From positions 1-35,906 of IMG/VR virus record IMGVR_UViG_3300023175_003987: a stretch of DNA of 35,906 nucleotides, one strand, 5' to 3'. This DNA comes from a virus. Numbering within the stretch: the first letter of the stretch is position 1; the number at the start of each line of letters is the position of its first letter. The notes beneath the pieces were generated by a model. It searched no databases. It was not told the origin of the DNA and saw only the letters and a list, made by a program, of their open reading frames with translations. A program made the translations under genes and the position numbers. This document shows, one piece after another, positions 1 to 35,906 of this stretch.

Positions 1-1314
1 TTAGAATAAGTTAGATACCTTAACTCTTCTGTAGTATACGTTAGTATCATCAGTAAGAGCACCAAGACCTTGAGTAGCGCCTTGAGCGAATGGATTAGAA
101 ACCATACCGTAACGAGTTTTGAAACCAATTTTCGGCTGGAAACTATTCTCACCAACTGCTCTAACCATTTGTAATGGAACGTATGGGCAATAGAATAGAC
201 CTGCATCAAAAGCAGATGAACCCTTATAACCAACTACTAGATAGTTTGCACCAGCATATGGATCGATGTACACTCTGTAACGACCGTTAAGAACACCAGC
301 AAAAGTATTACCAGTATCATCAACTTCTAGGTTGTTGCTGTTAAGAGCAGGAGTGTAATCCAATACACCAGCCATTTGTAGAGCTGAAGCAACGTCTGAT
401 GAACACAAGACGATGTTACCCTTTCCTCTACGAGTAGCTTTAGCGATCGCGTTAGCTTCTTGTTCAATTTGGAACATAAGTCCCTTGAACTTCTCAACTG
501 ACCATCTACCGTTTGCATCAACGTCAAGATCAAATGTACCTGCAGTAGCAGTATCAGCAGCACCAACTACAGCATTAGTGTAGATAGTTCTTACTAATTC
601 ACGGTTAATCTCAACTAGGATTTCAGACTGAAGAATATTTGATAATTCAGTCTCAGCATCCAAGCCGTGAACCGCTTTAAGATCCTGAGCTAGCTCAGTA
701 GTGTACTCAGCTTTAAGAGCTCTTGATTTAGCTGATACAGTAACTTTCTCAATAGTGAAAGCCATTTCAGCAAATGTACCACCATCACCTAAATCTTCAG
801 CATCTGCTGTAGACATACCAGTACCAGTAGTGATTGCATCAGTATTAGCTTGACCAAGGTTACCAGCTTGTGTACCAGTACCTGAGAAGTCGGTGTCTGC
901 TTCGTTATAGAAAGCTTCGCCGCCAGCTTGGTTAGTGTAACGTGAACGCATTGCAAAAATAAGGCCAGTAGGACCAGTCATTGGCTGGACACCCGCGATA
1001 TCGTATGCAATTAGATTTGGCATAGCACGACGTACTAGAGAAATAAGTACTGGATCGTAACCAGCACCTGGACCAGCTGCAGTAGCGCCTGCAGTAAATC
1101 CACCATCTGAACCTACGTCGTTAGTTGGAGACTCTGTTAAAAGAGAGCTCATGTTAACTTGAGTATCACCAGATTCGGCAAGTGCCTTCTCGGTGTTCTC
1201 AAGGATTGTTGCTGTCACAGCACGTTTGTGCTGATCCTTAATAGGTGAAAAAGATTCGTGCTCAAGGATTGGGCCCCACTTTTCCACAAGTGCTTGATAG
1301 TTCGACTGTGTCAT
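1..1314 (-). CDS. 23: Major capsid protein gp23
   Basis: This 437-residue protein is the T4-type major capsid subunit that forms the hexamers of the prohead shell. The N-terminus is a polar helical delta-like region, followed from about residue 85 by the HK97-fold capsid body typical of marine T4-like gp23 (LVRRAMPNLIAYDIAGVQ, then GPTGLIFAMRSRY). It is shorter than T4 gp23 (521 aa), as is usual for the marine group. A Leu-Thr-Glu at residues 59-61 fits the L/I-x-E consensus of the gp21 protease, so cleavage after Glu61 is likely (inference). The stop codon is the first three bases of the window, so the gene is complete. The start has a good AAGGAGATAG ribosome site, and a perfect late promoter lies about 38 bases upstream. 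It is last in the order 20-21-22-23, which confirms the identity. Confidence 0.97.
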   Translation of the reverse strand: MTQSNYQALVEKWGPILEHESFSPIKDQHKRAVTATILENTEKALAESGDTQVNMSSLLTESPTNDVGSDGGFTAGATAAGPGAGYDPVLISLVRRAMPNLIAYDIAGVQPMTGPTGLIFAMRSRYTNQAGGEAFYNEADTDFSGTGTQAGNLGQANTDAITTGTGMSTADAEDLGDGGTFAEMAFTIEKVTVSAKSRALKAEYTTELAQDLKAVHGLDAETELSNILQSEILVEINRELVRTIYTNAVVGAADTATAGTFDLDVDANGRWSVEKFKGLMFQIEQEANAIAKATRRGKGNIVLCSSDVASALQMAGVLDYTPALNSNNLEVDDTGNTFAGVLNGRYRVYIDPYAGANYLVVGYKGSSAFDAGLFYCPYVPLQMVRAVGENSFQPKIGFKTRYGMVSNPFAQGATQGLGALTDDTNVYYRRVKVSNLF

Positions 1315-1351
1315 TTTTTTCTATCTCCTTGTAATTTAAAGTTTCTAGATC

Positions 1352-1359
1352 TATTTATA
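1352..1359 (-). promoter_or_regulatory. T4-type late promoter for gene 23
   Basis: The minus strand reads TATAAATA exactly, the T4 late -10 element used by the gp55 sigma factor with the gp45 clamp. It lies about 38 bases before the gp23 start, which suits a short leader. Confidence 0.85.
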
Positions 1360-1366
1360 ATAATAA

Positions 1367-2380
1367 TTATTTCATTTCTGCACTGCGTCTTGCGTCTAGA
1401 GCCTCAACAAGAGCATTAATTGAATAATGATCTGATGCTGGCTTTTTAACCTGAGCAGATTCTTCAGTAATAATTTCTTCTTCGCTATCCGCGTCTGCAG
1501 CTTCAGTTACTTTAGCATCTTTCTTAAAGAATGATTCTTTTAAAGTTTCTAAATCTGCTTTGTACTCATCTGCGTTAGAGAAATCCAACTTCTCTGAAAG
1601 TACTTTCAATCTTTCTTTCTGTGTGATAGTAAGATCTTCAGTCATTTCATCGAATACTTTCTCAGCTTTCAGCTCAGCAATTTGCTTTTGAAGTTCTACA
1701 TTTTCAGTAATACCTTCATTTGCAGTAACCTTAAGTTGTTCTAATTCAGACTCAAGCTCACCAACTACGTCGATTGTTTCCTCACTAACGTCGATGTTGT
1801 GCTCTTCGAATAGATCCTTAAGACCAGACATTAACGACTCTGCCATCTCAACCTTAACACCAGTTTCGATTGCAAGTTCGTTCTCCTTCATCCACTCCTC
1901 GACTACATAGTCCAGGTAAGAATCAAGATTCTCTACGATGCCATCAATTGCGGTATCTAAAGATTCTTTCATTTCTGTTTCCATTGCTTCTACTTTCTCA
2001 GTAATAGCAGATTCTGCTTTCTTAGTAGCAGCTTCGTTAACAGCAGCTTCAAAAACAAGAGATACCTTATCTTTGAATTCTTCTGAAAGATCCATACCTT
2101 CGAACATTTGTTCAATTGATGAATCAATTTCTATAATTTCTTCTACGTGATCCTCAGCTTCAACCTCTGAATCTTCTTTCATAGGAGAACCACCATCTGC
2201 TTGGCCAGAAACAGTTGCTGGAACTTTATCCGCTGTAGGGTCTACAGACTTTTTAACGTCTGCCTTTTTCTTTTTGATTGCGCCGCCGGCTGCAGTAGTG
2301 GGCTCAGCAGCTTCCGCTGGCTTAACTACGTCTCCACCCGAATGGTCAGCAACAAACTTTTCGTCTAGTTCATTTGACAT
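1367..2380 (-). CDS. 22: Prohead core scaffolding protein gp22
   Basis: This is the internal scaffold around which the gp23 shell assembles; in T4 it is degraded by gp21 during maturation. The 337 residues are very rich in Glu and Lys and almost entirely helical or coiled-coil from about residue 80 to 300. A basic run (KKKKADVKK) sits near residues 36-44 in a low-complexity, Ala/Pro-rich N-terminus. Several I-T-E and L-x-E tripeptides could serve as gp21 cleavage sites. It is longer than T4 gp22 (269 aa). The assignment rests on position between gp21 and gp23 and on composition, because scaffolds diverge fast. A perfect late promoter lies about 46 bases upstream. Confidence 0.88.
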   Translation of the reverse strand: MSNELDEKFVADHSGGDVVKPAEAAEPTTAAGGAIKKKKADVKKSVDPTADKVPATVSGQADGGSPMKEDSEVEAEDHVEEIIEIDSSIEQMFEGMDLSEEFKDKVSLVFEAAVNEAATKKAESAITEKVEAMETEMKESLDTAIDGIVENLDSYLDYVVEEWMKENELAIETGVKVEMAESLMSGLKDLFEEHNIDVSEETIDVVGELESELEQLKVTANEGITENVELQKQIAELKAEKVFDEMTEDLTITQKERLKVLSEKLDFSNADEYKADLETLKESFFKKDAKVTEAADADSEEEIITEESAQVKKPASDHYSINALVEALDARRSAEMK

Positions 2381-2425
2381 ATGTTTTACTCCTTCTTATA
2401 AGAATGTGTTTTACTACTTGAGTAT

Positions 2426-2433
2426 TATTTATA
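2426..2433 (-). promoter_or_regulatory. T4-type late promoter for gene 22
   Basis: Exact TATAAATA on the minus strand, about 46 bases upstream of the gp22 ATG and just before the 3' end of gene 21. Confidence 0.85.
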
Positions 2434-2436
2434 ACT

Positions 2437-3120
2437 TCAATTATTTCTAAGTGTGTTCATGAAAGTTTCAAACATTCGCGCAGCCGTACTTTCGTCGATC
2501 TTACGAGTTATTGTTTTGTATTCCTTCTTCACTTCTTTCACCATTTCTTCGATTGCTTCTTGAGCAATCCAATTACCTGATGCAATATCATAGTAATATT
2601 CAGTATTTTCCATAATACCGTTAACAAAGCAATTTGGTCCAGATGGATCAGTTACAATATCAACAGTTGAAAGATGGAAATCATTTTGTACTTCCATGAT
2701 GCCTTCTTTAGTAGGTTTTACTGATCCTAAACCACGAGTTGAAACACCAATGTTAATTCCTTCATCAATGAAAGTTTTAACAATTTCACCCATTGGAGTA
2801 CTTAGAACCTTTGCCTTACCAATAAAATTAGATCCATCGCGCTTCATCTCAGTAATAAGATGAGATACTCTGTCACCATTAATTGTTGGTCCATCAGGAT
2901 GTCCTAGTTCGCCTAACGCTCTTTTAGTCGATACAAAATCATTATTGTATCTATTCATTTCGTTTTCAAGAATTTCAGAAGGATAAATTCTGCCATTGCG
3001 ATTTTTAATATCGCCTTGCATAAAGATTCCTTCGATGAAATAAGACTTTTTACCAGTCTCTTCATTTAATTCGGTAGTAACAGATGCGTCTTCTGTATAA
3101 ACTTCTGTAATTAGTTTCAT
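2437..3120 (-). CDS. 21: Prohead core protease gp21
   Basis: This is a serine protease of the T4 prohead protease family, which cleaves the scaffold and the capsid protein before DNA packaging. The diagnostic motifs are present: KNRNGRIYP at residues 39-47, GELGHP with the likely catalytic His74, and GVSTRGLGS at 125-133 containing the likely nucleophile (Ser127, within the conserved Ser-Thr-Arg-Gly). The C-terminal tail from about 185 is helical and charged, and in T4 the equivalent region is trimmed. Length (227 aa) is close to T4 gp21 (212 aa). It has a perfect late promoter about 32 bases upstream. Confidence 0.95.
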   Translation of the reverse strand: MKLITEVYTEDASVTTELNEETGKKSYFIEGIFMQGDIKNRNGRIYPSEILENEMNRYNNDFVSTKRALGELGHPDGPTINGDRVSHLITEMKRDGSNFIGKAKVLSTPMGEIVKTFIDEGINIGVSTRGLGSVKPTKEGIMEVQNDFHLSTVDIVTDPSGPNCFVNGIMENTEYYYDIASGNWIAQEAIEEMVKEVKKEYKTITRKIDESTAARMFETFMNTLRNN

Positions 3121-3151
3121 AATTTTCTACCCTTTATAATTTCTCTAGTTA

Positions 3152-3159
3152 TATTTATA
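3152..3159 (-). promoter_or_regulatory. T4-type late promoter for gene 21
   Basis: Exact TATAAATA on the minus strand, about 32 bases before the gp21 start, in the short AT-rich gap after the 77-residue gene. Confidence 0.85.
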
Positions 3160-3173
3160 TATTTTTATATTTA

Positions 3174-3407
3174 TTATGGTATTTTAGCATCATAATAGTT
3201 TTTATTTAACTCACCTCGAACTATAGTTTCTCCAGCTTTTCTACATCTAATATAAGTATATTGTGTATTTCCGCCATTTGGAGTAAATGATCTAACACCA
3301 GCAGTTACCGTTCCATTTGCATCATCATATGTATCTGATCCCGCTGCAGTTGCAGCATTATCGTATTCCCATATATTGTTTGATCCAGGAACCGTTACCC
3401 AAGCCAT
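3174..3407 (-). CDS. Small conserved-type phage protein, unknown function
   Basis: This 77-residue protein lies in the slot between the portal/prohead-core genes and the protease. It starts MAWVTVPGSNNIWEYDN and ends with a charged stretch (GELNKNYYDAKIP). The composition is Gly-, Asn-, Thr- and Tyr-rich with no predicted membrane segment. Small proteins of this look are familiar from marine T4-like phages, but I cannot give a function. Its ATG overlaps the stop of the upstream gene by one base (TAATG), so translational coupling is likely and it is probably made at the same time as the prohead-core-like protein. A minor virion or prohead component is a reasonable inference from position. Confidence 0.7.
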   Translation of the reverse strand: MAWVTVPGSNNIWEYDNAATAAGSDTYDDANGTVTAGVRSFTPNGGNTQYTYIRCRKAGETIVRGELNKNYYDAKIP

Positions 3408-4612
3408 TATTTTTCTGCTTCCTTAGCAAAATTTAAGATTTCTTGAAATCCTTTTTTATTCTTCATTACAGTTTCAGACATTTTTTTTGAACCTGCTTTT
3501 GAAATATCTTTAAATAGTTTATTTAAAATATCTGCATCTTCTTTCTTTAATATAACAGAAGATCTATCTTTTAATTTTAAAATACCTTGTTTGAAGTTTT
3601 CTTCTATGATTTCACCTGTTTCTTCAACTGATTCTTCAGTTTTAATTTTTTCATTACCATATTCATCATGTGAAACTGCTCTAGATTTTTTATAAACAGT
3701 TCTAGTTTTTCCATCAGGACCGGTAACATTAACAGCTCTTCTAGAAGCAGCTTGTGTTACTTCATCTAAAGCTAATTCTAAACCCTCAATCATTACTTGC
3801 GTATCTAATTCATCTAGAGTTTCAAATTCTTCTTTCTTAGCTAATGCTTTATCAGCTCGATCAAGTCCTTTTTCTCTTTTCTTGATATTGTCTCTATGGA
3901 TTTTTTCCATAGACTTCATACCAGCACCAACTTTACCTCTATATTCCATAGAGTCAGCATTCCGTTTCTCAACAGACGCTAAACTACTTTTCTGTCTAGA
4001 AAGATTATCTGTTGCTTTACGAATGTATGAACCAATAGTTCTTGCTTTTAATTCATCTAGAGTTTCAACTTCTTCTTTTTTAAGAAGTCTTTCACCAGCT
4101 CTTTGTAAACCTTTTTCTCTTTTAGCAAGAGTTTTTTGAGATTTTCTAATTGTTTTATCGTATTGAAGACTTTTATCTAATGTTACACCTTTTTTACCTG
4201 GAACAGATGTAGGTCTTTTACCTTGATGTGCTAAATCAGATGATTTCTTTTTCTTATCAAGTTGCATCTTAGATGCTGCTTTAGCCGCAGTTGCTTTAAC
4301 TGCATATTTACTTAATGAATCTTTTGATAATTCGTGAAGTTGGTCTTCATCAGCTTCTTCAGCAGACTCAAGAAATGAAGAATCATCAGCTTGACCTTGA
4401 TGTTGAGGATCATAAGAATCATTAGCTTTTTCACCCTTTTGATCTCCTCTATTTTTTACTGATGGATTACCTTTAATTTCTCCAGTGAATTGGCTTTCTT
4501 CAGCAGCAGGATGATCGATTTTTTGTACTTGGTGAGTATCTTTAAATCTTTGCTCCTCTGGACTTCTAGCCTGATGAGAAATTTCTGATAAAAATTTATT
4601 AAAGGATTTCAT
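3407..4612 (-). CDS. Prohead-core-like protein with internal repeats
   Basis: This 401-residue, highly charged helical protein occupies the position of T4 genes 67/68 (prohead core) between portal and protease. It contains an internal duplication: residues 161-188 and 242-269 share a KREKGLxRA...KKEExETLDEL pattern, exactly 81 codons apart, and the same identity is visible in DNA (a catctagagt block at 3811 and 4054). A related LxELxxxxxxxYxxKAT motif occurs at residues 92-107 and 185-201. Such LDEL...SYIxKAT motifs recur in marine phage structural and core proteins. No enzymatic motif is seen. A role as a minor scaffold component or gp21 substrate is inferred from position, charge and the abundance of L-x-E sites. 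It is much larger than gp67 or gp68, so a direct homology claim would be unsafe. Confidence 0.65.
   Translation of the reverse strand: MKSFNKFLSEISHQARSPEEQRFKDTHQVQKIDHPAAEESQFTGEIKGNPSVKNRGDQKGEKANDSYDPQHQGQADDSSFLESAEEADEDQLHELSKDSLSKYAVKATAAKAASKMQLDKKKKSSDLAHQGKRPTSVPGKKGVTLDKSLQYDKTIRKSQKTLAKREKGLQRAGERLLKKEEVETLDELKARTIGSYIRKATDNLSRQKSSLASVEKRNADSMEYRGKVGAGMKSMEKIHRDNIKKREKGLDRADKALAKKEEFETLDELDTQVMIEGLELALDEVTQAASRRAVNVTGPDGKTRTVYKKSRAVSHDEYGNEKIKTEESVEETGEIIEENFKQGILKLKDRSSVILKKEDADILNKLFKDISKAGSKKMSETVMKNKKGFQEILNFAKEAEK
3811..4125. repeat. Two-copy in-gene repeat, 243 bp apart
   Basis: A segment of roughly 70-84 bp beginning near 3811 recurs near 4054 in the prohead-core-like gene. 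The copies encode the two charged helical units that end in Glu-Thr-Leu-Asp-Glu-Leu. The offset is a whole number of codons (81), consistent with an in-frame duplication. Confidence 0.7.
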
Positions 4613-4644
4613 GTTGAGCTCCGTAATTTGTTTAATTTTTGTTA

Positions 4645-4652
4645 TATTTATC
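4645..4652 (-). promoter_or_regulatory. Variant late promoter (GATAAATA) for the prohead-core-like gene
   Basis: The minus strand reads GATAAATA, one base off the late consensus, about 33 bases before the ATG at 4612. It overlaps the stop codon of gene 20. Confidence 0.5.
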
Positions 4653-6240
4653 CATTTATGGTATTCGAATTTGATTCTTCTTGATCAGGTTGGAATTCCT
4701 GATTAGGATCATATCCTTGTTGAGGTTCTGCTTCCATTTCAGCTTCTGCCTCAGCTTTCTTTTCTTTGTCAATTTCTTTTTCCATTTCCTTAATTTCGTC
4801 TTCAGACATACCTAATACATTTTTACGTACCCAATCTCTTGAATAATATGTACCAACATGTTCTTCGACTTCTCTAAGTGTTGTTAATCTTTCACGTGTA
4901 ATTTCTGCTTCTTTTAACTCATTAAAGTAATTATCTTGAATGAAATCATAACGGATTACATTTTTAATCTCAGCAAATTCTTCTGGTAGCATTATACCTT
5001 TTAATACTAACTGTTTCTCCAAAACTTGGGTAAACAGATCAGAAAAACGTGATCTTAAGCGCTTTACAAACTTAGTGAATTTAAGCTCATCTCGAGTGAT
5101 TTCAGAGACCCTACCAAAGGAATACATGGTTTCTGGTTCCAATCTTGATAAAGGAACTTTAAGCGCTTTATACAATTTTCTTTGGAAGTATTGCATGTTT
5201 TCATCTGTTGTTAATGCAGATGAAGCACCACCTGGTAATGTATCAACTTCAGTAGATCTTTCGCCACCACGACGTGGGAACCAAAAATCTTCAGTCATTG
5301 TCATCATCTTACGAGCATCTGTAATTTCACCAGTTGATGAATTATACTGAAGCTTATTTTTATGACGAGTCATCATATCTCTTAGATATTGTTCTGCCTT
5401 TGATTTAGGAAGATTACCAACATCAATATAGAAAATTCTACGTTCTGGAGCTCTTGTTAAAGTATAGATGATTGTTGCATCTTCGAGCATCCTTAATTGG
5501 TTCATTGGTTTAATCGAAGGATGTAAATAAGAAAGAACTAAAGAATTATTTTCATTTAATAATCCTGATGTAATTCTTGCAATTGAATCTTTTGCAATCT
5601 TATAACCCATTGTACCACTTTGTTGAGTACCTTTTTCGCCACCAAAACCATTTTCTGAATACATATAGTATTCATTTTTTACTTTTTTAACTGGAACTCC
5701 TGAATGTGGATCTTTAGATTTCTTATCAATCTCACGAACTAATTTAAGTTTTCGCGGATCTACATATCTTAATTCTTGGATTCCATCTTTTAATTTCTTA
5801 TTATCAATAATAACATGATAGTTAATTCTACCATCAATATAGAAATTACCAAACATGTCATATGCTTTATTTGAAAAATCAAATAATCTTAATACATCTT
5901 CAAACTCGTCAACAAGTTTTTCTTTTACTTTATCTGGTAAATCTGTATCGTCTAGAACAAGCTCAACAACTTTCTCGTCGTTGTCAACGCTTATTGCTTC
6001 ATTGATAATTTCATCAACCGCTTGTGATACCTCTGGTTGATGACTTAAAGAACGATATTTTGTTACTAACTCGGATTCTGTTTTAGCAGTACCTTCCATA
6101 TCGAGAATAGTACTGTAAAATCCACCCAGCGCATTACCTACCGTAATAGCACCATCATCATTTATTGGTTCTGCAAAAGAAACTATTTCTTGGTTAGTCT
6201 CTTCTGCATCACGCTTTATTTCGAAACCGAAAATCTTCAT
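4648..6240 (-). CDS. 20: Portal vertex protein gp20
   Basis: This forms the dodecameric ring at one capsid vertex, which serves as DNA entry channel and docking site for terminase and neck. The length of 530 residues matches T4 gp20 (524). Family-typical stretches include the N-terminal YRSLSHQPEVSQAVDEIINEA (about residues 63-83), the central RAPERRIFYIDVGNLP, and LPGGASSALTTDENMQYFQRK before the C-terminal clip/crown helices. The last 40 residues are a low-complexity Glu/Gln-rich tail. It lies directly downstream of the tube gene. No clear late promoter is visible in the 25-base gap, so it is probably read through from gp18/gp19. Confidence 0.96.
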   Translation of the reverse strand: MKIFGFEIKRDAEETNQEIVSFAEPINDDGAITVGNALGGFYSTILDMEGTAKTESELVTKYRSLSHQPEVSQAVDEIINEAISVDNDEKVVELVLDDTDLPDKVKEKLVDEFEDVLRLFDFSNKAYDMFGNFYIDGRINYHVIIDNKKLKDGIQELRYVDPRKLKLVREIDKKSKDPHSGVPVKKVKNEYYMYSENGFGGEKGTQQSGTMGYKIAKDSIARITSGLLNENNSLVLSYLHPSIKPMNQLRMLEDATIIYTLTRAPERRIFYIDVGNLPKSKAEQYLRDMMTRHKNKLQYNSSTGEITDARKMMTMTEDFWFPRRGGERSTEVDTLPGGASSALTTDENMQYFQRKLYKALKVPLSRLEPETMYSFGRVSEITRDELKFTKFVKRLRSRFSDLFTQVLEKQLVLKGIMLPEEFAEIKNVIRYDFIQDNYFNELKEAEITRERLTTLREVEEHVGTYYSRDWVRKNVLGMSEDEIKEMEKEIDKEKKAEAEAEMEAEPQQGYDPNQEFQPDQEESNSNTING

Positions 6241-6265
6241 TTCAAGACCTCATTATATAAAAAAA

Positions 6266-6811
6266 TTATGTAGTTATGTCTGATTCGTTGCCTTCAACTC
6301 TCCATAAATCATACTGGAATGTAACATTAAACTCTTCAATTTGATCGACTTGATCCCAACCCATTTGAATAGCGTCTGCTGCAATTGGGAACATACCTTC
6401 AAAGCGATAAACTCGAATTGGTTGATCTCCACCTTTAGCATATTGTTTAATAATACCATCAGTTTTATAGTTTTGTGGAAGAGCTCTTGTATTCGAATCA
6501 TGCGAATTGATAAAATCTAGCCATTTTTCAATAGAATTACGAACAGCGAAATCTTCATCATTGATAATTGTTACTGTCCAATCTGCAAAAATTCTGTCAC
6601 CAGCATATTTTACTTGTCTACCGAAATAAGGAACTATATATTGGCCAACCTGAGATTCTGGAATACCAGCTGCTCTTGCCATAAATGGAAATTTTTCTAC
6701 TCCATTACCTAAGTTTATACCAGGAGGATTAGTAATTTCACACTGAAAGAGTGTAGGACGAGCACCACCATATTGTAGCTCTGATTTAAATTGGTTAATA
6801 TTGAATGCCAT
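6266..6811 (-). CDS. 19: Tail tube protein gp19
   Basis: This is the inner tube subunit, stacked as hexameric rings inside the contractile sheath. The 181 residues show the gp19 family pattern: N-terminal F-x-SELQYGGARPTLFQCEITNP, the central YAGDRIFADWTVTIINDEDF, and a C-terminal beta strand VTFQYDLWRVEG. It is slightly longer than T4 gp19 (163 aa). It follows the sheath gene directly, and the start is preceded by GGAGAAAA. A shorter reading frame in another phase over the same region is an artefact. Confidence 0.96.
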   Translation of the reverse strand: MAFNINQFKSELQYGGARPTLFQCEITNPPGINLGNGVEKFPFMARAAGIPESQVGQYIVPYFGRQVKYAGDRIFADWTVTIINDEDFAVRNSIEKWLDFINSHDSNTRALPQNYKTDGIIKQYAKGGDQPIRVYRFEGMFPIAADAIQMGWDQVDQIEEFNVTFQYDLWRVEGNESDITT

Positions 6812-6830
6812 TTTATTTTCTCCTTTACTC

Positions 6831-6838
6831 TATTTATT
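6831..6838 (-). promoter_or_regulatory. Possible variant late promoter (AATAAATA) for gene 19
   Basis: The minus strand reads AATAAATA, one mismatch from the late consensus, about 20 bases before the gp19 ATG and overlapping the gp18 stop. The short leader makes this a weaker candidate than the perfect sites. Confidence 0.35.
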
Positions 6839-8780
6839 AACCTAACTGACCTACGATTTCATCAAATTCAACACCGGTTCTTGTTGCCACAAACGTAAGT
6901 TCAATAACATTAATAGAACGAGCTGGCTTAATAAAGATACTTGCTCTAAACTTATTAGCATCAATAACTTCTGGAGTATTAACTGTAGAGTCAGAAACAA
7001 CTCTAAAATCAATAATACCACGACGTCCTTGAATATCTCTTAAGAATGGCTCAACGATATTTCTGAATCGACTTTGTGTAAATTCATCGTTAAATTCAAA
7101 TAGGAAACTTTCAGCTGCAGTAGCAATTGCTTTTTCAACGTCAATAAACAATCTACGAACGTTAAGTCTGTCAAATGCGCTTGTAGTACCAAGACCTGTT
7201 TTATCACCAAATAGTACAATACCTTGTCCTACTTGAGACATAACTGGATTAATATCTGAGCCGTATAGTAAATCTCTTTGTGCTTTTCCAGGATTAAATG
7301 CTAATTTAATAACATTTTTAATTACACCTTTTCTAAATCCAGCAGGTGATTCCCAAGATTCAACTCTTGAAGCAAGACCCGCCATATCACCATTTAGTGG
7401 TGTGTAACGATAAACATCATTATACTTATCATAACGATACTTATAACCTGAATCCATAAACCAATAAGATGAATTTTGAATCTTATTACGGTATGCAATA
7501 GCATTTTCCATCTTAGCGTTAGTTTTAAGTTCATCTACAACTGCTTCTTTAGAAGGTGAGATATAAGCAACACAATCTTTTCTTGTATCACAAATATTTG
7601 CTACAATATAGTTTGCTCTAATACCATCATTATCACCTTTACCTTGTAATACACCAGAAATATCAATTTCATTTCCATTTTTAAGTGTATCCCAAGCAAA
7701 TGCAAGTGTACTTAATGTTGCTGTTGTTTCAGTACTAGCATCTGCACCACCGACAAAGTTTTCATAAACAGTTGAAGCTGTTTGGTCGGTAACTGTAGAA
7801 ATTACATGAGCAGTATTTGCATTTTTAATCCACTCTGATCTATTTTCTACTACGTTAGCAAAGTAATTAGATGCACCTTGTGGTGTAACTGCTGCAGCGG
7901 ATGTTGAAACATTTTCAAATTTTTCGAGAATTTGACCTTCTGTTCCAGAAATTTCTCCACCTTTATCAATTACAGCAATGTGTAAATGATCTGCATCTGG
8001 CGCTTTACCAAATGATGAAGCATATTGCCAATTTCTTGATACTGATAATTTACTTAAATCACTTTCAGCTAATGTATATTTGTTTGAGAAAGAAATATCG
8101 TATTTGTATGATTCTACTACAGTAACTGCTGTATTACCTGAACCATATGTTCTTTCTTGTTCTGTTTCTGTATAAGCAGAAACAACTAATTCTTGATATC
8201 CAACACTTGAATTACCAATCTTTAATACATCTCCAATACCAAGAGCTGGTAATTGAACCGTGTTTGCTGTTTCAAAGCTTACTGATGTTGAGCCAAAATC
8301 TACTGTTTGTTCTGCTTGAGTATTTGATACTGCATTTGCATCTACACCACCAACATCAAACCACTCTGTTGAGTATCCTGATGAATCAACCCATGCAACT
8401 TCAAGTGAATTACCTAAAGATCCAGGATATTTAGCTTCAAATCCACCATATGTTGTGTCAGCAACAACAATGTTATTATTAGAATCGTAAACAATATTTG
8501 TTGCAGTAGCTGTATTGGAGCTATCATCTGCACGAACTACGTACAAAGCATTAGAATATGACAGATAATCTGCCGCCGTGAAAAATGTTTCATAGTTATC
8601 ATCGGTTGGTTTACCAAATCTATCTACTAAATCATTTTCCGATGTAATAAGAATTGGATCGTTTGTAGGGCCCCATCTAAATACTCCAGCAATTGCAGCG
8701 GGTGGTGTTGCAACAGCAGGTACTGATTGGCTTGCGTCTACTTCACGAACAATTACTGAAGGACTTACGGAAAAAGCCAT
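6837..8780 (-). CDS. 18: Contractile tail sheath protein gp18
   Basis: This is the subunit of the contractile sheath. The 647 residues match T4 gp18 (659). The N-terminus (SPSVIVREVDAS) is the typical sheath linker arm. The conserved C-terminal core spans about residues 540-647, with RRLFIDVEKAIATAAESFLFEFND, DIQGRRGIIDFRVVSDSTVN and the final KPARSINVIELTFVATRTG. The middle (about 90-400) is a variable, Thr/Ser/Asn-rich surface region, as expected for the protruding domains. An upstream perfect late promoter lies about 55 bases before the ATG, which has an AAGGAGAAAA ribosome site. Confidence 0.96.
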   Translation of the reverse strand: MAFSVSPSVIVREVDASQSVPAVATPPAAIAGVFRWGPTNDPILITSENDLVDRFGKPTDDNYETFFTAADYLSYSNALYVVRADDSSNTATATNIVYDSNNNIVVADTTYGGFEAKYPGSLGNSLEVAWVDSSGYSTEWFDVGGVDANAVSNTQAEQTVDFGSTSVSFETANTVQLPALGIGDVLKIGNSSVGYQELVVSAYTETEQERTYGSGNTAVTVVESYKYDISFSNKYTLAESDLSKLSVSRNWQYASSFGKAPDADHLHIAVIDKGGEISGTEGQILEKFENVSTSAAAVTPQGASNYFANVVENRSEWIKNANTAHVISTVTDQTASTVYENFVGGADASTETTATLSTLAFAWDTLKNGNEIDISGVLQGKGDNDGIRANYIVANICDTRKDCVAYISPSKEAVVDELKTNAKMENAIAYRNKIQNSSYWFMDSGYKYRYDKYNDVYRYTPLNGDMAGLASRVESWESPAGFRKGVIKNVIKLAFNPGKAQRDLLYGSDINPVMSQVGQGIVLFGDKTGLGTTSAFDRLNVRRLFIDVEKAIATAAESFLFEFNDEFTQSRFRNIVEPFLRDIQGRRGIIDFRVVSDSTVNTPEVIDANKFRASIFIKPARSINVIELTFVATRTGVEFDEIVGQLG

Positions 8781-8834
8781 GTTTTTCTCCTTTATTAAAT
8801 ATTAGAAACGCGTTTTTAATTATATCACTGTTTC

Positions 8835-8842
8835 TATTTATA
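8835..8842 (-). promoter_or_regulatory. T4-type late promoter for gene 18
   Basis: Exact TATAAATA on the minus strand in the 93-base gap between gp17 and gp18, about 55 bases before the gp18 start. The leader also contains a 10-base palindrome (AAACGCGTTT) of unknown meaning. Confidence 0.8.
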
Positions 8843-8873
8843 AATTTACCGATTTGCTTATTAATTACAACCA

Positions 8874-10460
8874 TTATAATCTTAATCCGTCATCATCCCA
8901 GTCTTGTGAACCGTCATCAACGAAGCCAAAAGGCAACATTTCTTCTTCAATTTGCTCATCAGTTTTTTCTCTTAGTTTTATTAATGTATTTATGTCAGTC
9001 ATATCTTTAAAATATTCCTGCTCAGTCATCCATGCAAACAGTACTAGATTCATTACTAAATCATCGTGAAATCCAGATTCTGCTTCATATGAGTTGCCTT
9101 TTTTTGAAAAACGGCTTAACTCTTCAATTGTATCTAAATCTTTTATTAAAAGCTGATCCTGTTCAATTAACATTTTAAGCATTGAACATCCAGTACCTTT
9201 AACTAATTTTGTTGTTCTTATACCATTATCTATATTTTTTCCAAACCCACCAGTTAATACTTTTCCACTTCTTCCTGAATTTGAAGTATAAAGTAGGTTT
9301 TCATAACCATGATCTAATAGTAATACATCAGCAACTTGTCCGCCGATGTCATTAATTTCTATTAAAATTCCTGCAGTGTTATATAGAATACCAGCTCTAT
9401 GTAATACGCCAGAAAAGTCAATAGGTCCAATAAAATTGTCTCTAAATATTGCAACTTGTCTATAAGGCATTTCTGTTATATCTATTATATTTATGGTAGA
9501 ATAATCTAGGCCTTTTCCACGTGCTACATCAGCAGTAATTACATATTGATGATCTCGTATTGGTTTTTCATATTGTATAAATCCTTCACTTTGTGCAATA
9601 CATTTTTCTGGATATAATTGTTTTAATTTACTACCTGAAATTAAAGTTCCAGAAGAACCAAGGAATTCACAACAGTATTCTTGATTAAACTTCTCTTCAT
9701 CGTGATCGAGTGATTCAATAGTTTCTTTTTTCCATTTCTCATCTCGTCCTGGAACATCGTGCCACATAACTTTAACGAATTGATAACCGTTTGTTCCTTC
9801 TTCTGCACCTTTACATGTTTTCCAAAAATGATTTAGACCATTAGGTGTAGATGTCATTAACATTTTTGTTGTTTCACCAGAAGAAATAGTAGGATAAACT
9901 GAAGCAAAAAATTCATCGAATCCTTCAATGAATGCTACCTCATCTAGATATAGGAAGTTAACAGATTTACCACGAATGGCTGATGATGTTGTTGTACCTG
10001 CTAATACTTGACAACCATTTTCTAATGCTATATTACCCTTGTTCCATTCCTCTATTCCTTGCTGGAGCCACTTTGGAAGCGCTTCATAGGCTAACTTAAT
10101 CCTGGCTAAAACTTCCCTCGATGCGTCACCCTTGTTGGCTAGAATGGCCACTGTTTTATGTTCATTAAATAAAATATAATGTAATATTACAGCTGCTGCG
10201 GTTGTTGTTTTACCTGATTGACGAGCAGTAAGAACAGCTACTCTTCTATGATTAGTAATTTTATCGACAATTTCTTTTTGATAATCGTATAATTCAAGCG
10301 GAACTAATCCTCGATCCACGTGAACGATTTTCATATATTCTTTAGCAAAATATTCAGGATCATCGGAACACTTCATATATTCTTGAAGAAGTTCTGGTGT
10401 CCATTCAATATCAGTTGCTACCTTTTTAAGGTGGACATTACCAAGATAACCATCACCCAT
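8874..10460 (-). CDS. 17: Terminase large subunit gp17 (ATPase and nuclease)
   Basis: This is the packaging motor: an N-terminal ATPase pumps DNA through the portal and a C-terminal RNase H-like nuclease cuts the concatemer. The Walker A motif ARQSGKTT is at residues 79-86, and Walker B FLYLDEVAF at 169-177 has Asp173/Glu174. The nuclease acidic residues are visible as Asp311 (VITADVARG), Glu369 (ILIEIND) and Asp466/Asp467 (GFHDDLVMN), matching the T4 Asp-Glu-Asp triad. At 528 residues it is shorter than T4 gp17 (610) but complete. It overlaps the end of gene 16 by 8 bases, giving the usual small-large subunit coupling. Confidence 0.97.
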   Translation of the reverse strand: MGDGYLGNVHLKKVATDIEWTPELLQEYMKCSDDPEYFAKEYMKIVHVDRGLVPLELYDYQKEIVDKITNHRRVAVLTARQSGKTTTAAAVILHYILFNEHKTVAILANKGDASREVLARIKLAYEALPKWLQQGIEEWNKGNIALENGCQVLAGTTTSSAIRGKSVNFLYLDEVAFIEGFDEFFASVYPTISSGETTKMLMTSTPNGLNHFWKTCKGAEEGTNGYQFVKVMWHDVPGRDEKWKKETIESLDHDEEKFNQEYCCEFLGSSGTLISGSKLKQLYPEKCIAQSEGFIQYEKPIRDHQYVITADVARGKGLDYSTINIIDITEMPYRQVAIFRDNFIGPIDFSGVLHRAGILYNTAGILIEINDIGGQVADVLLLDHGYENLLYTSNSGRSGKVLTGGFGKNIDNGIRTTKLVKGTGCSMLKMLIEQDQLLIKDLDTIEELSRFSKKGNSYEAESGFHDDLVMNLVLFAWMTEQEYFKDMTDINTLIKLREKTDEQIEEEMLPFGFVDDGSQDWDDDGLRL

Positions 10461-10917
10461 CGATTACTTTATCCTCTTTGTTGTTTTTGTTATCTTTAAT
10501 CATTTTCAATAAATCATTAGTAGATAAAATTAAGTTATTATTTACAACATTTGTTTCTTGTTTTGGACCGCTTAATTCTTCTTTAGCAAATTTTTTCTTA
10601 GTAGAAACATCTGCATAATCTTTGTTTGCATCTAACATTGTTTTCATTAATGTTGATACAACTTCAAATGCTCTTGGCTGCTCAGACTGTTTTGCAATTT
10701 CAAGCATTTCTGCGATTGCATCTTCGCCTTTTTCAATAATACCTTGAATATTTTGACGGACTTGTTCTAAATCTTGAACATTTTCGTCGTCATCTGGAAT
10801 AATTGCAAGAGGAGTTTCTTCTACCGTTTCTACAACTGGTAAATTTTGTTCTTCTTCATCAATTTCAGACAATGGTCGAATACCAAGGGCTGAAGAAATT
10901 TTATCATTATCTGCCAT
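10453..10917 (-). CDS. 16: Terminase small subunit gp16
   Basis: This is the DNA-recognition/regulatory partner of gp17, which forms an oligomeric ring. The 154 residues are close to T4 gp16 (164). The central helical segment EQPRAFEVVSTLMKTMLDANKDYADV (residues about 77-102) is the family hallmark: the coiled-coil oligomerisation core. The N-terminal 50 residues are acidic and low complexity, and the C-terminus is charged. It overlaps gp17 by 8 bases. The upstream gene here is a fibre-like gene, whereas T4 has gene 15. Confidence 0.88.
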   Translation of the reverse strand: MADNDKISSALGIRPLSEIDEEEQNLPVVETVEETPLAIIPDDDENVQDLEQVRQNIQGIIEKGEDAIAEMLEIAKQSEQPRAFEVVSTLMKTMLDANKDYADVSTKKKFAKEELSGPKQETNVVNNNLILSTNDLLKMIKDNKNNKEDKVIDG

Positions 10918-10935
10918 AATATTATCCTCAAAATT

Positions 10936-13900
10936 TTAATATCCTGATGCCGTTAAGAAAATTGGCACACTAGTATATTTTATTTCTCCTACAACTCTAG
11001 TAAATTCTGCTTCTGCAATTGCAGTATTAGGAGAAGTAACTGTTACATCTAAATATAAATCAGAGCTAACTGTTCTTTCTTGAATTTCAATACTATCAAC
11101 TAATTCTGCCGCATCACCTATGCTAGTTTCTGTTGTATTAAATACACCATTTGCGCCAGCACTTTCATCTCTACTAAATAGTACTCTCTTAGTACAATAG
11201 TATTTGTTTGTTCCAGTATTATTAATAAATGTTAATAATAATTCACCACCACTTGTATATCTATCTAATGATTTACTATAAACGGTTTTAACAATATCAT
11301 TATTAGCATTTAAAGTTGGAGGAATAGCATCTTGTAATGTATTTGAAATTGACTCTGTGTATACAAATGGAACCCATTGATCAGAACTGTTAATACGACC
11401 TAACTCATTCGCTTGAGTTTGTGATTCTAAAGTTGTAATGGTTGAGTTGGATGCATCTAAGTCACCTGTAATAGTTGTATTAGACGTATCTAAGTTACCA
11501 TCAAGAGTTAATCCATCAGCAGTCACCGTGCCTGTTACGTCAATGCCTGTGTTGGTTGTTGATAACTTGGTTGCACCTCCGTAAGTAATATCTACAGATG
11601 CCGTAGTGCCAAGACCATTAGTCTTGAGCATTGTCTGCCAACAGCTACCACTATCTGGTGATTGAAGTAAGAGGTTGTCATAAGCTCTGATGAATAAATC
11701 ACCAGTGCCTGTTTCTTCAATGAAACTATTAAGCCCGTTATGGTAGATACTCAGGTCACCTGAACCACCAAAAACAGCTCTATTATTGTCCTTAAAGTTA
11801 ATGTTGTAGCCGTTAGTGTCTAAACTAAAGCCGAGTTGTGGAGCTGTATCTTCTACGAGATTTGATATTCCGGTATCTGTGTCTGAATCATTAACCCAAG
11901 TATTTCCATTGTATTTAAGTACTTGACCACTTGTAGCATTTGTAATAGTTACATCAGATAAATCTCCAACAGATTCTCCAGTAATATCTTGTAAAGCTGA
12001 ATCTGCTAATGTTCCTTGTGCTGCAGTTGCATAATCTGCTGAATCAAATGCTTTAACTTGTGCTAGGTTAGTGACTTCACTCTCCATTAATGCACCAGCT
12101 GCCGTTACATTTACTGTATCAGTTACATCTGCATTAGCTTCTATATTTGCTAGTTTTGTTTGCTCTGCGCTTGTAAAGAATAAATTAGTATTACCTTCTG
12201 TAATATCATCTGATGTGCCAGATAATTCTGAAAGTGCGTCTTTAGTTAATATTGCATTATCAACATATTGTGTATTTGCAATACTATCACTTGATAAAAC
12301 TGATCTTACTCTTGTATCTGTAAAGAATAAATTAGTATTACCTTCTGTAATGTCATCAGTTGTTCCTGATAATTCTGAAAGTGAGTCTTTAGTTGATACC
12401 GCATCATCGACATATTGTGTATTTGCAATACTATCATTTGATAATACCGATCTTACTCTTGTATCTGTATAATATACATTTGTGTTACCTTCTGTAATAT
12501 CATCAGTTGTTCCTGATAATTCACTAAGTGCATCTTTAGTTAATATTGCATTATCAACATATTGTGTATTTGCAATACTATCATTTGATAATACGGATCT
12601 TACTCTTGTATCTGTATAATAAAGATTAGTATTACCTTCGGCTAAAGCGTCTGTATCATGATTTGAAATACTACTAACTGTACCTGTAACATTTCCAGCG
12701 ATATCACCTACGATATCACCTGTTACATTACCAATAAAGTTATTTGCTGTAATATCTCCAGTACTTGTAATATCTGTATTAACCGTAACTATTGTGCCAG
12801 TTTCAAAATGAACATTCGCTTGATCTTTAAATGTAGTATCTCCAAAAAGATCTAAATGCGGATACATTAACCAAGCATAACCATTTACGTCAACTGTATG
12901 AGCTCCAATAGTCATATCAGAAAGAACGTCTACATTAGCAAGATCATCTTCTCCAGCAATAATACTTACAAATCCTTTACCTCTAATTCTAATGTCATCT
13001 TCCAAAGATGTAATACGAATTTCGCCTTCCTCTGCGGTTACAATTTCAAAATCTGTATTTGCATCTGGAATAATTTGATTAATTGAACTTGGTTGTGTTG
13101 TTGTAATTGAACCGGTAACATTAATACTTGGTACACTAATTGCACCATTATTAGATGAAATAGTAGCTCCACCTAAATTAATTGTGTTACCACTTAAATA
13201 TAAATCTTTGAATGCTTTTTCTGAAGTACCTAGATCATAAGCAACATTTGCTGCTGGAATAATACTACCAGTAACAAGTGTTTTATTTCCAATCGTCCAG
13301 TTATCATTTGATTCATCCCAAAGGAAAGAAACATTTGCTGAAGATCCTCTATTAACTTCTAGACCACCATCTTGTGAAGGTGCTGTATTTGCAGCAAGAT
13401 TACTATTAATTGAAATAATATTATCTGCAAGATTAATTGTTTCTGTATTTACTGTGGTTGTTGTACCATTAACAGTTAAGTTACCGTCAAGCGTAACATT
13501 ATTTGCTGTAATATTACCAACTACATCTAAATTACCACCAACGTCTGTATCACCAACTACACCTAAATCACCACCAACATCTGCATCTGCAGTTATATTT
13601 AAAGTAGGACCAGTAATAGTTGATACAGTAGTTATGTCAAAAGCTGTAATTGCTCCGACTGACATATCACCAGAAGCAGTAATATTATCAACTCCCAAAT
13701 CGCCAGAAGCAGTAATATCAATAATTGTTAAATCGCCAGTACTAGCATTAATATTTCCATTTGCTGTTATATTTCCTGTAATAGTAGCATTACCTGTAAT
13801 ACTAGCATTACCACCAATTGTGCCATCACCAGTTGCTGATAAACTTCCAGTAATTGCTGTTGGACCTGTAATTGTTGTAGCACCTGCAGAAAGAGTTCCG

Positions 13901-15066
13901 CCTATTGCAGTATTACCACCGAATGTTGCTGCACCTAATGCTGTAATTCTTCCTGAAGCAAAAATCTCTGCTGAAGTTGTTAAATTACTAGCCGCATAAA
14001 TTTCGTTACCTGTAATGTTTCCAACAACAGTAGCACCACCGTCAATGCGTAATGCACCATTTGCGCTCATATCTCCAGTTGCTGTAATATTATTAGCAGA
14101 AATATCATTTGATGTAATATCATTAGATGATAAATCACTTGTACTTGTAATAGCTCCAGTAACTGTAATATCACCAGTAATATTAATATTACCAGTACCA
14201 AGAATATCTGATGTATTTAAATCTAAGTTTGCTGTTAACGCATTATTGGCGATTGGCTTATCAATTAAATCTGAATAAGAACCAGAGGTTGCAACGGATT
14301 TAAATGGAGGTAAATCTAATAAGTTATTATAAGAACCAGTTAATGCAATTGTAGCAAAGTTTGGTTTATTATTTAAGTCTAAATAAGAACCTGATAATGC
14401 AATTGGGTGCCAATTAGGTACTTGAATCAAATCATTATATGATCCAGTGTTTGCAATTGGATGTAAATAAGATTTATCTGCTTTAACTGTTTCTAAATTA
14501 TTTACTTCTGTATTTACTTTATTATCAAGAGCAATAAGTCTTGTATTAGCGTCATTCTCTACTCCATCAATTCTAATATTAATTGTATTTGCTTCTGCAT
14601 CAAATTTAACATTAGTAGCAATATTAGCTGCGTTTGCTGCGGCTTCTACTTCATCAACTCTTGTATTAATTGTAGTAACAAATTGAGGATCGTCTCCAAT
14701 AGCTTGAGCTAATTCATCTAGAGTATCTAAGCTATCTGATACTGGACCTAAAGTATTAGTAATAGCAACATTAATCATTCCTTGTACTTCATTCTTAAGG
14801 TAAAGACCTTCTAGATTTGTTGGTACATGAATAACATCAGCCCATTCTACTGGTTTATCTCTTAAGAGTAAATCATCAGCATCAGTGAATTGATTTATAT
14901 CTAGTGGAATATCTGAAAATAAAGCTAACTGGTGACCACCGTAAGTTTGACCATCCATAACATGAATAGTACCAGTGGTAGTATCCATAAAGAATTCACC
15001 TTCTTCTCCTTTAATTGCACCAATTGCTCCACTTGCAGCTCTTCTATGTTTTAGAATTTTTGCCAT
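10936..15066 (-). CDS. Large fibre-like virion protein with multiple repeat blocks
   Basis: This 1376-residue protein looks like a trimeric fibre or host-recognition structure. The N-terminus (AxGAIGAIKGEEGEFFMDTTTGTIHVMDG, residues 11-39) resembles fibre attachment domains that begin marine phage fibres. Residues about 203-272 hold four GSYxDL...P repeats spaced exactly 18 residues apart (Gly208, 226, 244, 262). Residues about 280-540 are a long run of short Gly/Thr/Ile-rich units (ITGNITA-like), suggesting a beta-helix or beta-prism shaft. A TTTVNTETINLADNII block near 530-550 is familiar from cyanophage fibres. Residues about 814-961 contain three near-identical 49-residue repeats. No peptidase or glycosidase motif is evident. 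Its place between gp15 and gp16 is not the T4 arrangement. Long antisense frames here reflect repeat composition. Confidence 0.85.
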   Translation of the reverse strand: MAKILKHRRAASGAIGAIKGEEGEFFMDTTTGTIHVMDGQTYGGHQLALFSDIPLDINQFTDADDLLLRDKPVEWADVIHVPTNLEGLYLKNEVQGMINVAITNTLGPVSDSLDTLDELAQAIGDDPQFVTTINTRVDEVEAAANAANIATNVKFDAEANTINIRIDGVENDANTRLIALDNKVNTEVNNLETVKADKSYLHPIANTGSYNDLIQVPNWHPIALSGSYLDLNNKPNFATIALTGSYNNLLDLPPFKSVATSGSYSDLIDKPIANNALTANLDLNTSDILGTGNINITGDITVTGAITSTSDLSSNDITSNDISANNITATGDMSANGALRIDGGATVVGNITGNEIYAASNLTTSAEIFASGRITALGAATFGGNTAIGGTLSAGATTITGPTAITGSLSATGDGTIGGNASITGNATITGNITANGNINASTGDLTIIDITASGDLGVDNITASGDMSVGAITAFDITTVSTITGPTLNITADADVGGDLGVVGDTDVGGNLDVVGNITANNVTLDGNLTVNGTTTTVNTETINLADNIISINSNLAANTAPSQDGGLEVNRGSSANVSFLWDESNDNWTIGNKTLVTGSIIPAANVAYDLGTSEKAFKDLYLSGNTINLGGATISSNNGAISVPSINVTGSITTTQPSSINQIIPDANTDFEIVTAEEGEIRITSLEDDIRIRGKGFVSIIAGEDDLANVDVLSDMTIGAHTVDVNGYAWLMYPHLDLFGDTTFKDQANVHFETGTIVTVNTDITSTGDITANNFIGNVTGDIVGDIAGNVTGTVSSISNHDTDALAEGNTNLYYTDTRVRSVLSNDSIANTQYVDNAILTKDALSELSGTTDDITEGNTNVYYTDTRVRSVLSNDSIANTQYVDDAVSTKDSLSELSGTTDDITEGNTNLFFTDTRVRSVLSSDSIANTQYVDNAILTKDALSELSGTSDDITEGNTNLFFTSAEQTKLANIEANADVTDTVNVTAAGALMESEVTNLAQVKAFDSADYATAAQGTLADSALQDITGESVGDLSDVTITNATSGQVLKYNGNTWVNDSDTDTGISNLVEDTAPQLGFSLDTNGYNINFKDNNRAVFGGSGDLSIYHNGLNSFIEETGTGDLFIRAYDNLLLQSPDSGSCWQTMLKTNGLGTTASVDITYGGATKLSTTNTGIDVTGTVTADGLTLDGNLDTSNTTITGDLDASNSTITTLESQTQANELGRINSSDQWVPFVYTESISNTLQDAIPPTLNANNDIVKTVYSKSLDRYTSGGELLLTFINNTGTNKYYCTKRVLFSRDESAGANGVFNTTETSIGDAAELVDSIEIQERTVSSDLYLDVTVTSPNTAIAEAEFTRVVGEIKYTSVPIFLTASGY
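12185..12625. repeat. Three tandem 147-bp in-frame repeats in the fibre-like gene
   Basis: Units start at 12185, 12332 and 12479, with a partial fourth at 12626. Each is exactly 147 bp (49 codons). They encode copies of a unit containing DTRVRSVLSxDSIANTQYVD and a Ser-Glu-Leu-Ser-Gly-Thr turn. DNA identity between copies is high over long runs, so unequal recombination could change copy number. Confidence 0.85.
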
Positions 15067-15100
15067 TGTTATACCTTATTTAAATTTCGTATTAATGTAT

Positions 15101-15108
15101 TATTTATT
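15101..15108 (-). promoter_or_regulatory. Variant late promoter (AATAAATA) for the fibre-like gene
   Basis: The minus strand reads AATAAATA about 35 bases before the fibre ATG at 15066, overlapping the gp15 stop. One mismatch from the late consensus, with spacing like the perfect sites. Confidence 0.5.
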
Positions 15109-16084
15109 AAGTATTAGCGTTCAAATCTTGAGATCCATAACCAATTTGTAAATCTAATGTACCATTAGCAGTATTAGCATTTAGATCTTGATTCAGATCT
15201 TCATATGTTTCTTGATAATAATAATCAGTATTAGCAGCACCTGTATCGATTGTATAACCCATAGGTGTAACTGGTACCCAGTCATCATTAAATTCAATAT
15301 CAGGCCATTGAATATCTGTATTAGATTCAATGATTGGGAATAATTCTACTACTTCGATCTCATCATTATCATTCTCAATTTGGAATAACTCTGTATTTGA
15401 GATATGAGTAAAGTCTAAATCTTCTGGATTATTATGTACAGCCGCTTCAATAAACTTAATAATTTTTCTTTTTCTTTCAGGACCCCAGTAATATCCTTTT
15501 ACAGTAAATGTTAATGTATAAAGAATTGCTTGTCTTTCTTCATAGCTTCCTTCATACAACTCTTCTGTAGTTACACTATTCATTATAATAGGAATATCTA
15601 CAGGATCTAAATTTTCTACCATTTTAGCAGTTACTGTCCAGTCTGGCGTAAAAAATGGAAGTATTTGTTCCATTAACTGAGTTGCATCTTCAGAATAATT
15701 TGTCATAATGTACAAATTAAAATCAAGATTATATGGAACAGATGAATATAAAAAATGTCGAGAACTATCAGTTTCCGCTTTACTATCTTTTCTCATTTTT
15801 TGAGTAGAAGCAAGTTTTCTTGTTGGATCATAAGTAATACTTGCAATCTCAAATGACATTCTTGGAAGTTTAATTCCAGTTGTTCTACTATTTAATAAGT
15901 CTGGATCTTGAGTAACTCTTGAAAGTACTTTTTGAAATGGCGCATATGATAATGGAACAATTATTTCTGTTTGTGTTACATTACTATTATCTCTTCTTTT
16001 AATCTTTAATTGATTAAATATAGAGCCAAAAAGCGCAACATACTTTCTTGTGGTTAAGTTATAAAAATAATTTGCAATTGCCAT
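15107..16084 (-). CDS. 15: Tail sheath stabiliser/completion protein gp15
   Basis: This caps the finished tail and joins it to the neck. The 325 residues start MAIANYFYNLTTRKYVALFGSIFNQ, with the family-typical FGSIFNxIxIKR and VPLSYAPFQKVLSRVTQDP region (about residues 43-65), followed by PRMSFEIASITYDPTRKL. It is longer than T4 gp15 (272 aa). The extra length is a C-terminal tail that is Asn/Thr/Asp-rich and carries two short DLNANT repeats. It lies one base from the gp14 stop, so expression is probably coupled to gp13-gp14. The gene order 13-14-15 supports the call. Confidence 0.93.
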   Translation of the reverse strand: MAIANYFYNLTTRKYVALFGSIFNQLKIKRRDNSNVTQTEIIVPLSYAPFQKVLSRVTQDPDLLNSRTTGIKLPRMSFEIASITYDPTRKLASTQKMRKDSKAETDSSRHFLYSSVPYNLDFNLYIMTNYSEDATQLMEQILPFFTPDWTVTAKMVENLDPVDIPIIMNSVTTEELYEGSYEERQAILYTLTFTVKGYYWGPERKRKIIKFIEAAVHNNPEDLDFTHISNTELFQIENDNDEIEVVELFPIIESNTDIQWPDIEFNDDWVPVTPMGYTIDTGAANTDYYYQETYEDLNQDLNANTANGTLDLQIGYGSQDLNANT

Positions 16085-16085
16085 T

Positions 16086-16766
16086 TTATGAATCCTGTAT
16101 TACAATGTTTTCACTAAATGGATCAATCTCTGAGAAGTCAATAATACCATCAGCCTCTTGTTCGTAAGTTAAGTTTCTAGCAATTGGATCTACTTCTTCA
16201 ACTTCTTCTAATGTATCAACAAATTCTGTTGTTTGATTTTGATCATCGAAGTAATGATCGATTTCCCAACGGCCTGTATCAAATGTTTCGCCAGCATATT
16301 CCATAAGTTCACAGCGCATGTCATAAACTTGTAAAGCACCACTTTGATAGAATACACTTTCATGTTCAACATAATTAATCTTAAACATCTTATTATTAAG
16401 AGGCATATAAATTATGTCACCTTCATTAGGTCTTATTCTTGGAGCGTCGTTGCGAGTTACGAACTGTTCAAATGTTCTTATTGCAACTGTAAATGTAACT
16501 TGGTCTCTGATTTGTAAACCAAACTTAGAAAGGAAATCACCTTCTCCTTCGAAGCCATCAACATTTTTAACATATACTTCAAATTGAAACATTTCATCGT
16601 AAACAGGTGTATCATCTTCGTTGAATATTTTATCAACGTTATCCATAGACCTTGTAAGAAAAAAGACGTCAAGGCCATACATTTTAATTGATTCAATAAC
16701 TAGATCATCAATTAAATTCTGCTCGTTGAAACTGTCATAATTTCTGAAGTAAGCATTAGTTGCCAT
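16086..16766 (-). CDS. 14: Neck protein gp14
   Basis: This is a head-completion/neck component that, with gp13, closes the packaged head and forms the tail attachment site. The 226 residues begin MATNAYFRNYDSFNEQNLIDDLVIESIKMYG, a classic gp14 opening, and continue with DVFFLTRSMDNVDKIFNEDD. The central beta-rich region (about 75-170) includes RPNEGDIIYMPLNNKMFKI. The C-terminal 40 residues are acidic. T4 gp14 is 256 aa. It is three bases from gene 13. An out-of-frame open stretch inside it is an artefact. Confidence 0.93.
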   Translation of the reverse strand: MATNAYFRNYDSFNEQNLIDDLVIESIKMYGLDVFFLTRSMDNVDKIFNEDDTPVYDEMFQFEVYVKNVDGFEGEGDFLSKFGLQIRDQVTFTVAIRTFEQFVTRNDAPRIRPNEGDIIYMPLNNKMFKINYVEHESVFYQSGALQVYDMRCELMEYAGETFDTGRWEIDHYFDDQNQTTEFVDTLEEVEEVDPIARNLTYEQEADGIIDFSEIDPFSENIVIQDS

Positions 16767-16769
16767 GTT

Positions 16770-17513
16770 TTATCCAATAAAGTTATATGTCAATGGTTGT
16801 AATGTTCTTATTGCATCTTCTTCCATTTGTTGACGTTCTGTTCTTGCTTCTTGCAAAATTTGCTCACCATTAAACGTGACGCCACCAACTAATTGCATAT
16901 TTGTAAACTTAGTTAAATTTAATCCCCACTGCTCACGGACTAGCACGGAAGCATAGTTCTGAAGCCATCTGTCTGACCATACATCCTCATAAAACTCTTC
17001 ATCAATAACGTCATAGGCCTCAATGATAATAAAGCCTCCTTCCCTTAATGCTGCCTTATCTGCATCAATATGGAGCCTATTAACATGTCTATTATAACGT
17101 ATTAAAGGATGTCCTACAAGCCACTCTTGTAAGAATGCCATATGAGACATAGTCATCCAATAATTTTGAATACTATATCCTGTGAGGTCTGTAAGATTAT
17201 TTAGTACAAATTGATATTGTACATTAAAGATACCTGTGCCAGTAGAAATAGAAGTATTTAGATCAAATACTTTTGAGATACCAAGAAGTTTTTGAGGTAA
17301 TGTAATATATCCGTTTTCGATATCTTCTGCTGTTAATTCGTGTTTTAGATAAACTAATTGACTACCATTATAATGATAATCTCTCCAGAAAGATAATGCT
17401 TCTTCTACTCTATCATCTATCTGCTCATCAGACACGTTAACTTCGATTACAGGAGCGCCAATCTTTCTTAGAATGTAATCTTTGAATTCATCTCTTGTAG
17501 TTGGCTGTGCCAT
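16770..17513 (-). CDS. 13: Neck protein gp13
   Basis: This is a head-completion protein that acts with gp14 at the portal after packaging. The 247 residues begin MAQPTTRDEFKDYILRKIGAPVIEVNVSDEQI, the standard gp13 N-terminus, followed by RVEEALSFWRDYHYNG. Further conserved stretches are the HLAFLQ-like MAFLQEWLVGHPLIRYNRH and the helix RWLQNYASVLVREQWGLNLTKF. It is shorter than T4 gp13 (309 aa) but within the marine T4-like range. It is the first gene of the 13-14-15 unit. The GGAG-type ribosome site overlaps the gap after the BppU-like gene. Confidence 0.93.
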   Translation of the reverse strand: MAQPTTRDEFKDYILRKIGAPVIEVNVSDEQIDDRVEEALSFWRDYHYNGSQLVYLKHELTAEDIENGYITLPQKLLGISKVFDLNTSISTGTGIFNVQYQFVLNNLTDLTGYSIQNYWMTMSHMAFLQEWLVGHPLIRYNRHVNRLHIDADKAALREGGFIIIEAYDVIDEEFYEDVWSDRWLQNYASVLVREQWGLNLTKFTNMQLVGGVTFNGEQILQEARTERQQMEEDAIRTLQPLTYNFIG

Positions 17514-17528
17514 TTAATTGCTCCTTAA

Positions 17529-17861
17529 TTAAGCTAACTCGCTCTTAATAATAACTTTGATATAACTTGAATTTGGGAATGTTTCTATTTTTCCATCGTT
17601 ATATTCAACTTGAAATTCTGCTTTATAAGAACCATCATCAGAAGTATCTCCTGATTGCCAAGTATATAATACAATTCCTTTGTCGGCATTTACAATGGTA
17701 CCGGTTGCACCAGAAATTACATTGTTACCAGTTTCGGTAGACATATGAAATTTTACAGTAGATGCTTGGGCTAACGATCGTGCTCTACCTTGTGAGTCTG
17801 TTAAAACAGCTTCTAGGGCAGGCGCAGTATCATTTTGCTTTATATAAAACGTAGCCGCCAT
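17529..17861 (-). CDS. BppU-N-terminus-like small virion protein
   Basis: This 110-residue all-beta protein has the pattern of the N-terminal domain of phage baseplate upper protein BppU: I-K-Q-N-D-T-A-P at the start, LTDSQGRARSLAQASTVKFHMS, a central G-A-T-G-T-I-V-N-A-D-K-G-I-V-x-Y-x-W-Q-S-G-D-T, then GSYKAEFQVEYNDGKIETFP. In BppU this Ig-like domain attaches receptor-binding structures to the virion. Here it stands alone without a C-terminal receptor domain, so it may be an adaptor or head/neck decoration (inference). It sits just upstream of gp13, where T4 has the fibritin gene wac. A one-mismatch late promoter precedes it. Confidence 0.75.
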   Translation of the reverse strand: MAATFYIKQNDTAPALEAVLTDSQGRARSLAQASTVKFHMSTETGNNVISGATGTIVNADKGIVLYTWQSGDTSDDGSYKAEFQVEYNDGKIETFPNSSYIKVIIKSELA

Positions 17862-17887
17862 TTAGTTTCTCCAATATCTTTATGTTT

Positions 17888-17895
17888 TATTTATT
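17888..17895 (-). promoter_or_regulatory. Variant late promoter (AATAAATA) for the BppU-like gene
   Basis: The minus strand reads AATAAATA about 27 bases before the ATG at 17861, one mismatch from the late consensus. Confidence 0.45.
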
Positions 17896-17914
17896 AAAAA
17901 TTAGTACTATCTTT

Positions 17915-18496
17915 TTATTTTTGTATAATAGTCACAATATTTGAACCATCAGATCTAATAAAAACATCATTTATTGGATTATCGATTCTCGTATTATTAG
18001 TATTATCAATCACTCTAGAGAAATTTTGGCCAACTCTTGATTTAGTGAGAGTAGTATAATTTAGTGCAATAGAACTTAAACTAAAAGTAATTCTTCCAGC
18101 AGTATCTGCATCTTCAAATTGTGCAGCTCTTGAAGCAGAACTAAATTCTAATGTATTATCAAAATAACCGTGAGTTATGTTTTTACCTGTTGCGCTTCCG
18201 GTAAAATAAATCCAAGGATAATTTAAGTCACCATATATTGTATCACCAAGTTTACCAGTACCGCTTCCACTAAAATTAATAACACCATATGCGTATCCGC
18301 GTATTGGATCTTTACCAGCTTCAGAAGTGAAAGTAAAAGGTATATTGAGATTACTAATCTCTCCAACAATAGGTACATAACCTGTAATATCTGAAGATAA
18401 AGAAAAGGTAGAATCTACACTACCTTTTACTCTTATATATCCGCCACCAAAAAACCCGTAATCTATTGAAGCGGATACTGAGCCGTTTGCTGACAT
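17915..18496 (-). CDS. Gly/Ser-rich beta-type protein, likely virion component, unknown
   Basis: I do not recognise the family of this 193-residue protein. It is rich in Gly, Ser, Thr and Ile with alternating hydrophobic/polar strands (GSVSASIDYGFFGGGYIRVKG at the start, then GYAYGVINFSGSGTGKLGD), suggesting a beta-sandwich or beta-barrel. It has no Cys, no signal peptide and no membrane helix. It lies between two small virion-type genes and upstream of the neck genes with a 15-base gap to its upstream neighbour, so it is probably a late structural or adhesin-type protein. The function is inferred from context alone. Confidence 0.65.
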   Translation of the reverse strand: MSANGSVSASIDYGFFGGGYIRVKGSVDSTFSLSSDITGYVPIVGEISNLNIPFTFTSEAGKDPIRGYAYGVINFSGSGTGKLGDTIYGDLNYPWIYFTGSATGKNITHGYFDNTLEFSSASRAAQFEDADTAGRITFSLSSIALNYTTLTKSRVGQNFSRVIDNTNNTRIDNPINDVFIRSDGSNIVTIIQK

Positions 18497-18511
18497 GAGA
18501 ATTTACCTGTG

Positions 18512-18916
18512 TTATTCGCCGCCAGCAGTAATCGTAAATGTAGTAATTGTGATTTGCTGTCCTTGCGCAATATTAGTATTATCTAATTGCATATCGCCAC
18601 CTGCGCCCGTTGCTGAAACAGTTCCTTGAATATGACAGTTAGCGCCTGAATCATGTACTCTAAAATAACCAGCTGTACCAGCAGCATCTGCTGATAAATC
18701 TTGCCAAGTGCCTGAAAGAGCAATTTGACCATTAACTGGAGCGCCGAGCCAATCATTTGGTAATACCATAGTAGCAAGAACAGTACCTGTATTAGCTGCG
18801 CCACAATTAGCAGGAACACTTCCCGTATTAATTGTAAGTACTGGATTTTCGCCGATTTCATCTTCAAGACCTTGCAAAGTAGCATTTCTTGCATCGACAG
18901 ATAATTGAAAGGCCAT
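18512..18916 (-). CDS. Conserved phage structural-type protein
   Basis: This 134-residue protein resembles a small virion-associated protein found in many tailed phages: N-terminal SVDARNATLQGLEDEIGENPVLTI, then NCGAANTGTVLATMVLPNDWLG, GTWQDLSADAAGTAGYFRVHDSG and a final beta segment with DNTNIAQGQQITITTFTITAGGE. The conserved Cys pair (NCGAAN and NCHIQG) and the G-T-x-G-Y-F-R-V motif are typical. Biochemical function is unknown. It is usually found among tail or head-tail genes, consistent with the position here. It is the first gene of the virion block and has a perfect late promoter and AAGGAGAAAT ribosome site. Confidence 0.75.
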   Translation of the reverse strand: MAFQLSVDARNATLQGLEDEIGENPVLTINTGSVPANCGAANTGTVLATMVLPNDWLGAPVNGQIALSGTWQDLSADAAGTAGYFRVHDSGANCHIQGTVSATGAGGDMQLDNTNIAQGQQITITTFTITAGGE

Positions 18917-18947
18917 TTATTTCTCCTTTATTAATTTATTTTCTAAT

Positions 18948-18955
18948 TATTTATA
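18948..18955 (-). promoter_or_regulatory. T4-type late promoter at the head of the virion block
   Basis: Exact TATAAATA on the minus strand, about 32 bases before the ATG at 18916. It could drive the small virion genes and gp13-15. Confidence 0.85.
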
Positions 18956-18964
18956 AAAAAAGGG

Positions 18965-18993
18965 TTGACAACGTTTAGAATCTTTGGTATAAT
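18965..18993 (+). promoter_or_regulatory. Exact-consensus sigma70 promoter, antisense to the sugar cassette
   Basis: The plus strand has TTGACA at 18965-18970 and TATAAT at 18988-18993, separated by exactly 17 bases, the ideal housekeeping sigma70 promoter. Transcription would start near 19000 and run into the 3' end of the minus-strand nucleotidyltransferase gene. The first same-strand gene is the cupin at 23550. A 4-bp hairpin (AGGC TTAT GCCT) and a six-codon frame lie at the expected start. Purpose unknown: antisense RNA, early transcription of the distant plus-strand operon, or a module-boundary relic. Confidence 0.7.
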
Positions 18994-19014
18994 AGGCTTA
19001 TGCCTTACAAACCA

Positions 19015-19776
19015 TCATAGTGTTCTTCTTTCTATGTCTTCTTCTGATAATTCAGATCCCATCCAAACTTCGATTACTTTAACTGGATCAGATCCGACAT
19101 TAACAGCGTAATGCCAAGTATTAACAGGAATATCAATACTATCACCAGAATGATAGATCTGAGAAGTTTTAAGACCATCTTCGAATTCTAAATTCATCAT
19201 AAGATCTCCATCAACGATATGCCAATGTTCAGATCTTTTAAAATGTCTTTGATCTGATAAATTTTTATCTTTTGCAATAGTAAGTTCTTTTACTTTCCAA
19301 TGACCATTTTGATCTAAATTTCTATAATATCCCCAGTGTCTTTGAGTCTTTGGTTTATCCCATTCTGATAAAATCCAACTTGAAGAGTTCTTTTTATCGT
19401 CTCCTCCCACCGCAAATTCAAATGTAATATTATTATCTTCTACATCCATTTCTGGGATATTATCCGATGTACGGTCACCGCCGTTTGCAAATATTAAATG
19501 AGCGTCAGGATAATGAGCTCTTACTTGTAGTATAAAGTTTTTTGCTGTATTATCATCATCTAAAAATGTAAACGTTTCATCTACCATTTCTAAATTATTA
19601 ACAATAGCAAGACGCTCATTCCAAGGCATAAATGCTCTACCTTTTTTACGCTCCAACCACTCATCTGAATTTAATCCAACGACAAGTTTATCACCTAATT
19701 TTTTTGCTGCTCTAAAATATGCAATATGACCAGAGTGAATTGGATCAAATCCTCCAGTAACTAAAACTACTTTCAT
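19015..19776 (-). CDS. Cytidylyltransferase-cupin fusion protein
   Basis: This two-domain enzyme is probably involved in making or decorating a nucleotide-activated sugar. Residues 1-135 are a RfaE/TagD-type nucleotidyltransferase: GGFDPIHSGH with His14 and His17 (the HxGH signature), the ANGGDR motif at 97-102, and a Ser-rich SSSW at 131-134 where the family has its ISSTR-like loop. Residues about 145-245 resemble the cupin of type II mannose-6-phosphate isomerases (HWGYYRNLDQNGHWKVKEL, then RHFKRSEHWHIVDGD with His178, His184 and His186, and His222 in NTWHYAV). The stop of the upstream gene abuts its ATG (TAA-ATG), so it is translated with the methyltransferase and propeller genes. The exact sugar substrate cannot be read. 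Confidence 0.85.
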   Translation of the reverse strand: MKVVLVTGGFDPIHSGHIAYFRAAKKLGDKLVVGLNSDEWLERKKGRAFMPWNERLAIVNNLEMVDETFTFLDDDNTAKNFILQVRAHYPDAHLIFANGGDRTSDNIPEMDVEDNNITFEFAVGGDDKKNSSSWILSEWDKPKTQRHWGYYRNLDQNGHWKVKELTIAKDKNLSDQRHFKRSEHWHIVDGDLMMNLEFEDGLKTSQIYHSGDSIDIPVNTWHYAVNVGSDPVKVIEVWMGSELSEEDIERRTL

Positions 19777-21018
19777 TTATAATTTCTCCATCATATAATC
19801 CCAAGCAAAATTAATTCCGTCTTTACCTTTCATTGTGCGAGCATTTTGTACATACATAGGATGAATCCACCAATCTTCATAATTAGATGAATGATCTACT
19901 GCAACATCTGGTACTATTAATATATATCCAATATCTTTTAAGATCTTTCTAGATTCTTCTCTAAAATTATTATTCCACCAACAATTATTATGTTGAAACT
20001 GTATAATACCAAATTCAAATTTATTAAATGGCATTTTTTGTAAAGTATTAAGAGAAGCGTGCTCAGCATTAATTCTTAAGAAATCTATTTTATTTTCAAA
20101 GCAATGAGAATTAAATAATTCATTATAATCTAAATTATTTGCATCTGCAATCATAACACCTGTAGATCTCATTCTTGAATGTTGATGGCACATTCTTTCT
20201 GATATATCTATTGATAAACCTTTCCACCCAAATTCTTTTTCAAGTAATAATGTATTATTAAAAAGTTTAGGATGTCCAGAACCAATCTCTACAAATGTTC
20301 CATTTCTTTTACCATTAGTAACAGATAATACAAACATATCTTGGAAATGGCGAGAATAATTACTCTCTACATTTTCTATACCATCAAATGGAAATTTATA
20401 TCTTTCTAATAAATCTGGAGTGAATGGTAAAGTACTTGGATATCTTACTTGATTTAGATAATTATCAACTTCTAATTCTAAATTTTTATCTAATTTATGT
20501 TTATATTTTAAATCAAATAATAAATTTTTCGATTCATCTCTACCGTCTGTTTTCCATTTAGCTTTTGCATATAAAAATTTTAATGCTTCTAAACCAGGAT
20601 AATTTACATCATTATCAATAGAATCGATTTCTTTATTTTCGTAACATTGTATTCCGATTTTAGAATATACTAAACTATTACGCCATTGATTTCTTCTTTC
20701 ATATAAATCTGAAATAAAATAATATGCTTCAGGTCTATCAGGTAAAGTTTCAATTGCCATTTCTAAAAAACCTAAAACACTTATGTTTCTATTTTCATTT
20801 CTTTCATAAATGAAAGCTTGTAATATCATACATTTATATTGAAGCCATTTCTCTTCAAATGTTTTACCTTCTGACATATCAGCAGCACGTAGATAAAAGC
20901 CAGCCGCGGCGGCACCTTGTTCTAGCTTATCGTACTCGCGTGCTAATTTATAAATTTTATCTGGATTATCATAATCAAGAACAACGTCATTTAATAATTT
21001 CATATTCTTAAATTGCAT
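19777..21018 (-). CDS. TPR-containing FkbM-type methyltransferase
   Basis: The N-terminal half (about residues 15-180) is helical with TPR-like repeats such as AYYFISDLYERRNQWRNSLVYSKIGIQCY. The C-terminal part carries a SAM-binding motif GTFVEIGSGHPKLFNNT near residues 240-256, followed by GWKGLSIDIS, the layout of FkbM-family methyltransferases, which often O-methylate sugars. I place the start at 21018: a GGAG ribosome site lies six bases before this ATG, and an in-frame ATG four codons upstream overlaps that site. The start overlaps the preceding gene by 11 bases. In this cassette the likely substrate is a glycan or sugar nucleotide, which is an inference. Confidence 0.8.
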   Translation of the reverse strand: MQFKNMKLLNDVVLDYDNPDKIYKLAREYDKLEQGAAAAGFYLRAADMSEGKTFEEKWLQYKCMILQAFIYERNENRNISVLGFLEMAIETLPDRPEAYYFISDLYERRNQWRNSLVYSKIGIQCYENKEIDSIDNDVNYPGLEALKFLYAKAKWKTDGRDESKNLLFDLKYKHKLDKNLELEVDNYLNQVRYPSTLPFTPDLLERYKFPFDGIENVESNYSRHFQDMFVLSVTNGKRNGTFVEIGSGHPKLFNNTLLLEKEFGWKGLSIDISERMCHQHSRMRSTGVMIADANNLDYNELFNSHCFENKIDFLRINAEHASLNTLQKMPFNKFEFGIIQFQHNNCWWNNNFREESRKILKDIGYILIVPDVAVDHSSNYEDWWIHPMYVQNARTMKGKDGINFAWDYMMEKL

Positions 21019-22063
21019 TATGATCTCCATAATTAACTAGAAATTCATTAAATACTTTCATTGGTAATTTAAGAATAAATGAAGCATTATCTTGCCAACC
21101 AAATGAAATTAAAATATCATTATTTCTAATTGTCATACCAGTAACAAATTCAATATTATAATCAGTATTAGTTACATGATCGTAATAAGTTCCCATAAAA
21201 TGAAATGGTTTAGTTGCATGAATTAAATTCCAATCGTCATCCCAAATAAGAATTCGATGAGCATAATCACCATCTTTTCTACCGAATGGATCTTTTAATA
21301 AAGTTGTTTCGTGGACAAATGCCATTCTTTGGTTGTCACCAATTCTAATGACTTGTGAACCACCTCTAAAATCTCTAGGAAATGGCGCTCTTGGAGATTT
21401 ATCTCTATATGTTTCTGTTGTTGTACCTTCTTCAATATCATATTTTACAATTTGAATAGGATTACACCATTTAACAAAATGATCTTCCATATCATTAATA
21501 GGCATCCAATTTTTTTCACAATATGAGCTATCATCGCCTGGAGCTGGAATAGGATTACGAGATACTTCTCTCCATTCTCCATCAATGAAATCAATTTCTG
21601 CCATCTCCATACGACCTTTGCCTTTATCATCGTATGCATCTCTACGAACACCACACAAATATAATTTATCATGCCAAGAAAATAAACGACAATCTTCTAA
21701 ACCAACAAAGTTCCAAGTAGGTTTACCTGTATCAAGAGCCATATTAATACGTTGGGCGTTTTTGACGTTCATATTATCATCTAACTCGCACATTACATTA
21801 TGTGTAGTAAGAGTTACGTCGTTTTCGGGATGTACGTATACAAGCGGTCCCCACTGATGAGGGAATTTCTTTCCTTCACTATGATAGAGTATATAGTTAA
21901 TGTGACGGATATTTAGAAGAATCTTCCCTTTGTGTTGGAAGATAGATGGGTTCATAATTCCAGTTTCATTACCTAATACTTCTTTAGGTAGAATAATTGG
22001 GTGTAACGTTCCGCCTCTTTTTAAGGCATAGGTCGCCAAACCACCCATATGCATATCATGCAT
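21008..22063 (-). CDS. GH130/GT108-like five-bladed beta-propeller protein
   Basis: This 351-residue protein has the motif series of the GH130-type propeller enzymes (beta-mannoside phosphorylases and relatives): MNPSIFQHKGKILLNIRHIN at 37-56, FVGLEDCRLFSW at 119-130 with Glu123 and Asp124, EKNWMPI at 183-189, RGGSQVIRI at 233-241, and a late FVTGMTIRNNDILISFGWQD. Members act on or build mannose-containing glycans. Whether this one is a phosphorylase, hydrolase or transferase is not clear. Its ribosome site GGAGGTGAT is nearly perfect, though the spacing to the first ATG is short (about 4 bases) and ATGs at codons 4 and 6 are alternatives. It is first in the three-gene sugar cassette. No late promoter was found upstream. 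Confidence 0.7.
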   Translation of the reverse strand: MHDMHMGGLATYALKRGGTLHPIILPKEVLGNETGIMNPSIFQHKGKILLNIRHINYILYHSEGKKFPHQWGPLVYVHPENDVTLTTHNVMCELDDNMNVKNAQRINMALDTGKPTWNFVGLEDCRLFSWHDKLYLCGVRRDAYDDKGKGRMEMAEIDFIDGEWREVSRNPIPAPGDDSSYCEKNWMPINDMEDHFVKWCNPIQIVKYDIEEGTTTETYRDKSPRAPFPRDFRGGSQVIRIGDNQRMAFVHETTLLKDPFGRKDGDYAHRILIWDDDWNLIHATKPFHFMGTYYDHVTNTDYNIEFVTGMTIRNNDILISFGWQDNASFILKLPMKVFNEFLVNYGDHNAI

Positions 22064-22089
22064 ATCACCTCCATAATATAAACATTAAT

Positions 22090-22419
22090 CTAATTCCAGT
22101 TAGGAGTAGTAAATGTTGTTTTCTTTTTATCTATTTTATTTTGTAATGTATTATTTATTTTATCTTGCTTAGCACTAATATCAGACATAACCCAATTAAG
22201 AACTATATCTTTAGTTAAATCAGCTAATGCAACAAAATCAGATGAAGAAGTAGATTCGGAACTTACTAATGTTTTACCAACATAACTAGCAGTTATTCCA
22301 TCAGTATCTGTAGCAATTTTTTTCCATTGAATTTCTACTACAGAATTTTCGTTTACTTCTCCGTCTGTATTTGTTTCATCTCTCAATCCAAGTTTTAAGA
22401 TGTGATACGAATAATTCAC
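22090..22419 (-). CDS. Small phage protein, paralogue A, unknown function
   Basis: This 109-residue protein shares a pattern with the next upstream gene: Y-x-Y-x(4)-LxLxDExNxDG near the start, a QW/YWK strand followed by TDxxG, then VALADLTKD-IVLNWV. The region looks like a small beta domain followed by an amphipathic helix (VALADLTKDIVLNWVMSDI). The C-terminal 25 residues are lysine-rich. Proteins of this type are common small orphans in marine myophages, with no known function. It has its own perfect late promoter, so it is expressed late and could be a virion or assembly component. Confidence 0.7.
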   Translation of the reverse strand: MNYSYHILKLGLRDETNTDGEVNENSVVEIQWKKIATDTDGITASYVGKTLVSSESTSSSDFVALADLTKDIVLNWVMSDISAKQDKINNTLQNKIDKKKTTFTTPNWN

Positions 22420-22441
22420 GACAGAATCCTTTGTTTAATTT

Positions 22442-22449
22442 TATTTATA
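22442..22449 (-). promoter_or_regulatory. T4-type late promoter for paralogue A
   Basis: Exact TATAAATA on the minus strand, about 23 bases before the ATG at 22419 in the short gap between the paralogous genes. Confidence 0.8.
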
Positions 22450-22457
22450 ACTTATTC

Positions 22458-22841
22458 TTAAGAGTCTACTTCAGCTGGATCAGCTTCTGGTGCTGAAGCC
22501 CAAGGAAGTGTATCTGGCTCTGTCGTTGCCGTTTCGTCAATTTGTCTTTGAATTTGTGCATCAATGTGTGCTTTATAATCAGCGTCGCCATCAACTACAG
22601 CTTGAATCCAACCAATAACATCTGATTCTTGTAAATCTTCAAATGCTACAAAAGCGCCTTCAGATACTTCTGATGCGCTAAATGGTGTTGCGCCAGAAAA
22701 TTCACCTGAATCACCGTTTTCGTCTGTACCAGTTACTTTCCAATAAGTTTGGCAGACAGCATTAGATAATGTAACACCATCACTGTTTACTTCATCTTTT
22801 ACTTTAAGATTAGTAACAGAATATGTATATGTAAAAGCCAT
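22458..22841 (-). CDS. Small phage protein, paralogue B, unknown function
   Basis: This 127-residue protein aligns with its downstream neighbour over about 85 residues: YTYSVTNLKVKDEVNSDG, then TYWKVTGTDENGDSGEFSG, AFVAFEDLQESDVIGWIQ. The tryptophans in the YWK strand and the GWI helix are shared. The C-terminal tail is different: acidic and Pro-rich, where paralogue A is basic. The pair looks like a local duplication with diverged tails. Function is unknown. Two late-promoter-like boxes lie upstream. A late virion-associated or chaperone role is possible but unsupported. Confidence 0.72.
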   Translation of the reverse strand: MAFTYTYSVTNLKVKDEVNSDGVTLSNAVCQTYWKVTGTDENGDSGEFSGATPFSASEVSEGAFVAFEDLQESDVIGWIQAVVDGDADYKAHIDAQIQRQIDETATTEPDTLPWASAPEADPAEVDS

Positions 22842-22875
22842 GTTTTCTTCTCCATGTTTAAGTTATTTACTTCTT

Positions 22876-22883
22876 TATTTATC
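22876..22883 (-). promoter_or_regulatory. Variant late promoter (GATAAATA) for paralogue B
   Basis: The minus strand reads GATAAATA about 35 bases before the ATG at 22841. The spacing suits a late promoter, and the sequence matches the variant before the prohead-core-like gene. Confidence 0.45.
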
Positions 22884-22907
22884 TATATTAGAATTTATCA
22901 TTTATGT

Positions 22908-22915
22908 TATTTATA
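22908..22915 (-). promoter_or_regulatory. T4-type late promoter upstream of paralogue B
   Basis: Exact TATAAATA on the minus strand, about 67 bases before the ATG at 22841, immediately after the 2OG oxygenase stop codon. Confidence 0.7.
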
Positions 22916-22919
22916 TGAA

Positions 22920-23480
22920 TTACTCAGTGAACAACTGTAAATCTACAGGAATGCAAATTCTATAATCAGAAAAATAAGGATTTACTGAATGATACAAGAA
23001 ACTCGGGAAAATAAAAACATCTCCTGTTTCTGGTATATATTCTTCCTTTTCAAATAAATGATAAAAAGGTGGTGGATAACCTCTATTTGCGTTAAATCTT
23101 GGATCATGAAAAACAATCGACCCACCAGCATCTGTTACTTCAGCAAGTGGATAAAAAACGGCTGATAAAAGATTACCACGATGATTATGAAAATTCATTC
23201 CCGTATTTGTCATTTTTGTTATCCAAGCGTTTGTTCGATAACCTGCAAAATCACTTATAGACTTATTTATAGTTTTCTGTAAATATTCATCAAAACAATT
23301 ATAAACTACTTTTTTAAATTCTTTAATTGGTTTTGAATCATTATCGAAAAAATTTTTACCAGCTAATTCACCATTCTCTGGTGTATTAAGATCATAATTT
23401 GTAAGAATATAGTCTGATAAACCTTCGACATGAAAATGACCAATACTTAATTTAGTTGGCCACAGATTATAAAAATTCAT
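22920..23480 (-). CDS. 2OG-Fe(II) oxygenase (phage hydroxylase type)
   Basis: This 186-residue protein matches the short putative 2-oxoglutarate/Fe(II) oxygenases common in marine phages. The double-stranded beta-helix signature is visible: W-I-T-K-M...NFHNHRGNLLSAVFYP (His98/His100, residues 86-111), GGSIVFHDPRFN at 119-130, GDVFIFPSFLYHSVNP at 153-168 with the second iron His164, and Arg174 in YRICIPV as the likely 2OG-binding arginine. It would use O2, Fe(II) and 2-oxoglutarate to hydroxylate a target, which is unknown. The ATG follows a strong AAAGGAG site. It is transcribed divergently from the cupin/radical SAM operon. Confidence 0.85.
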   Translation of the reverse strand: MNFYNLWPTKLSIGHFHVEGLSDYILTNYDLNTPENGELAGKNFFDNDSKPIKEFKKVVYNCFDEYLQKTINKSISDFAGYRTNAWITKMTNTGMNFHNHRGNLLSAVFYPLAEVTDAGGSIVFHDPRFNANRGYPPPFYHLFEKEEYIPETGDVFIFPSFLYHSVNPYFSDYRICIPVDLQLFTE

Positions 23481-23503
23481 TGATAGATCACTCCTTTCAT
23501 GAT

Positions 23504-23532
23504 ATTATAATTATATATATAATTATCAACAA
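23504..23532 (-). promoter_or_regulatory. Possible sigma70-like promoter for the 2OG oxygenase
   Basis: On the minus strand TTGTTG (23532-23527) and TATAAT (23509-23504) are spaced by 17 bases. The expected start lies very close to the AAAGGAG ribosome site, which makes the leader unusually short. Confidence 0.35.
23507..23526. repeat. Perfect 20-bp AT-only palindrome in the divergent gap
   Basis: The 20 bases are identical to their own reverse complement (ATAATTATAT half-site). They lie between the divergently transcribed oxygenase and cupin genes and contain TATAAT boxes on both strands (plus-strand box at 23518-23523). It could be an operator or overlapping divergent -10 elements, but AT-only palindromes also arise by chance in AT-rich DNA. 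Confidence 0.55.
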
Positions 23533-23549
23533 GTTGTAATGGAAAATTG

Positions 23550-24014
23550 ATGAATTTCTCAGACTTTGAACAATGGCTATACTCTAATGAGTGTTTTGAA
23601 AATCATGATGTATCTTATATTGATATTGAAGGCCTTCAGCATTACTTAGATCAAACAGATTACCATGCATATATTGCAAAGGTAGGAATACTTATTGCTG
23701 AAAAAAATACAATCAAAGTAGAACAATATGAAAAAGTATTAAAAATAGTTGACAAAACGGCGCATGTGTTTTATAATCAAGATAATGGGCCAACTTTTAA
23801 ACTTCATCAAGACCCAGTTGATGTAATAATAGAATGTTTAGATGGTGAAAAAGATTTGGAAGTACGTGGAGCTAGAGTTACATTAAATCCAGGTGAATCA
23901 TTATTCATTCCAGCAAATACAAAGCATAGAGCAATTAATAGTAAAAAGGCATTAATGATTTCTTATGGCATTAGCGACACAGAAACACTTAGTAGTATAC
24001 GTAAAAACAACTGA
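23550..24014 (+). CDS. Cupin-domain protein
   Basis: This 154-residue protein opens the plus-strand operon. Residues about 80-130 form a cupin: FKLHQDPVDVIIECLDGE with His86, Asp88 and Glu95, then ARVTLNPGESLFIPANTKHRAIN with His126, resembling the metal site of small single-domain cupins. The N-terminal 75 residues are helix/strand mixed and not diagnostic. The start is the ATG at 23550, with GGA six to nine bases upstream; an in-frame TTG just before it is less likely. It overlaps the first radical SAM gene by 50 bases, an unusually long overlap that implies tight coupling. It might be a dioxygenase, isomerase or sugar-binding sensor; the reaction is not known. Confidence 0.75.
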   Translation: MNFSDFEQWLYSNECFENHDVSYIDIEGLQHYLDQTDYHAYIAKVGILIAEKNTIKVEQYEKVLKIVDKTAHVFYNQDNGPTFKLHQDPVDVIIECLDGEKDLEVRGARVTLNPGESLFIPANTKHRAINSKKALMISYGISDTETLSSIRKNN

Positions 24015-24996
24015 AACTTGCAATTTAAATTGTGATCATTGTTTTACTTCTGGTACTAAAGGTAGAAAAATATATTTTGATCCTATAAAGACTGCAGATT
24101 GGTGTAACCAATTAGATACTGGAGATAATAGAGTTCACTTTGAATTTCATGGTGGAGAGCCTATGCTTGCTCCATTAGAGGATCTTAAAAAGTTTGTAAA
24201 AATAGTAAGATCTCAGTGGGATGATAGATTAACAATAGGCATTACAACAAACTTAGTTTATAAGTTAAAACAAGAATACATAGATTTCTTTAAAGATATT
24301 GTTAAGCAAGATTTTATAGGAACATCTTGGGATCCGAAGATAAGATTTACTAATGATAAACAACTTAAATTATGGGAAGATAATGTAAAAAAATTAGTAG
24401 ATGAAGGTCTTGCAGTTAAATGTTTTGTATCTGTATCAACTGATGTTGTTAATATGGAGCCAATTAAAATTGCAAACTATATGGAATCTTTAGGTATTGA
24501 AGAATTATCATATGAAAGATTAACTCATAATGGCAATGCTACAATTAATTTAGAAATATTTCCGCATAATAAACAACTGGATAATTTTTGGATGTTGATG
24601 CATCAAACAACTCGTCATCACAAAGTAAAAAATACTTTCTTAAATACTGTATATAATAAATTTGATTATAACGAAACACGTAGTGGAACGTTTTGTAGAG
24701 ATTGTGAACAAAAATTATTTACTATAAACGCAGATGGAACAATAGCAGGCTGTCCTAATTCAGCTCCTACTGATTTTTATGGTCATATAGATGAGCCAGC
24801 TCCTGATGTAAAAGTATGTCCAAAAAGAATGACTGCTATAGATAATGAAATACATTTAAGAAATCCCAAATGTTATGAATGTCCTGTATTTAATTTATGT
24901 CATTCTGATTGTCATCAATTAAAATGGATGGATGGAGTATGCCCTGCACCTAAATCGCTTATGGTAGAATTAGCAAAGGAAAAAGAATGGATTTAA
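23965..24996 (+). CDS. Radical SAM/SPASM protein (rSAM1)
   Basis: This 343-residue radical SAM enzyme has the [4Fe-4S]-SAM motif C-x3-C-x2-C at Cys19, Cys23 and Cys26 (TCNLNCDHC) and the SAM-binding GGEP at 63-66 (FEFHGGEPML). The C-terminal third is a SPASM domain for auxiliary clusters: Cys244, 247, 263, 285, 303, 306, 312, 316 and 326, including CYECPVFNLCHSDC. SPASM enzymes mostly modify peptides or proteins (PqqE, sactisynthases, sulfatase maturases). No precursor peptide is next to it. The ATG lies inside the cupin gene with a weak ribosome site, consistent with translational coupling. It overlaps rSAM2 by 10 bases. Confidence 0.92.
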   Translation: MALATQKHLVVYVKTTETCNLNCDHCFTSGTKGRKIYFDPIKTADWCNQLDTGDNRVHFEFHGGEPMLAPLEDLKKFVKIVRSQWDDRLTIGITTNLVYKLKQEYIDFFKDIVKQDFIGTSWDPKIRFTNDKQLKLWEDNVKKLVDEGLAVKCFVSVSTDVVNMEPIKIANYMESLGIEELSYERLTHNGNATINLEIFPHNKQLDNFWMLMHQTTRHHKVKNTFLNTVYNKFDYNETRSGTFCRDCEQKLFTINADGTIAGCPNSAPTDFYGHIDEPAPDVKVCPKRMTAIDNEIHLRNPKCYECPVFNLCHSDCHQLKWMDGVCPAPKSLMVELAKEKEWI

Positions 24997-26039
24997 TTAT
25001 TAAACCAACCGAAGTTTGTAATTTTAAATGCACATTTTGTTCTTCAACAGATATTGATCCGAATAATGCTGGGTTATTAAGTCATGATTATATTTTTAAA
25101 TTCTTAGAAAGATTTCCCGAAACTAATACTATTATTGTAAATGGTGGTGATCCTTTAATGGTAGAACCAGAATATTATTGGAAGATTATTAATTATTTAG
25201 ATGAGCACGATTTACCCGCAACAGTATCACTTACAACAAACTTGTGGCCTTTTTATAAAAAACCAGAGAAGTGGGTAGACTTATTTAATAACGAAAGAGT
25301 AGGTATATGTACATCATTTCAATATGGAGGAGGACGCCTTAAAGGTGATTATTCCGAATTTAGTGAAGAAGATTTTTGGAAATGTTCAGATGCTATGCTT
25401 AAATATTGTGGTTATAGACCAGACTTTATTTCTGTTATTGTAGATGAAAATGAAAAAGATGCATTAAAAAATGTAGAGCTCGCAAAGAAGATGGGCGTAA
25501 CGTGTAAATTAAATTATGCAATGGCAAGTGGTGTGCAAGGATCTACATATAGACTTAGTAAAATATATGAGATGTATGTTAAAATATATGATATGGGTTT
25601 AGTAGATTATGAGTGGAATACTATGCAAATGGCTAAACGTCTTATTGGAGAAAATACTACTTGTCCACAATTAAGAGAATGCGATATTGGAATAAGAGCA
25701 ATGAATCCTGGTGGAGACTATTATAGCTGTGGTGCTTTTGGTGATGATAAAGATTATTCTATTGATTTTGAAAAAGAAATGCAAGGAGGATTTGAAACAC
25801 CTTTACAAAACGATCCTCATATTCAAACAATGAAAATGGCATGCTATACATGTCCTATGTTTAAGATATGTAATGGTTGTAAAAAAACAATACGAGATAT
25901 GAAAAGAGAAGGAATTGTAGAAGATCATTGTAAGCATATGAAAACTCTTGCACCTAGAATATTAGAAATTAATGGATTAGATCCAAATAGTGTAACACCA
26001 TATATTAACGAAAGTATACCTTATGAATTTATCGATTAA
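24987..26039 (+). CDS. Radical SAM/SPASM protein (rSAM2)
   Basis: This 350-residue protein begins almost directly with the radical SAM motif: Cys11, Cys15 and Cys18 in VCNFKCTFC. The strand-2 motif is GGDP at 53-56 (IIVNGGDPLM), an accepted variant of GGEP. A SPASM-like C-terminus contains Cys226, 232, 248, 286, 289, 295, 298 and 315, including CYTCPMFKICNGC. The NPGGDYYSCGAF segment (240-251) is the usual strand before the auxiliary cluster. It has a good AAGGA ribosome site, overlaps rSAM1 by 10 bases and rSAM3 by 17, and is diverged in sequence from rSAM1. It may act in the same pathway on a later step or different residue, which is inference. Confidence 0.92.
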   Translation: MDLIIKPTEVCNFKCTFCSSTDIDPNNAGLLSHDYIFKFLERFPETNTIIVNGGDPLMVEPEYYWKIINYLDEHDLPATVSLTTNLWPFYKKPEKWVDLFNNERVGICTSFQYGGGRLKGDYSEFSEEDFWKCSDAMLKYCGYRPDFISVIVDENEKDALKNVELAKKMGVTCKLNYAMASGVQGSTYRLSKIYEMYVKIYDMGLVDYEWNTMQMAKRLIGENTTCPQLRECDIGIRAMNPGGDYYSCGAFGDDKDYSIDFEKEMQGGFETPLQNDPHIQTMKMACYTCPMFKICNGCKKTIRDMKREGIVEDHCKHMKTLAPRILEINGLDPNSVTPYINESIPYEFID

Positions 26040-27417
26040 TCCTACTTACTATTGTAATTTTAAATGTGACTTTTGTTATCTTACAAAAGAACAACTTAGT
26101 GATAGAAAGAAAATTACTCCAGAAAAATTAGATGAATTACTTAGTAATATAGAAGATCCTATTGAACATATTGATTTATATGGTGGTGAAATAGCTTTAT
26201 TAACACCAGAATATTTTTATTCAATTAAAAATGTTATTAAAAAGTATTATCAAGGTGTTATTAATATTAATACTAATTTTAGTGCTTTACCTGATTTTTT
26301 CTATGATGACGATATTAAAATTTCAGTGTCTTATGATTTCTCTGCCAGAGAAAAAGAACAGTTTGTTTTAAATAATATAATGGCATCAAAAAAGCCATTA
26401 TTCATATTAGTATTAGCATCACCAAAAGTATTAGAAAAAGATGTCGATGAAATGATATCAATTTTTAATATGTGTTCTAAAATAGAAACAGTTGAAATTA
26501 AACCTTACTCTACTAATCAATCAAATGCTCATAATGTTACACATAAAGATTTTGAAGAGTTTGTTAAAAAATGGATTGAAAGTCCAATTGAAAAAAAATT
26601 CCAATTTATAAATGAGAATCATATAAGAAATTCTTTAGATGCAAGATATAATGCTTTTTCTAATGATCATGTTTATATTACTCCAAATGGAAAATATGCG
26701 GTATTAGAATTTGATAAAAATGATAATGAATATTTTTTAGAATTAGATACATATAAAGAATATAAAAAATGGGCTGAACAAGAACCAGATAAAAATACAT
26801 CTGATATATGTAAAAGCTGTGTATATTATGGTAACTGTTTAACAGAACATTATAGATATGTAAAAGATTTAGATAATGGATGTAATGGTTATAAAGGATT
26901 ATTAGATTGGTATAATGATAAGATTAATAACGTTATTTTAAAATATAATAATCTTATAATTAAAGATATAGATATTTCTTATCCAATATTTAATGATCTA
27001 AAAAATCTTAAAGATAACAATGTTGATGGTCCTTTAGATATTGTTAATGGAACAGAATTTATACAAGAAATATTAGAAAAAACTTTAGGATTTAAATTAA
27101 AAATATTAAATAGTTGGTTAAATAAAACAATATATAAAGGGTATCTAAATACTTTTGATTGGCATAATGAAAAAGGCGCTGGCGGTAATCAAAATGTTAT
27201 GCCAGGAACACATGCTTTAATTATTTGGATAGATGGAGAAAGTAATCAAGGTGGACAACTTAAAGTTATGGATGATAATGCTAACATTAGTTCATTTGAA
27301 TTCGAAAAAGGAAAGGTAATAACTTTTCCTATAACTTGGTTTCATAGGGTAGAAAATTATACAGGAGATACACCACGAATAAGTGTAAATATTACGTATG
27401 AAAGATTGGAAAGCTAG
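26023..27417 (+). CDS. Radical SAM-2OG/Fe(II) oxygenase fusion (rSAM3)
   Basis: This 464-residue protein joins two chemistries. Residues 1-290 form a radical SAM module: Cys11, Cys15 and Cys18 (CNFKCDFC), a GGE at 54-56 (DLYGGEIALL), and a C-terminal cluster site Cys263, 266, 272 and 287 (CKSCVYYGNC). Residues about 300-464 resemble a 2OG-Fe(II) dioxygenase jelly roll: His381-x-Glu383 (FDWHNEKG), GTHALIIWIDGESNQGGQLKV, FPITWFHRVEN with His441, and Arg452 in TPRISVNITYE. The ligands form the H-x-E/D...H...R set. No frameshift or stop separates the parts, so it is a genuine single reading frame. Radical SAM enzymes are oxygen-sensitive whereas the C-terminal domain would need O2, so the pairing is unusual. 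Confidence 0.85.
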   Translation: MNLSINPTYYCNFKCDFCYLTKEQLSDRKKITPEKLDELLSNIEDPIEHIDLYGGEIALLTPEYFYSIKNVIKKYYQGVININTNFSALPDFFYDDDIKISVSYDFSAREKEQFVLNNIMASKKPLFILVLASPKVLEKDVDEMISIFNMCSKIETVEIKPYSTNQSNAHNVTHKDFEEFVKKWIESPIEKKFQFINENHIRNSLDARYNAFSNDHVYITPNGKYAVLEFDKNDNEYFLELDTYKEYKKWAEQEPDKNTSDICKSCVYYGNCLTEHYRYVKDLDNGCNGYKGLLDWYNDKINNVILKYNNLIIKDIDISYPIFNDLKNLKDNNVDGPLDIVNGTEFIQEILEKTLGFKLKILNSWLNKTIYKGYLNTFDWHNEKGAGGNQNVMPGTHALIIWIDGESNQGGQLKVMDDNANISSFEFEKGKVITFPITWFHRVENYTGDTPRISVNITYERLES

Positions 27418-27805
27418 ACAAGCAGCGTATCATCTCGCTAATACAGAATTTAAAGATGATTTAAATGACGTTGATATTACTGTATCAGATGATATAGTAG
27501 ACGACGCGGTAATGCATTTTTACGAAGAAGTAGATGAATGGATTTATCCGGCTAAATCATATGTGGTTGCAATTTGTTATGCAACATGGTTATCAGAAGA
27601 TTATGGAGAAGATTTTTACGAAGTATTAGATGATCCAGAATTATTATTTAATAATGATCCGTATTTTGTACCATACTCTGAAGATGAAGGCACATACGAT
27701 GCAATACTTAGACAAATAGGTGAATTTGATCGAAATGACGGAATGGTTCCGGACATTTACGAATATTATAAAGAAGAAATGTTATATGGATTACGAACAA
27801 AGTGA
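27398..27805 (+). CDS. Small acidic protein in the radical SAM operon, unknown
   Basis: This 135-residue protein has no family I recognise. It is strongly acidic (many Asp/Glu, such as DDLNDVDITVSDDIVDD and a later EDYGEDFYEVLDDPELL), Tyr-rich and probably mostly helical. It has one Cys in AICYATWLSEDYG, no signal peptide and no membrane helix. It overlaps rSAM3 by 20 bases and rSAM4 by 20 bases, so it is made in step with both. Candidate roles are a partner or substrate-presenting protein for the radical SAM enzymes, or a modified substrate; neither is shown. It lacks the usual small-precursor layout (leader plus Gly/Cys-rich core). Confidence 0.7.
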   Translation: MKDWKARQAAYHLANTEFKDDLNDVDITVSDDIVDDAVMHFYEEVDEWIYPAKSYVVAICYATWLSEDYGEDFYEVLDDPELLFNNDPYFVPYSEDEGTYDAILRQIGEFDRNDGMVPDIYEYYKEEMLYGLRTK

Positions 27806-28853
27806 ACCAATAAAAGTTTTATTAGAACCTAAGAGACCAGAATTAGGTGAGATAGAATTAACTTTATTTGAGAACTGTCATTTAAATTGCGCTTTTTGTC
27901 ATCACGATAAAAAATCTACAGTAGGATTATCTAGAGAAGAAATATTTTCTAAGATACCATTAGTAGAAGAACATTTAATTAAAATGGAAGGAAGAGTTGA
28001 AACTTGCCAAATTAACATGGTGGGAGGAGAACTTTTTCAAGATAGAATATCTGACTGGGCATACGATGTTTATTATGATTTGCTTATTGAGATTAAAAAA
28101 TTATATGATAAGTATAATCACAAAATAAAAGTTGTTTGGGTAACATCATTTCAATTTAGTAAAAAAGATTTAGTTAAAAAATTATTAGATGATTTAAATG
28201 CAGCAAATATTCCTTCATATATTATTTGTTCTTATGACTTTGATGGACGACCACAAAAAGGACCATACCAAGATAATATAGAATATTTTGCAGATTATAT
28301 TATATCAATTAATATGGTTGCAACAGTTCCATCAATAAAAAAATTTATGGCTGACGATGATGAATATTTTCATTATCTTTATAATAAGTTTGATAATTTT
28401 TATTTTGATGATTACATACCAGATAAAGGTTTTGATTATTTAATTCCATCTGATAGTATGTACCTAGCATTTTTAAAATTTGTTTATAGGAAATATCCTG
28501 ATATAAATCCTATGAAAGATTTGATAGAAAAAAGTAGCAATCACATGCATTGCATGGCTTTAAATAAAGTAACAATATTTCCAGATAATTCTACATCAAA
28601 TTGTAGATGGAATAGATATACAAAAGAAGATTTTAATACACCTTTAAATAGAAAAGATAATGCTTCTATGATGCAAGCTTATATGGATGAGCACGGTTGT
28701 TTATCATGTAAATGGTGGAATAAATGTGGATTTAGATGTTATACACAATGGGATTGGAAAAACCGAGAACGCGATTTACCAGATTGTGTAATGCGTATGT
28801 GGTTTAATTATATGGAGAAGAAAAGTGAAGTTGAAATGTTACACACACGATAA
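27786..28853 (+). CDS. Radical SAM/SPASM protein (rSAM4)
   Basis: I place the start at 27786 (355 residues), because the reading frame upstream of it lies wholly inside the previous gene and MDYEQSEPIK has a GAAGAA-type site upstream. The radical SAM motif is Cys31, Cys35 and Cys38 (NCHLNCAFCHHD) and the GGE motif is at 80-82 (NMVGGELFQD). The C-terminus carries a SPASM-like set: CMALNKVTIFPDNSTSNC, then CLSCKWWNKCGFRC and a last Cys in LPDCVMRMW. The family resembles radical SAM/SPASM maturases. It overlaps the acidic gene by 20 bases and the next gene by 29 bases, closing the four-enzyme plus-strand series. Confidence 0.9.
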   Translation: MDYEQSEPIKVLLEPKRPELGEIELTLFENCHLNCAFCHHDKKSTVGLSREEIFSKIPLVEEHLIKMEGRVETCQINMVGGELFQDRISDWAYDVYYDLLIEIKKLYDKYNHKIKVVWVTSFQFSKKDLVKKLLDDLNAANIPSYIICSYDFDGRPQKGPYQDNIEYFADYIISINMVATVPSIKKFMADDDEYFHYLYNKFDNFYFDDYIPDKGFDYLIPSDSMYLAFLKFVYRKYPDINPMKDLIEKSSNHMHCMALNKVTIFPDNSTSNCRWNRYTKEDFNTPLNRKDNASMMQAYMDEHGCLSCKWWNKCGFRCYTQWDWKNRERDLPDCVMRMWFNYMEKKSEVEMLHTR

Positions 28854-29526
28854 GAGTGTATTTGAATTACAAAAATTAGAATACAAAACTAAACCTCCAA
28901 GTTGGTGGAAAAAAATTAAAAACTTTGCTCATAAGTTTGATATTAGATCTGGAGTAAATATTCCAGTACCAACAATCAAGACTTGTCCAGGAGTTGCAGA
29001 TTATATTCGTAAACCTATTACACTCAAATTATGGTCTGATGTTATATTTAATATAAAACCAGACGGTAAAGTAAAACTTGCAGAGCCCATCGAAAGTTTT
29101 AACAGAATTGGTGGTGGTGTGCATGAAGATTATCAATATGGAAAAGAACTTTATCCTGGTAGAACAGTATTTAAGCTATATGGTCCGTGGGCTATAGAAG
29201 GATCTGATAGAACAGAGTTTATGTTAAAAGAAATACATTACTCAGAAGATCTTCGTAAACATGATATATTAATATCACCCGGTATTGCTAATTTTAAAGA
29301 TCAGCATACTCTTAATGTGTTCCTTGTATTTCCTATTAAAGAAGAAGAATACACTGTACAATTAAAATATGGAACTCCTATAATGTCTATCTATCCTATG
29401 ACTGATAAAAAGGTTGAATTAGAACATTATCTAATTCCAAAAACAGAGTGGGATGGTTTTCAAAATAATTACCCAAGTACTTTCTTAGGAAGATACTACG
29501 CCGGGAAACACGCACGAAGTGATTGA
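28825..29526 (+). CDS. Conserved-looking phage protein of unknown function
   Basis: This 233-residue protein starts with GTG at 28825, preceded by a clear GGAGAAG ribosome site inside rSAM4. It carries KTKPPSWWKKI near residues 19-29 and a TCPGVADYIRKPITLKLWSDVIF stretch (about 52-74), then alternating beta strands (HTLNVFLVFPIKEEEYTVQLKYGTPIMSIYPM). I associate this layout (PP-x-WWK, TCPG..D, W-x-D) with a family of marine-phage proteins of unknown function, from memory and without a search. The C-terminus is GRYYAGKHARSD. It is the last gene of the plus-strand operon, and its end overlaps the end of a minus-strand radical SAM gene by 42 bases. It may be a partner or substrate protein; nothing in the sequence decides. 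Confidence 0.7.
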   Translation: MKLKCYTHDKSVFELQKLEYKTKPPSWWKKIKNFAHKFDIRSGVNIPVPTIKTCPGVADYIRKPITLKLWSDVIFNIKPDGKVKLAEPIESFNRIGGGVHEDYQYGKELYPGRTVFKLYGPWAIEGSDRTEFMLKEIHYSEDLRKHDILISPGIANFKDQHTLNVFLVFPIKEEEYTVQLKYGTPIMSIYPMTDKKVELEHYLIPKTEWDGFQNNYPSTFLGRYYAGKHARSD

Positions 29527-30504
29527 ATGATGTTTCATATAAGATAATACACCTTTGTCTATACAAGTCATTTGATTATGGCAATTACCACAGTTTTTTG
29601 TTTCTTGAGCGTAAACTAATTGCTCCATAAATTGATCTGTTTTAATTTCAGTCCAAGAATTAATATCGCTTTCATTTTTTACTTCAAATTCAGATGTTCC
29701 TATTAATGCAATATCATAAATGAATGGAGTCCAAAAAAATCTTTCATTACAATAAGTATAGTTAAGTTCTAATGATCCACCTTGAGCTTGATCGATAATT
29801 GTTTTAGGATATAAATCATCGCTAAAATCATATTGCTTCCATTTATTAATTAAATGCTTTTGTAATTTTGATTTAGGAGATCTAAAGAAAGAAGGGTTTA
29901 GTGTAAGTAATGAATTAAATCGTTCTTTTACTAACTTAGCCATTTCAAGTACTTGGCTATTATATTCGTCATCATTACCCATATTATAAACCATATAATA
30001 ATTTAAATCATCTTTAAATTTATTAAGTAGATTTAGTTTACTTTCAATTTTATCCCAATCAACAGGTAATTGTAATGCAATATTTGCATCATACATAAAT
30101 CCATCTTTCTTTGGAATACTATTTAATAAGTCTATGACTTCATCATCTACTTTTTCTAATGTAGTAACAAATTGAATAGTGGTAACTTTACTTAAACATT
30201 CTCTAAACGTTTCATCTTTTAGTAATGAAACAATATTATTATTACCAAATAAATCAGTAGGACCTATATTAATTGTTGAAACTCTAAATCCATTATCATT
30301 AAATAAATCAATTGCTTTGTTTAATCTATCATAAGATCCCATATTAGATCCTACTTTATTAACAAAACAACCTTTACATTTAAATTCACAACCAGATAAT
30401 ACTTCACAATTAAATTGCACTTTAATTTCATGTCCTTTATCAAAGGATAAGTTAAATTCTTTATCTGCTTGTGCGTGTTTTAAATTATCAGTAACTATTG
30501 GCAT
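29485..30504 (-). CDS. Radical SAM protein with GPTD motif (rSAM5)
   Basis: This is one of five minus-strand paralogues. With the start at 30504 (ATG, MPIVTDNLKH; 339 aa) it matches the MPIIKNN start of rSAM7. The longer frame to 30531 would begin with TTG inside the upstream gene. The radical SAM cysteines are 39, 43 and 46 (SGCEFKCKGCFV). Strand 2 ends in IGPTDLFG (Gly81-Asp84) where GGE is expected. Conserved later segments are NPSFFRS and TPFIYDIALIG. The C-terminal cluster is Cys305, 308, 314 and 331 (C-x2-C-x5-C-x16-C). The 3' end overlaps the convergent plus-strand gene by 42 bases. The start overlaps rSAM6 by 17 bases. Confidence 0.88.
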   Translation of the reverse strand: MPIVTDNLKHAQADKEFNLSFDKGHEIKVQFNCEVLSGCEFKCKGCFVNKVGSNMGSYDRLNKAIDLFNDNGFRVSTINIGPTDLFGNNNIVSLLKDETFRECLSKVTTIQFVTTLEKVDDEVIDLLNSIPKKDGFMYDANIALQLPVDWDKIESKLNLLNKFKDDLNYYMVYNMGNDDEYNSQVLEMAKLVKERFNSLLTLNPSFFRSPKSKLQKHLINKWKQYDFSDDLYPKTIIDQAQGGSLELNYTYCNERFFWTPFIYDIALIGTSEFEVKNESDINSWTEIKTDQFMEQLVYAQETKNCGNCHNQMTCIDKGVLSYMKHHSITSCVFPGVVSS

Positions 30505-31630
30505 TATAATACTCATTATCAAAAAGTTCAATCACTTGTTTATTTAATATACATTCTTTTCTGTTATTAAATATATTATCCATAACTTTAGGTATTAATC
30601 TATTACTACATATATTTAAATATTTGCAAGTAATACATTCTTTGTTATGACTGTTTTCTATTTGTTCATTAACTACATAATTTTTATAGTTAAGTATAGA
30701 TTTATGAATTGAATTATTAATTTCTATTTTAAAATCATCATTATATATTGCTGCATTTTCGTATATAAATGGAGACATATAAACATTACCATTATGAATA
30801 CCTATTACTGAATAATGAAATGCTTTGTGCGATAAATCACCTTGTAAAAAATGAATATTATTTTTAAAATAGTCTACATCTTTAGCAATATCATTTAATA
30901 AATCATTCCATTCAAACAATTTATTACCATGTTTATTTCCATTATCAAACGATCTTACTACAGATGGTAATATTTCTATTACAGTAGAATATTTGTTACG
31001 TATATAATTATTTGCTTCATATATTCTTTCTACAGATATATTATCGACGATATTAGTTGCCATAGAAATTTCAAATTCTAAATTACTATTTGCAAATGTT
31101 TCTACTCTTTCATCTAAAGCTTTTCTATAATCTTTGTCATCTAATACTTTATTAAGATCTAATGCTATTTGTACATCCCAAGCTTTTACTGTTTTTCCAA
31201 GTAAAGATTCTTCTATTAGTTTTAGTTTACCTTGAATATCTTTTTCATTAAGTGATCCATCTATAGAACAATTATGTTGTACATTTCTATTATCTTCTGG
31301 CATCCATGAAATTGCTTGTACCAATTTTTCATTATTAATAATATCAGTAAGGTTTTGTGCACCATAAAAATCTGTAGGTCCAATAACAATATCATCTAAT
31401 ACAATATGATTATTATCTTTTAATTCTTTTGCTAAATTATAAAATATATCAATAGACTGAGGATTCCAATTACCTTTTCTTTTTACAAAACATCCTGGAC
31501 AATTATAAGAACAACCTTCAAGTAATTCTAAAATAACTTGAATTTTATATTGACCCATAGAACTTACTGATGTAAACTCTTCACCTTGGCCACCATGTTT
31601 AACTATTTTTTCCCAGCTATCATTTAACAT
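30488..31630 (-). CDS. Radical SAM protein with GPTD motif (rSAM6)
   Basis: This 380-residue paralogue of rSAM5, 7 and 8 has the motif Cys40, Cys44 and Cys47 in EGCSYNCPGCFVKRKG and GPTD at 84-87 (DIVIGPTDFYGAQN). Shared features follow: PSVVRSFDNG, MSPFIYENAAIYNDDFKI, and a C-terminal cluster Cys332, 335, 341 and 360 (C-x2-C-x5-C-x18-C), two residues longer than in the others. The gene is very AT-rich (for example 12 G+C among bases 30601-30660). It overlaps rSAM7 by 11 bases and rSAM5 by 17. The function is unknown. The conserved aromatic SPFxYE strand suggests a shared fold and probably similar chemistry. Confidence 0.9.
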   Translation of the reverse strand: MLNDSWEKIVKHGGQGEEFTSVSSMGQYKIQVILELLEGCSYNCPGCFVKRKGNWNPQSIDIFYNLAKELKDNNHIVLDDIVIGPTDFYGAQNLTDIINNEKLVQAISWMPEDNRNVQHNCSIDGSLNEKDIQGKLKLIEESLLGKTVKAWDVQIALDLNKVLDDKDYRKALDERVETFANSNLEFEISMATNIVDNISVERIYEANNYIRNKYSTVIEILPSVVRSFDNGNKHGNKLFEWNDLLNDIAKDVDYFKNNIHFLQGDLSHKAFHYSVIGIHNGNVYMSPFIYENAAIYNDDFKIEINNSIHKSILNYKNYVVNEQIENSHNKECITCKYLNICSNRLIPKVMDNIFNNRKECILNKQVIELFDNEYYNANSY

Positions 31631-32774
31631 ATGATATATTTTTTAATTCCTTTAATCTTTTATCACCGTCTTTTGTTATTAAAAACTTTTTACGATATCC
31701 TTTTTTATCTTTTTCTACAGAATAACCATCCCAATCATACATGACTTGAGCGGCTTCATTATAGTTATGAATATTATTTATCATGTTTTCTTTGGGTGCA
31801 ATACATCTATCAACACCTAAGTAATCTCTTAATAATATAATTTTTCTATGATAACAACTAAAAAACAAAGGACAATTTTCGCATTCAGTATTTTTTGCTC
31901 TTTGTATTTGTGATTCATTTATATTTACAACATCATCAAAAGAATTAATTTTAAATATAGAATCATATATTGCCATGTTTTCATACATGAATGGAGATAT
32001 ATACCACTCACCTTTTTTATAATTTAATACAGTATAGTTCATTCCTGCATGCGAATGATCGACCATAATATTATTAAGTGTAGAACCTTTAATTAACTTA
32101 TTAAAATAATCATTAAAAGAATCTAGTGTTTTTAATATAATACTTGATTTATGAGATCTAGAAACCGATGGTATAAAGTCAATCGTTGTTTTAAATTCTT
32201 TAATTGCAAAATCATGTAATGAATGATAATTTAAATCATAATCATTTATATTTACGACAAATGTAAATGTAACTTCGTGTTTAATATTTTCATCAATATA
32301 TTTTAATTTATTCTTAATATTTTGTATATAATCAACTTCAAGAAATTTATGTGGATTAATTGCGACACCTATTTCTATTTCAGTATCTAAGTTAATATTA
32401 TCTAACCACTTCACCCATTTTTCAAGATCACCATCAATTAAAGTAGATACGAATGCGAGAATAGGAGAGTTCTCATTAATTAAATCAATAAGACTTGGCA
32501 TAACTTCATAAAAGTTTTCTGATGCCAAAAAGTCTGTAGGACCAATTAGCATTTCATCTACTAATATTCCTTTATCTGTTATTTCTCTTACAAAGTCGCA
32601 TGCAGATTTTAATTGAGATTCATCACTAGAATTACCACGTCTATGCACAAAACATCCTGGACATTTATGGTGACATCCATCTAATATATCAAGTTGAATT
32701 TTTACTGCAGACACTGGTTTAGTTTGAGTTTCTGTAGTTAATTCGTAGTATAAATTGTTTTTAATTATCGGCAT
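31620..32774 (-). CDS. Radical SAM protein with GPTD motif (rSAM7)
   Basis: This 384-residue protein starts MPIIKNNLYYELT. Its radical SAM site is Cys34, Cys38 and Cys41 (DGCHHKCPGCFVHRRG) and the strand-2 motif is GPTD at 78-81 (EMLIGPTDFLASENFYE). PSVSRSHKSS, ISPFMYENMAIYDSIFKI and the C-terminal cluster Cys298, 301, 307 and 324 (C-x2-C-x5-C-x16-C) align with the other paralogues. It has an extra C-terminal tail of about 50 residues (basic, KDKKGYRKKFLITKDGDKR) absent from the others, which might bind a partner or nucleic acid (inference). It overlaps the flanking genes by 11 and 14 bases. Confidence 0.9.
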   Translation of the reverse strand: MPIIKNNLYYELTTETQTKPVSAVKIQLDILDGCHHKCPGCFVHRRGNSSDESQLKSACDFVREITDKGILVDEMLIGPTDFLASENFYEVMPSLIDLINENSPILAFVSTLIDGDLEKWVKWLDNINLDTEIEIGVAINPHKFLEVDYIQNIKNKLKYIDENIKHEVTFTFVVNINDYDLNYHSLHDFAIKEFKTTIDFIPSVSRSHKSSIILKTLDSFNDYFNKLIKGSTLNNIMVDHSHAGMNYTVLNYKKGEWYISPFMYENMAIYDSIFKINSFDDVVNINESQIQRAKNTECENCPLFFSCYHRKIILLRDYLGVDRCIAPKENMINNIHNYNEAAQVMYDWDGYSVEKDKKGYRKKFLITKDGDKRLKELKNISYVK

Positions 32775-33780
32775 ACATATATTCTTTAAGAGCTACACAT
32801 GTTTCTAAGTTTCTTGATTCCATATACATATGAACATTTCGTTCTGCACAATACATTATATATTCACAATTACTACATTCTACTTTATTTGCATAATTTA
32901 AATTTTTATCTAATAAATTATCATCTATATTTGATATAAAGAAATCATCTCTTTGTATAATAGCATCATATAAAAAAGGATTTACATATAATTTTCCATT
33001 ATAGAAACTATAATTTTGACATCCAAATCCATTAAAATTAACATGAAAAAATGTATATAAGTTTAACCATTTTTTGTCTATCTTTTGATTAATTAATTCT
33101 TCACGAAAACTTTTTAAATACTCGTTTACTTTACCTCTACTATTTGTATCAGTTAAAAATGAAGGAGTTATTACGATAGGTGCATTAAAATCATCATATA
33201 CTTTTTGACATAAATCGTTATATGATATTCTTTTAAAAACATCTTTACTATAATTTACTCTAAACTGCACAGAACCTTTTTTAAATAATTCTAATTTTTT
33301 ATACCATTCATCAAGTTCATTATCTAAATACTTATCAATATCTAATACAATTTTAAAATCAATATCTGGTATTCTATCTATATTATCATATAAATCCCAT
33401 AACATTTTATGTTTTTCTTTTACCATTTCTATTGGTTGATTTATTGTTGTAAGATATCCTATTGCAGAAATTTCATAAAGAGACTTCATTGAAGGATGTT
33501 TTATAATATCATAAAAGTTTTGAGAGTCAAATATATCTGTAGGACCTACAATAATTTCATCAGGATAATAACTACCGTCTTTAAGTAGATTATAGAGTTG
33601 TGTTAAGTTATCTAAACCAGTAAGATTTTTTCTAGGAATAAAACATCCTGGACACATTTGATTGCACCCATGAAGTATATCTAAATTGACTTCAGTCCTT
33701 AAAAAATCTTTATTAATTGGACTTTTACTTTCGTCGTAATTATAATATCCGGCGTTTGTATTATTCAGATGGACTATCAT
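32761..33780 (-). CDS. Radical SAM protein with GPTD motif (rSAM8)
   Basis: This 339-residue paralogue has Cys39, Cys43 and Cys46 (HGCNQMCPGCFIPRK) and GPTD at 79-82 (EIIVGPTDIFDSQNFY). PSFLTDTNSRG replaces the PS-x-x-RS motif of its relatives, so it is the most diverged in that segment. VNPFLYDAIIQRDDFFI is the family strand, and Cys302, 305, 311 and 328 form the C-x2-C-x5-C-x16-C site. The start overlaps the end of the unknown 262-residue gene by 20 bases, and its end overlaps rSAM7 by 14 bases. The reaction is unknown. Confidence 0.9.
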   Translation of the reverse strand: MIVHLNNTNAGYYNYDESKSPINKDFLRTEVNLDILHGCNQMCPGCFIPRKNLTGLDNLTQLYNLLKDGSYYPDEIIVGPTDIFDSQNFYDIIKHPSMKSLYEISAIGYLTTINQPIEMVKEKHKMLWDLYDNIDRIPDIDFKIVLDIDKYLDNELDEWYKKLELFKKGSVQFRVNYSKDVFKRISYNDLCQKVYDDFNAPIVITPSFLTDTNSRGKVNEYLKSFREELINQKIDKKWLNLYTFFHVNFNGFGCQNYSFYNGKLYVNPFLYDAIIQRDDFFISNIDDNLLDKNLNYANKVECSNCEYIMYCAERNVHMYMESRNLETCVALKEYMYADN

Positions 33781-34549
33781 CAGCCGAGACCACTACCGTA
33801 CCTGGTGGCATCATTTTTAATATATTTTCTACTATTCTTGTATGTACTAGTACGTAATATAAATCCGATCCAAAGTAAGTAGGTTTATCATTATAAATTT
33901 GTTTATTAAAATATTTAGTAAAACCGAAACGAGATGTAATAAGTAAAAAAGCATCCCAAGCATCTGTTACTATTCTAAGAACATTAACACCGCATGAAAC
34001 AGGTTTATCAATAATTTCTATTTCTTCAATAATAGGTTTAATATTTACTTCTTTTTCTTTAATATCATCCGGTAACTCATTATAAAATTTGTGCAATACA
34101 AAAGCAATGAGTTGGGATAATGTATTACATAATTCATCAATTAACTCCAGATTATTTTCTACTATTTCGATTATTTTATCTTTTGGCATTAAAAATGTTA
34201 ATTCTTCTTCACCAATATTAAATTCATATTGTAATCTGGTTTTAATACACATAGTAGTAAATCTTGCAAGTAAACTACAATCTACCATAAAATCAGATTT
34301 AATATATTCAATAATTAAATCTTCATCTATTTCAGAAAAATGGCATTTGAAATTAGTGTTTGAAAGATAAATTAATATATTTTTAGCAGTTAGCTTTTCT
34401 CTAGATTTTGTATAGTCTACCCACAAGACAAACTCTTTATCATTTTCTTTTTGCTTGTATATATCAACTAGATCTTGTGGAGCTAATGGAAGAGCGTATG
34501 CTTTTTTATCTTGGTATTTTTTCTTTTGATTCACACTTTGTTCAATCAT
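33761..34549 (-). CDS. Unknown protein embedded in the minus-strand radical SAM operon (A)
   Basis: I do not recognise this 262-residue protein. It is mostly helical with a Lys/Gln-rich start (NQKKKYQDKKAYALPLAPQD), a strongly hydrophobic/acidic helix pair around residues 120-150 (KIIEIVENNLELIDELCNTLSQLIAF) and a Pro/Ser-rich end (PPGTVVVSADDSPSE). There is no enzymatic motif, signal peptide or clear transmembrane helix. It is 14 bases after the next unknown gene and overlaps rSAM8 by 20 bases, so it belongs to the operon. Context suggests a carrier, adaptor or substrate for the radical SAM enzymes, but a virion role is equally possible. Confidence 0.75.
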   Translation of the reverse strand: MIEQSVNQKKKYQDKKAYALPLAPQDLVDIYKQKENDKEFVLWVDYTKSREKLTAKNILIYLSNTNFKCHFSEIDEDLIIEYIKSDFMVDCSLLARFTTMCIKTRLQYEFNIGEEELTFLMPKDKIIEIVENNLELIDELCNTLSQLIAFVLHKFYNELPDDIKEKEVNIKPIIEEIEIIDKPVSCGVNVLRIVTDAWDAFLLITSRFGFTKYFNKQIYNDKPTYFGSDLYYVLVHTRIVENILKMMPPGTVVVSADDSPSE

Positions 34550-34563
34550 AATATTACCTTATT

Positions 34564-35661
34564 TTATAGTGGATATTTGTGAATTAAATATGGTATTCTG
34601 TTTTGTCTTTTACTGAAAAATTGTACATCAGTATTAATTAGTCTTAAATCTTCAGACAATGTTTCTATATTATAATCACCTTGTAATACCATTTTAACAA
34701 TAGGGAATACATTATTAATTTCTGTATATAAATCATTATATTCCCAACCACTACTAGATTCAGCAACTTTAGCATCATGAGCAGCAATAAATGCTGGATC
34801 GTCTTTTACTTTATTCCAAAGTTCTTCTAATTTATAAAATGCTAATGTATAGTTACCAGTATTAGCAGCATTTACATATACTTCTTTAAAAAATTCTTTT
34901 TTGTCTGTAGCATAATTATTTGAGTCAGTTGCATGCTCGTTCATCCAATCTATTACTGATAATAAGTATGCAGTGTAATGACGTCTTGATGTGAAATGTT
35001 CCATAACATCTTGTGCTAAAACAGATGAATGAATTGTAAGCTTTTCAATTATTAAATTTTTAACACCGTCGCATGGATAAGTATCATTTAAAAAGAATAA
35101 TAAATCATAACTAAAATTCTTTCCATCTTGATATGTAATATCAAAAGCTGGAGTATCAGAATCTGCTAGTGTATCTAAACAATGTTGTCTTGCGTCATTT
35201 AAAATAGTTGAATCACTCATAAATGATAGCACCAAGTCTGATTCTACAATTGCTTCTATAAAATCAGCTGTAATTTCATTTATAGATGTATTTGAGTTTT
35301 CATAAAAGCCAGAAGCATCTAATAAGCCAGCAGTGTAACGAGAAAATACGTTAAGCATATCACTTTCATCAGTAAATGCAATGATATACTTATCACTATT
35401 TTGTAGAAATGCAGAGTTAGCAACATCTGTAAATTCACTAAACGCTATATAATCACCAGCACCAGTTCTTATACTTTCTGCTAAGGTTGTATATTCATCA
35501 TTAATAATTGATACTTCGGTATTACTAGAATTAACTACTAAGATATCACGAGCATCACCTGTATGATAAAAAGAATTTAATTCAAAAACAACAGTTCCTA
35601 TATTTGTTGTATTTGTAATATATTTCTTATTATTTAAATAATATAAACTCTGTCCAATCAT
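34564..35661 (-). CDS. Unknown protein embedded in the minus-strand radical SAM operon (B)
   Basis: The N-terminal third of this 365-residue protein is beta-rich and polar (IGTVVFELNSFYHTGDARDILVVNSSN), and the remainder is helical and Tyr/Asp-rich. The C-terminus is RIPYLIHKYPL. It has only two Cys (RQHCLDT and TYPCDGV), no catalytic motif and no signal peptide or membrane segment. Its ATG overlaps the stop of the upstream radical SAM gene by four bases (ATGA), and it lies 14 bases before unknown gene A. It resembles neither the radical SAM proteins nor a known virion protein that I can identify. A substrate or scaffold of the modification system is an inference from operon structure. Confidence 0.75.
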   Translation of the reverse strand: MIGQSLYYLNNKKYITNTTNIGTVVFELNSFYHTGDARDILVVNSSNTEVSIINDEYTTLAESIRTGAGDYIAFSEFTDVANSAFLQNSDKYIIAFTDESDMLNVFSRYTAGLLDASGFYENSNTSINEITADFIEAIVESDLVLSFMSDSTILNDARQHCLDTLADSDTPAFDITYQDGKNFSYDLLFFLNDTYPCDGVKNLIIEKLTIHSSVLAQDVMEHFTSRRHYTAYLLSVIDWMNEHATDSNNYATDKKEFFKEVYVNAANTGNYTLAFYKLEELWNKVKDDPAFIAAHDAKVAESSSGWEYNDLYTEINNVFPIVKMVLQGDYNIETLSEDLRLINTDVQFFSKRQNRIPYLIHKYPL

Positions 35662-35906
35662 GAAGCCTCTCCTAATATTTCCATTGCGTCGTCATTCCAT
35701 GTAAAATCAAATGGATTATAATAATCAAGTATATCTTTATTTAATACACATCCATCAATACCCAAAGTTTCTTGGGCTTCAAATATTAATCTGCTAGCAC
35801 AAGCAACAGAGTATTTACAATTAGAACAATCTTTTACTTTACTAGATTTATTTATACCTTTTGTTACTAATTGATTTTTTCTTTCTAATATTTCTTCAAA
35901 TGATAA
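35658..35906 (-). CDS. Radical SAM paralogue, C-terminal part only (rSAM9, runs off the window)
   Basis: Translating the minus strand from the window edge gives an open frame of 82 residues ending in a stop at 35658. It contains DCSNCKYSVACASRLIFEAQ, and a further Cys follows in LGIDGCVLNKD: the same C-x2-C-x5-C-x16-C signature as rSAM5-8. LGIDGCVLNK closely matches LGVDRCIAPK of rSAM7, and CSNCKY/ACASRL matches CITCKY/ICSNRL of rSAM6. The radical SAM core must lie beyond the window, so the Cys motif and GPTD cannot be checked. The stop overlaps the next ATG (ATGA). It extends the GPTD-type family to at least five members. Confidence 0.8.
   Translation of the reverse strand, partial: LSFEEILERKNQLVTKGINKSSKVKDCSNCKYSVACASRLIFEAQETLGIDGCVLNKDILDYYNPFDFTWNDDAMEILGEAS

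Follow-up and report, generated by a model that had tools for sequence, protein, structure and literature searches.

A C-terminal (CHxS)3RGRR tail is paired with radical SAM enzymes in phages and Bdellovibrionota and may be their substrate

SPASM-type radical SAM (rSAM) enzymes modify peptides or proteins, as in anSME and the sactipeptide, ranthipeptide and cyclophane maturases, and the rSAM systems that mature peptides usually have one or two enzymes. In QhpD/QhpC, which matures quinohemoprotein amine dehydrogenase, the rSAM/SPASM enzyme modifies a whole protein subunit, not a free peptide. For phages, it has been reported that the T4-like marine phage TARA_ERS488813_N000010 has 12 rSAMs (PMC5332604), that the host-recognition clusters of pelagimyophages carry rSAM cassettes (PMC7029224), and that cupin, rSAM and 2OG genes are present in jumbo phages (PMC8066314, PMC11898562); the accessible parts of these four papers name no substrate. 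The first-pass annotation of the DNA described here stressed that phages usually carry none or one rSAM. The nine genes that it counted are confirmed, but high counts in T4-like marine phages are already published (PMC5332604, PMC7029224), therefore the count alone is not new.

The window, that is, the whole stretch of DNA analysed, is a complete IMG/VR record of 35.9 kb. T4-like virion genes (major head, scaffold, protease, portal, tube, sheath, terminases, sheath stabiliser and neck) occupy bases 1–18.9 kb, in agreement with the earlier description of a T4-like phage with rSAM genes beside its virion genes; glycan-type genes are also seen upstream in the record. From 23.9 kb on, there are eight complete rSAM ORFs and the C-terminal part of a ninth, arranged as four plus-strand (A1 to A4) and five minus-strand genes (B1 to B5) in two operons which converge near 29.5 kb, just as had been annotated. 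The annotated cysteine motifs, C-x3-C-x2-C in the eight complete proteins and C-x2-C-x5-C in all nine, are both present, and when the ninth protein is read on a longer contig (L074), both are found in 9/9 (e.g., CNLNCDHC, CHHKCPGC and CDHGCLGC). Contigs from three other metagenomes (L004, L026/L044/L074 and L075) are collinear with the record at 99.8–100% without gaps and jointly cover its positions 13965–35906, therefore the rSAM cluster is not an assembly artefact. That is to say, a joining of unrelated contigs between 23 and 36 kb, which the annotation itself had named as fatal to its claim, or a gathering of the genes by chance, is already refuted and keeps practically no probability, and the arrangement moreover recurs in many contigs and isolates.

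First of all, a minus-strand 2OG-Fe(II) oxygenase gene (22920–23480; PF13759, phrog_81; Pfam 45.8 bits, cut-off 27) and a plus-strand cupin gene (23547–24014; Pfam Cupin_2, 37.9 bits) lie upstream of A1. A1 (23965–24996, plus strand) matches Pfam Radical_SAM in the frame search and reaches 27.1 bits with the SPASM model TIGR04085 at a cut-off of 27, and it is followed on the same strand by A2 (24987–26039; Radical_SAM 37.7 bits; phrog_1802) and A3 (26023–27417; Radical_SAM 32.5 bits at residues 5–74), both above the Radical_SAM cut-off. The C-terminus of A3 (416–460) has weak PF13759 and Cupin_8 matches, corresponding to a 2OG-Fe(II) oxygenase/cupin-like domain. The rest of the plus-strand operon consists of a small conserved phrog_20737 protein (27398–27805; 5.2e-42), A4 (27720–28853; phrog_1802, 1.6e-18; CHLNCAFC and CLSCKWWNKC) and a phrog_7084 protein (28825–29526; 8e-12); a phrog_20737-like protein was also read by eye in a Bdellovibrionota locus (L330:5826–6314). 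On the minus strand are B1 (29485–30531; CEFKCKGC and CGNCHNQMTC; weak Radical_SAM), B2 (30488–31630; CSYNCPGC and CITCKYLNIC; weak TIGR04085), B3 (31620–32774), B4 (32761–33780; CNQMCPGC and CSNCEYIMYC; phrog_1802, 4.9e-5; aligned with the B family), a partner protein called 33761 after its start (33761–34549; homologous to phrog_20767 proteins), a mostly helical conserved protein called 34564 (34564–35661; 22-sequence alignment; AF2 pLDDT 86.7) and the 82 C-terminal residues of B5 (35658–35906), which is cut by the record edge. On L074, B5 is complete (8829–10004, 391 aa), its projected position on the record being 35658–36833, minus strand.

In the profile search of all nine proteins that the annotation had proposed, A1–A3 are recognised well by Pfam Radical_SAM, but most of the others match weakly and B4 has no match to that profile. 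The weak group is represented by one folded protein, B3, whose AF2 model (pLDDT 77.6) consists of alternating strands and helices; at E ≤ 0.001, the PDB yields rSAM enzymes only (4k39 anSME, 5why CteB, EpeE, SuiB and SkfB), the best being of the SPASM/RiPP type. A fold without the rSAM barrel, the other result that had been named as damaging, is thus not what the B3 model gives, and the B group can therefore be taken as rSAM enzymes. Since the hhalign alignment between A1-type and B-type profiles is weak, the case for an rSAM barrel in the B group is built on the B3 fold and the cysteines; the core barrel is assigned by fold in B3, by Pfam in A1–A3, by phrog_1802 in A4 and by alignment in the other B enzymes. 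As for the SPASM domain, for which TIGR04085 has about seven C-terminal cysteines, A1 contains eight that are invariant across 21 homologues, and the complete invariant set in that alignment is Cys 19, 23, 26, 244, 247, 263, 303, 306, 312, 316 and 326. The B enzymes score below the TIGR04085 cut-off and have four invariant C-terminal cysteines (298, 301, 307 and 324 in B3), so they are twitch-like, perhaps with one auxiliary cluster. The solved structures closest to A1 and B3 belong mostly to rSAMs that modify peptides or proteins (anSME, CteB, EpeE, SuiB, SkfB and TigE). Several named families were ruled out by curated scores: the HXS family (best HxsB, TIGR03978, 29.4 of 370 bits; HxsC, TIGR03977, 24.5 of 267.9 bits), QueE of the 7-deazaguanine pathway (A1 against TIGR03963, 24.7 of 260.1 bits; phrog_2076 weak), viperin (best NF038283 score 36.3, cut-off 180 bits), and MoaA and other named rSAM families, which fall far under their cut-offs. 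None of the rSAMs reaches the curated cut-off of a named maturase.

The annotation had stated that the substrate was not visible; candidate substrate proteins do exist, and they sit about 1 kb past the record edge on the near-identical longer contig. Upstream of B5 there are two small proteins of 126–127 aa, one next to B5 (L074:8443–8826, projected to 36836–37219, minus strand) and one further upstream (L074:8060–8440, projected to 37222–37602, minus strand), both of which end in CHNSCHQSCHGSRGRR followed directly by the stop. The shared C-terminal tail is CHxSCHxSCHxSRGRR, 16 residues long. On IMGVR_UViG_3300023105_000036, the minus operon begins with a tail fibre of 2685 aa that runs open to the edge of the locus, and it continues with the two small proteins, B5, 34564, 33761, B4, B3, B2 and B1. 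The rSAM-selected loci that reach far enough show the same C-terminal motif proteins, and in a cultured Burkholderia carrier (FLC6/FLC8/SURPRISE13), gp72 ends in the peptide ...CHSSCHTSCHGSRGRR.

There are 159 distinct motif proteins of about 100–360 aa in total; by their leaders they form 11 clusters (blastp E 1e-3, single linkage), and the tail is common to all. The Cys, His and Arg positions were set by the search pattern for part of the 159 and by the picking filter for all of them, therefore the other positions, Ser and Gly, are the telling ones: in 56 proteins whose loci were retrieved without use of the motif, Ser at −13, −9 and −5 is conserved at 0.96–1.00 and Gly at −3 at 0.98, and the mean entropy is 0.38 bits over the last 16 positions against 1.87 in the preceding 44. 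The codons of the tail vary freely (TGT/TGC, CAT/CAC, AGY/TCN and AGR/CGN), so selection acts on the protein. Such a strictly conserved Cys/His/Ser/Arg tail on many different leaders looks, from its sequence, like a modified core. Apart from A1's own SPASM cysteines, no further C-terminal CH..CH tail was found in these independently retrieved loci, and PDB sequence searches with profiles of the motif proteins and of the 33761 and 34564 families gave nothing convincing.

The IMG/VR motif scan, which was made independently of the rSAM genes, matched at least 120 stretches; among the matches listed, 75 of the 79 loci examined had the motif in frame and at the exact C-terminus. rSAMs of these families lie within the fetched stretch in 72 of these 75 loci, and elsewhere on the same contig in the other three. 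A control pattern with His and Cys swapped gave eight matches, none at a C-terminus. In the reverse test, the motif is present on 19 of 23 rSAM-selected contigs, and the remaining four are fragments of 22–24 kb; one motif-less fragment is a near-copy of the 35.9-kb record that stops short of the motif. Among cultured phages, the A1-type enzyme occurs in seven records representing six jumbo phages (Phosso, Atu_ph07 twice, SURPRISE13, FLC8, FLC6 and DT01), all six of which have a motif protein in the one record of each that was read. In other phages, the A1-type SPASM enzyme is usually the neighbour of the motif protein; the gap has a median of 29 bp and is at most 100 bp in 84 of the 149 loci that contain both genes. 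The exception is the T4-like group, where A1 stands about 12 kb from the motif in the converging operon, and this counts against the reading preferred below. The pairing of motif and rSAMs is nevertheless strongly supported and recurs in predatory bacteria and in dozens of phages that are not related to one another, so that an encoded, substrate-like protein with a conserved core linked to its putative modifying enzymes, the mark of a RiPP system, is found here.

Alternatively, the motif could bind metal or iron–sulphur or direct sorting, and the rSAMs could have another target, such as the fibre, a surface glycan or a small molecule. The tail is indeed rich in Cys and His, phage tail tips can bind iron via HxH motifs, and the glycan-type genes of the record would suit such a role; but a conserved Ser and RGRR would be unusual metal ligands, and all the contigs selected by the motif also carry the rSAMs, mostly in adjacent genes, which makes this explanation unlikely.

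In the neighbourhood comparison that had been suggested, the same arrangement recurs in many contigs and isolates, and a common order starts with a large structural protein and a tail fibre, continues with a cupin, the A1 rSAM and the motif protein, and ends with the 33761 family, the 370-aa family and further rSAMs. The order in the T4-like group is tail fibre, two motif proteins, B5, 34564, 33761 and B4–B1, facing A1–A4. In 143 dereplicated motif loci, the 33761 family is found in 115, always on the motif strand and usually downstream of the motif protein; fibre-like proteins are found in 79, the cupin family in 65, the 370-aa family in 52, the 34564 family in 37 and the 2OG-oxygenase family near 25. 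Most representatives of the fibre family match tail-fibre PHROGs, and the 33761 family aligns with its jumbo-phage version (phrog_20767; hhalign 99.4%). The 34564 protein holds the same place in the order as the family of about 370 aa in other phages, but its direct homology with SURPRISE13_073, which occupies that place, is not supported. It has also been discussed that rSAMs in T4-like phages relate to Fe-S cluster metabolism (PMC5332604) and are cassettes of host recognition clusters (PMC7029224). These enzymes might make a cofactor or a modified nucleotide or sugar, or serve the Fe-S metabolism of the host, lying close to fibre genes through a hypervariable island. With peptide or protein maturases as the best matches and one order common to T4-like phages, jumbo phages and Bdellovibrionota, such auxiliary metabolism is very improbable.

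The genome scan also detected motif proteins in Bdellovibrionota assemblies, and six of these assemblies contain the A1-type enzyme together with the motif protein. In the A1 tree, most Bdellovibrionota rows group together, along with viral rows. No PF03237 terminase was detected in the six genomes, which are draft assemblies, and jumbo-phage terminases can escape PF03237; one cluster (L329) adjoins genes for acyl-CoA dehydrogenase and 3-hydroxyacyl-CoA dehydrogenase. These housekeeping genes and the terminase result favour a chromosomal location, and the L329 cluster is probably chromosomal. Peptidase_S74 proteins adjoin both the L329 and L330 clusters, one with a pilin-type N-terminal methylation motif. 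In Bdellovibrio, MAT fibres bearing S74 act in prey recognition (PMC10769870), therefore the link to an attachment organelle may hold outside phages.

Near the L330 copy there is also an ABC transporter, which would suit a secreted RiPP, that is, a free modified peptide (an antibiotic, a signal or an agent against rival phages) that would lose its leader and leave the cell by export or at lysis; a C-terminal core, varied leaders and several rSAMs likewise resemble RiPP clusters. However, the leaders are large (100–360 aa), the neighbours are tail-fibre genes, and no recognisable peptidase or exporter recurs among the frequent neighbour families, several of which are without recognisable identity. 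A secreted product is thus quite improbable, with odds of roughly one in eight. Neither a leader peptidase nor a RiPP recognition element was identified, which counts against the RiPP-like reading preferred below; the AF2 model of 34564, considered for the latter role, had no PDB match at E ≤ 0.001.

The preferred reading, to which we give a probability of about 0.72, is that a tail-associated protein has its (CHxS)3RGRR end modified by SPASM-type rSAMs in a RiPP-like system. The CHxSCHxSCHxSRGRR tail of the small proteins would be the substrate or 'core', on which SPASM/twitch-type rSAMs would act in several steps; the probable changes are cross-links or other C-H-activated changes at the Cys, His, Ser and Arg positions, and the 2OG-Fe and cupin proteins may contribute oxidation steps. 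That one tail of 16 residues has up to nine rSAMs suggests several different modifications. The 33761-type and the 34564- or 370-aa-type proteins are probably substrate-binding or assembly partners. Once complete, the motif protein probably becomes part of the tail-fibre apparatus or is mounted on it, and its modified tail would there help to attach the phage to the host. The multi-step protein or peptide modification pathway guessed at earlier is borne out in so far as the enzymes resemble SPASM modifiers and are found, in phages that differ greatly, together with a conserved substrate-like protein, while the modification itself is what we infer. As for the virion, the motif protein of Atu_ph07 is gp170, and PMC6102473 gives a virion-protein cluster as 'CDS 170-215'; all three clusters there span exactly 46 CDSs, therefore this boundary may be arbitrary, and the evidence that gp170 is in the virion is suggestive but not decisive. 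Neither the FLC6 nor the SURPRISE13 paper mentions mass spectrometry in its main text. More tentatively, and at slightly less than even odds, phages and predatory bacteria may share a chemical weapon or grip, namely a ribosomally made, rSAM-modified (CHxS)3RGRR tip on tail-fibre-associated proteins with up to nine rSAMs per tail, as a new RiPP-like class that stays on the attachment organelle; to our knowledge, such a class would be the first of its kind.

Should the tail carry modifications and be part of the virion, attachment would involve a chemistry so far unconsidered and common to phages and to bacteria that attack bacteria. The module gives a concrete target for the rSAM genes that are numerous but unexplained in marine and jumbo phages (phrog_1802 and phrog_31457) and a hypothesis of function for phrog_35144 (the motif protein), phrog_20767 (the partner), phrog_36207 and phrog_20737, and cultured carriers (Burkholderia FLC6, FLC8 and SURPRISE13, Pseudomonas DT01, Sinorhizobium Phosso and Agrobacterium Atu_ph07) make direct testing possible.

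Compared with known systems, the module is classed as RiPP-like rSAM maturation in an unusual setting; rSAM-rich T4-like phages are known, and no description of the substrate or of the module turned up in the open literature searched. No paper in the open PMC literature contains the motif letters, most subscription journals and preprints lying outside that search. TARA_ERS488813_N000010 and the pelagimyophages are alike in being T4-like and marine with several rSAMs, and the pelagimyophage island is next to tail-fibre genes, but their texts, in the accessible parts, treat Fe-S metabolism or hypervariable cassettes without a substrate, motif or module. The HXS system HxsA/HxsB/HxsC (PMC9062424) also has His-x-Ser repeats in its substrate and a pair of rSAMs, whereas the repeat here is Cys-His-x-Ser three times, then RGRR. 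The main text on the Bdellovibrio MAT fibres (PMC10769870) mentions neither radical SAM nor post-translational modification; the likeness lies in the S74 domain, which proteins near the Bdellovibrionota copies also have. anSME, CteB, SuiB, SkfB, EpeE, TigE and DarE share the SPASM/twitch-type fold and peptide or protein substrates but differ in what those substrates are, and their maturase cut-offs lie above the scores obtained here. QhpD/QhpC is similar in acting on a whole protein, yet A1 scores 27.4 bits there against a cut-off of 453.

In the window, the rSAM (radical SAM) region is preceded by three genes (19015-22063), one of which encodes a cytidylyltransferase with a C-terminal mannose-6-phosphate isomerase domain, another an FkbM/glycosyltransferase-like product, and the third a protein of no assigned family; these genes are possibly related to surface glycans. 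A tandem pair of DUF7936 proteins (PF25590, phrog_7802) is encoded at 22090-22841. On L332, the rightward continuation of the window's near-identical contig, there are further large fibre genes, one of which contains seven collagen repeat stretches and Peptidase_S74.

The module is also present on the Bdellovibrionota contigs L329, L330 and L331. The rSAMs of L329 adjoin a protein with a B12-binding-like domain (L329:17571-19310).

In the locus L142, the motif protein, i.e., the proposed substrate, is a variant with four repeats (L142:8105-8878): CHSNCHSNCHSNCHTNRSRR. The SPASM cysteines of the marine A1 enzymes (A1, window 23965-24996) lie in CHSDCHQ, a sequence similar to the repeat unit CHxSCH in the putative substrate, and this likeness may be a coincidence. 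As for rSAM A3 (window 26023-27417), its domain make-up is apparently that of an rSAM-oxygenase fusion, as judged from sequence: its C-terminal domain resembles a 2OG-Fe(II) oxygenase or a cupin, with weak Pfam matches.

Follow-up and report, generated by a model that had tools for sequence, protein, structure and literature searches.

Among the described systems closest to the locus reported here are the SPASM/twitch maturases (sactipeptide, ranthipeptide, darobactin and anaerobic sulfatase maturases), whose CxxxCxxC core and auxiliary cysteines recur in it; it differs from them in being encoded by a phage and in having a fibre-linked candidate substrate with an unlisted tail. In proteusins such as polytheonamide, several radical SAM (rSAM) enzymes, a B12-type rSAM enzyme and an Fe/2OG oxygenase act on one peptide, which is made as a large precursor. 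The phage system shares this combination of several rSAM enzymes, B12-type ones included, with an Fe/2OG oxygenase, but it implies no released product, is linked to a fibre and has rSAM and 2OG domains in one chain. A different kind of likeness is offered by the gene 37–38 layout of T-even phages, in which a small tip adhesin is encoded after the long tail fibre: here, too, a small gene directly follows a giant fibre gene, although its product has a constant Cys/His tail and a modification cassette of its own. The His-Xaa-Ser (Hxs) system, as described in the available text of PMC9062424, resembles the phage locus in the H-x-S units of its substrate and in its paired rSAM enzymes; the phage tail differs by a Cys before each H-x-S, an RGRR end and fused or separate 2OG enzymes. 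With prolyl-hydroxylase type 2OG oxygenases (PHD2, P4H, PKHD) the C-terminal domain described below is predicted to have its fold in common, whereas its fusion to an rSAM domain, HxE in place of HxD and ∼10% identity to PHD2 set it apart.

Phages rich in rSAM genes have been reported before. As far as the available text of each paper goes, eight such genes within the structural cluster of phage 332-Vera were called ‘highly unusual’ (PMC12390700), six in DT01 were read as linked to DNA repair or host metabolism (PMC8541153), the FLC6 enzymes were listed with no role given (PMC8066314) and those of RP12 and RP31 were placed under ‘other genes’ (PMC5468394). A study of RiPP mining in the prokaryote–phage context lacks the term ‘radical SAM’ in its main text as available (PMC11118758). 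Our literature search, in which few subscription papers were covered, yielded nothing on rSAM modification of a virion protein in phages and no occurrence of the exact tail strings that we tried.

The rSAM–2OG fusion protein

The window, i.e. the whole stretch of 35,906 nucleotides that was analysed (IMG/VR record IMGVR_UViG_3300023175_003987), is a myophage fragment with genes for a major head protein, portal, tail sheath and terminase. Its phage is of marine type. The cassette genes found in the window are given here, F numbers denoting families from the clustering described in the next section:

22920..23480, minus strand: stand-alone 2OG oxygenase, family F4 (PF13759, 45.8 bits against a cut-off of 27; 28 of 36 loci have the family)
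23547..24014, plus strand: cupin of family F11, with which the operon begins (PF07883 Cupin_2, 37.9 bits, over the cut-off)
23965..24996, plus strand: rSAM1, family F0 (SPASM model TIGR04085, 27.1 bits, passing the cut-off of 27)
24987..26039, plus strand: rSAM2, family F0 (family assignment)
26023..27417, plus strand: rSAM3–2OG fusion protein P0001, 464 amino acids (open reading frame, Pfam, assemblies)
26023..26931, plus strand: rSAM3 domain of P0001, residues 1–303 (13 homologues all have C11/C15/C18 and the auxiliary Cys 263/266/272/287)
26941..27414, plus strand: 2OG-Fe(II) oxygenase-like domain of P0001, residues 307–464 (H381-x-E383, H441, R452; model and fold matches)
27398..27805, plus strand: F2, phrog_20737, a small acidic partner (family found in all 36 loci; joined to rSAM3 in locus L130)
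27720..28853, plus strand: rSAM4, family F5 (ATG at 27735)
28825..29526, plus strand: F20, phrog_7084 of unknown function (PHROG match)
29485..30531, minus strand: F7 rSAM-like protein (family assignment)
30488..31630, minus strand: F7 rSAM-like protein (family assignment)
31620..32774, minus strand: F7 rSAM-like protein (family assignment)
32761..33780, minus strand: F7 rSAM-like protein (family assignment)
33761..34549, minus strand: F49 (in sister locus L167 the gene in the same place has a weak match to F12, E 1.6e-9)
34564..35661, minus strand: F48, cassette protein of unknown function (cassette position)
35658..35906, minus strand: F7 rSAM-like gene, truncated where the window stops and running on in the longer contig G001, where it is preceded by the giant fibre gene and two tail-protein genes

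The frame of P0001 is open throughout its 464 codons, as the initial annotation had it, and all residues named there are in place (C11/C15/C18, G54-G55-E56, Cys 263/266/272/287, H381, E383, H441 and R452). The overlaps with the preceding gene (24987–26039; 17 bases) and the following gene (27398–27805; 20 bases) fit with a translationally coupled operon. Two separate contigs encode the identical 464-amino acid protein (100% protein identity): L001 aligns to the window with 99.84% identity, 18 mismatches and no gaps over 10,984 bases, and L004 with 99.93% identity, 10 mismatches and no gaps over 13,392 bases. A frame error joining two genes, which the initial annotation had reckoned with, is ruled out as far as assemblies allow, because three assemblies differing by 10–18 substitutions and no indels retain the frame.

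The CxxxCxxC motif together with a score of 32.5 bits for PF04055 Radical_SAM (cut-off 29.5) places the N-terminal part in the radical SAM superfamily, and C263, C266, C272 and C287 are its putative auxiliary-cluster cysteines of the SPASM/twitch type. The SPASM model TIGR04085 was absent for P0001 among the best 25 of 27 families listed, and P0001 scores 18.7 bits against HxsC, below the cut-off of 267.9.

The C-terminal domain models as a 2OG-Fe(II) oxygenase. Its Pfam match was weak (PF13759 2OG-FeII_Oxy_5 on residues 416–456, 18.9 bits, under the gathering cut-off of 27). Since an alignment spanning both domains placed stand-alone oxygenases against the rSAM domain, the domain was folded alone, from a 21-row alignment. 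The model of residues 296–464 (pLDDT 74.7, pTM 0.71) has the anticipated double-stranded beta-helix, and no other fold was seen; its best Foldseek matches in the PDB were 2OG-Fe(II) oxygenases (E 1.3e-6, probability 1.00), and VIA-align gave Z 14.6 and rmsd 3.5 over 157 aligned residues with PHD2 (5ox6). Both this predicted fold and the putative HxD/E...H ligands with distal Arg point to the Fe(II)/2OG superfamily: H441 and R452 are invariant across the 21-row alignment of phage 2OG proteins, and the fused domain of the window carries HxE, not the commoner HxD. As tblastn with this domain against phages gave no match and a viral-contig search none beyond the window's own population, distant relatives were sought by local profile searches. 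The closest stand-alone ones, L160:5104–5622 (E 7.8e-9) and L111:10008–10496 (E 2.4e-7), are same-cassette genes in other phages and both have H-x-D; the latter comes directly after rSAM3 and F2.

A search for the same architecture in other phages, as the initial annotation proposed, recovered the whole fusion in 2 of 31 homologous viral contigs, but both stem from the window's population. In the remaining 29 the rSAM stands alone, the match ending near residue 303 of an open reading frame of at most 317 amino acids (some cut by contig ends). Among 64 open reading frames of this rSAM family (F1) in locally collected DNA, duplicates included, three are rSAM–2OG fusions, and the three assemblies that carry them all represent one population. 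The rSAM–2OG fusion is rare among its homologues. One other member of the 64 (L130:10930–12273) has the same rSAM fused instead to the F2 protein; rSAM3 thus bears either of two cassette proteins at its C-terminus, which speaks for a physical complex.

The cassette in other phages

Open reading frames were clustered over 36 loci, namely 31 viral contigs, four named phages and the window. The recurring rSAM families are F0 (two copies in many loci), F1 (i.e. rSAM3), F5, F7 and the B12-binding F26; 2OG families are F4 (28 of the 36 loci), F9 and F10, and the cupin F11 and F12, in other loci the neighbour of the tail protein introduced below, recur as well. The number of 2OG genes varies among cassettes, so that the fused domain of P0001 seems to be an extra tailoring step. 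Two genes annotated as 2OG-Fe(II) oxygenase flank gp81, the rSAM3 orthologue of FLC6, and several cassettes continue into genes with tail-fibre-assembly (F6) and tail-fibre (F3) PHROG matches. In a set of 50,697 phage records, rSAM3, rSAM1 and F12 as queries each matched seven, identical for all three and belonging to six phages. The cassette is widespread and apparently undescribed.

rSAM1 and rSAM2 scored best with DarE, DynA, PapB and sulfatase maturase models, in all cases far below the equivalog cut-offs. rSAM1 reached 29.4 bits against HxsB (cut-off 370) and 45.7 bits against the anaerobic sulfatase maturase model TIGR03942 (cut-off 349.45), a score too low for a sulfatase maturase proper. 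A weak FkbM methyltransferase match and a nucleotidyltransferase/mannose-6-phosphate isomerase fusion adjoin the cassette in the window.

A small protein with a constant C-terminal tail

Wherever enough of the cassette was assembled, we found a small protein with the exact C-terminus CHxSCHxSCHxSRGRR (hereafter tail protein), family sequences inspected ending in CHASCHSSCHGSRSRR and similar. It is present in the cassettes of all four named phages (Phosso, Atu_ph07, DT01 and FLC6) and in the viral contigs reaching far enough. Of 12 contigs searched with a DNA pattern for the three CH pairs, 7 matched, against none with the reversed control; the lack of a match in G002, G009, G010, G011 and G012 is uninformative, since there the cassette mostly sits at or near a contig end. 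In G001, the longer contig of the window's phage, two tandem copies of 126 and 127 amino acids lie at about 36836–37602 in window-equivalent positions, ∼1 kb beyond the window end. The tail of this population is CHNSCHQSCHGSRGRR, N and Q taking the place of the usual A, S or T; hydroxylation at these residues is our guess.

A full-tail DNA pattern, which required no stop codon, was found in at least 120 stretches of IMG/VR viral contigs, compared with two for a control with His and Cys swapped. Among the matches listed, the tail is the exact C-terminus of an open reading frame in 115 of 120, the other five lying in no open reading frame of at least 50 amino acids. For 110 of these 115 listed loci the fetched DNA holds an rSAM family gene and for five it holds none; the nearest family gene upstream is rSAM1 (F0) in 72 of the listed loci and the nearest downstream is F12 in 77. 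A 2OG gene was present in the fetched DNA of only 34 of the 115 listed loci, a count depressed by short flanks, and the 2OG steps may hence be optional. Genome contigs yielded 19 full-tail stretches: 12 at the end of an open reading frame, where 11 have an rSAM gene nearby, and seven not at such an end, none of which has one. These seven (L180–L182, L185, L189, L193 and L194) we treated as chance matches, given that they have neither an open reading frame end nor an rSAM neighbour.

Positions 12 and 14 were left free by the pattern; among the matches listed, 126 distinct viral tail proteins have S12 in 121 and G14 in 115 cases. The N-terminal parts of the same 126 proteins fall into seven BLAST clusters (72, 48, 2, 1, 1, 1 and 1 members), i.e. 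a near-invariant tail is borne on apparently differing N-terminal domains. A sizeable domain makes up the N-terminal part, and in the one protein modelled it looks folded; this model had no Foldseek match at E ≤ 0.001 and two VIA rows only (Z 2.1–2.4). phrog_35144, of unknown function, matches 10 of 10 tail proteins, mostly in the C-terminal part alone; NCBIfam has no model near its cut-off for the same ten proteins (searched one residue short), and tblastn with a 32-amino acid tail query gave no match. A precursor with a conserved core beside modifying enzymes, by which RiPP clusters are recognised, is what these sequences appear to present.

The position of the tail gene links it to the tail fibre. 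In G001 both copies come directly after an open reading frame of at least 2,304 amino acids with a tail-fibre PHROG match near its C-terminus. The 150-residue C-terminal domain of the equivalent open reading frame in L172, used as a query, matches 75 open reading frames, 73 of them in the 139 motif-bearing loci listed. Among the matches listed, the fibre-type frame ends −1 to 12 bp from the tail gene in 33 loci and lies 1.1–2.7 kb upstream of it in 39, and one has no tail gene downstream. A gap of 1.1–2.7 kb has room for the cupin and rSAM1. Of three C-terminal fibre pieces scanned, those of L064 and L138 weakly resemble PF11962 Peptidase_G2 (24.4 and 15.4 bits, cut-off 25) and that of L172 does not. 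In Atu_ph07, virion proteins detected by mass spectrometry cluster at CDS 31–76, 170–215 and 284–329 according to the available text of PMC6102473, with whose numbering the RefSeq entries agree there (portal gp198, prohead core gp204). The tail protein of this phage is gp170, first of the cluster CDS 170–215; from this boundary, and within the same available text, gp170 itself would be among the proteins detected in virions. From the synteny we infer a putative fibre role for the tail protein.

Proposed maturation system and competing explanations

We put at roughly 0.6 the probability that the cassette serves the RiPP-like maturation of a protein associated with the tail fibre and that P0001 is a two-domain maturase within it. 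The system would be a RiPP-like maturation cluster by kind, and new in its carrier, its substrate and the rSAM–2OG fusion. The tail protein, encoded directly or a couple of genes after the tail-fibre gene, would dock on the fibre with its N-terminal domain and offer its CHxSCHxSCHxSRGRR tail as substrate to the cassette enzymes (rSAM1–4, the F7 rSAM-like proteins, one or more 2OG oxygenases, the cupin, F2 and F12), of which F2 and F12 may present the tail to the others. The rSAM enzymes would introduce C–H-activated changes at Cys, His or Ser, such as thioether or C–C links or conversion of Cys to an aldehyde, and the 2OG domains may hydroxylate or otherwise oxidise the same stretch. The tail so modified may play a part in adsorption. 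Sulfatase maturases recognise the target motif C-x-[PA]-x-R; the third tail Cys sits in the closely similar context C-x-[GSTAN]-S-R, which makes Cys-to-aldehyde conversion one candidate chemistry. In P0001, an rSAM domain with a predicted auxiliary four-cysteine cluster would be joined to a 2OG-Fe(II) oxygenase, and the fusion would hold a single substrate tethered through two successive steps. Sequential modification of one substrate, as suggested in the initial annotation, fits this context in that many phages have rSAM and 2OG genes in one cassette and a candidate for the common substrate has been found; we retain it as a proposal. For an oxygen-dependent switch, the other suggestion made there, we found no support.

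It is doubtful, though conceivable, that the product is instead a free RiPP, such as a bacteriocin-like toxin, a signal or a counter-defence peptide, which is cut from its precursor and released, the fused enzyme serving as a tailoring step. A small protein with a constant C-terminal core and many rSAM enzymes beside it is indeed a RiPP layout; however, family searches recognised no transporter or protease in the cassettes inspected, the N-terminal part is sizeable and looks folded in the modelled protein, and the tail gene follows the fibre gene directly in 33 of the loci among the matches listed. The place of gp170 at the head of a virion-protein cluster of Atu_ph07, in the available text of the study cited above, also speaks against release.

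The three CH pairs could bind Zn or Fe, and the tail might then be an unmodified metal-binding (Cys/His) knob, with the enzymes acting on a nearby product, e.g. F2, F20 or the fibre. F2 would be a candidate target: no gene accompanies rSAM3 more constantly, and in L130 the two are fused. But F2 has no comparable fixed short motif in the sequences inspected, and in most loci among the matches listed the tail gene stands immediately next to rSAM1 and F12, so we consider this explanation unlikely. It is quite unlikely that the enzymes modify a sugar or glycan on the virion or host surface and not a peptide: the FkbM match and the nucleotidyltransferase/mannose-6-phosphate isomerase fusion beside the cassette would suit such a role, yet the FkbM-like family F18 is confined to 6 of 36 loci and no other gene clusters with that of the nucleotidyltransferase, whereas a tail protein is found in every cassette reaching far enough and its gene adjoins rSAM genes. 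Viperin-like chemistry, in which an rSAM enzyme makes an altered nucleotide for defence or counter-defence, is very improbable, for although the best NCBIfam match of P0001 is viperin (NF038283, 31.4 bits) and PADLOC pVip scores 31.7 bits, the former is far below its cut-off of 180, the match covers the generic core of residues 9–88 only and the cassette context differs. An assembly or frame artefact, to which the restriction of the fusion to one population might point, is hardly credible in view of the gap-free agreement of the three assemblies.

The significance of P0001 exceeds that assigned to it initially, when neither the cassette nor the tail protein, which lies beyond the window, had been seen: the fusion belongs to a gene set that is widespread in phages and has a candidate substrate. 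A named candidate with an invariant tail makes the puzzle of phage rSAM genes directly testable. Somewhat short of an even chance we rate the broader proposition that diverse jumbo and T4-like phages share an undescribed post-translational modification system, in which up to nine rSAM-type enzymes together with 2OG oxygenases make of a constant fibre-tip tail a non-standard group (cross-linked, aldehyde- or metal-bearing) for host attachment, and in which the fusion would show anaerobic-type and oxygen-dependent C–H chemistry acting successively on the same tail. If this is true, the fusion is a ready bifunctional rSAM/2OG enzyme for study, and phages build non-standard chemistry into a part that likely touches the host.

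Oxygenase and rSAM-like genes of the window

In family F4, a conserved group of stand-alone 2OG oxygenases whose gene in the window lies at 22920-23480 (-), H-N-H occupies the place where the iron motif H-x-D/E is expected. Between this gene and the sugar-type genes lies a pair of small proteins, which is also found in sister cassettes. An array of rSAM-like proteins (family F7) carries the CxxxCxxC motif with GPTD in place of the usual GGE, and Pfam scores for these proteins were weak.

22090-22841 (-), two paralogous small phrog_7802 proteins
29485-33780 (-), four F7 rSAM-like proteins in tandem
35658-35906 (-), fifth F7 rSAM-like gene, cut

Other fusions and a tail-protein variant

One further fusion was found in the window:

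19015-19776 (-), cytidylyltransferase-like domain fused to a mannose-6-phosphate isomerase C-terminal cupin

At other loci, a single ORF of 448 aa joins rSAM3 to the small acidic partner F2 (L130:10930-12273), and in a second type of 2OG fusion, F10 (366 aa; L007:4885-5982 and copies), an N-terminal sequence of ∼165 aa precedes the 2OG domain. The tail protein at L174:7832-8512, a candidate cassette substrate, has its CHxSCH core extended to three blocks.

Occurrence in genome contigs

The system was also observed in contigs catalogued as bacterial or archaeal genome sequence (genome_contigs loci L179, L183, L184, L186, L187, L190-L192 and L195-L197), which are probably phage contigs placed in genome bins.

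Follow-up and report, generated by a model that had tools for sequence, protein, structure and literature searches.

A clade of phage radical SAM enzymes with a GPTD-type motif and its genomic link to a fibre-associated protein with a Cys-His tail

The window analysed here is a stretch of 35,906 nucleotides, positions 1 to 35,906 of IMG/VR virus record IMGVR_UViG_3300023175_003987. The source of its radical SAM gene set is a marine T4-like phage. The genes of the set and their neighbours are:

22920..23480, minus strand: 2OG-Fe(II) oxygenase adjoining the cassette (2OG-FeII_Oxy_5 above cut-off; synteny)
23547..24014, plus strand: cupin-domain cassette protein (Cupin_2 above cut-off; synteny)
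23965..24996, plus strand: rSAM1, GGEP-type radical SAM/SPASM
24987..26039, plus strand: rSAM2, GGDP-type radical SAM
26023..27417, plus strand: rSAM3, GGE-type radical SAM
27398..27805, plus strand: s135, small uncharacterised cassette protein (synteny)
27720..28853, plus strand: rSAM4, GGE-type radical SAM, GTG start (PHROG 1802)
28825..29526, plus strand: u233, uncharacterised, PHROG 7084, shared by some of the relatives
29485..30531, minus strand: rSAM5, GPTD-type radical SAM/SPASM-like enzyme, 348 aa, TTG start (ORF, motif, tree); GPTD motif at 30253-30264
30488..31630, minus strand: rSAM6, GPTD-type enzyme, 380 aa (ORF, motif positions, tree); GPTD motif at 31370-31381
31620..32774, minus strand: rSAM7, GPTD-type enzyme, 384 aa, the one modelled (ORF, model, motif, tree); GPTD motif at 32532-32543
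32761..33780, minus strand: rSAM8, GPTD-type enzyme, 339 aa (ORF, motif positions, tree); GPTD motif at 33535-33546
33761..34549, minus strand: u262, uncharacterised (synteny), found after the tail protein described below in most cassettes
34564..35661, minus strand: u365, uncharacterised cassette protein (synteny)
35658..35906, minus strand: rSAM9, C-terminal 82 codons plus stop of a fifth GPTD-type enzyme, truncated at the contig end

The core cassette consists of the cupin protein, rSAM1-4, u262, s135 and 2OG oxygenases, to which the GPTD enzymes form an added set. rSAM2 is 54-60% identical to its jumbo phage homologues, and the C-terminal part of rSAM3 gives a weak 2OG-Fe(II)-oxygenase/cupin-like match. 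Pfam scans returned no match for s135 or u365 and no domain above cut-off for u262. The fifth GPTD-type enzyme at the contig end had been missed in the earlier note; it is full length in another contig (L008, 1942-3117).

Each of rSAM5-8 carries the sequence [IV]-G-P-T-D-[LFI] (alignment A1), as the earlier note had claimed, together with the other segments it had described as shared, C-x3-C-x-G-C-F-[VI], PS..RS/TD, [SNT]PF[IML]Y[ED] and C-x2-C-x5-C-x16/18-C. The spacing given there, 35-41 residues after the last cluster cysteine, has to be corrected, since the motif starts 35, 37, 37 and 33 residues after it. The plus-strand neighbours do retain GGE or GGDP, the sequences read being HGGEP, NGGDP, YGGE and VGGE. 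This division extends to the relatives of these proteins. With duplicates included, all 228 full-length relatives in the GPTD family from the loci examined have [x]P[TSV]D (216 GPTD, 3 SPTD, 3 GPVD, 2 GPSD, 2 LPTD, 1 QPTD and 1 APVD), whereas GGE is found in 73/74 full-length relatives of rSAM1 (one exception), 55/55 of rSAM3 and 82/82 of rSAM4, and GGDP in 48/48 of rSAM2, again counting duplicates. Given such uniform counts on both sides, the split is not due to chance.

The four window proteins were aligned with family members clustered at 70% identity, giving 50 rows. P79 and D81 are invariant in this alignment, C34, C38 and C41 are present in 50/50 rows, and C298, C301, C307 and C324 are nearly invariant. 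Beyond the 228 relatives, five predatory-bacterial genomes each have APTE in one of their three GPTD-family paralogs. The constrained motif is x-P-[TSV]-[DE] and not strictly GPTD. The motif could still be neutral variation at strand 2 that leaves SAM binding unchanged, the clade being nothing other than fast-evolving SPASM enzymes. Strand-2 motifs do differ among radical SAM families (GGE, GGDP, GGGTP), and the first position and the Thr vary within the clade itself, so that we give this reading a substantial chance, though somewhat short of even. Against it, GGE is seen at this site in none of the 228 members, and the Pro and the acid stay fixed even in rows only 16% identical to the first row, which places the motif under strong constraint.

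In the tree, the rSAM5-9 paralogs form five fully supported clades, each locked to its position in the cassette, which bears out the coherence that had been proposed for the group. The suggestion that the group was possibly undescribed also held, as scans with Pfam, NCBIfam and PHROG place rSAM5-8 in no characterised family. The Pfam Radical_SAM model scores under its cut-off with three of these proteins and does not match the remaining one, NCBIfam matches are sub-threshold only, and TIGR04085 (SPASM) matches only rSAM6, weakly, at 17.7 of 27 bits. The sole strong match is to PHROG 31457, of unknown function (rSAM5, E = 5e-9; rSAM6, 3e-8; rSAM8, 7e-6; no match for rSAM7). TIGR03942, the model for anaerobic sulfatase-maturating enzymes, gives below-cut-off scores for rSAM1 (45.7 of 349 bits) and rSAM2 (36.1) and is not among the matches listed for rSAM5-8. 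A coherent clade outside any characterised family is thus supported.

A confident AlphaFold model of rSAM7 has the superfamily's CxxxCxxC cluster loop after strand beta1 and a partial TIM-barrel; the usual GGE motif, common but not universal at the end of strand 2 in radical SAM enzymes, is absent. The question raised earlier, whether the motif might lie away from the SAM site, is answered by the model: GPTD occupies residues 78-81, where strand beta2 (71-78) ends, which we take to be the GGE position of the superfamily. This placement rests on the model, since the motif region came out wrongly aligned in a global HH alignment of the GPTD and GGE families, which was discarded. The best-matching solved folds, from comparison by VIA-align (Z given) and Foldseek, are anSME (15.8), ChlB (15.0) and CteB (14.3), with ∼300 residues aligned, followed by TigE, SuiB, SkfB and PqqE. 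A profile search of solved-structure sequences gave an unrelated best hit, and its best radical SAM match had an E of 0.59. Judged by the model, the nearest folds are peptide- or protein-modifying SPASM enzymes.

A contig 99.89% identical to the window runs on beyond its end into rSAM9, two small CHNSCHQSCHGSRGRR-ending genes and a tail-fibre-type gene. The candidate substrate was invisible to the earlier note because it lies outside the window. The small genes encode what we call the tail protein, which has 126-364 residues, a variable front part and a conserved tail of 16 residues at the C-terminus, in a core-peptide-like position. The signature CHxxCHxxCHxxRGRR marks the cassette. A pair of tail genes is present in 27/30 loci found through GPTD homology alone, the remaining three contigs ending before it, and all 54 tails in these loci read CHxSCHxSCHxSRGRR. 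Little variation is seen in this tail, even between predators and phages of very different kinds. A Foldseek search with one tail-protein model found no PDB match at E ≤ 0.001 and no known adhesin.

The association also holds in the reverse direction: loci found by the tail pattern alone contain the cassette, and all 50 tail-positive records chosen have a Radical_SAM match. The cassette occurs in many viral contigs, in isolate phages with rSAM1 and rSAM2, and in the chromosomes of Bdellovibrio-like predators. rSAM1 and rSAM2 match the same seven of 50,697 phage records; of the six phages behind these records, the tail was read in four, and the other two have a near-identical protein. The gene order rSAM1-tail-u262 is tight, and no locus with rSAM1, a next gene and u262 in order was seen without the tail (one locus with merged frames, L161, was left out of the gene-order data). 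Three extra GPTD queries, with two loci each, gave the tail in 5/6; the sixth, L270, shows none, its match lying near a contig end. An rSAM2-based scan of the best 80 of 259 relatives found the tail in 16, and most of the other 64 loci are not counter-evidence because the tail pair of the T4-like type is located outside the 8 kb flank. Searching with u262 and one tail protein (L148) by tblastn matched no phage record, a result that mainly reflects the fast divergence of both proteins.

From this two-way linkage, which is strong on the genomic evidence, the Cys-His tail is probably the substrate of the cassette, and the GPTD enzymes themselves probably act on it, a step of which we are slightly less sure. 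The three Cys-His pairs, spaced by four, could instead hold a metal ion or cluster, much as His motifs bind iron in the fibre tips of T4, with the radical SAM enzymes working elsewhere, on host metabolism or another virion protein. Published guesses for phage radical SAM enzymes, in the parts of those papers at hand, are metabolic or DNA-repair roles (PMC8541153, PMC2853527) and would fit such a division of labour. Against it stand the co-occurrence of cassette and tail (27/27 reachable GPTD loci, 50/50 tail records, 7/7 isolate records) and the tight gene order, and we consider it quite unlikely.

Cassettes contain from zero to six GPTD copies together with one or two tails, which led us to reject a simple pairing of each repeat with its own GPTD enzyme. 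GPTD enzymes occur in 7/129 genomes of one predatory-bacterial class, and the locus of all seven includes a CHxSRGRR-type tail protein. Since many cassettes lack GPTD enzymes, as do three of the five exact-tail genomes of that class (at E 1e-10), these enzymes are dispensable for the core function.

A fibre-type gene is the first gene upstream in 55/79 distinct loci, while in the other 24 the gene in that position shows no fibre motif, strand switches being among the causes; all nine fibre-type genes scanned match phrog_19602, tail fiber. In the predators the tail-protein loci adjoin pilin or fibre proteins. In phage Atu_ph07 the tail protein is gp170, and the accessible text of PMC6102473 gives the virion cluster defined by mass spectrometry as CDS 170-215. 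gp170 stands at the edge of this cluster, so its place in the virion is deduced from the cluster boundary, with the numbering of the paper assumed to equal the RefSeq tags; for the tail sheath, gp140, the two agree. With moderate confidence we take the tail protein to be a virion protein. Alternatively, cleavage might free the modified tail as a RiPP-type peptide that serves as weapon or signal, in killing bacteria or in connection with superinfection, and is no part of the virion. The enzyme class and gene arrangement do resemble RiPP clusters, and the tail is C-terminal, as a core peptide would be; we nevertheless find this improbable, given that the cassettes inspected show no recognisable protease or transporter, that the tail is near-constant across distant phages and predators, unlike most weapons, and that its gene adjoins fibre-type genes.

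The overall reading that we favour, with somewhat better than moderate confidence, is a radical SAM/2OG system for maturing the tail of a fibre-associated attachment protein, in which the GPTD enzymes are maturases. rSAM5-9 would be a peptide-modifying radical SAM/SPASM-type clade, with x-P-[TSV]-[DE] replacing GGE, and would be the component that can expand within a conserved maturation cassette. As the proposed substrate, the small tail protein would combine a folded, variable front with an exposed, conserved C-terminal tail, (CHxS)3-RGRR, of which each GPTD enzyme may alter a defined position. A first guess is that the product is a macrocycle, of the thioether or another kind, and that the 2OG enzymes hydroxylate it, although a Cys-based crosslink is itself a doubtful guess. 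The modified product would sit at or near the tip of the tail fibre (for predatory bacteria, the tip of a pilin/S74 fibre) and might serve attachment to the target cell or passage through its envelope; the exact role in attachment is guessed. Only tentatively, at a little under even chance, do we extend this to a general picture, in which very different phage groups and Bdellovibrio-like predators share a chemically armed tip, (CHxS)n-RGRR on a fibre- or pilus-associated protein, made by 4-9 radical SAM enzymes plus oxygenases, with the GPTD clade as a new maturase class having a Pro-Thr-Asp turn for GGE at the SAM site.

Phage radical SAM clusters have been published for Chiangmaivirus FLC6, S13 and pPa_SNUABM_DT01 (PMC8066314, PMC11898562, PMC8541153); on the accounts available in these papers and our rSAM1/rSAM2 search, all three contain this cassette. 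The available sections of other papers describe pelagimyophage cassettes within a host-recognition cluster (PMC7029224) and eight radical SAM genes in a structural cluster of 332-Vera (PMC12390700). No tail protein, substrate or GPTD motif is named for these published clusters in the portions at hand. Campylobacter phage CP220 had no rSAM1 or rSAM2 match and 332-Vera was not among the hits, so that their relation to the cassette is untested or unlikely. Our literature search, with most subscription papers and bioRxiv preprints outside its scope, found no paper in which a Cys-His tail protein is linked to the radical SAM cassettes of phages. Multiple phage radical SAM genes have been called 'highly unusual' and, in the parts of the papers available, left as accessory or metabolic (PMC2853527, PMC12390700, PMC11898562). 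A common substrate candidate makes this puzzle testable, with one predicted tail of 16 residues and one expected mass shift. If the proposal is true, phages and predatory bacteria apply the same covalent chemistry to the part that meets the target cell; the radical SAM superfamily would also gain a clade whose SAM-site motif differs, and peptide-modifying enzymes would have a further source. We know of no earlier case of a virion protein maturing through radical SAM chemistry; the tail protein would be the first.

Among known systems, the His-Xaa-Ser (Hxs) system comprises the repeat protein HxsA, with C-terminal H-x-S repeats, and HxsB and HxsC. Both it and the cassette pair radical SAM enzymes with a protein ending in H-x-S repeats; in the cassette, however, the repeats start with Cys and the tail ends in RGRR. 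rSAM1 against HxsB (29.4 of 370 bits) and rSAM2 against HxsC (24.5 of 267.9) fall far under the cut-offs and are no better than matches to other families, and the His-Xaa-Ser models matched none of eight tail proteins at E up to 10. T4 gp38-like proteins and Tfa are fibre adhesins or helpers whose genes directly follow that of the fibre. The tail protein likewise follows a fibre-type gene and is small with a variable front part, but its one model gave no fold match, and it possesses a conserved Cys-His tail and an enzyme cassette. Ranthipeptides and sactipeptides (PapA/PapB, CteA/CteB) share short-spaced, repeated Cys motifs and SPASM enzymes of the same fold, whereas the cassette substrate would be a folded protein of 126-364 residues, not a small leader-core peptide, with several enzymes per tail. 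In terms of RiPP biosynthesis, the genetically linked tail protein would be a candidate precursor, with its C-terminal part as the portion that may be modified. With the radical SAM/SPASM maturases (anSME, CteB, SuiB, ChlB, TigE, PqqE) the GPTD enzymes share the fold, the CxxxCxxC loop, a Cys-rich C-terminal region and, by prediction, a peptide or protein substrate. They differ in having x-P-[TSV]-[DE] for GGE and a shorter Cys-rich end with four conserved Cys, and identity across the residues aligned in the listed matches is only 8-15%. They are also phage-encoded, with up to nine radical SAM genes to a set.

The four minus-strand radical SAM proteins of the window, rSAM5-8, and the motifs that an earlier note had named for them are present in the window ORFs. 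GPTD lies 35, 37, 37 and 33 residues after the last cluster cysteine in rSAM5, 6, 7 and 8, respectively, rather than the 35-41 residues first proposed. As the note had also said, the plus-strand families retain GGE or GGDP, in 258 of 259 members (rSAM1 73/74, rSAM2 48/48, rSAM3 55/55, rSAM4 82/82; duplicates included). Each of 228 full-length GPTD-family members from the loci then collected carries [x]P[TSV]D (duplicates included). At 70% identity, 225 members, omitting those of database loci L038 (phage FLC8) and L039, formed 47 clusters. A 50-row alignment shows just six invariant positions, C34, C38, G40, C41, P79 and D81; T80, N87, N175 and the four C-terminal cysteines are nearly so. A variant, APTE, occurs in five predatory-bacterial genomes, in a single paralog of each. 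The constrained core of the motif is therefore Pro-x-acid. No Pfam or NCBIfam family matched rSAM5-8 at cut-off, and PHROG 31457 (function unknown) matched three of the four.

An AlphaFold2 model of rSAM7, built on the 50-row alignment (pLDDT 82, pTM 0.82), places strand 2 at residues 71-78 and GPTD at residues 78-81. The motif is therefore predicted to sit at the end of strand 2, in agreement with its proposed location at the SAM site; this is the GGE position of the radical SAM superfamily. The best solved fold in VIA-align was anSME bound to SAM and a peptide (Z 15.8, rmsd 4.6, 298 residues), with further matches to ChlB, CteB, TigE, SuiB, SkfB and PqqE, and the Foldseek top group was the same. 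These enzymes, which the GPTD proteins resemble in fold, are mainly modifiers of peptides or proteins.

In a tree of 83 rows, rSAM5, 6, 7, 8 and 9 formed five groups, each with 100% bootstrap, and the gene order of the copies is kept across marine relatives. Since the paralogs are old and locked in position, this suggests that they perform five different jobs rather than providing dosage.

In the window rSAM9 is a gene fragment at the end. An IMG/VR contig, IMGVR_UViG_3300023105_000036, is 99.89% identical to window 25623-35906 and continues 2.9 kb further within database locus L008. There, upstream of rSAM9, two proteins are encoded in tandem, 126 and 127 residues long and each with the C-terminus CHNSCHQSCHGSRGRR, preceded by a fibre-type protein. 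Such a pair was found in 27 of 30 loci retrieved by rSAM7 homology alone, all 54 tails reading CHxSCHxSCHxSRGRR; the other three (L011, L015, L026) lack it because their contigs stop before reaching the tail genes. The co-occurrence also runs the other way: a Radical_SAM match was present in 50 of 50 hand-picked tail-positive records. The tail proteins are covered by PHROG 35144 (function unknown); Pfam has no match for them, and NCBIfam none that is credible. The model of one tail protein (127 residues, pLDDT 79) runs from a helix through a beta hairpin and a long helix to a tail of low confidence, and had no significant relative among solved structures.

Genes recurring around the tail are those for a cupin, rSAM1, the tail protein, u262, rSAM4, rSAM2, rSAM3, s135 and a 2OG oxygenase; the number of GPTD genes per cassette ranges from zero to six. 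Among 50,697 phage records, rSAM1 and rSAM2 each matched the same seven, representing six phages. Tails were read in four isolates, FLC8 CHSSCHTSCHGSRGRR, DT01 CHTSCHTSCHSARGRR, Atu_ph07 CHSSCHASCHNSRSRR and Phosso CHTSCHASCHSSRSRR; the remaining two phages have copies of the FLC8 tail protein (100% and 88% identity). One cassette gene is a fusion:

window 26023-27417, plus strand: rSAM3, a radical SAM N-terminal portion with a C-terminal part weakly like a 2OG-Fe(II) oxygenase/cupin

Its counterpart is shorter in FLC8, DT01 and Phosso. The FLC8 cassette (L038 10104-11319) has two genes between rSAM4 and rSAM2, the first by eye clearly dihydrofolate-reductase-like, and the records of the related S13 and FLC6 annotate dihydrofolate reductase at the matching position. 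A 151-kb contig, IMGVR_UViG_3300025138_000014 (L105, L033, L121), holds two cassettes, one with a tail-protein pair and GPTD enzymes and a separate second one with a single tail protein, rSAM1, u262, rSAM4 and rSAM3. Two divergent viral contigs (L078, L054) have four GPTD genes and two u262-type genes together with the gene order of the single-tail cassettes, a layout intermediate between the two main arrangements.

In 55 of 79 distinct loci, the first gene met on stepping upstream out of the cassette encodes a C-terminal domain of fibre type (ALKGRVPV and variants); the other 24 show strand switches and other endings, some fibre-like. All nine fibre-type proteins scanned from positions upstream of a cassette matched phrog_19602 (tail fiber protein). 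The virus contig, 35,906 bases long, encodes head and packaging proteins of T4 type (Gp23, E 2e-147; T4 portal, E 1.5e-159; a T4-like terminase). Pelagimyophages are described as carrying radical SAM cassettes within the host-recognition cluster, close to tail fibres (PMC7029224), and by this placement the window virus may be one. Window 19015-22063 separates the structural genes from the cassette. It encodes a fusion of a cytidylyltransferase with a mannose-6-phosphate isomerase, a possible FkbM methyltransferase and a protein of unknown function, a hint that the surface may carry a second modification, one related to sugars. The Atu_ph07 tail protein is gp170, and the virion-protein cluster reported there from mass spectrometry is CDS 170-215 (PMC6102473); gp170 is thus likely in the virion, and we infer a virion location for the tail protein generally.

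The tail was also searched as a degenerate DNA pattern, giving at least 120 stretches in viral contigs and 15 in bacterial and archaeal genomes totalling 257 billion bases (0.004 expected in the latter with equal base use). Eight of the 15 are titled Bdellovibrio-like predators, a ninth (L172) is of the same class as predator locus L162, and several sit on contigs with ordinary bacterial genes. Most of the remaining hits seem to be contigs of phages that were binned together with bacteria: among L161-L174, matches titled Euryarchaeota, Rickettsiales, Bacteroidetes and Rhodobacteraceae have phage-like cassettes, hence this reading. Across 129 genomes of the L162 class, the exact tail occurs in five, GPTD enzymes in seven and both in two. 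In the five GPTD genomes without the exact tail, a protein of the cassette has two CH pairs at its C-terminal end, CHGNFPPPCHGSRGRR or CHTNVPTPPPCHASRGRR, a variant beyond the reach of the exact pattern and therefore found through the enzyme search; one of these loci lies on a 4.15-Mb contig. The predator cassettes also have, directly after rSAM4, a protein not seen in the phage cassettes examined:

L182 5569-7281 and L183 15572-17311: B12-binding-type radical SAM protein, ~570 aa

Proteins adjoining predator cassettes carry Peptidase_S74, a fibre chaperone domain, in five of five scanned, and a pilin methylation signal over cut-off in three of the five. This shared fibre/pilus placement suggests that the tail system serves attachment, mainly because phage fibre and predator pilus are both first to touch the target cell.

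The tail is the candidate substrate of the cassette enzymes. Our first guess is that it would receive Cys-based crosslinks and hydroxylation, given the regular cysteine spacing of four, the CteB/SuiB/ChlB fold neighbourhood and the 2OG enzymes; the next is oxidation of Cys or Ser, of the anSME kind. GPTD enzymes probably contribute extra modifications, since many phages have the core cassette with no GPTD enzymes in view.

Campylobacter phage CP220 is reported to encode eleven radical SAM proteins (PMC2853527); none matched the rSAM1, rSAM2 or GPTD queries, so its set may be a different phage radical SAM system. In the literature searched we found no description of the cassette-tail-fibre combination, its spread or the Pro-x-acid clade; the parts are each of a known kind, namely radical SAM maturases, RiPP-like precursors and fibre genes.
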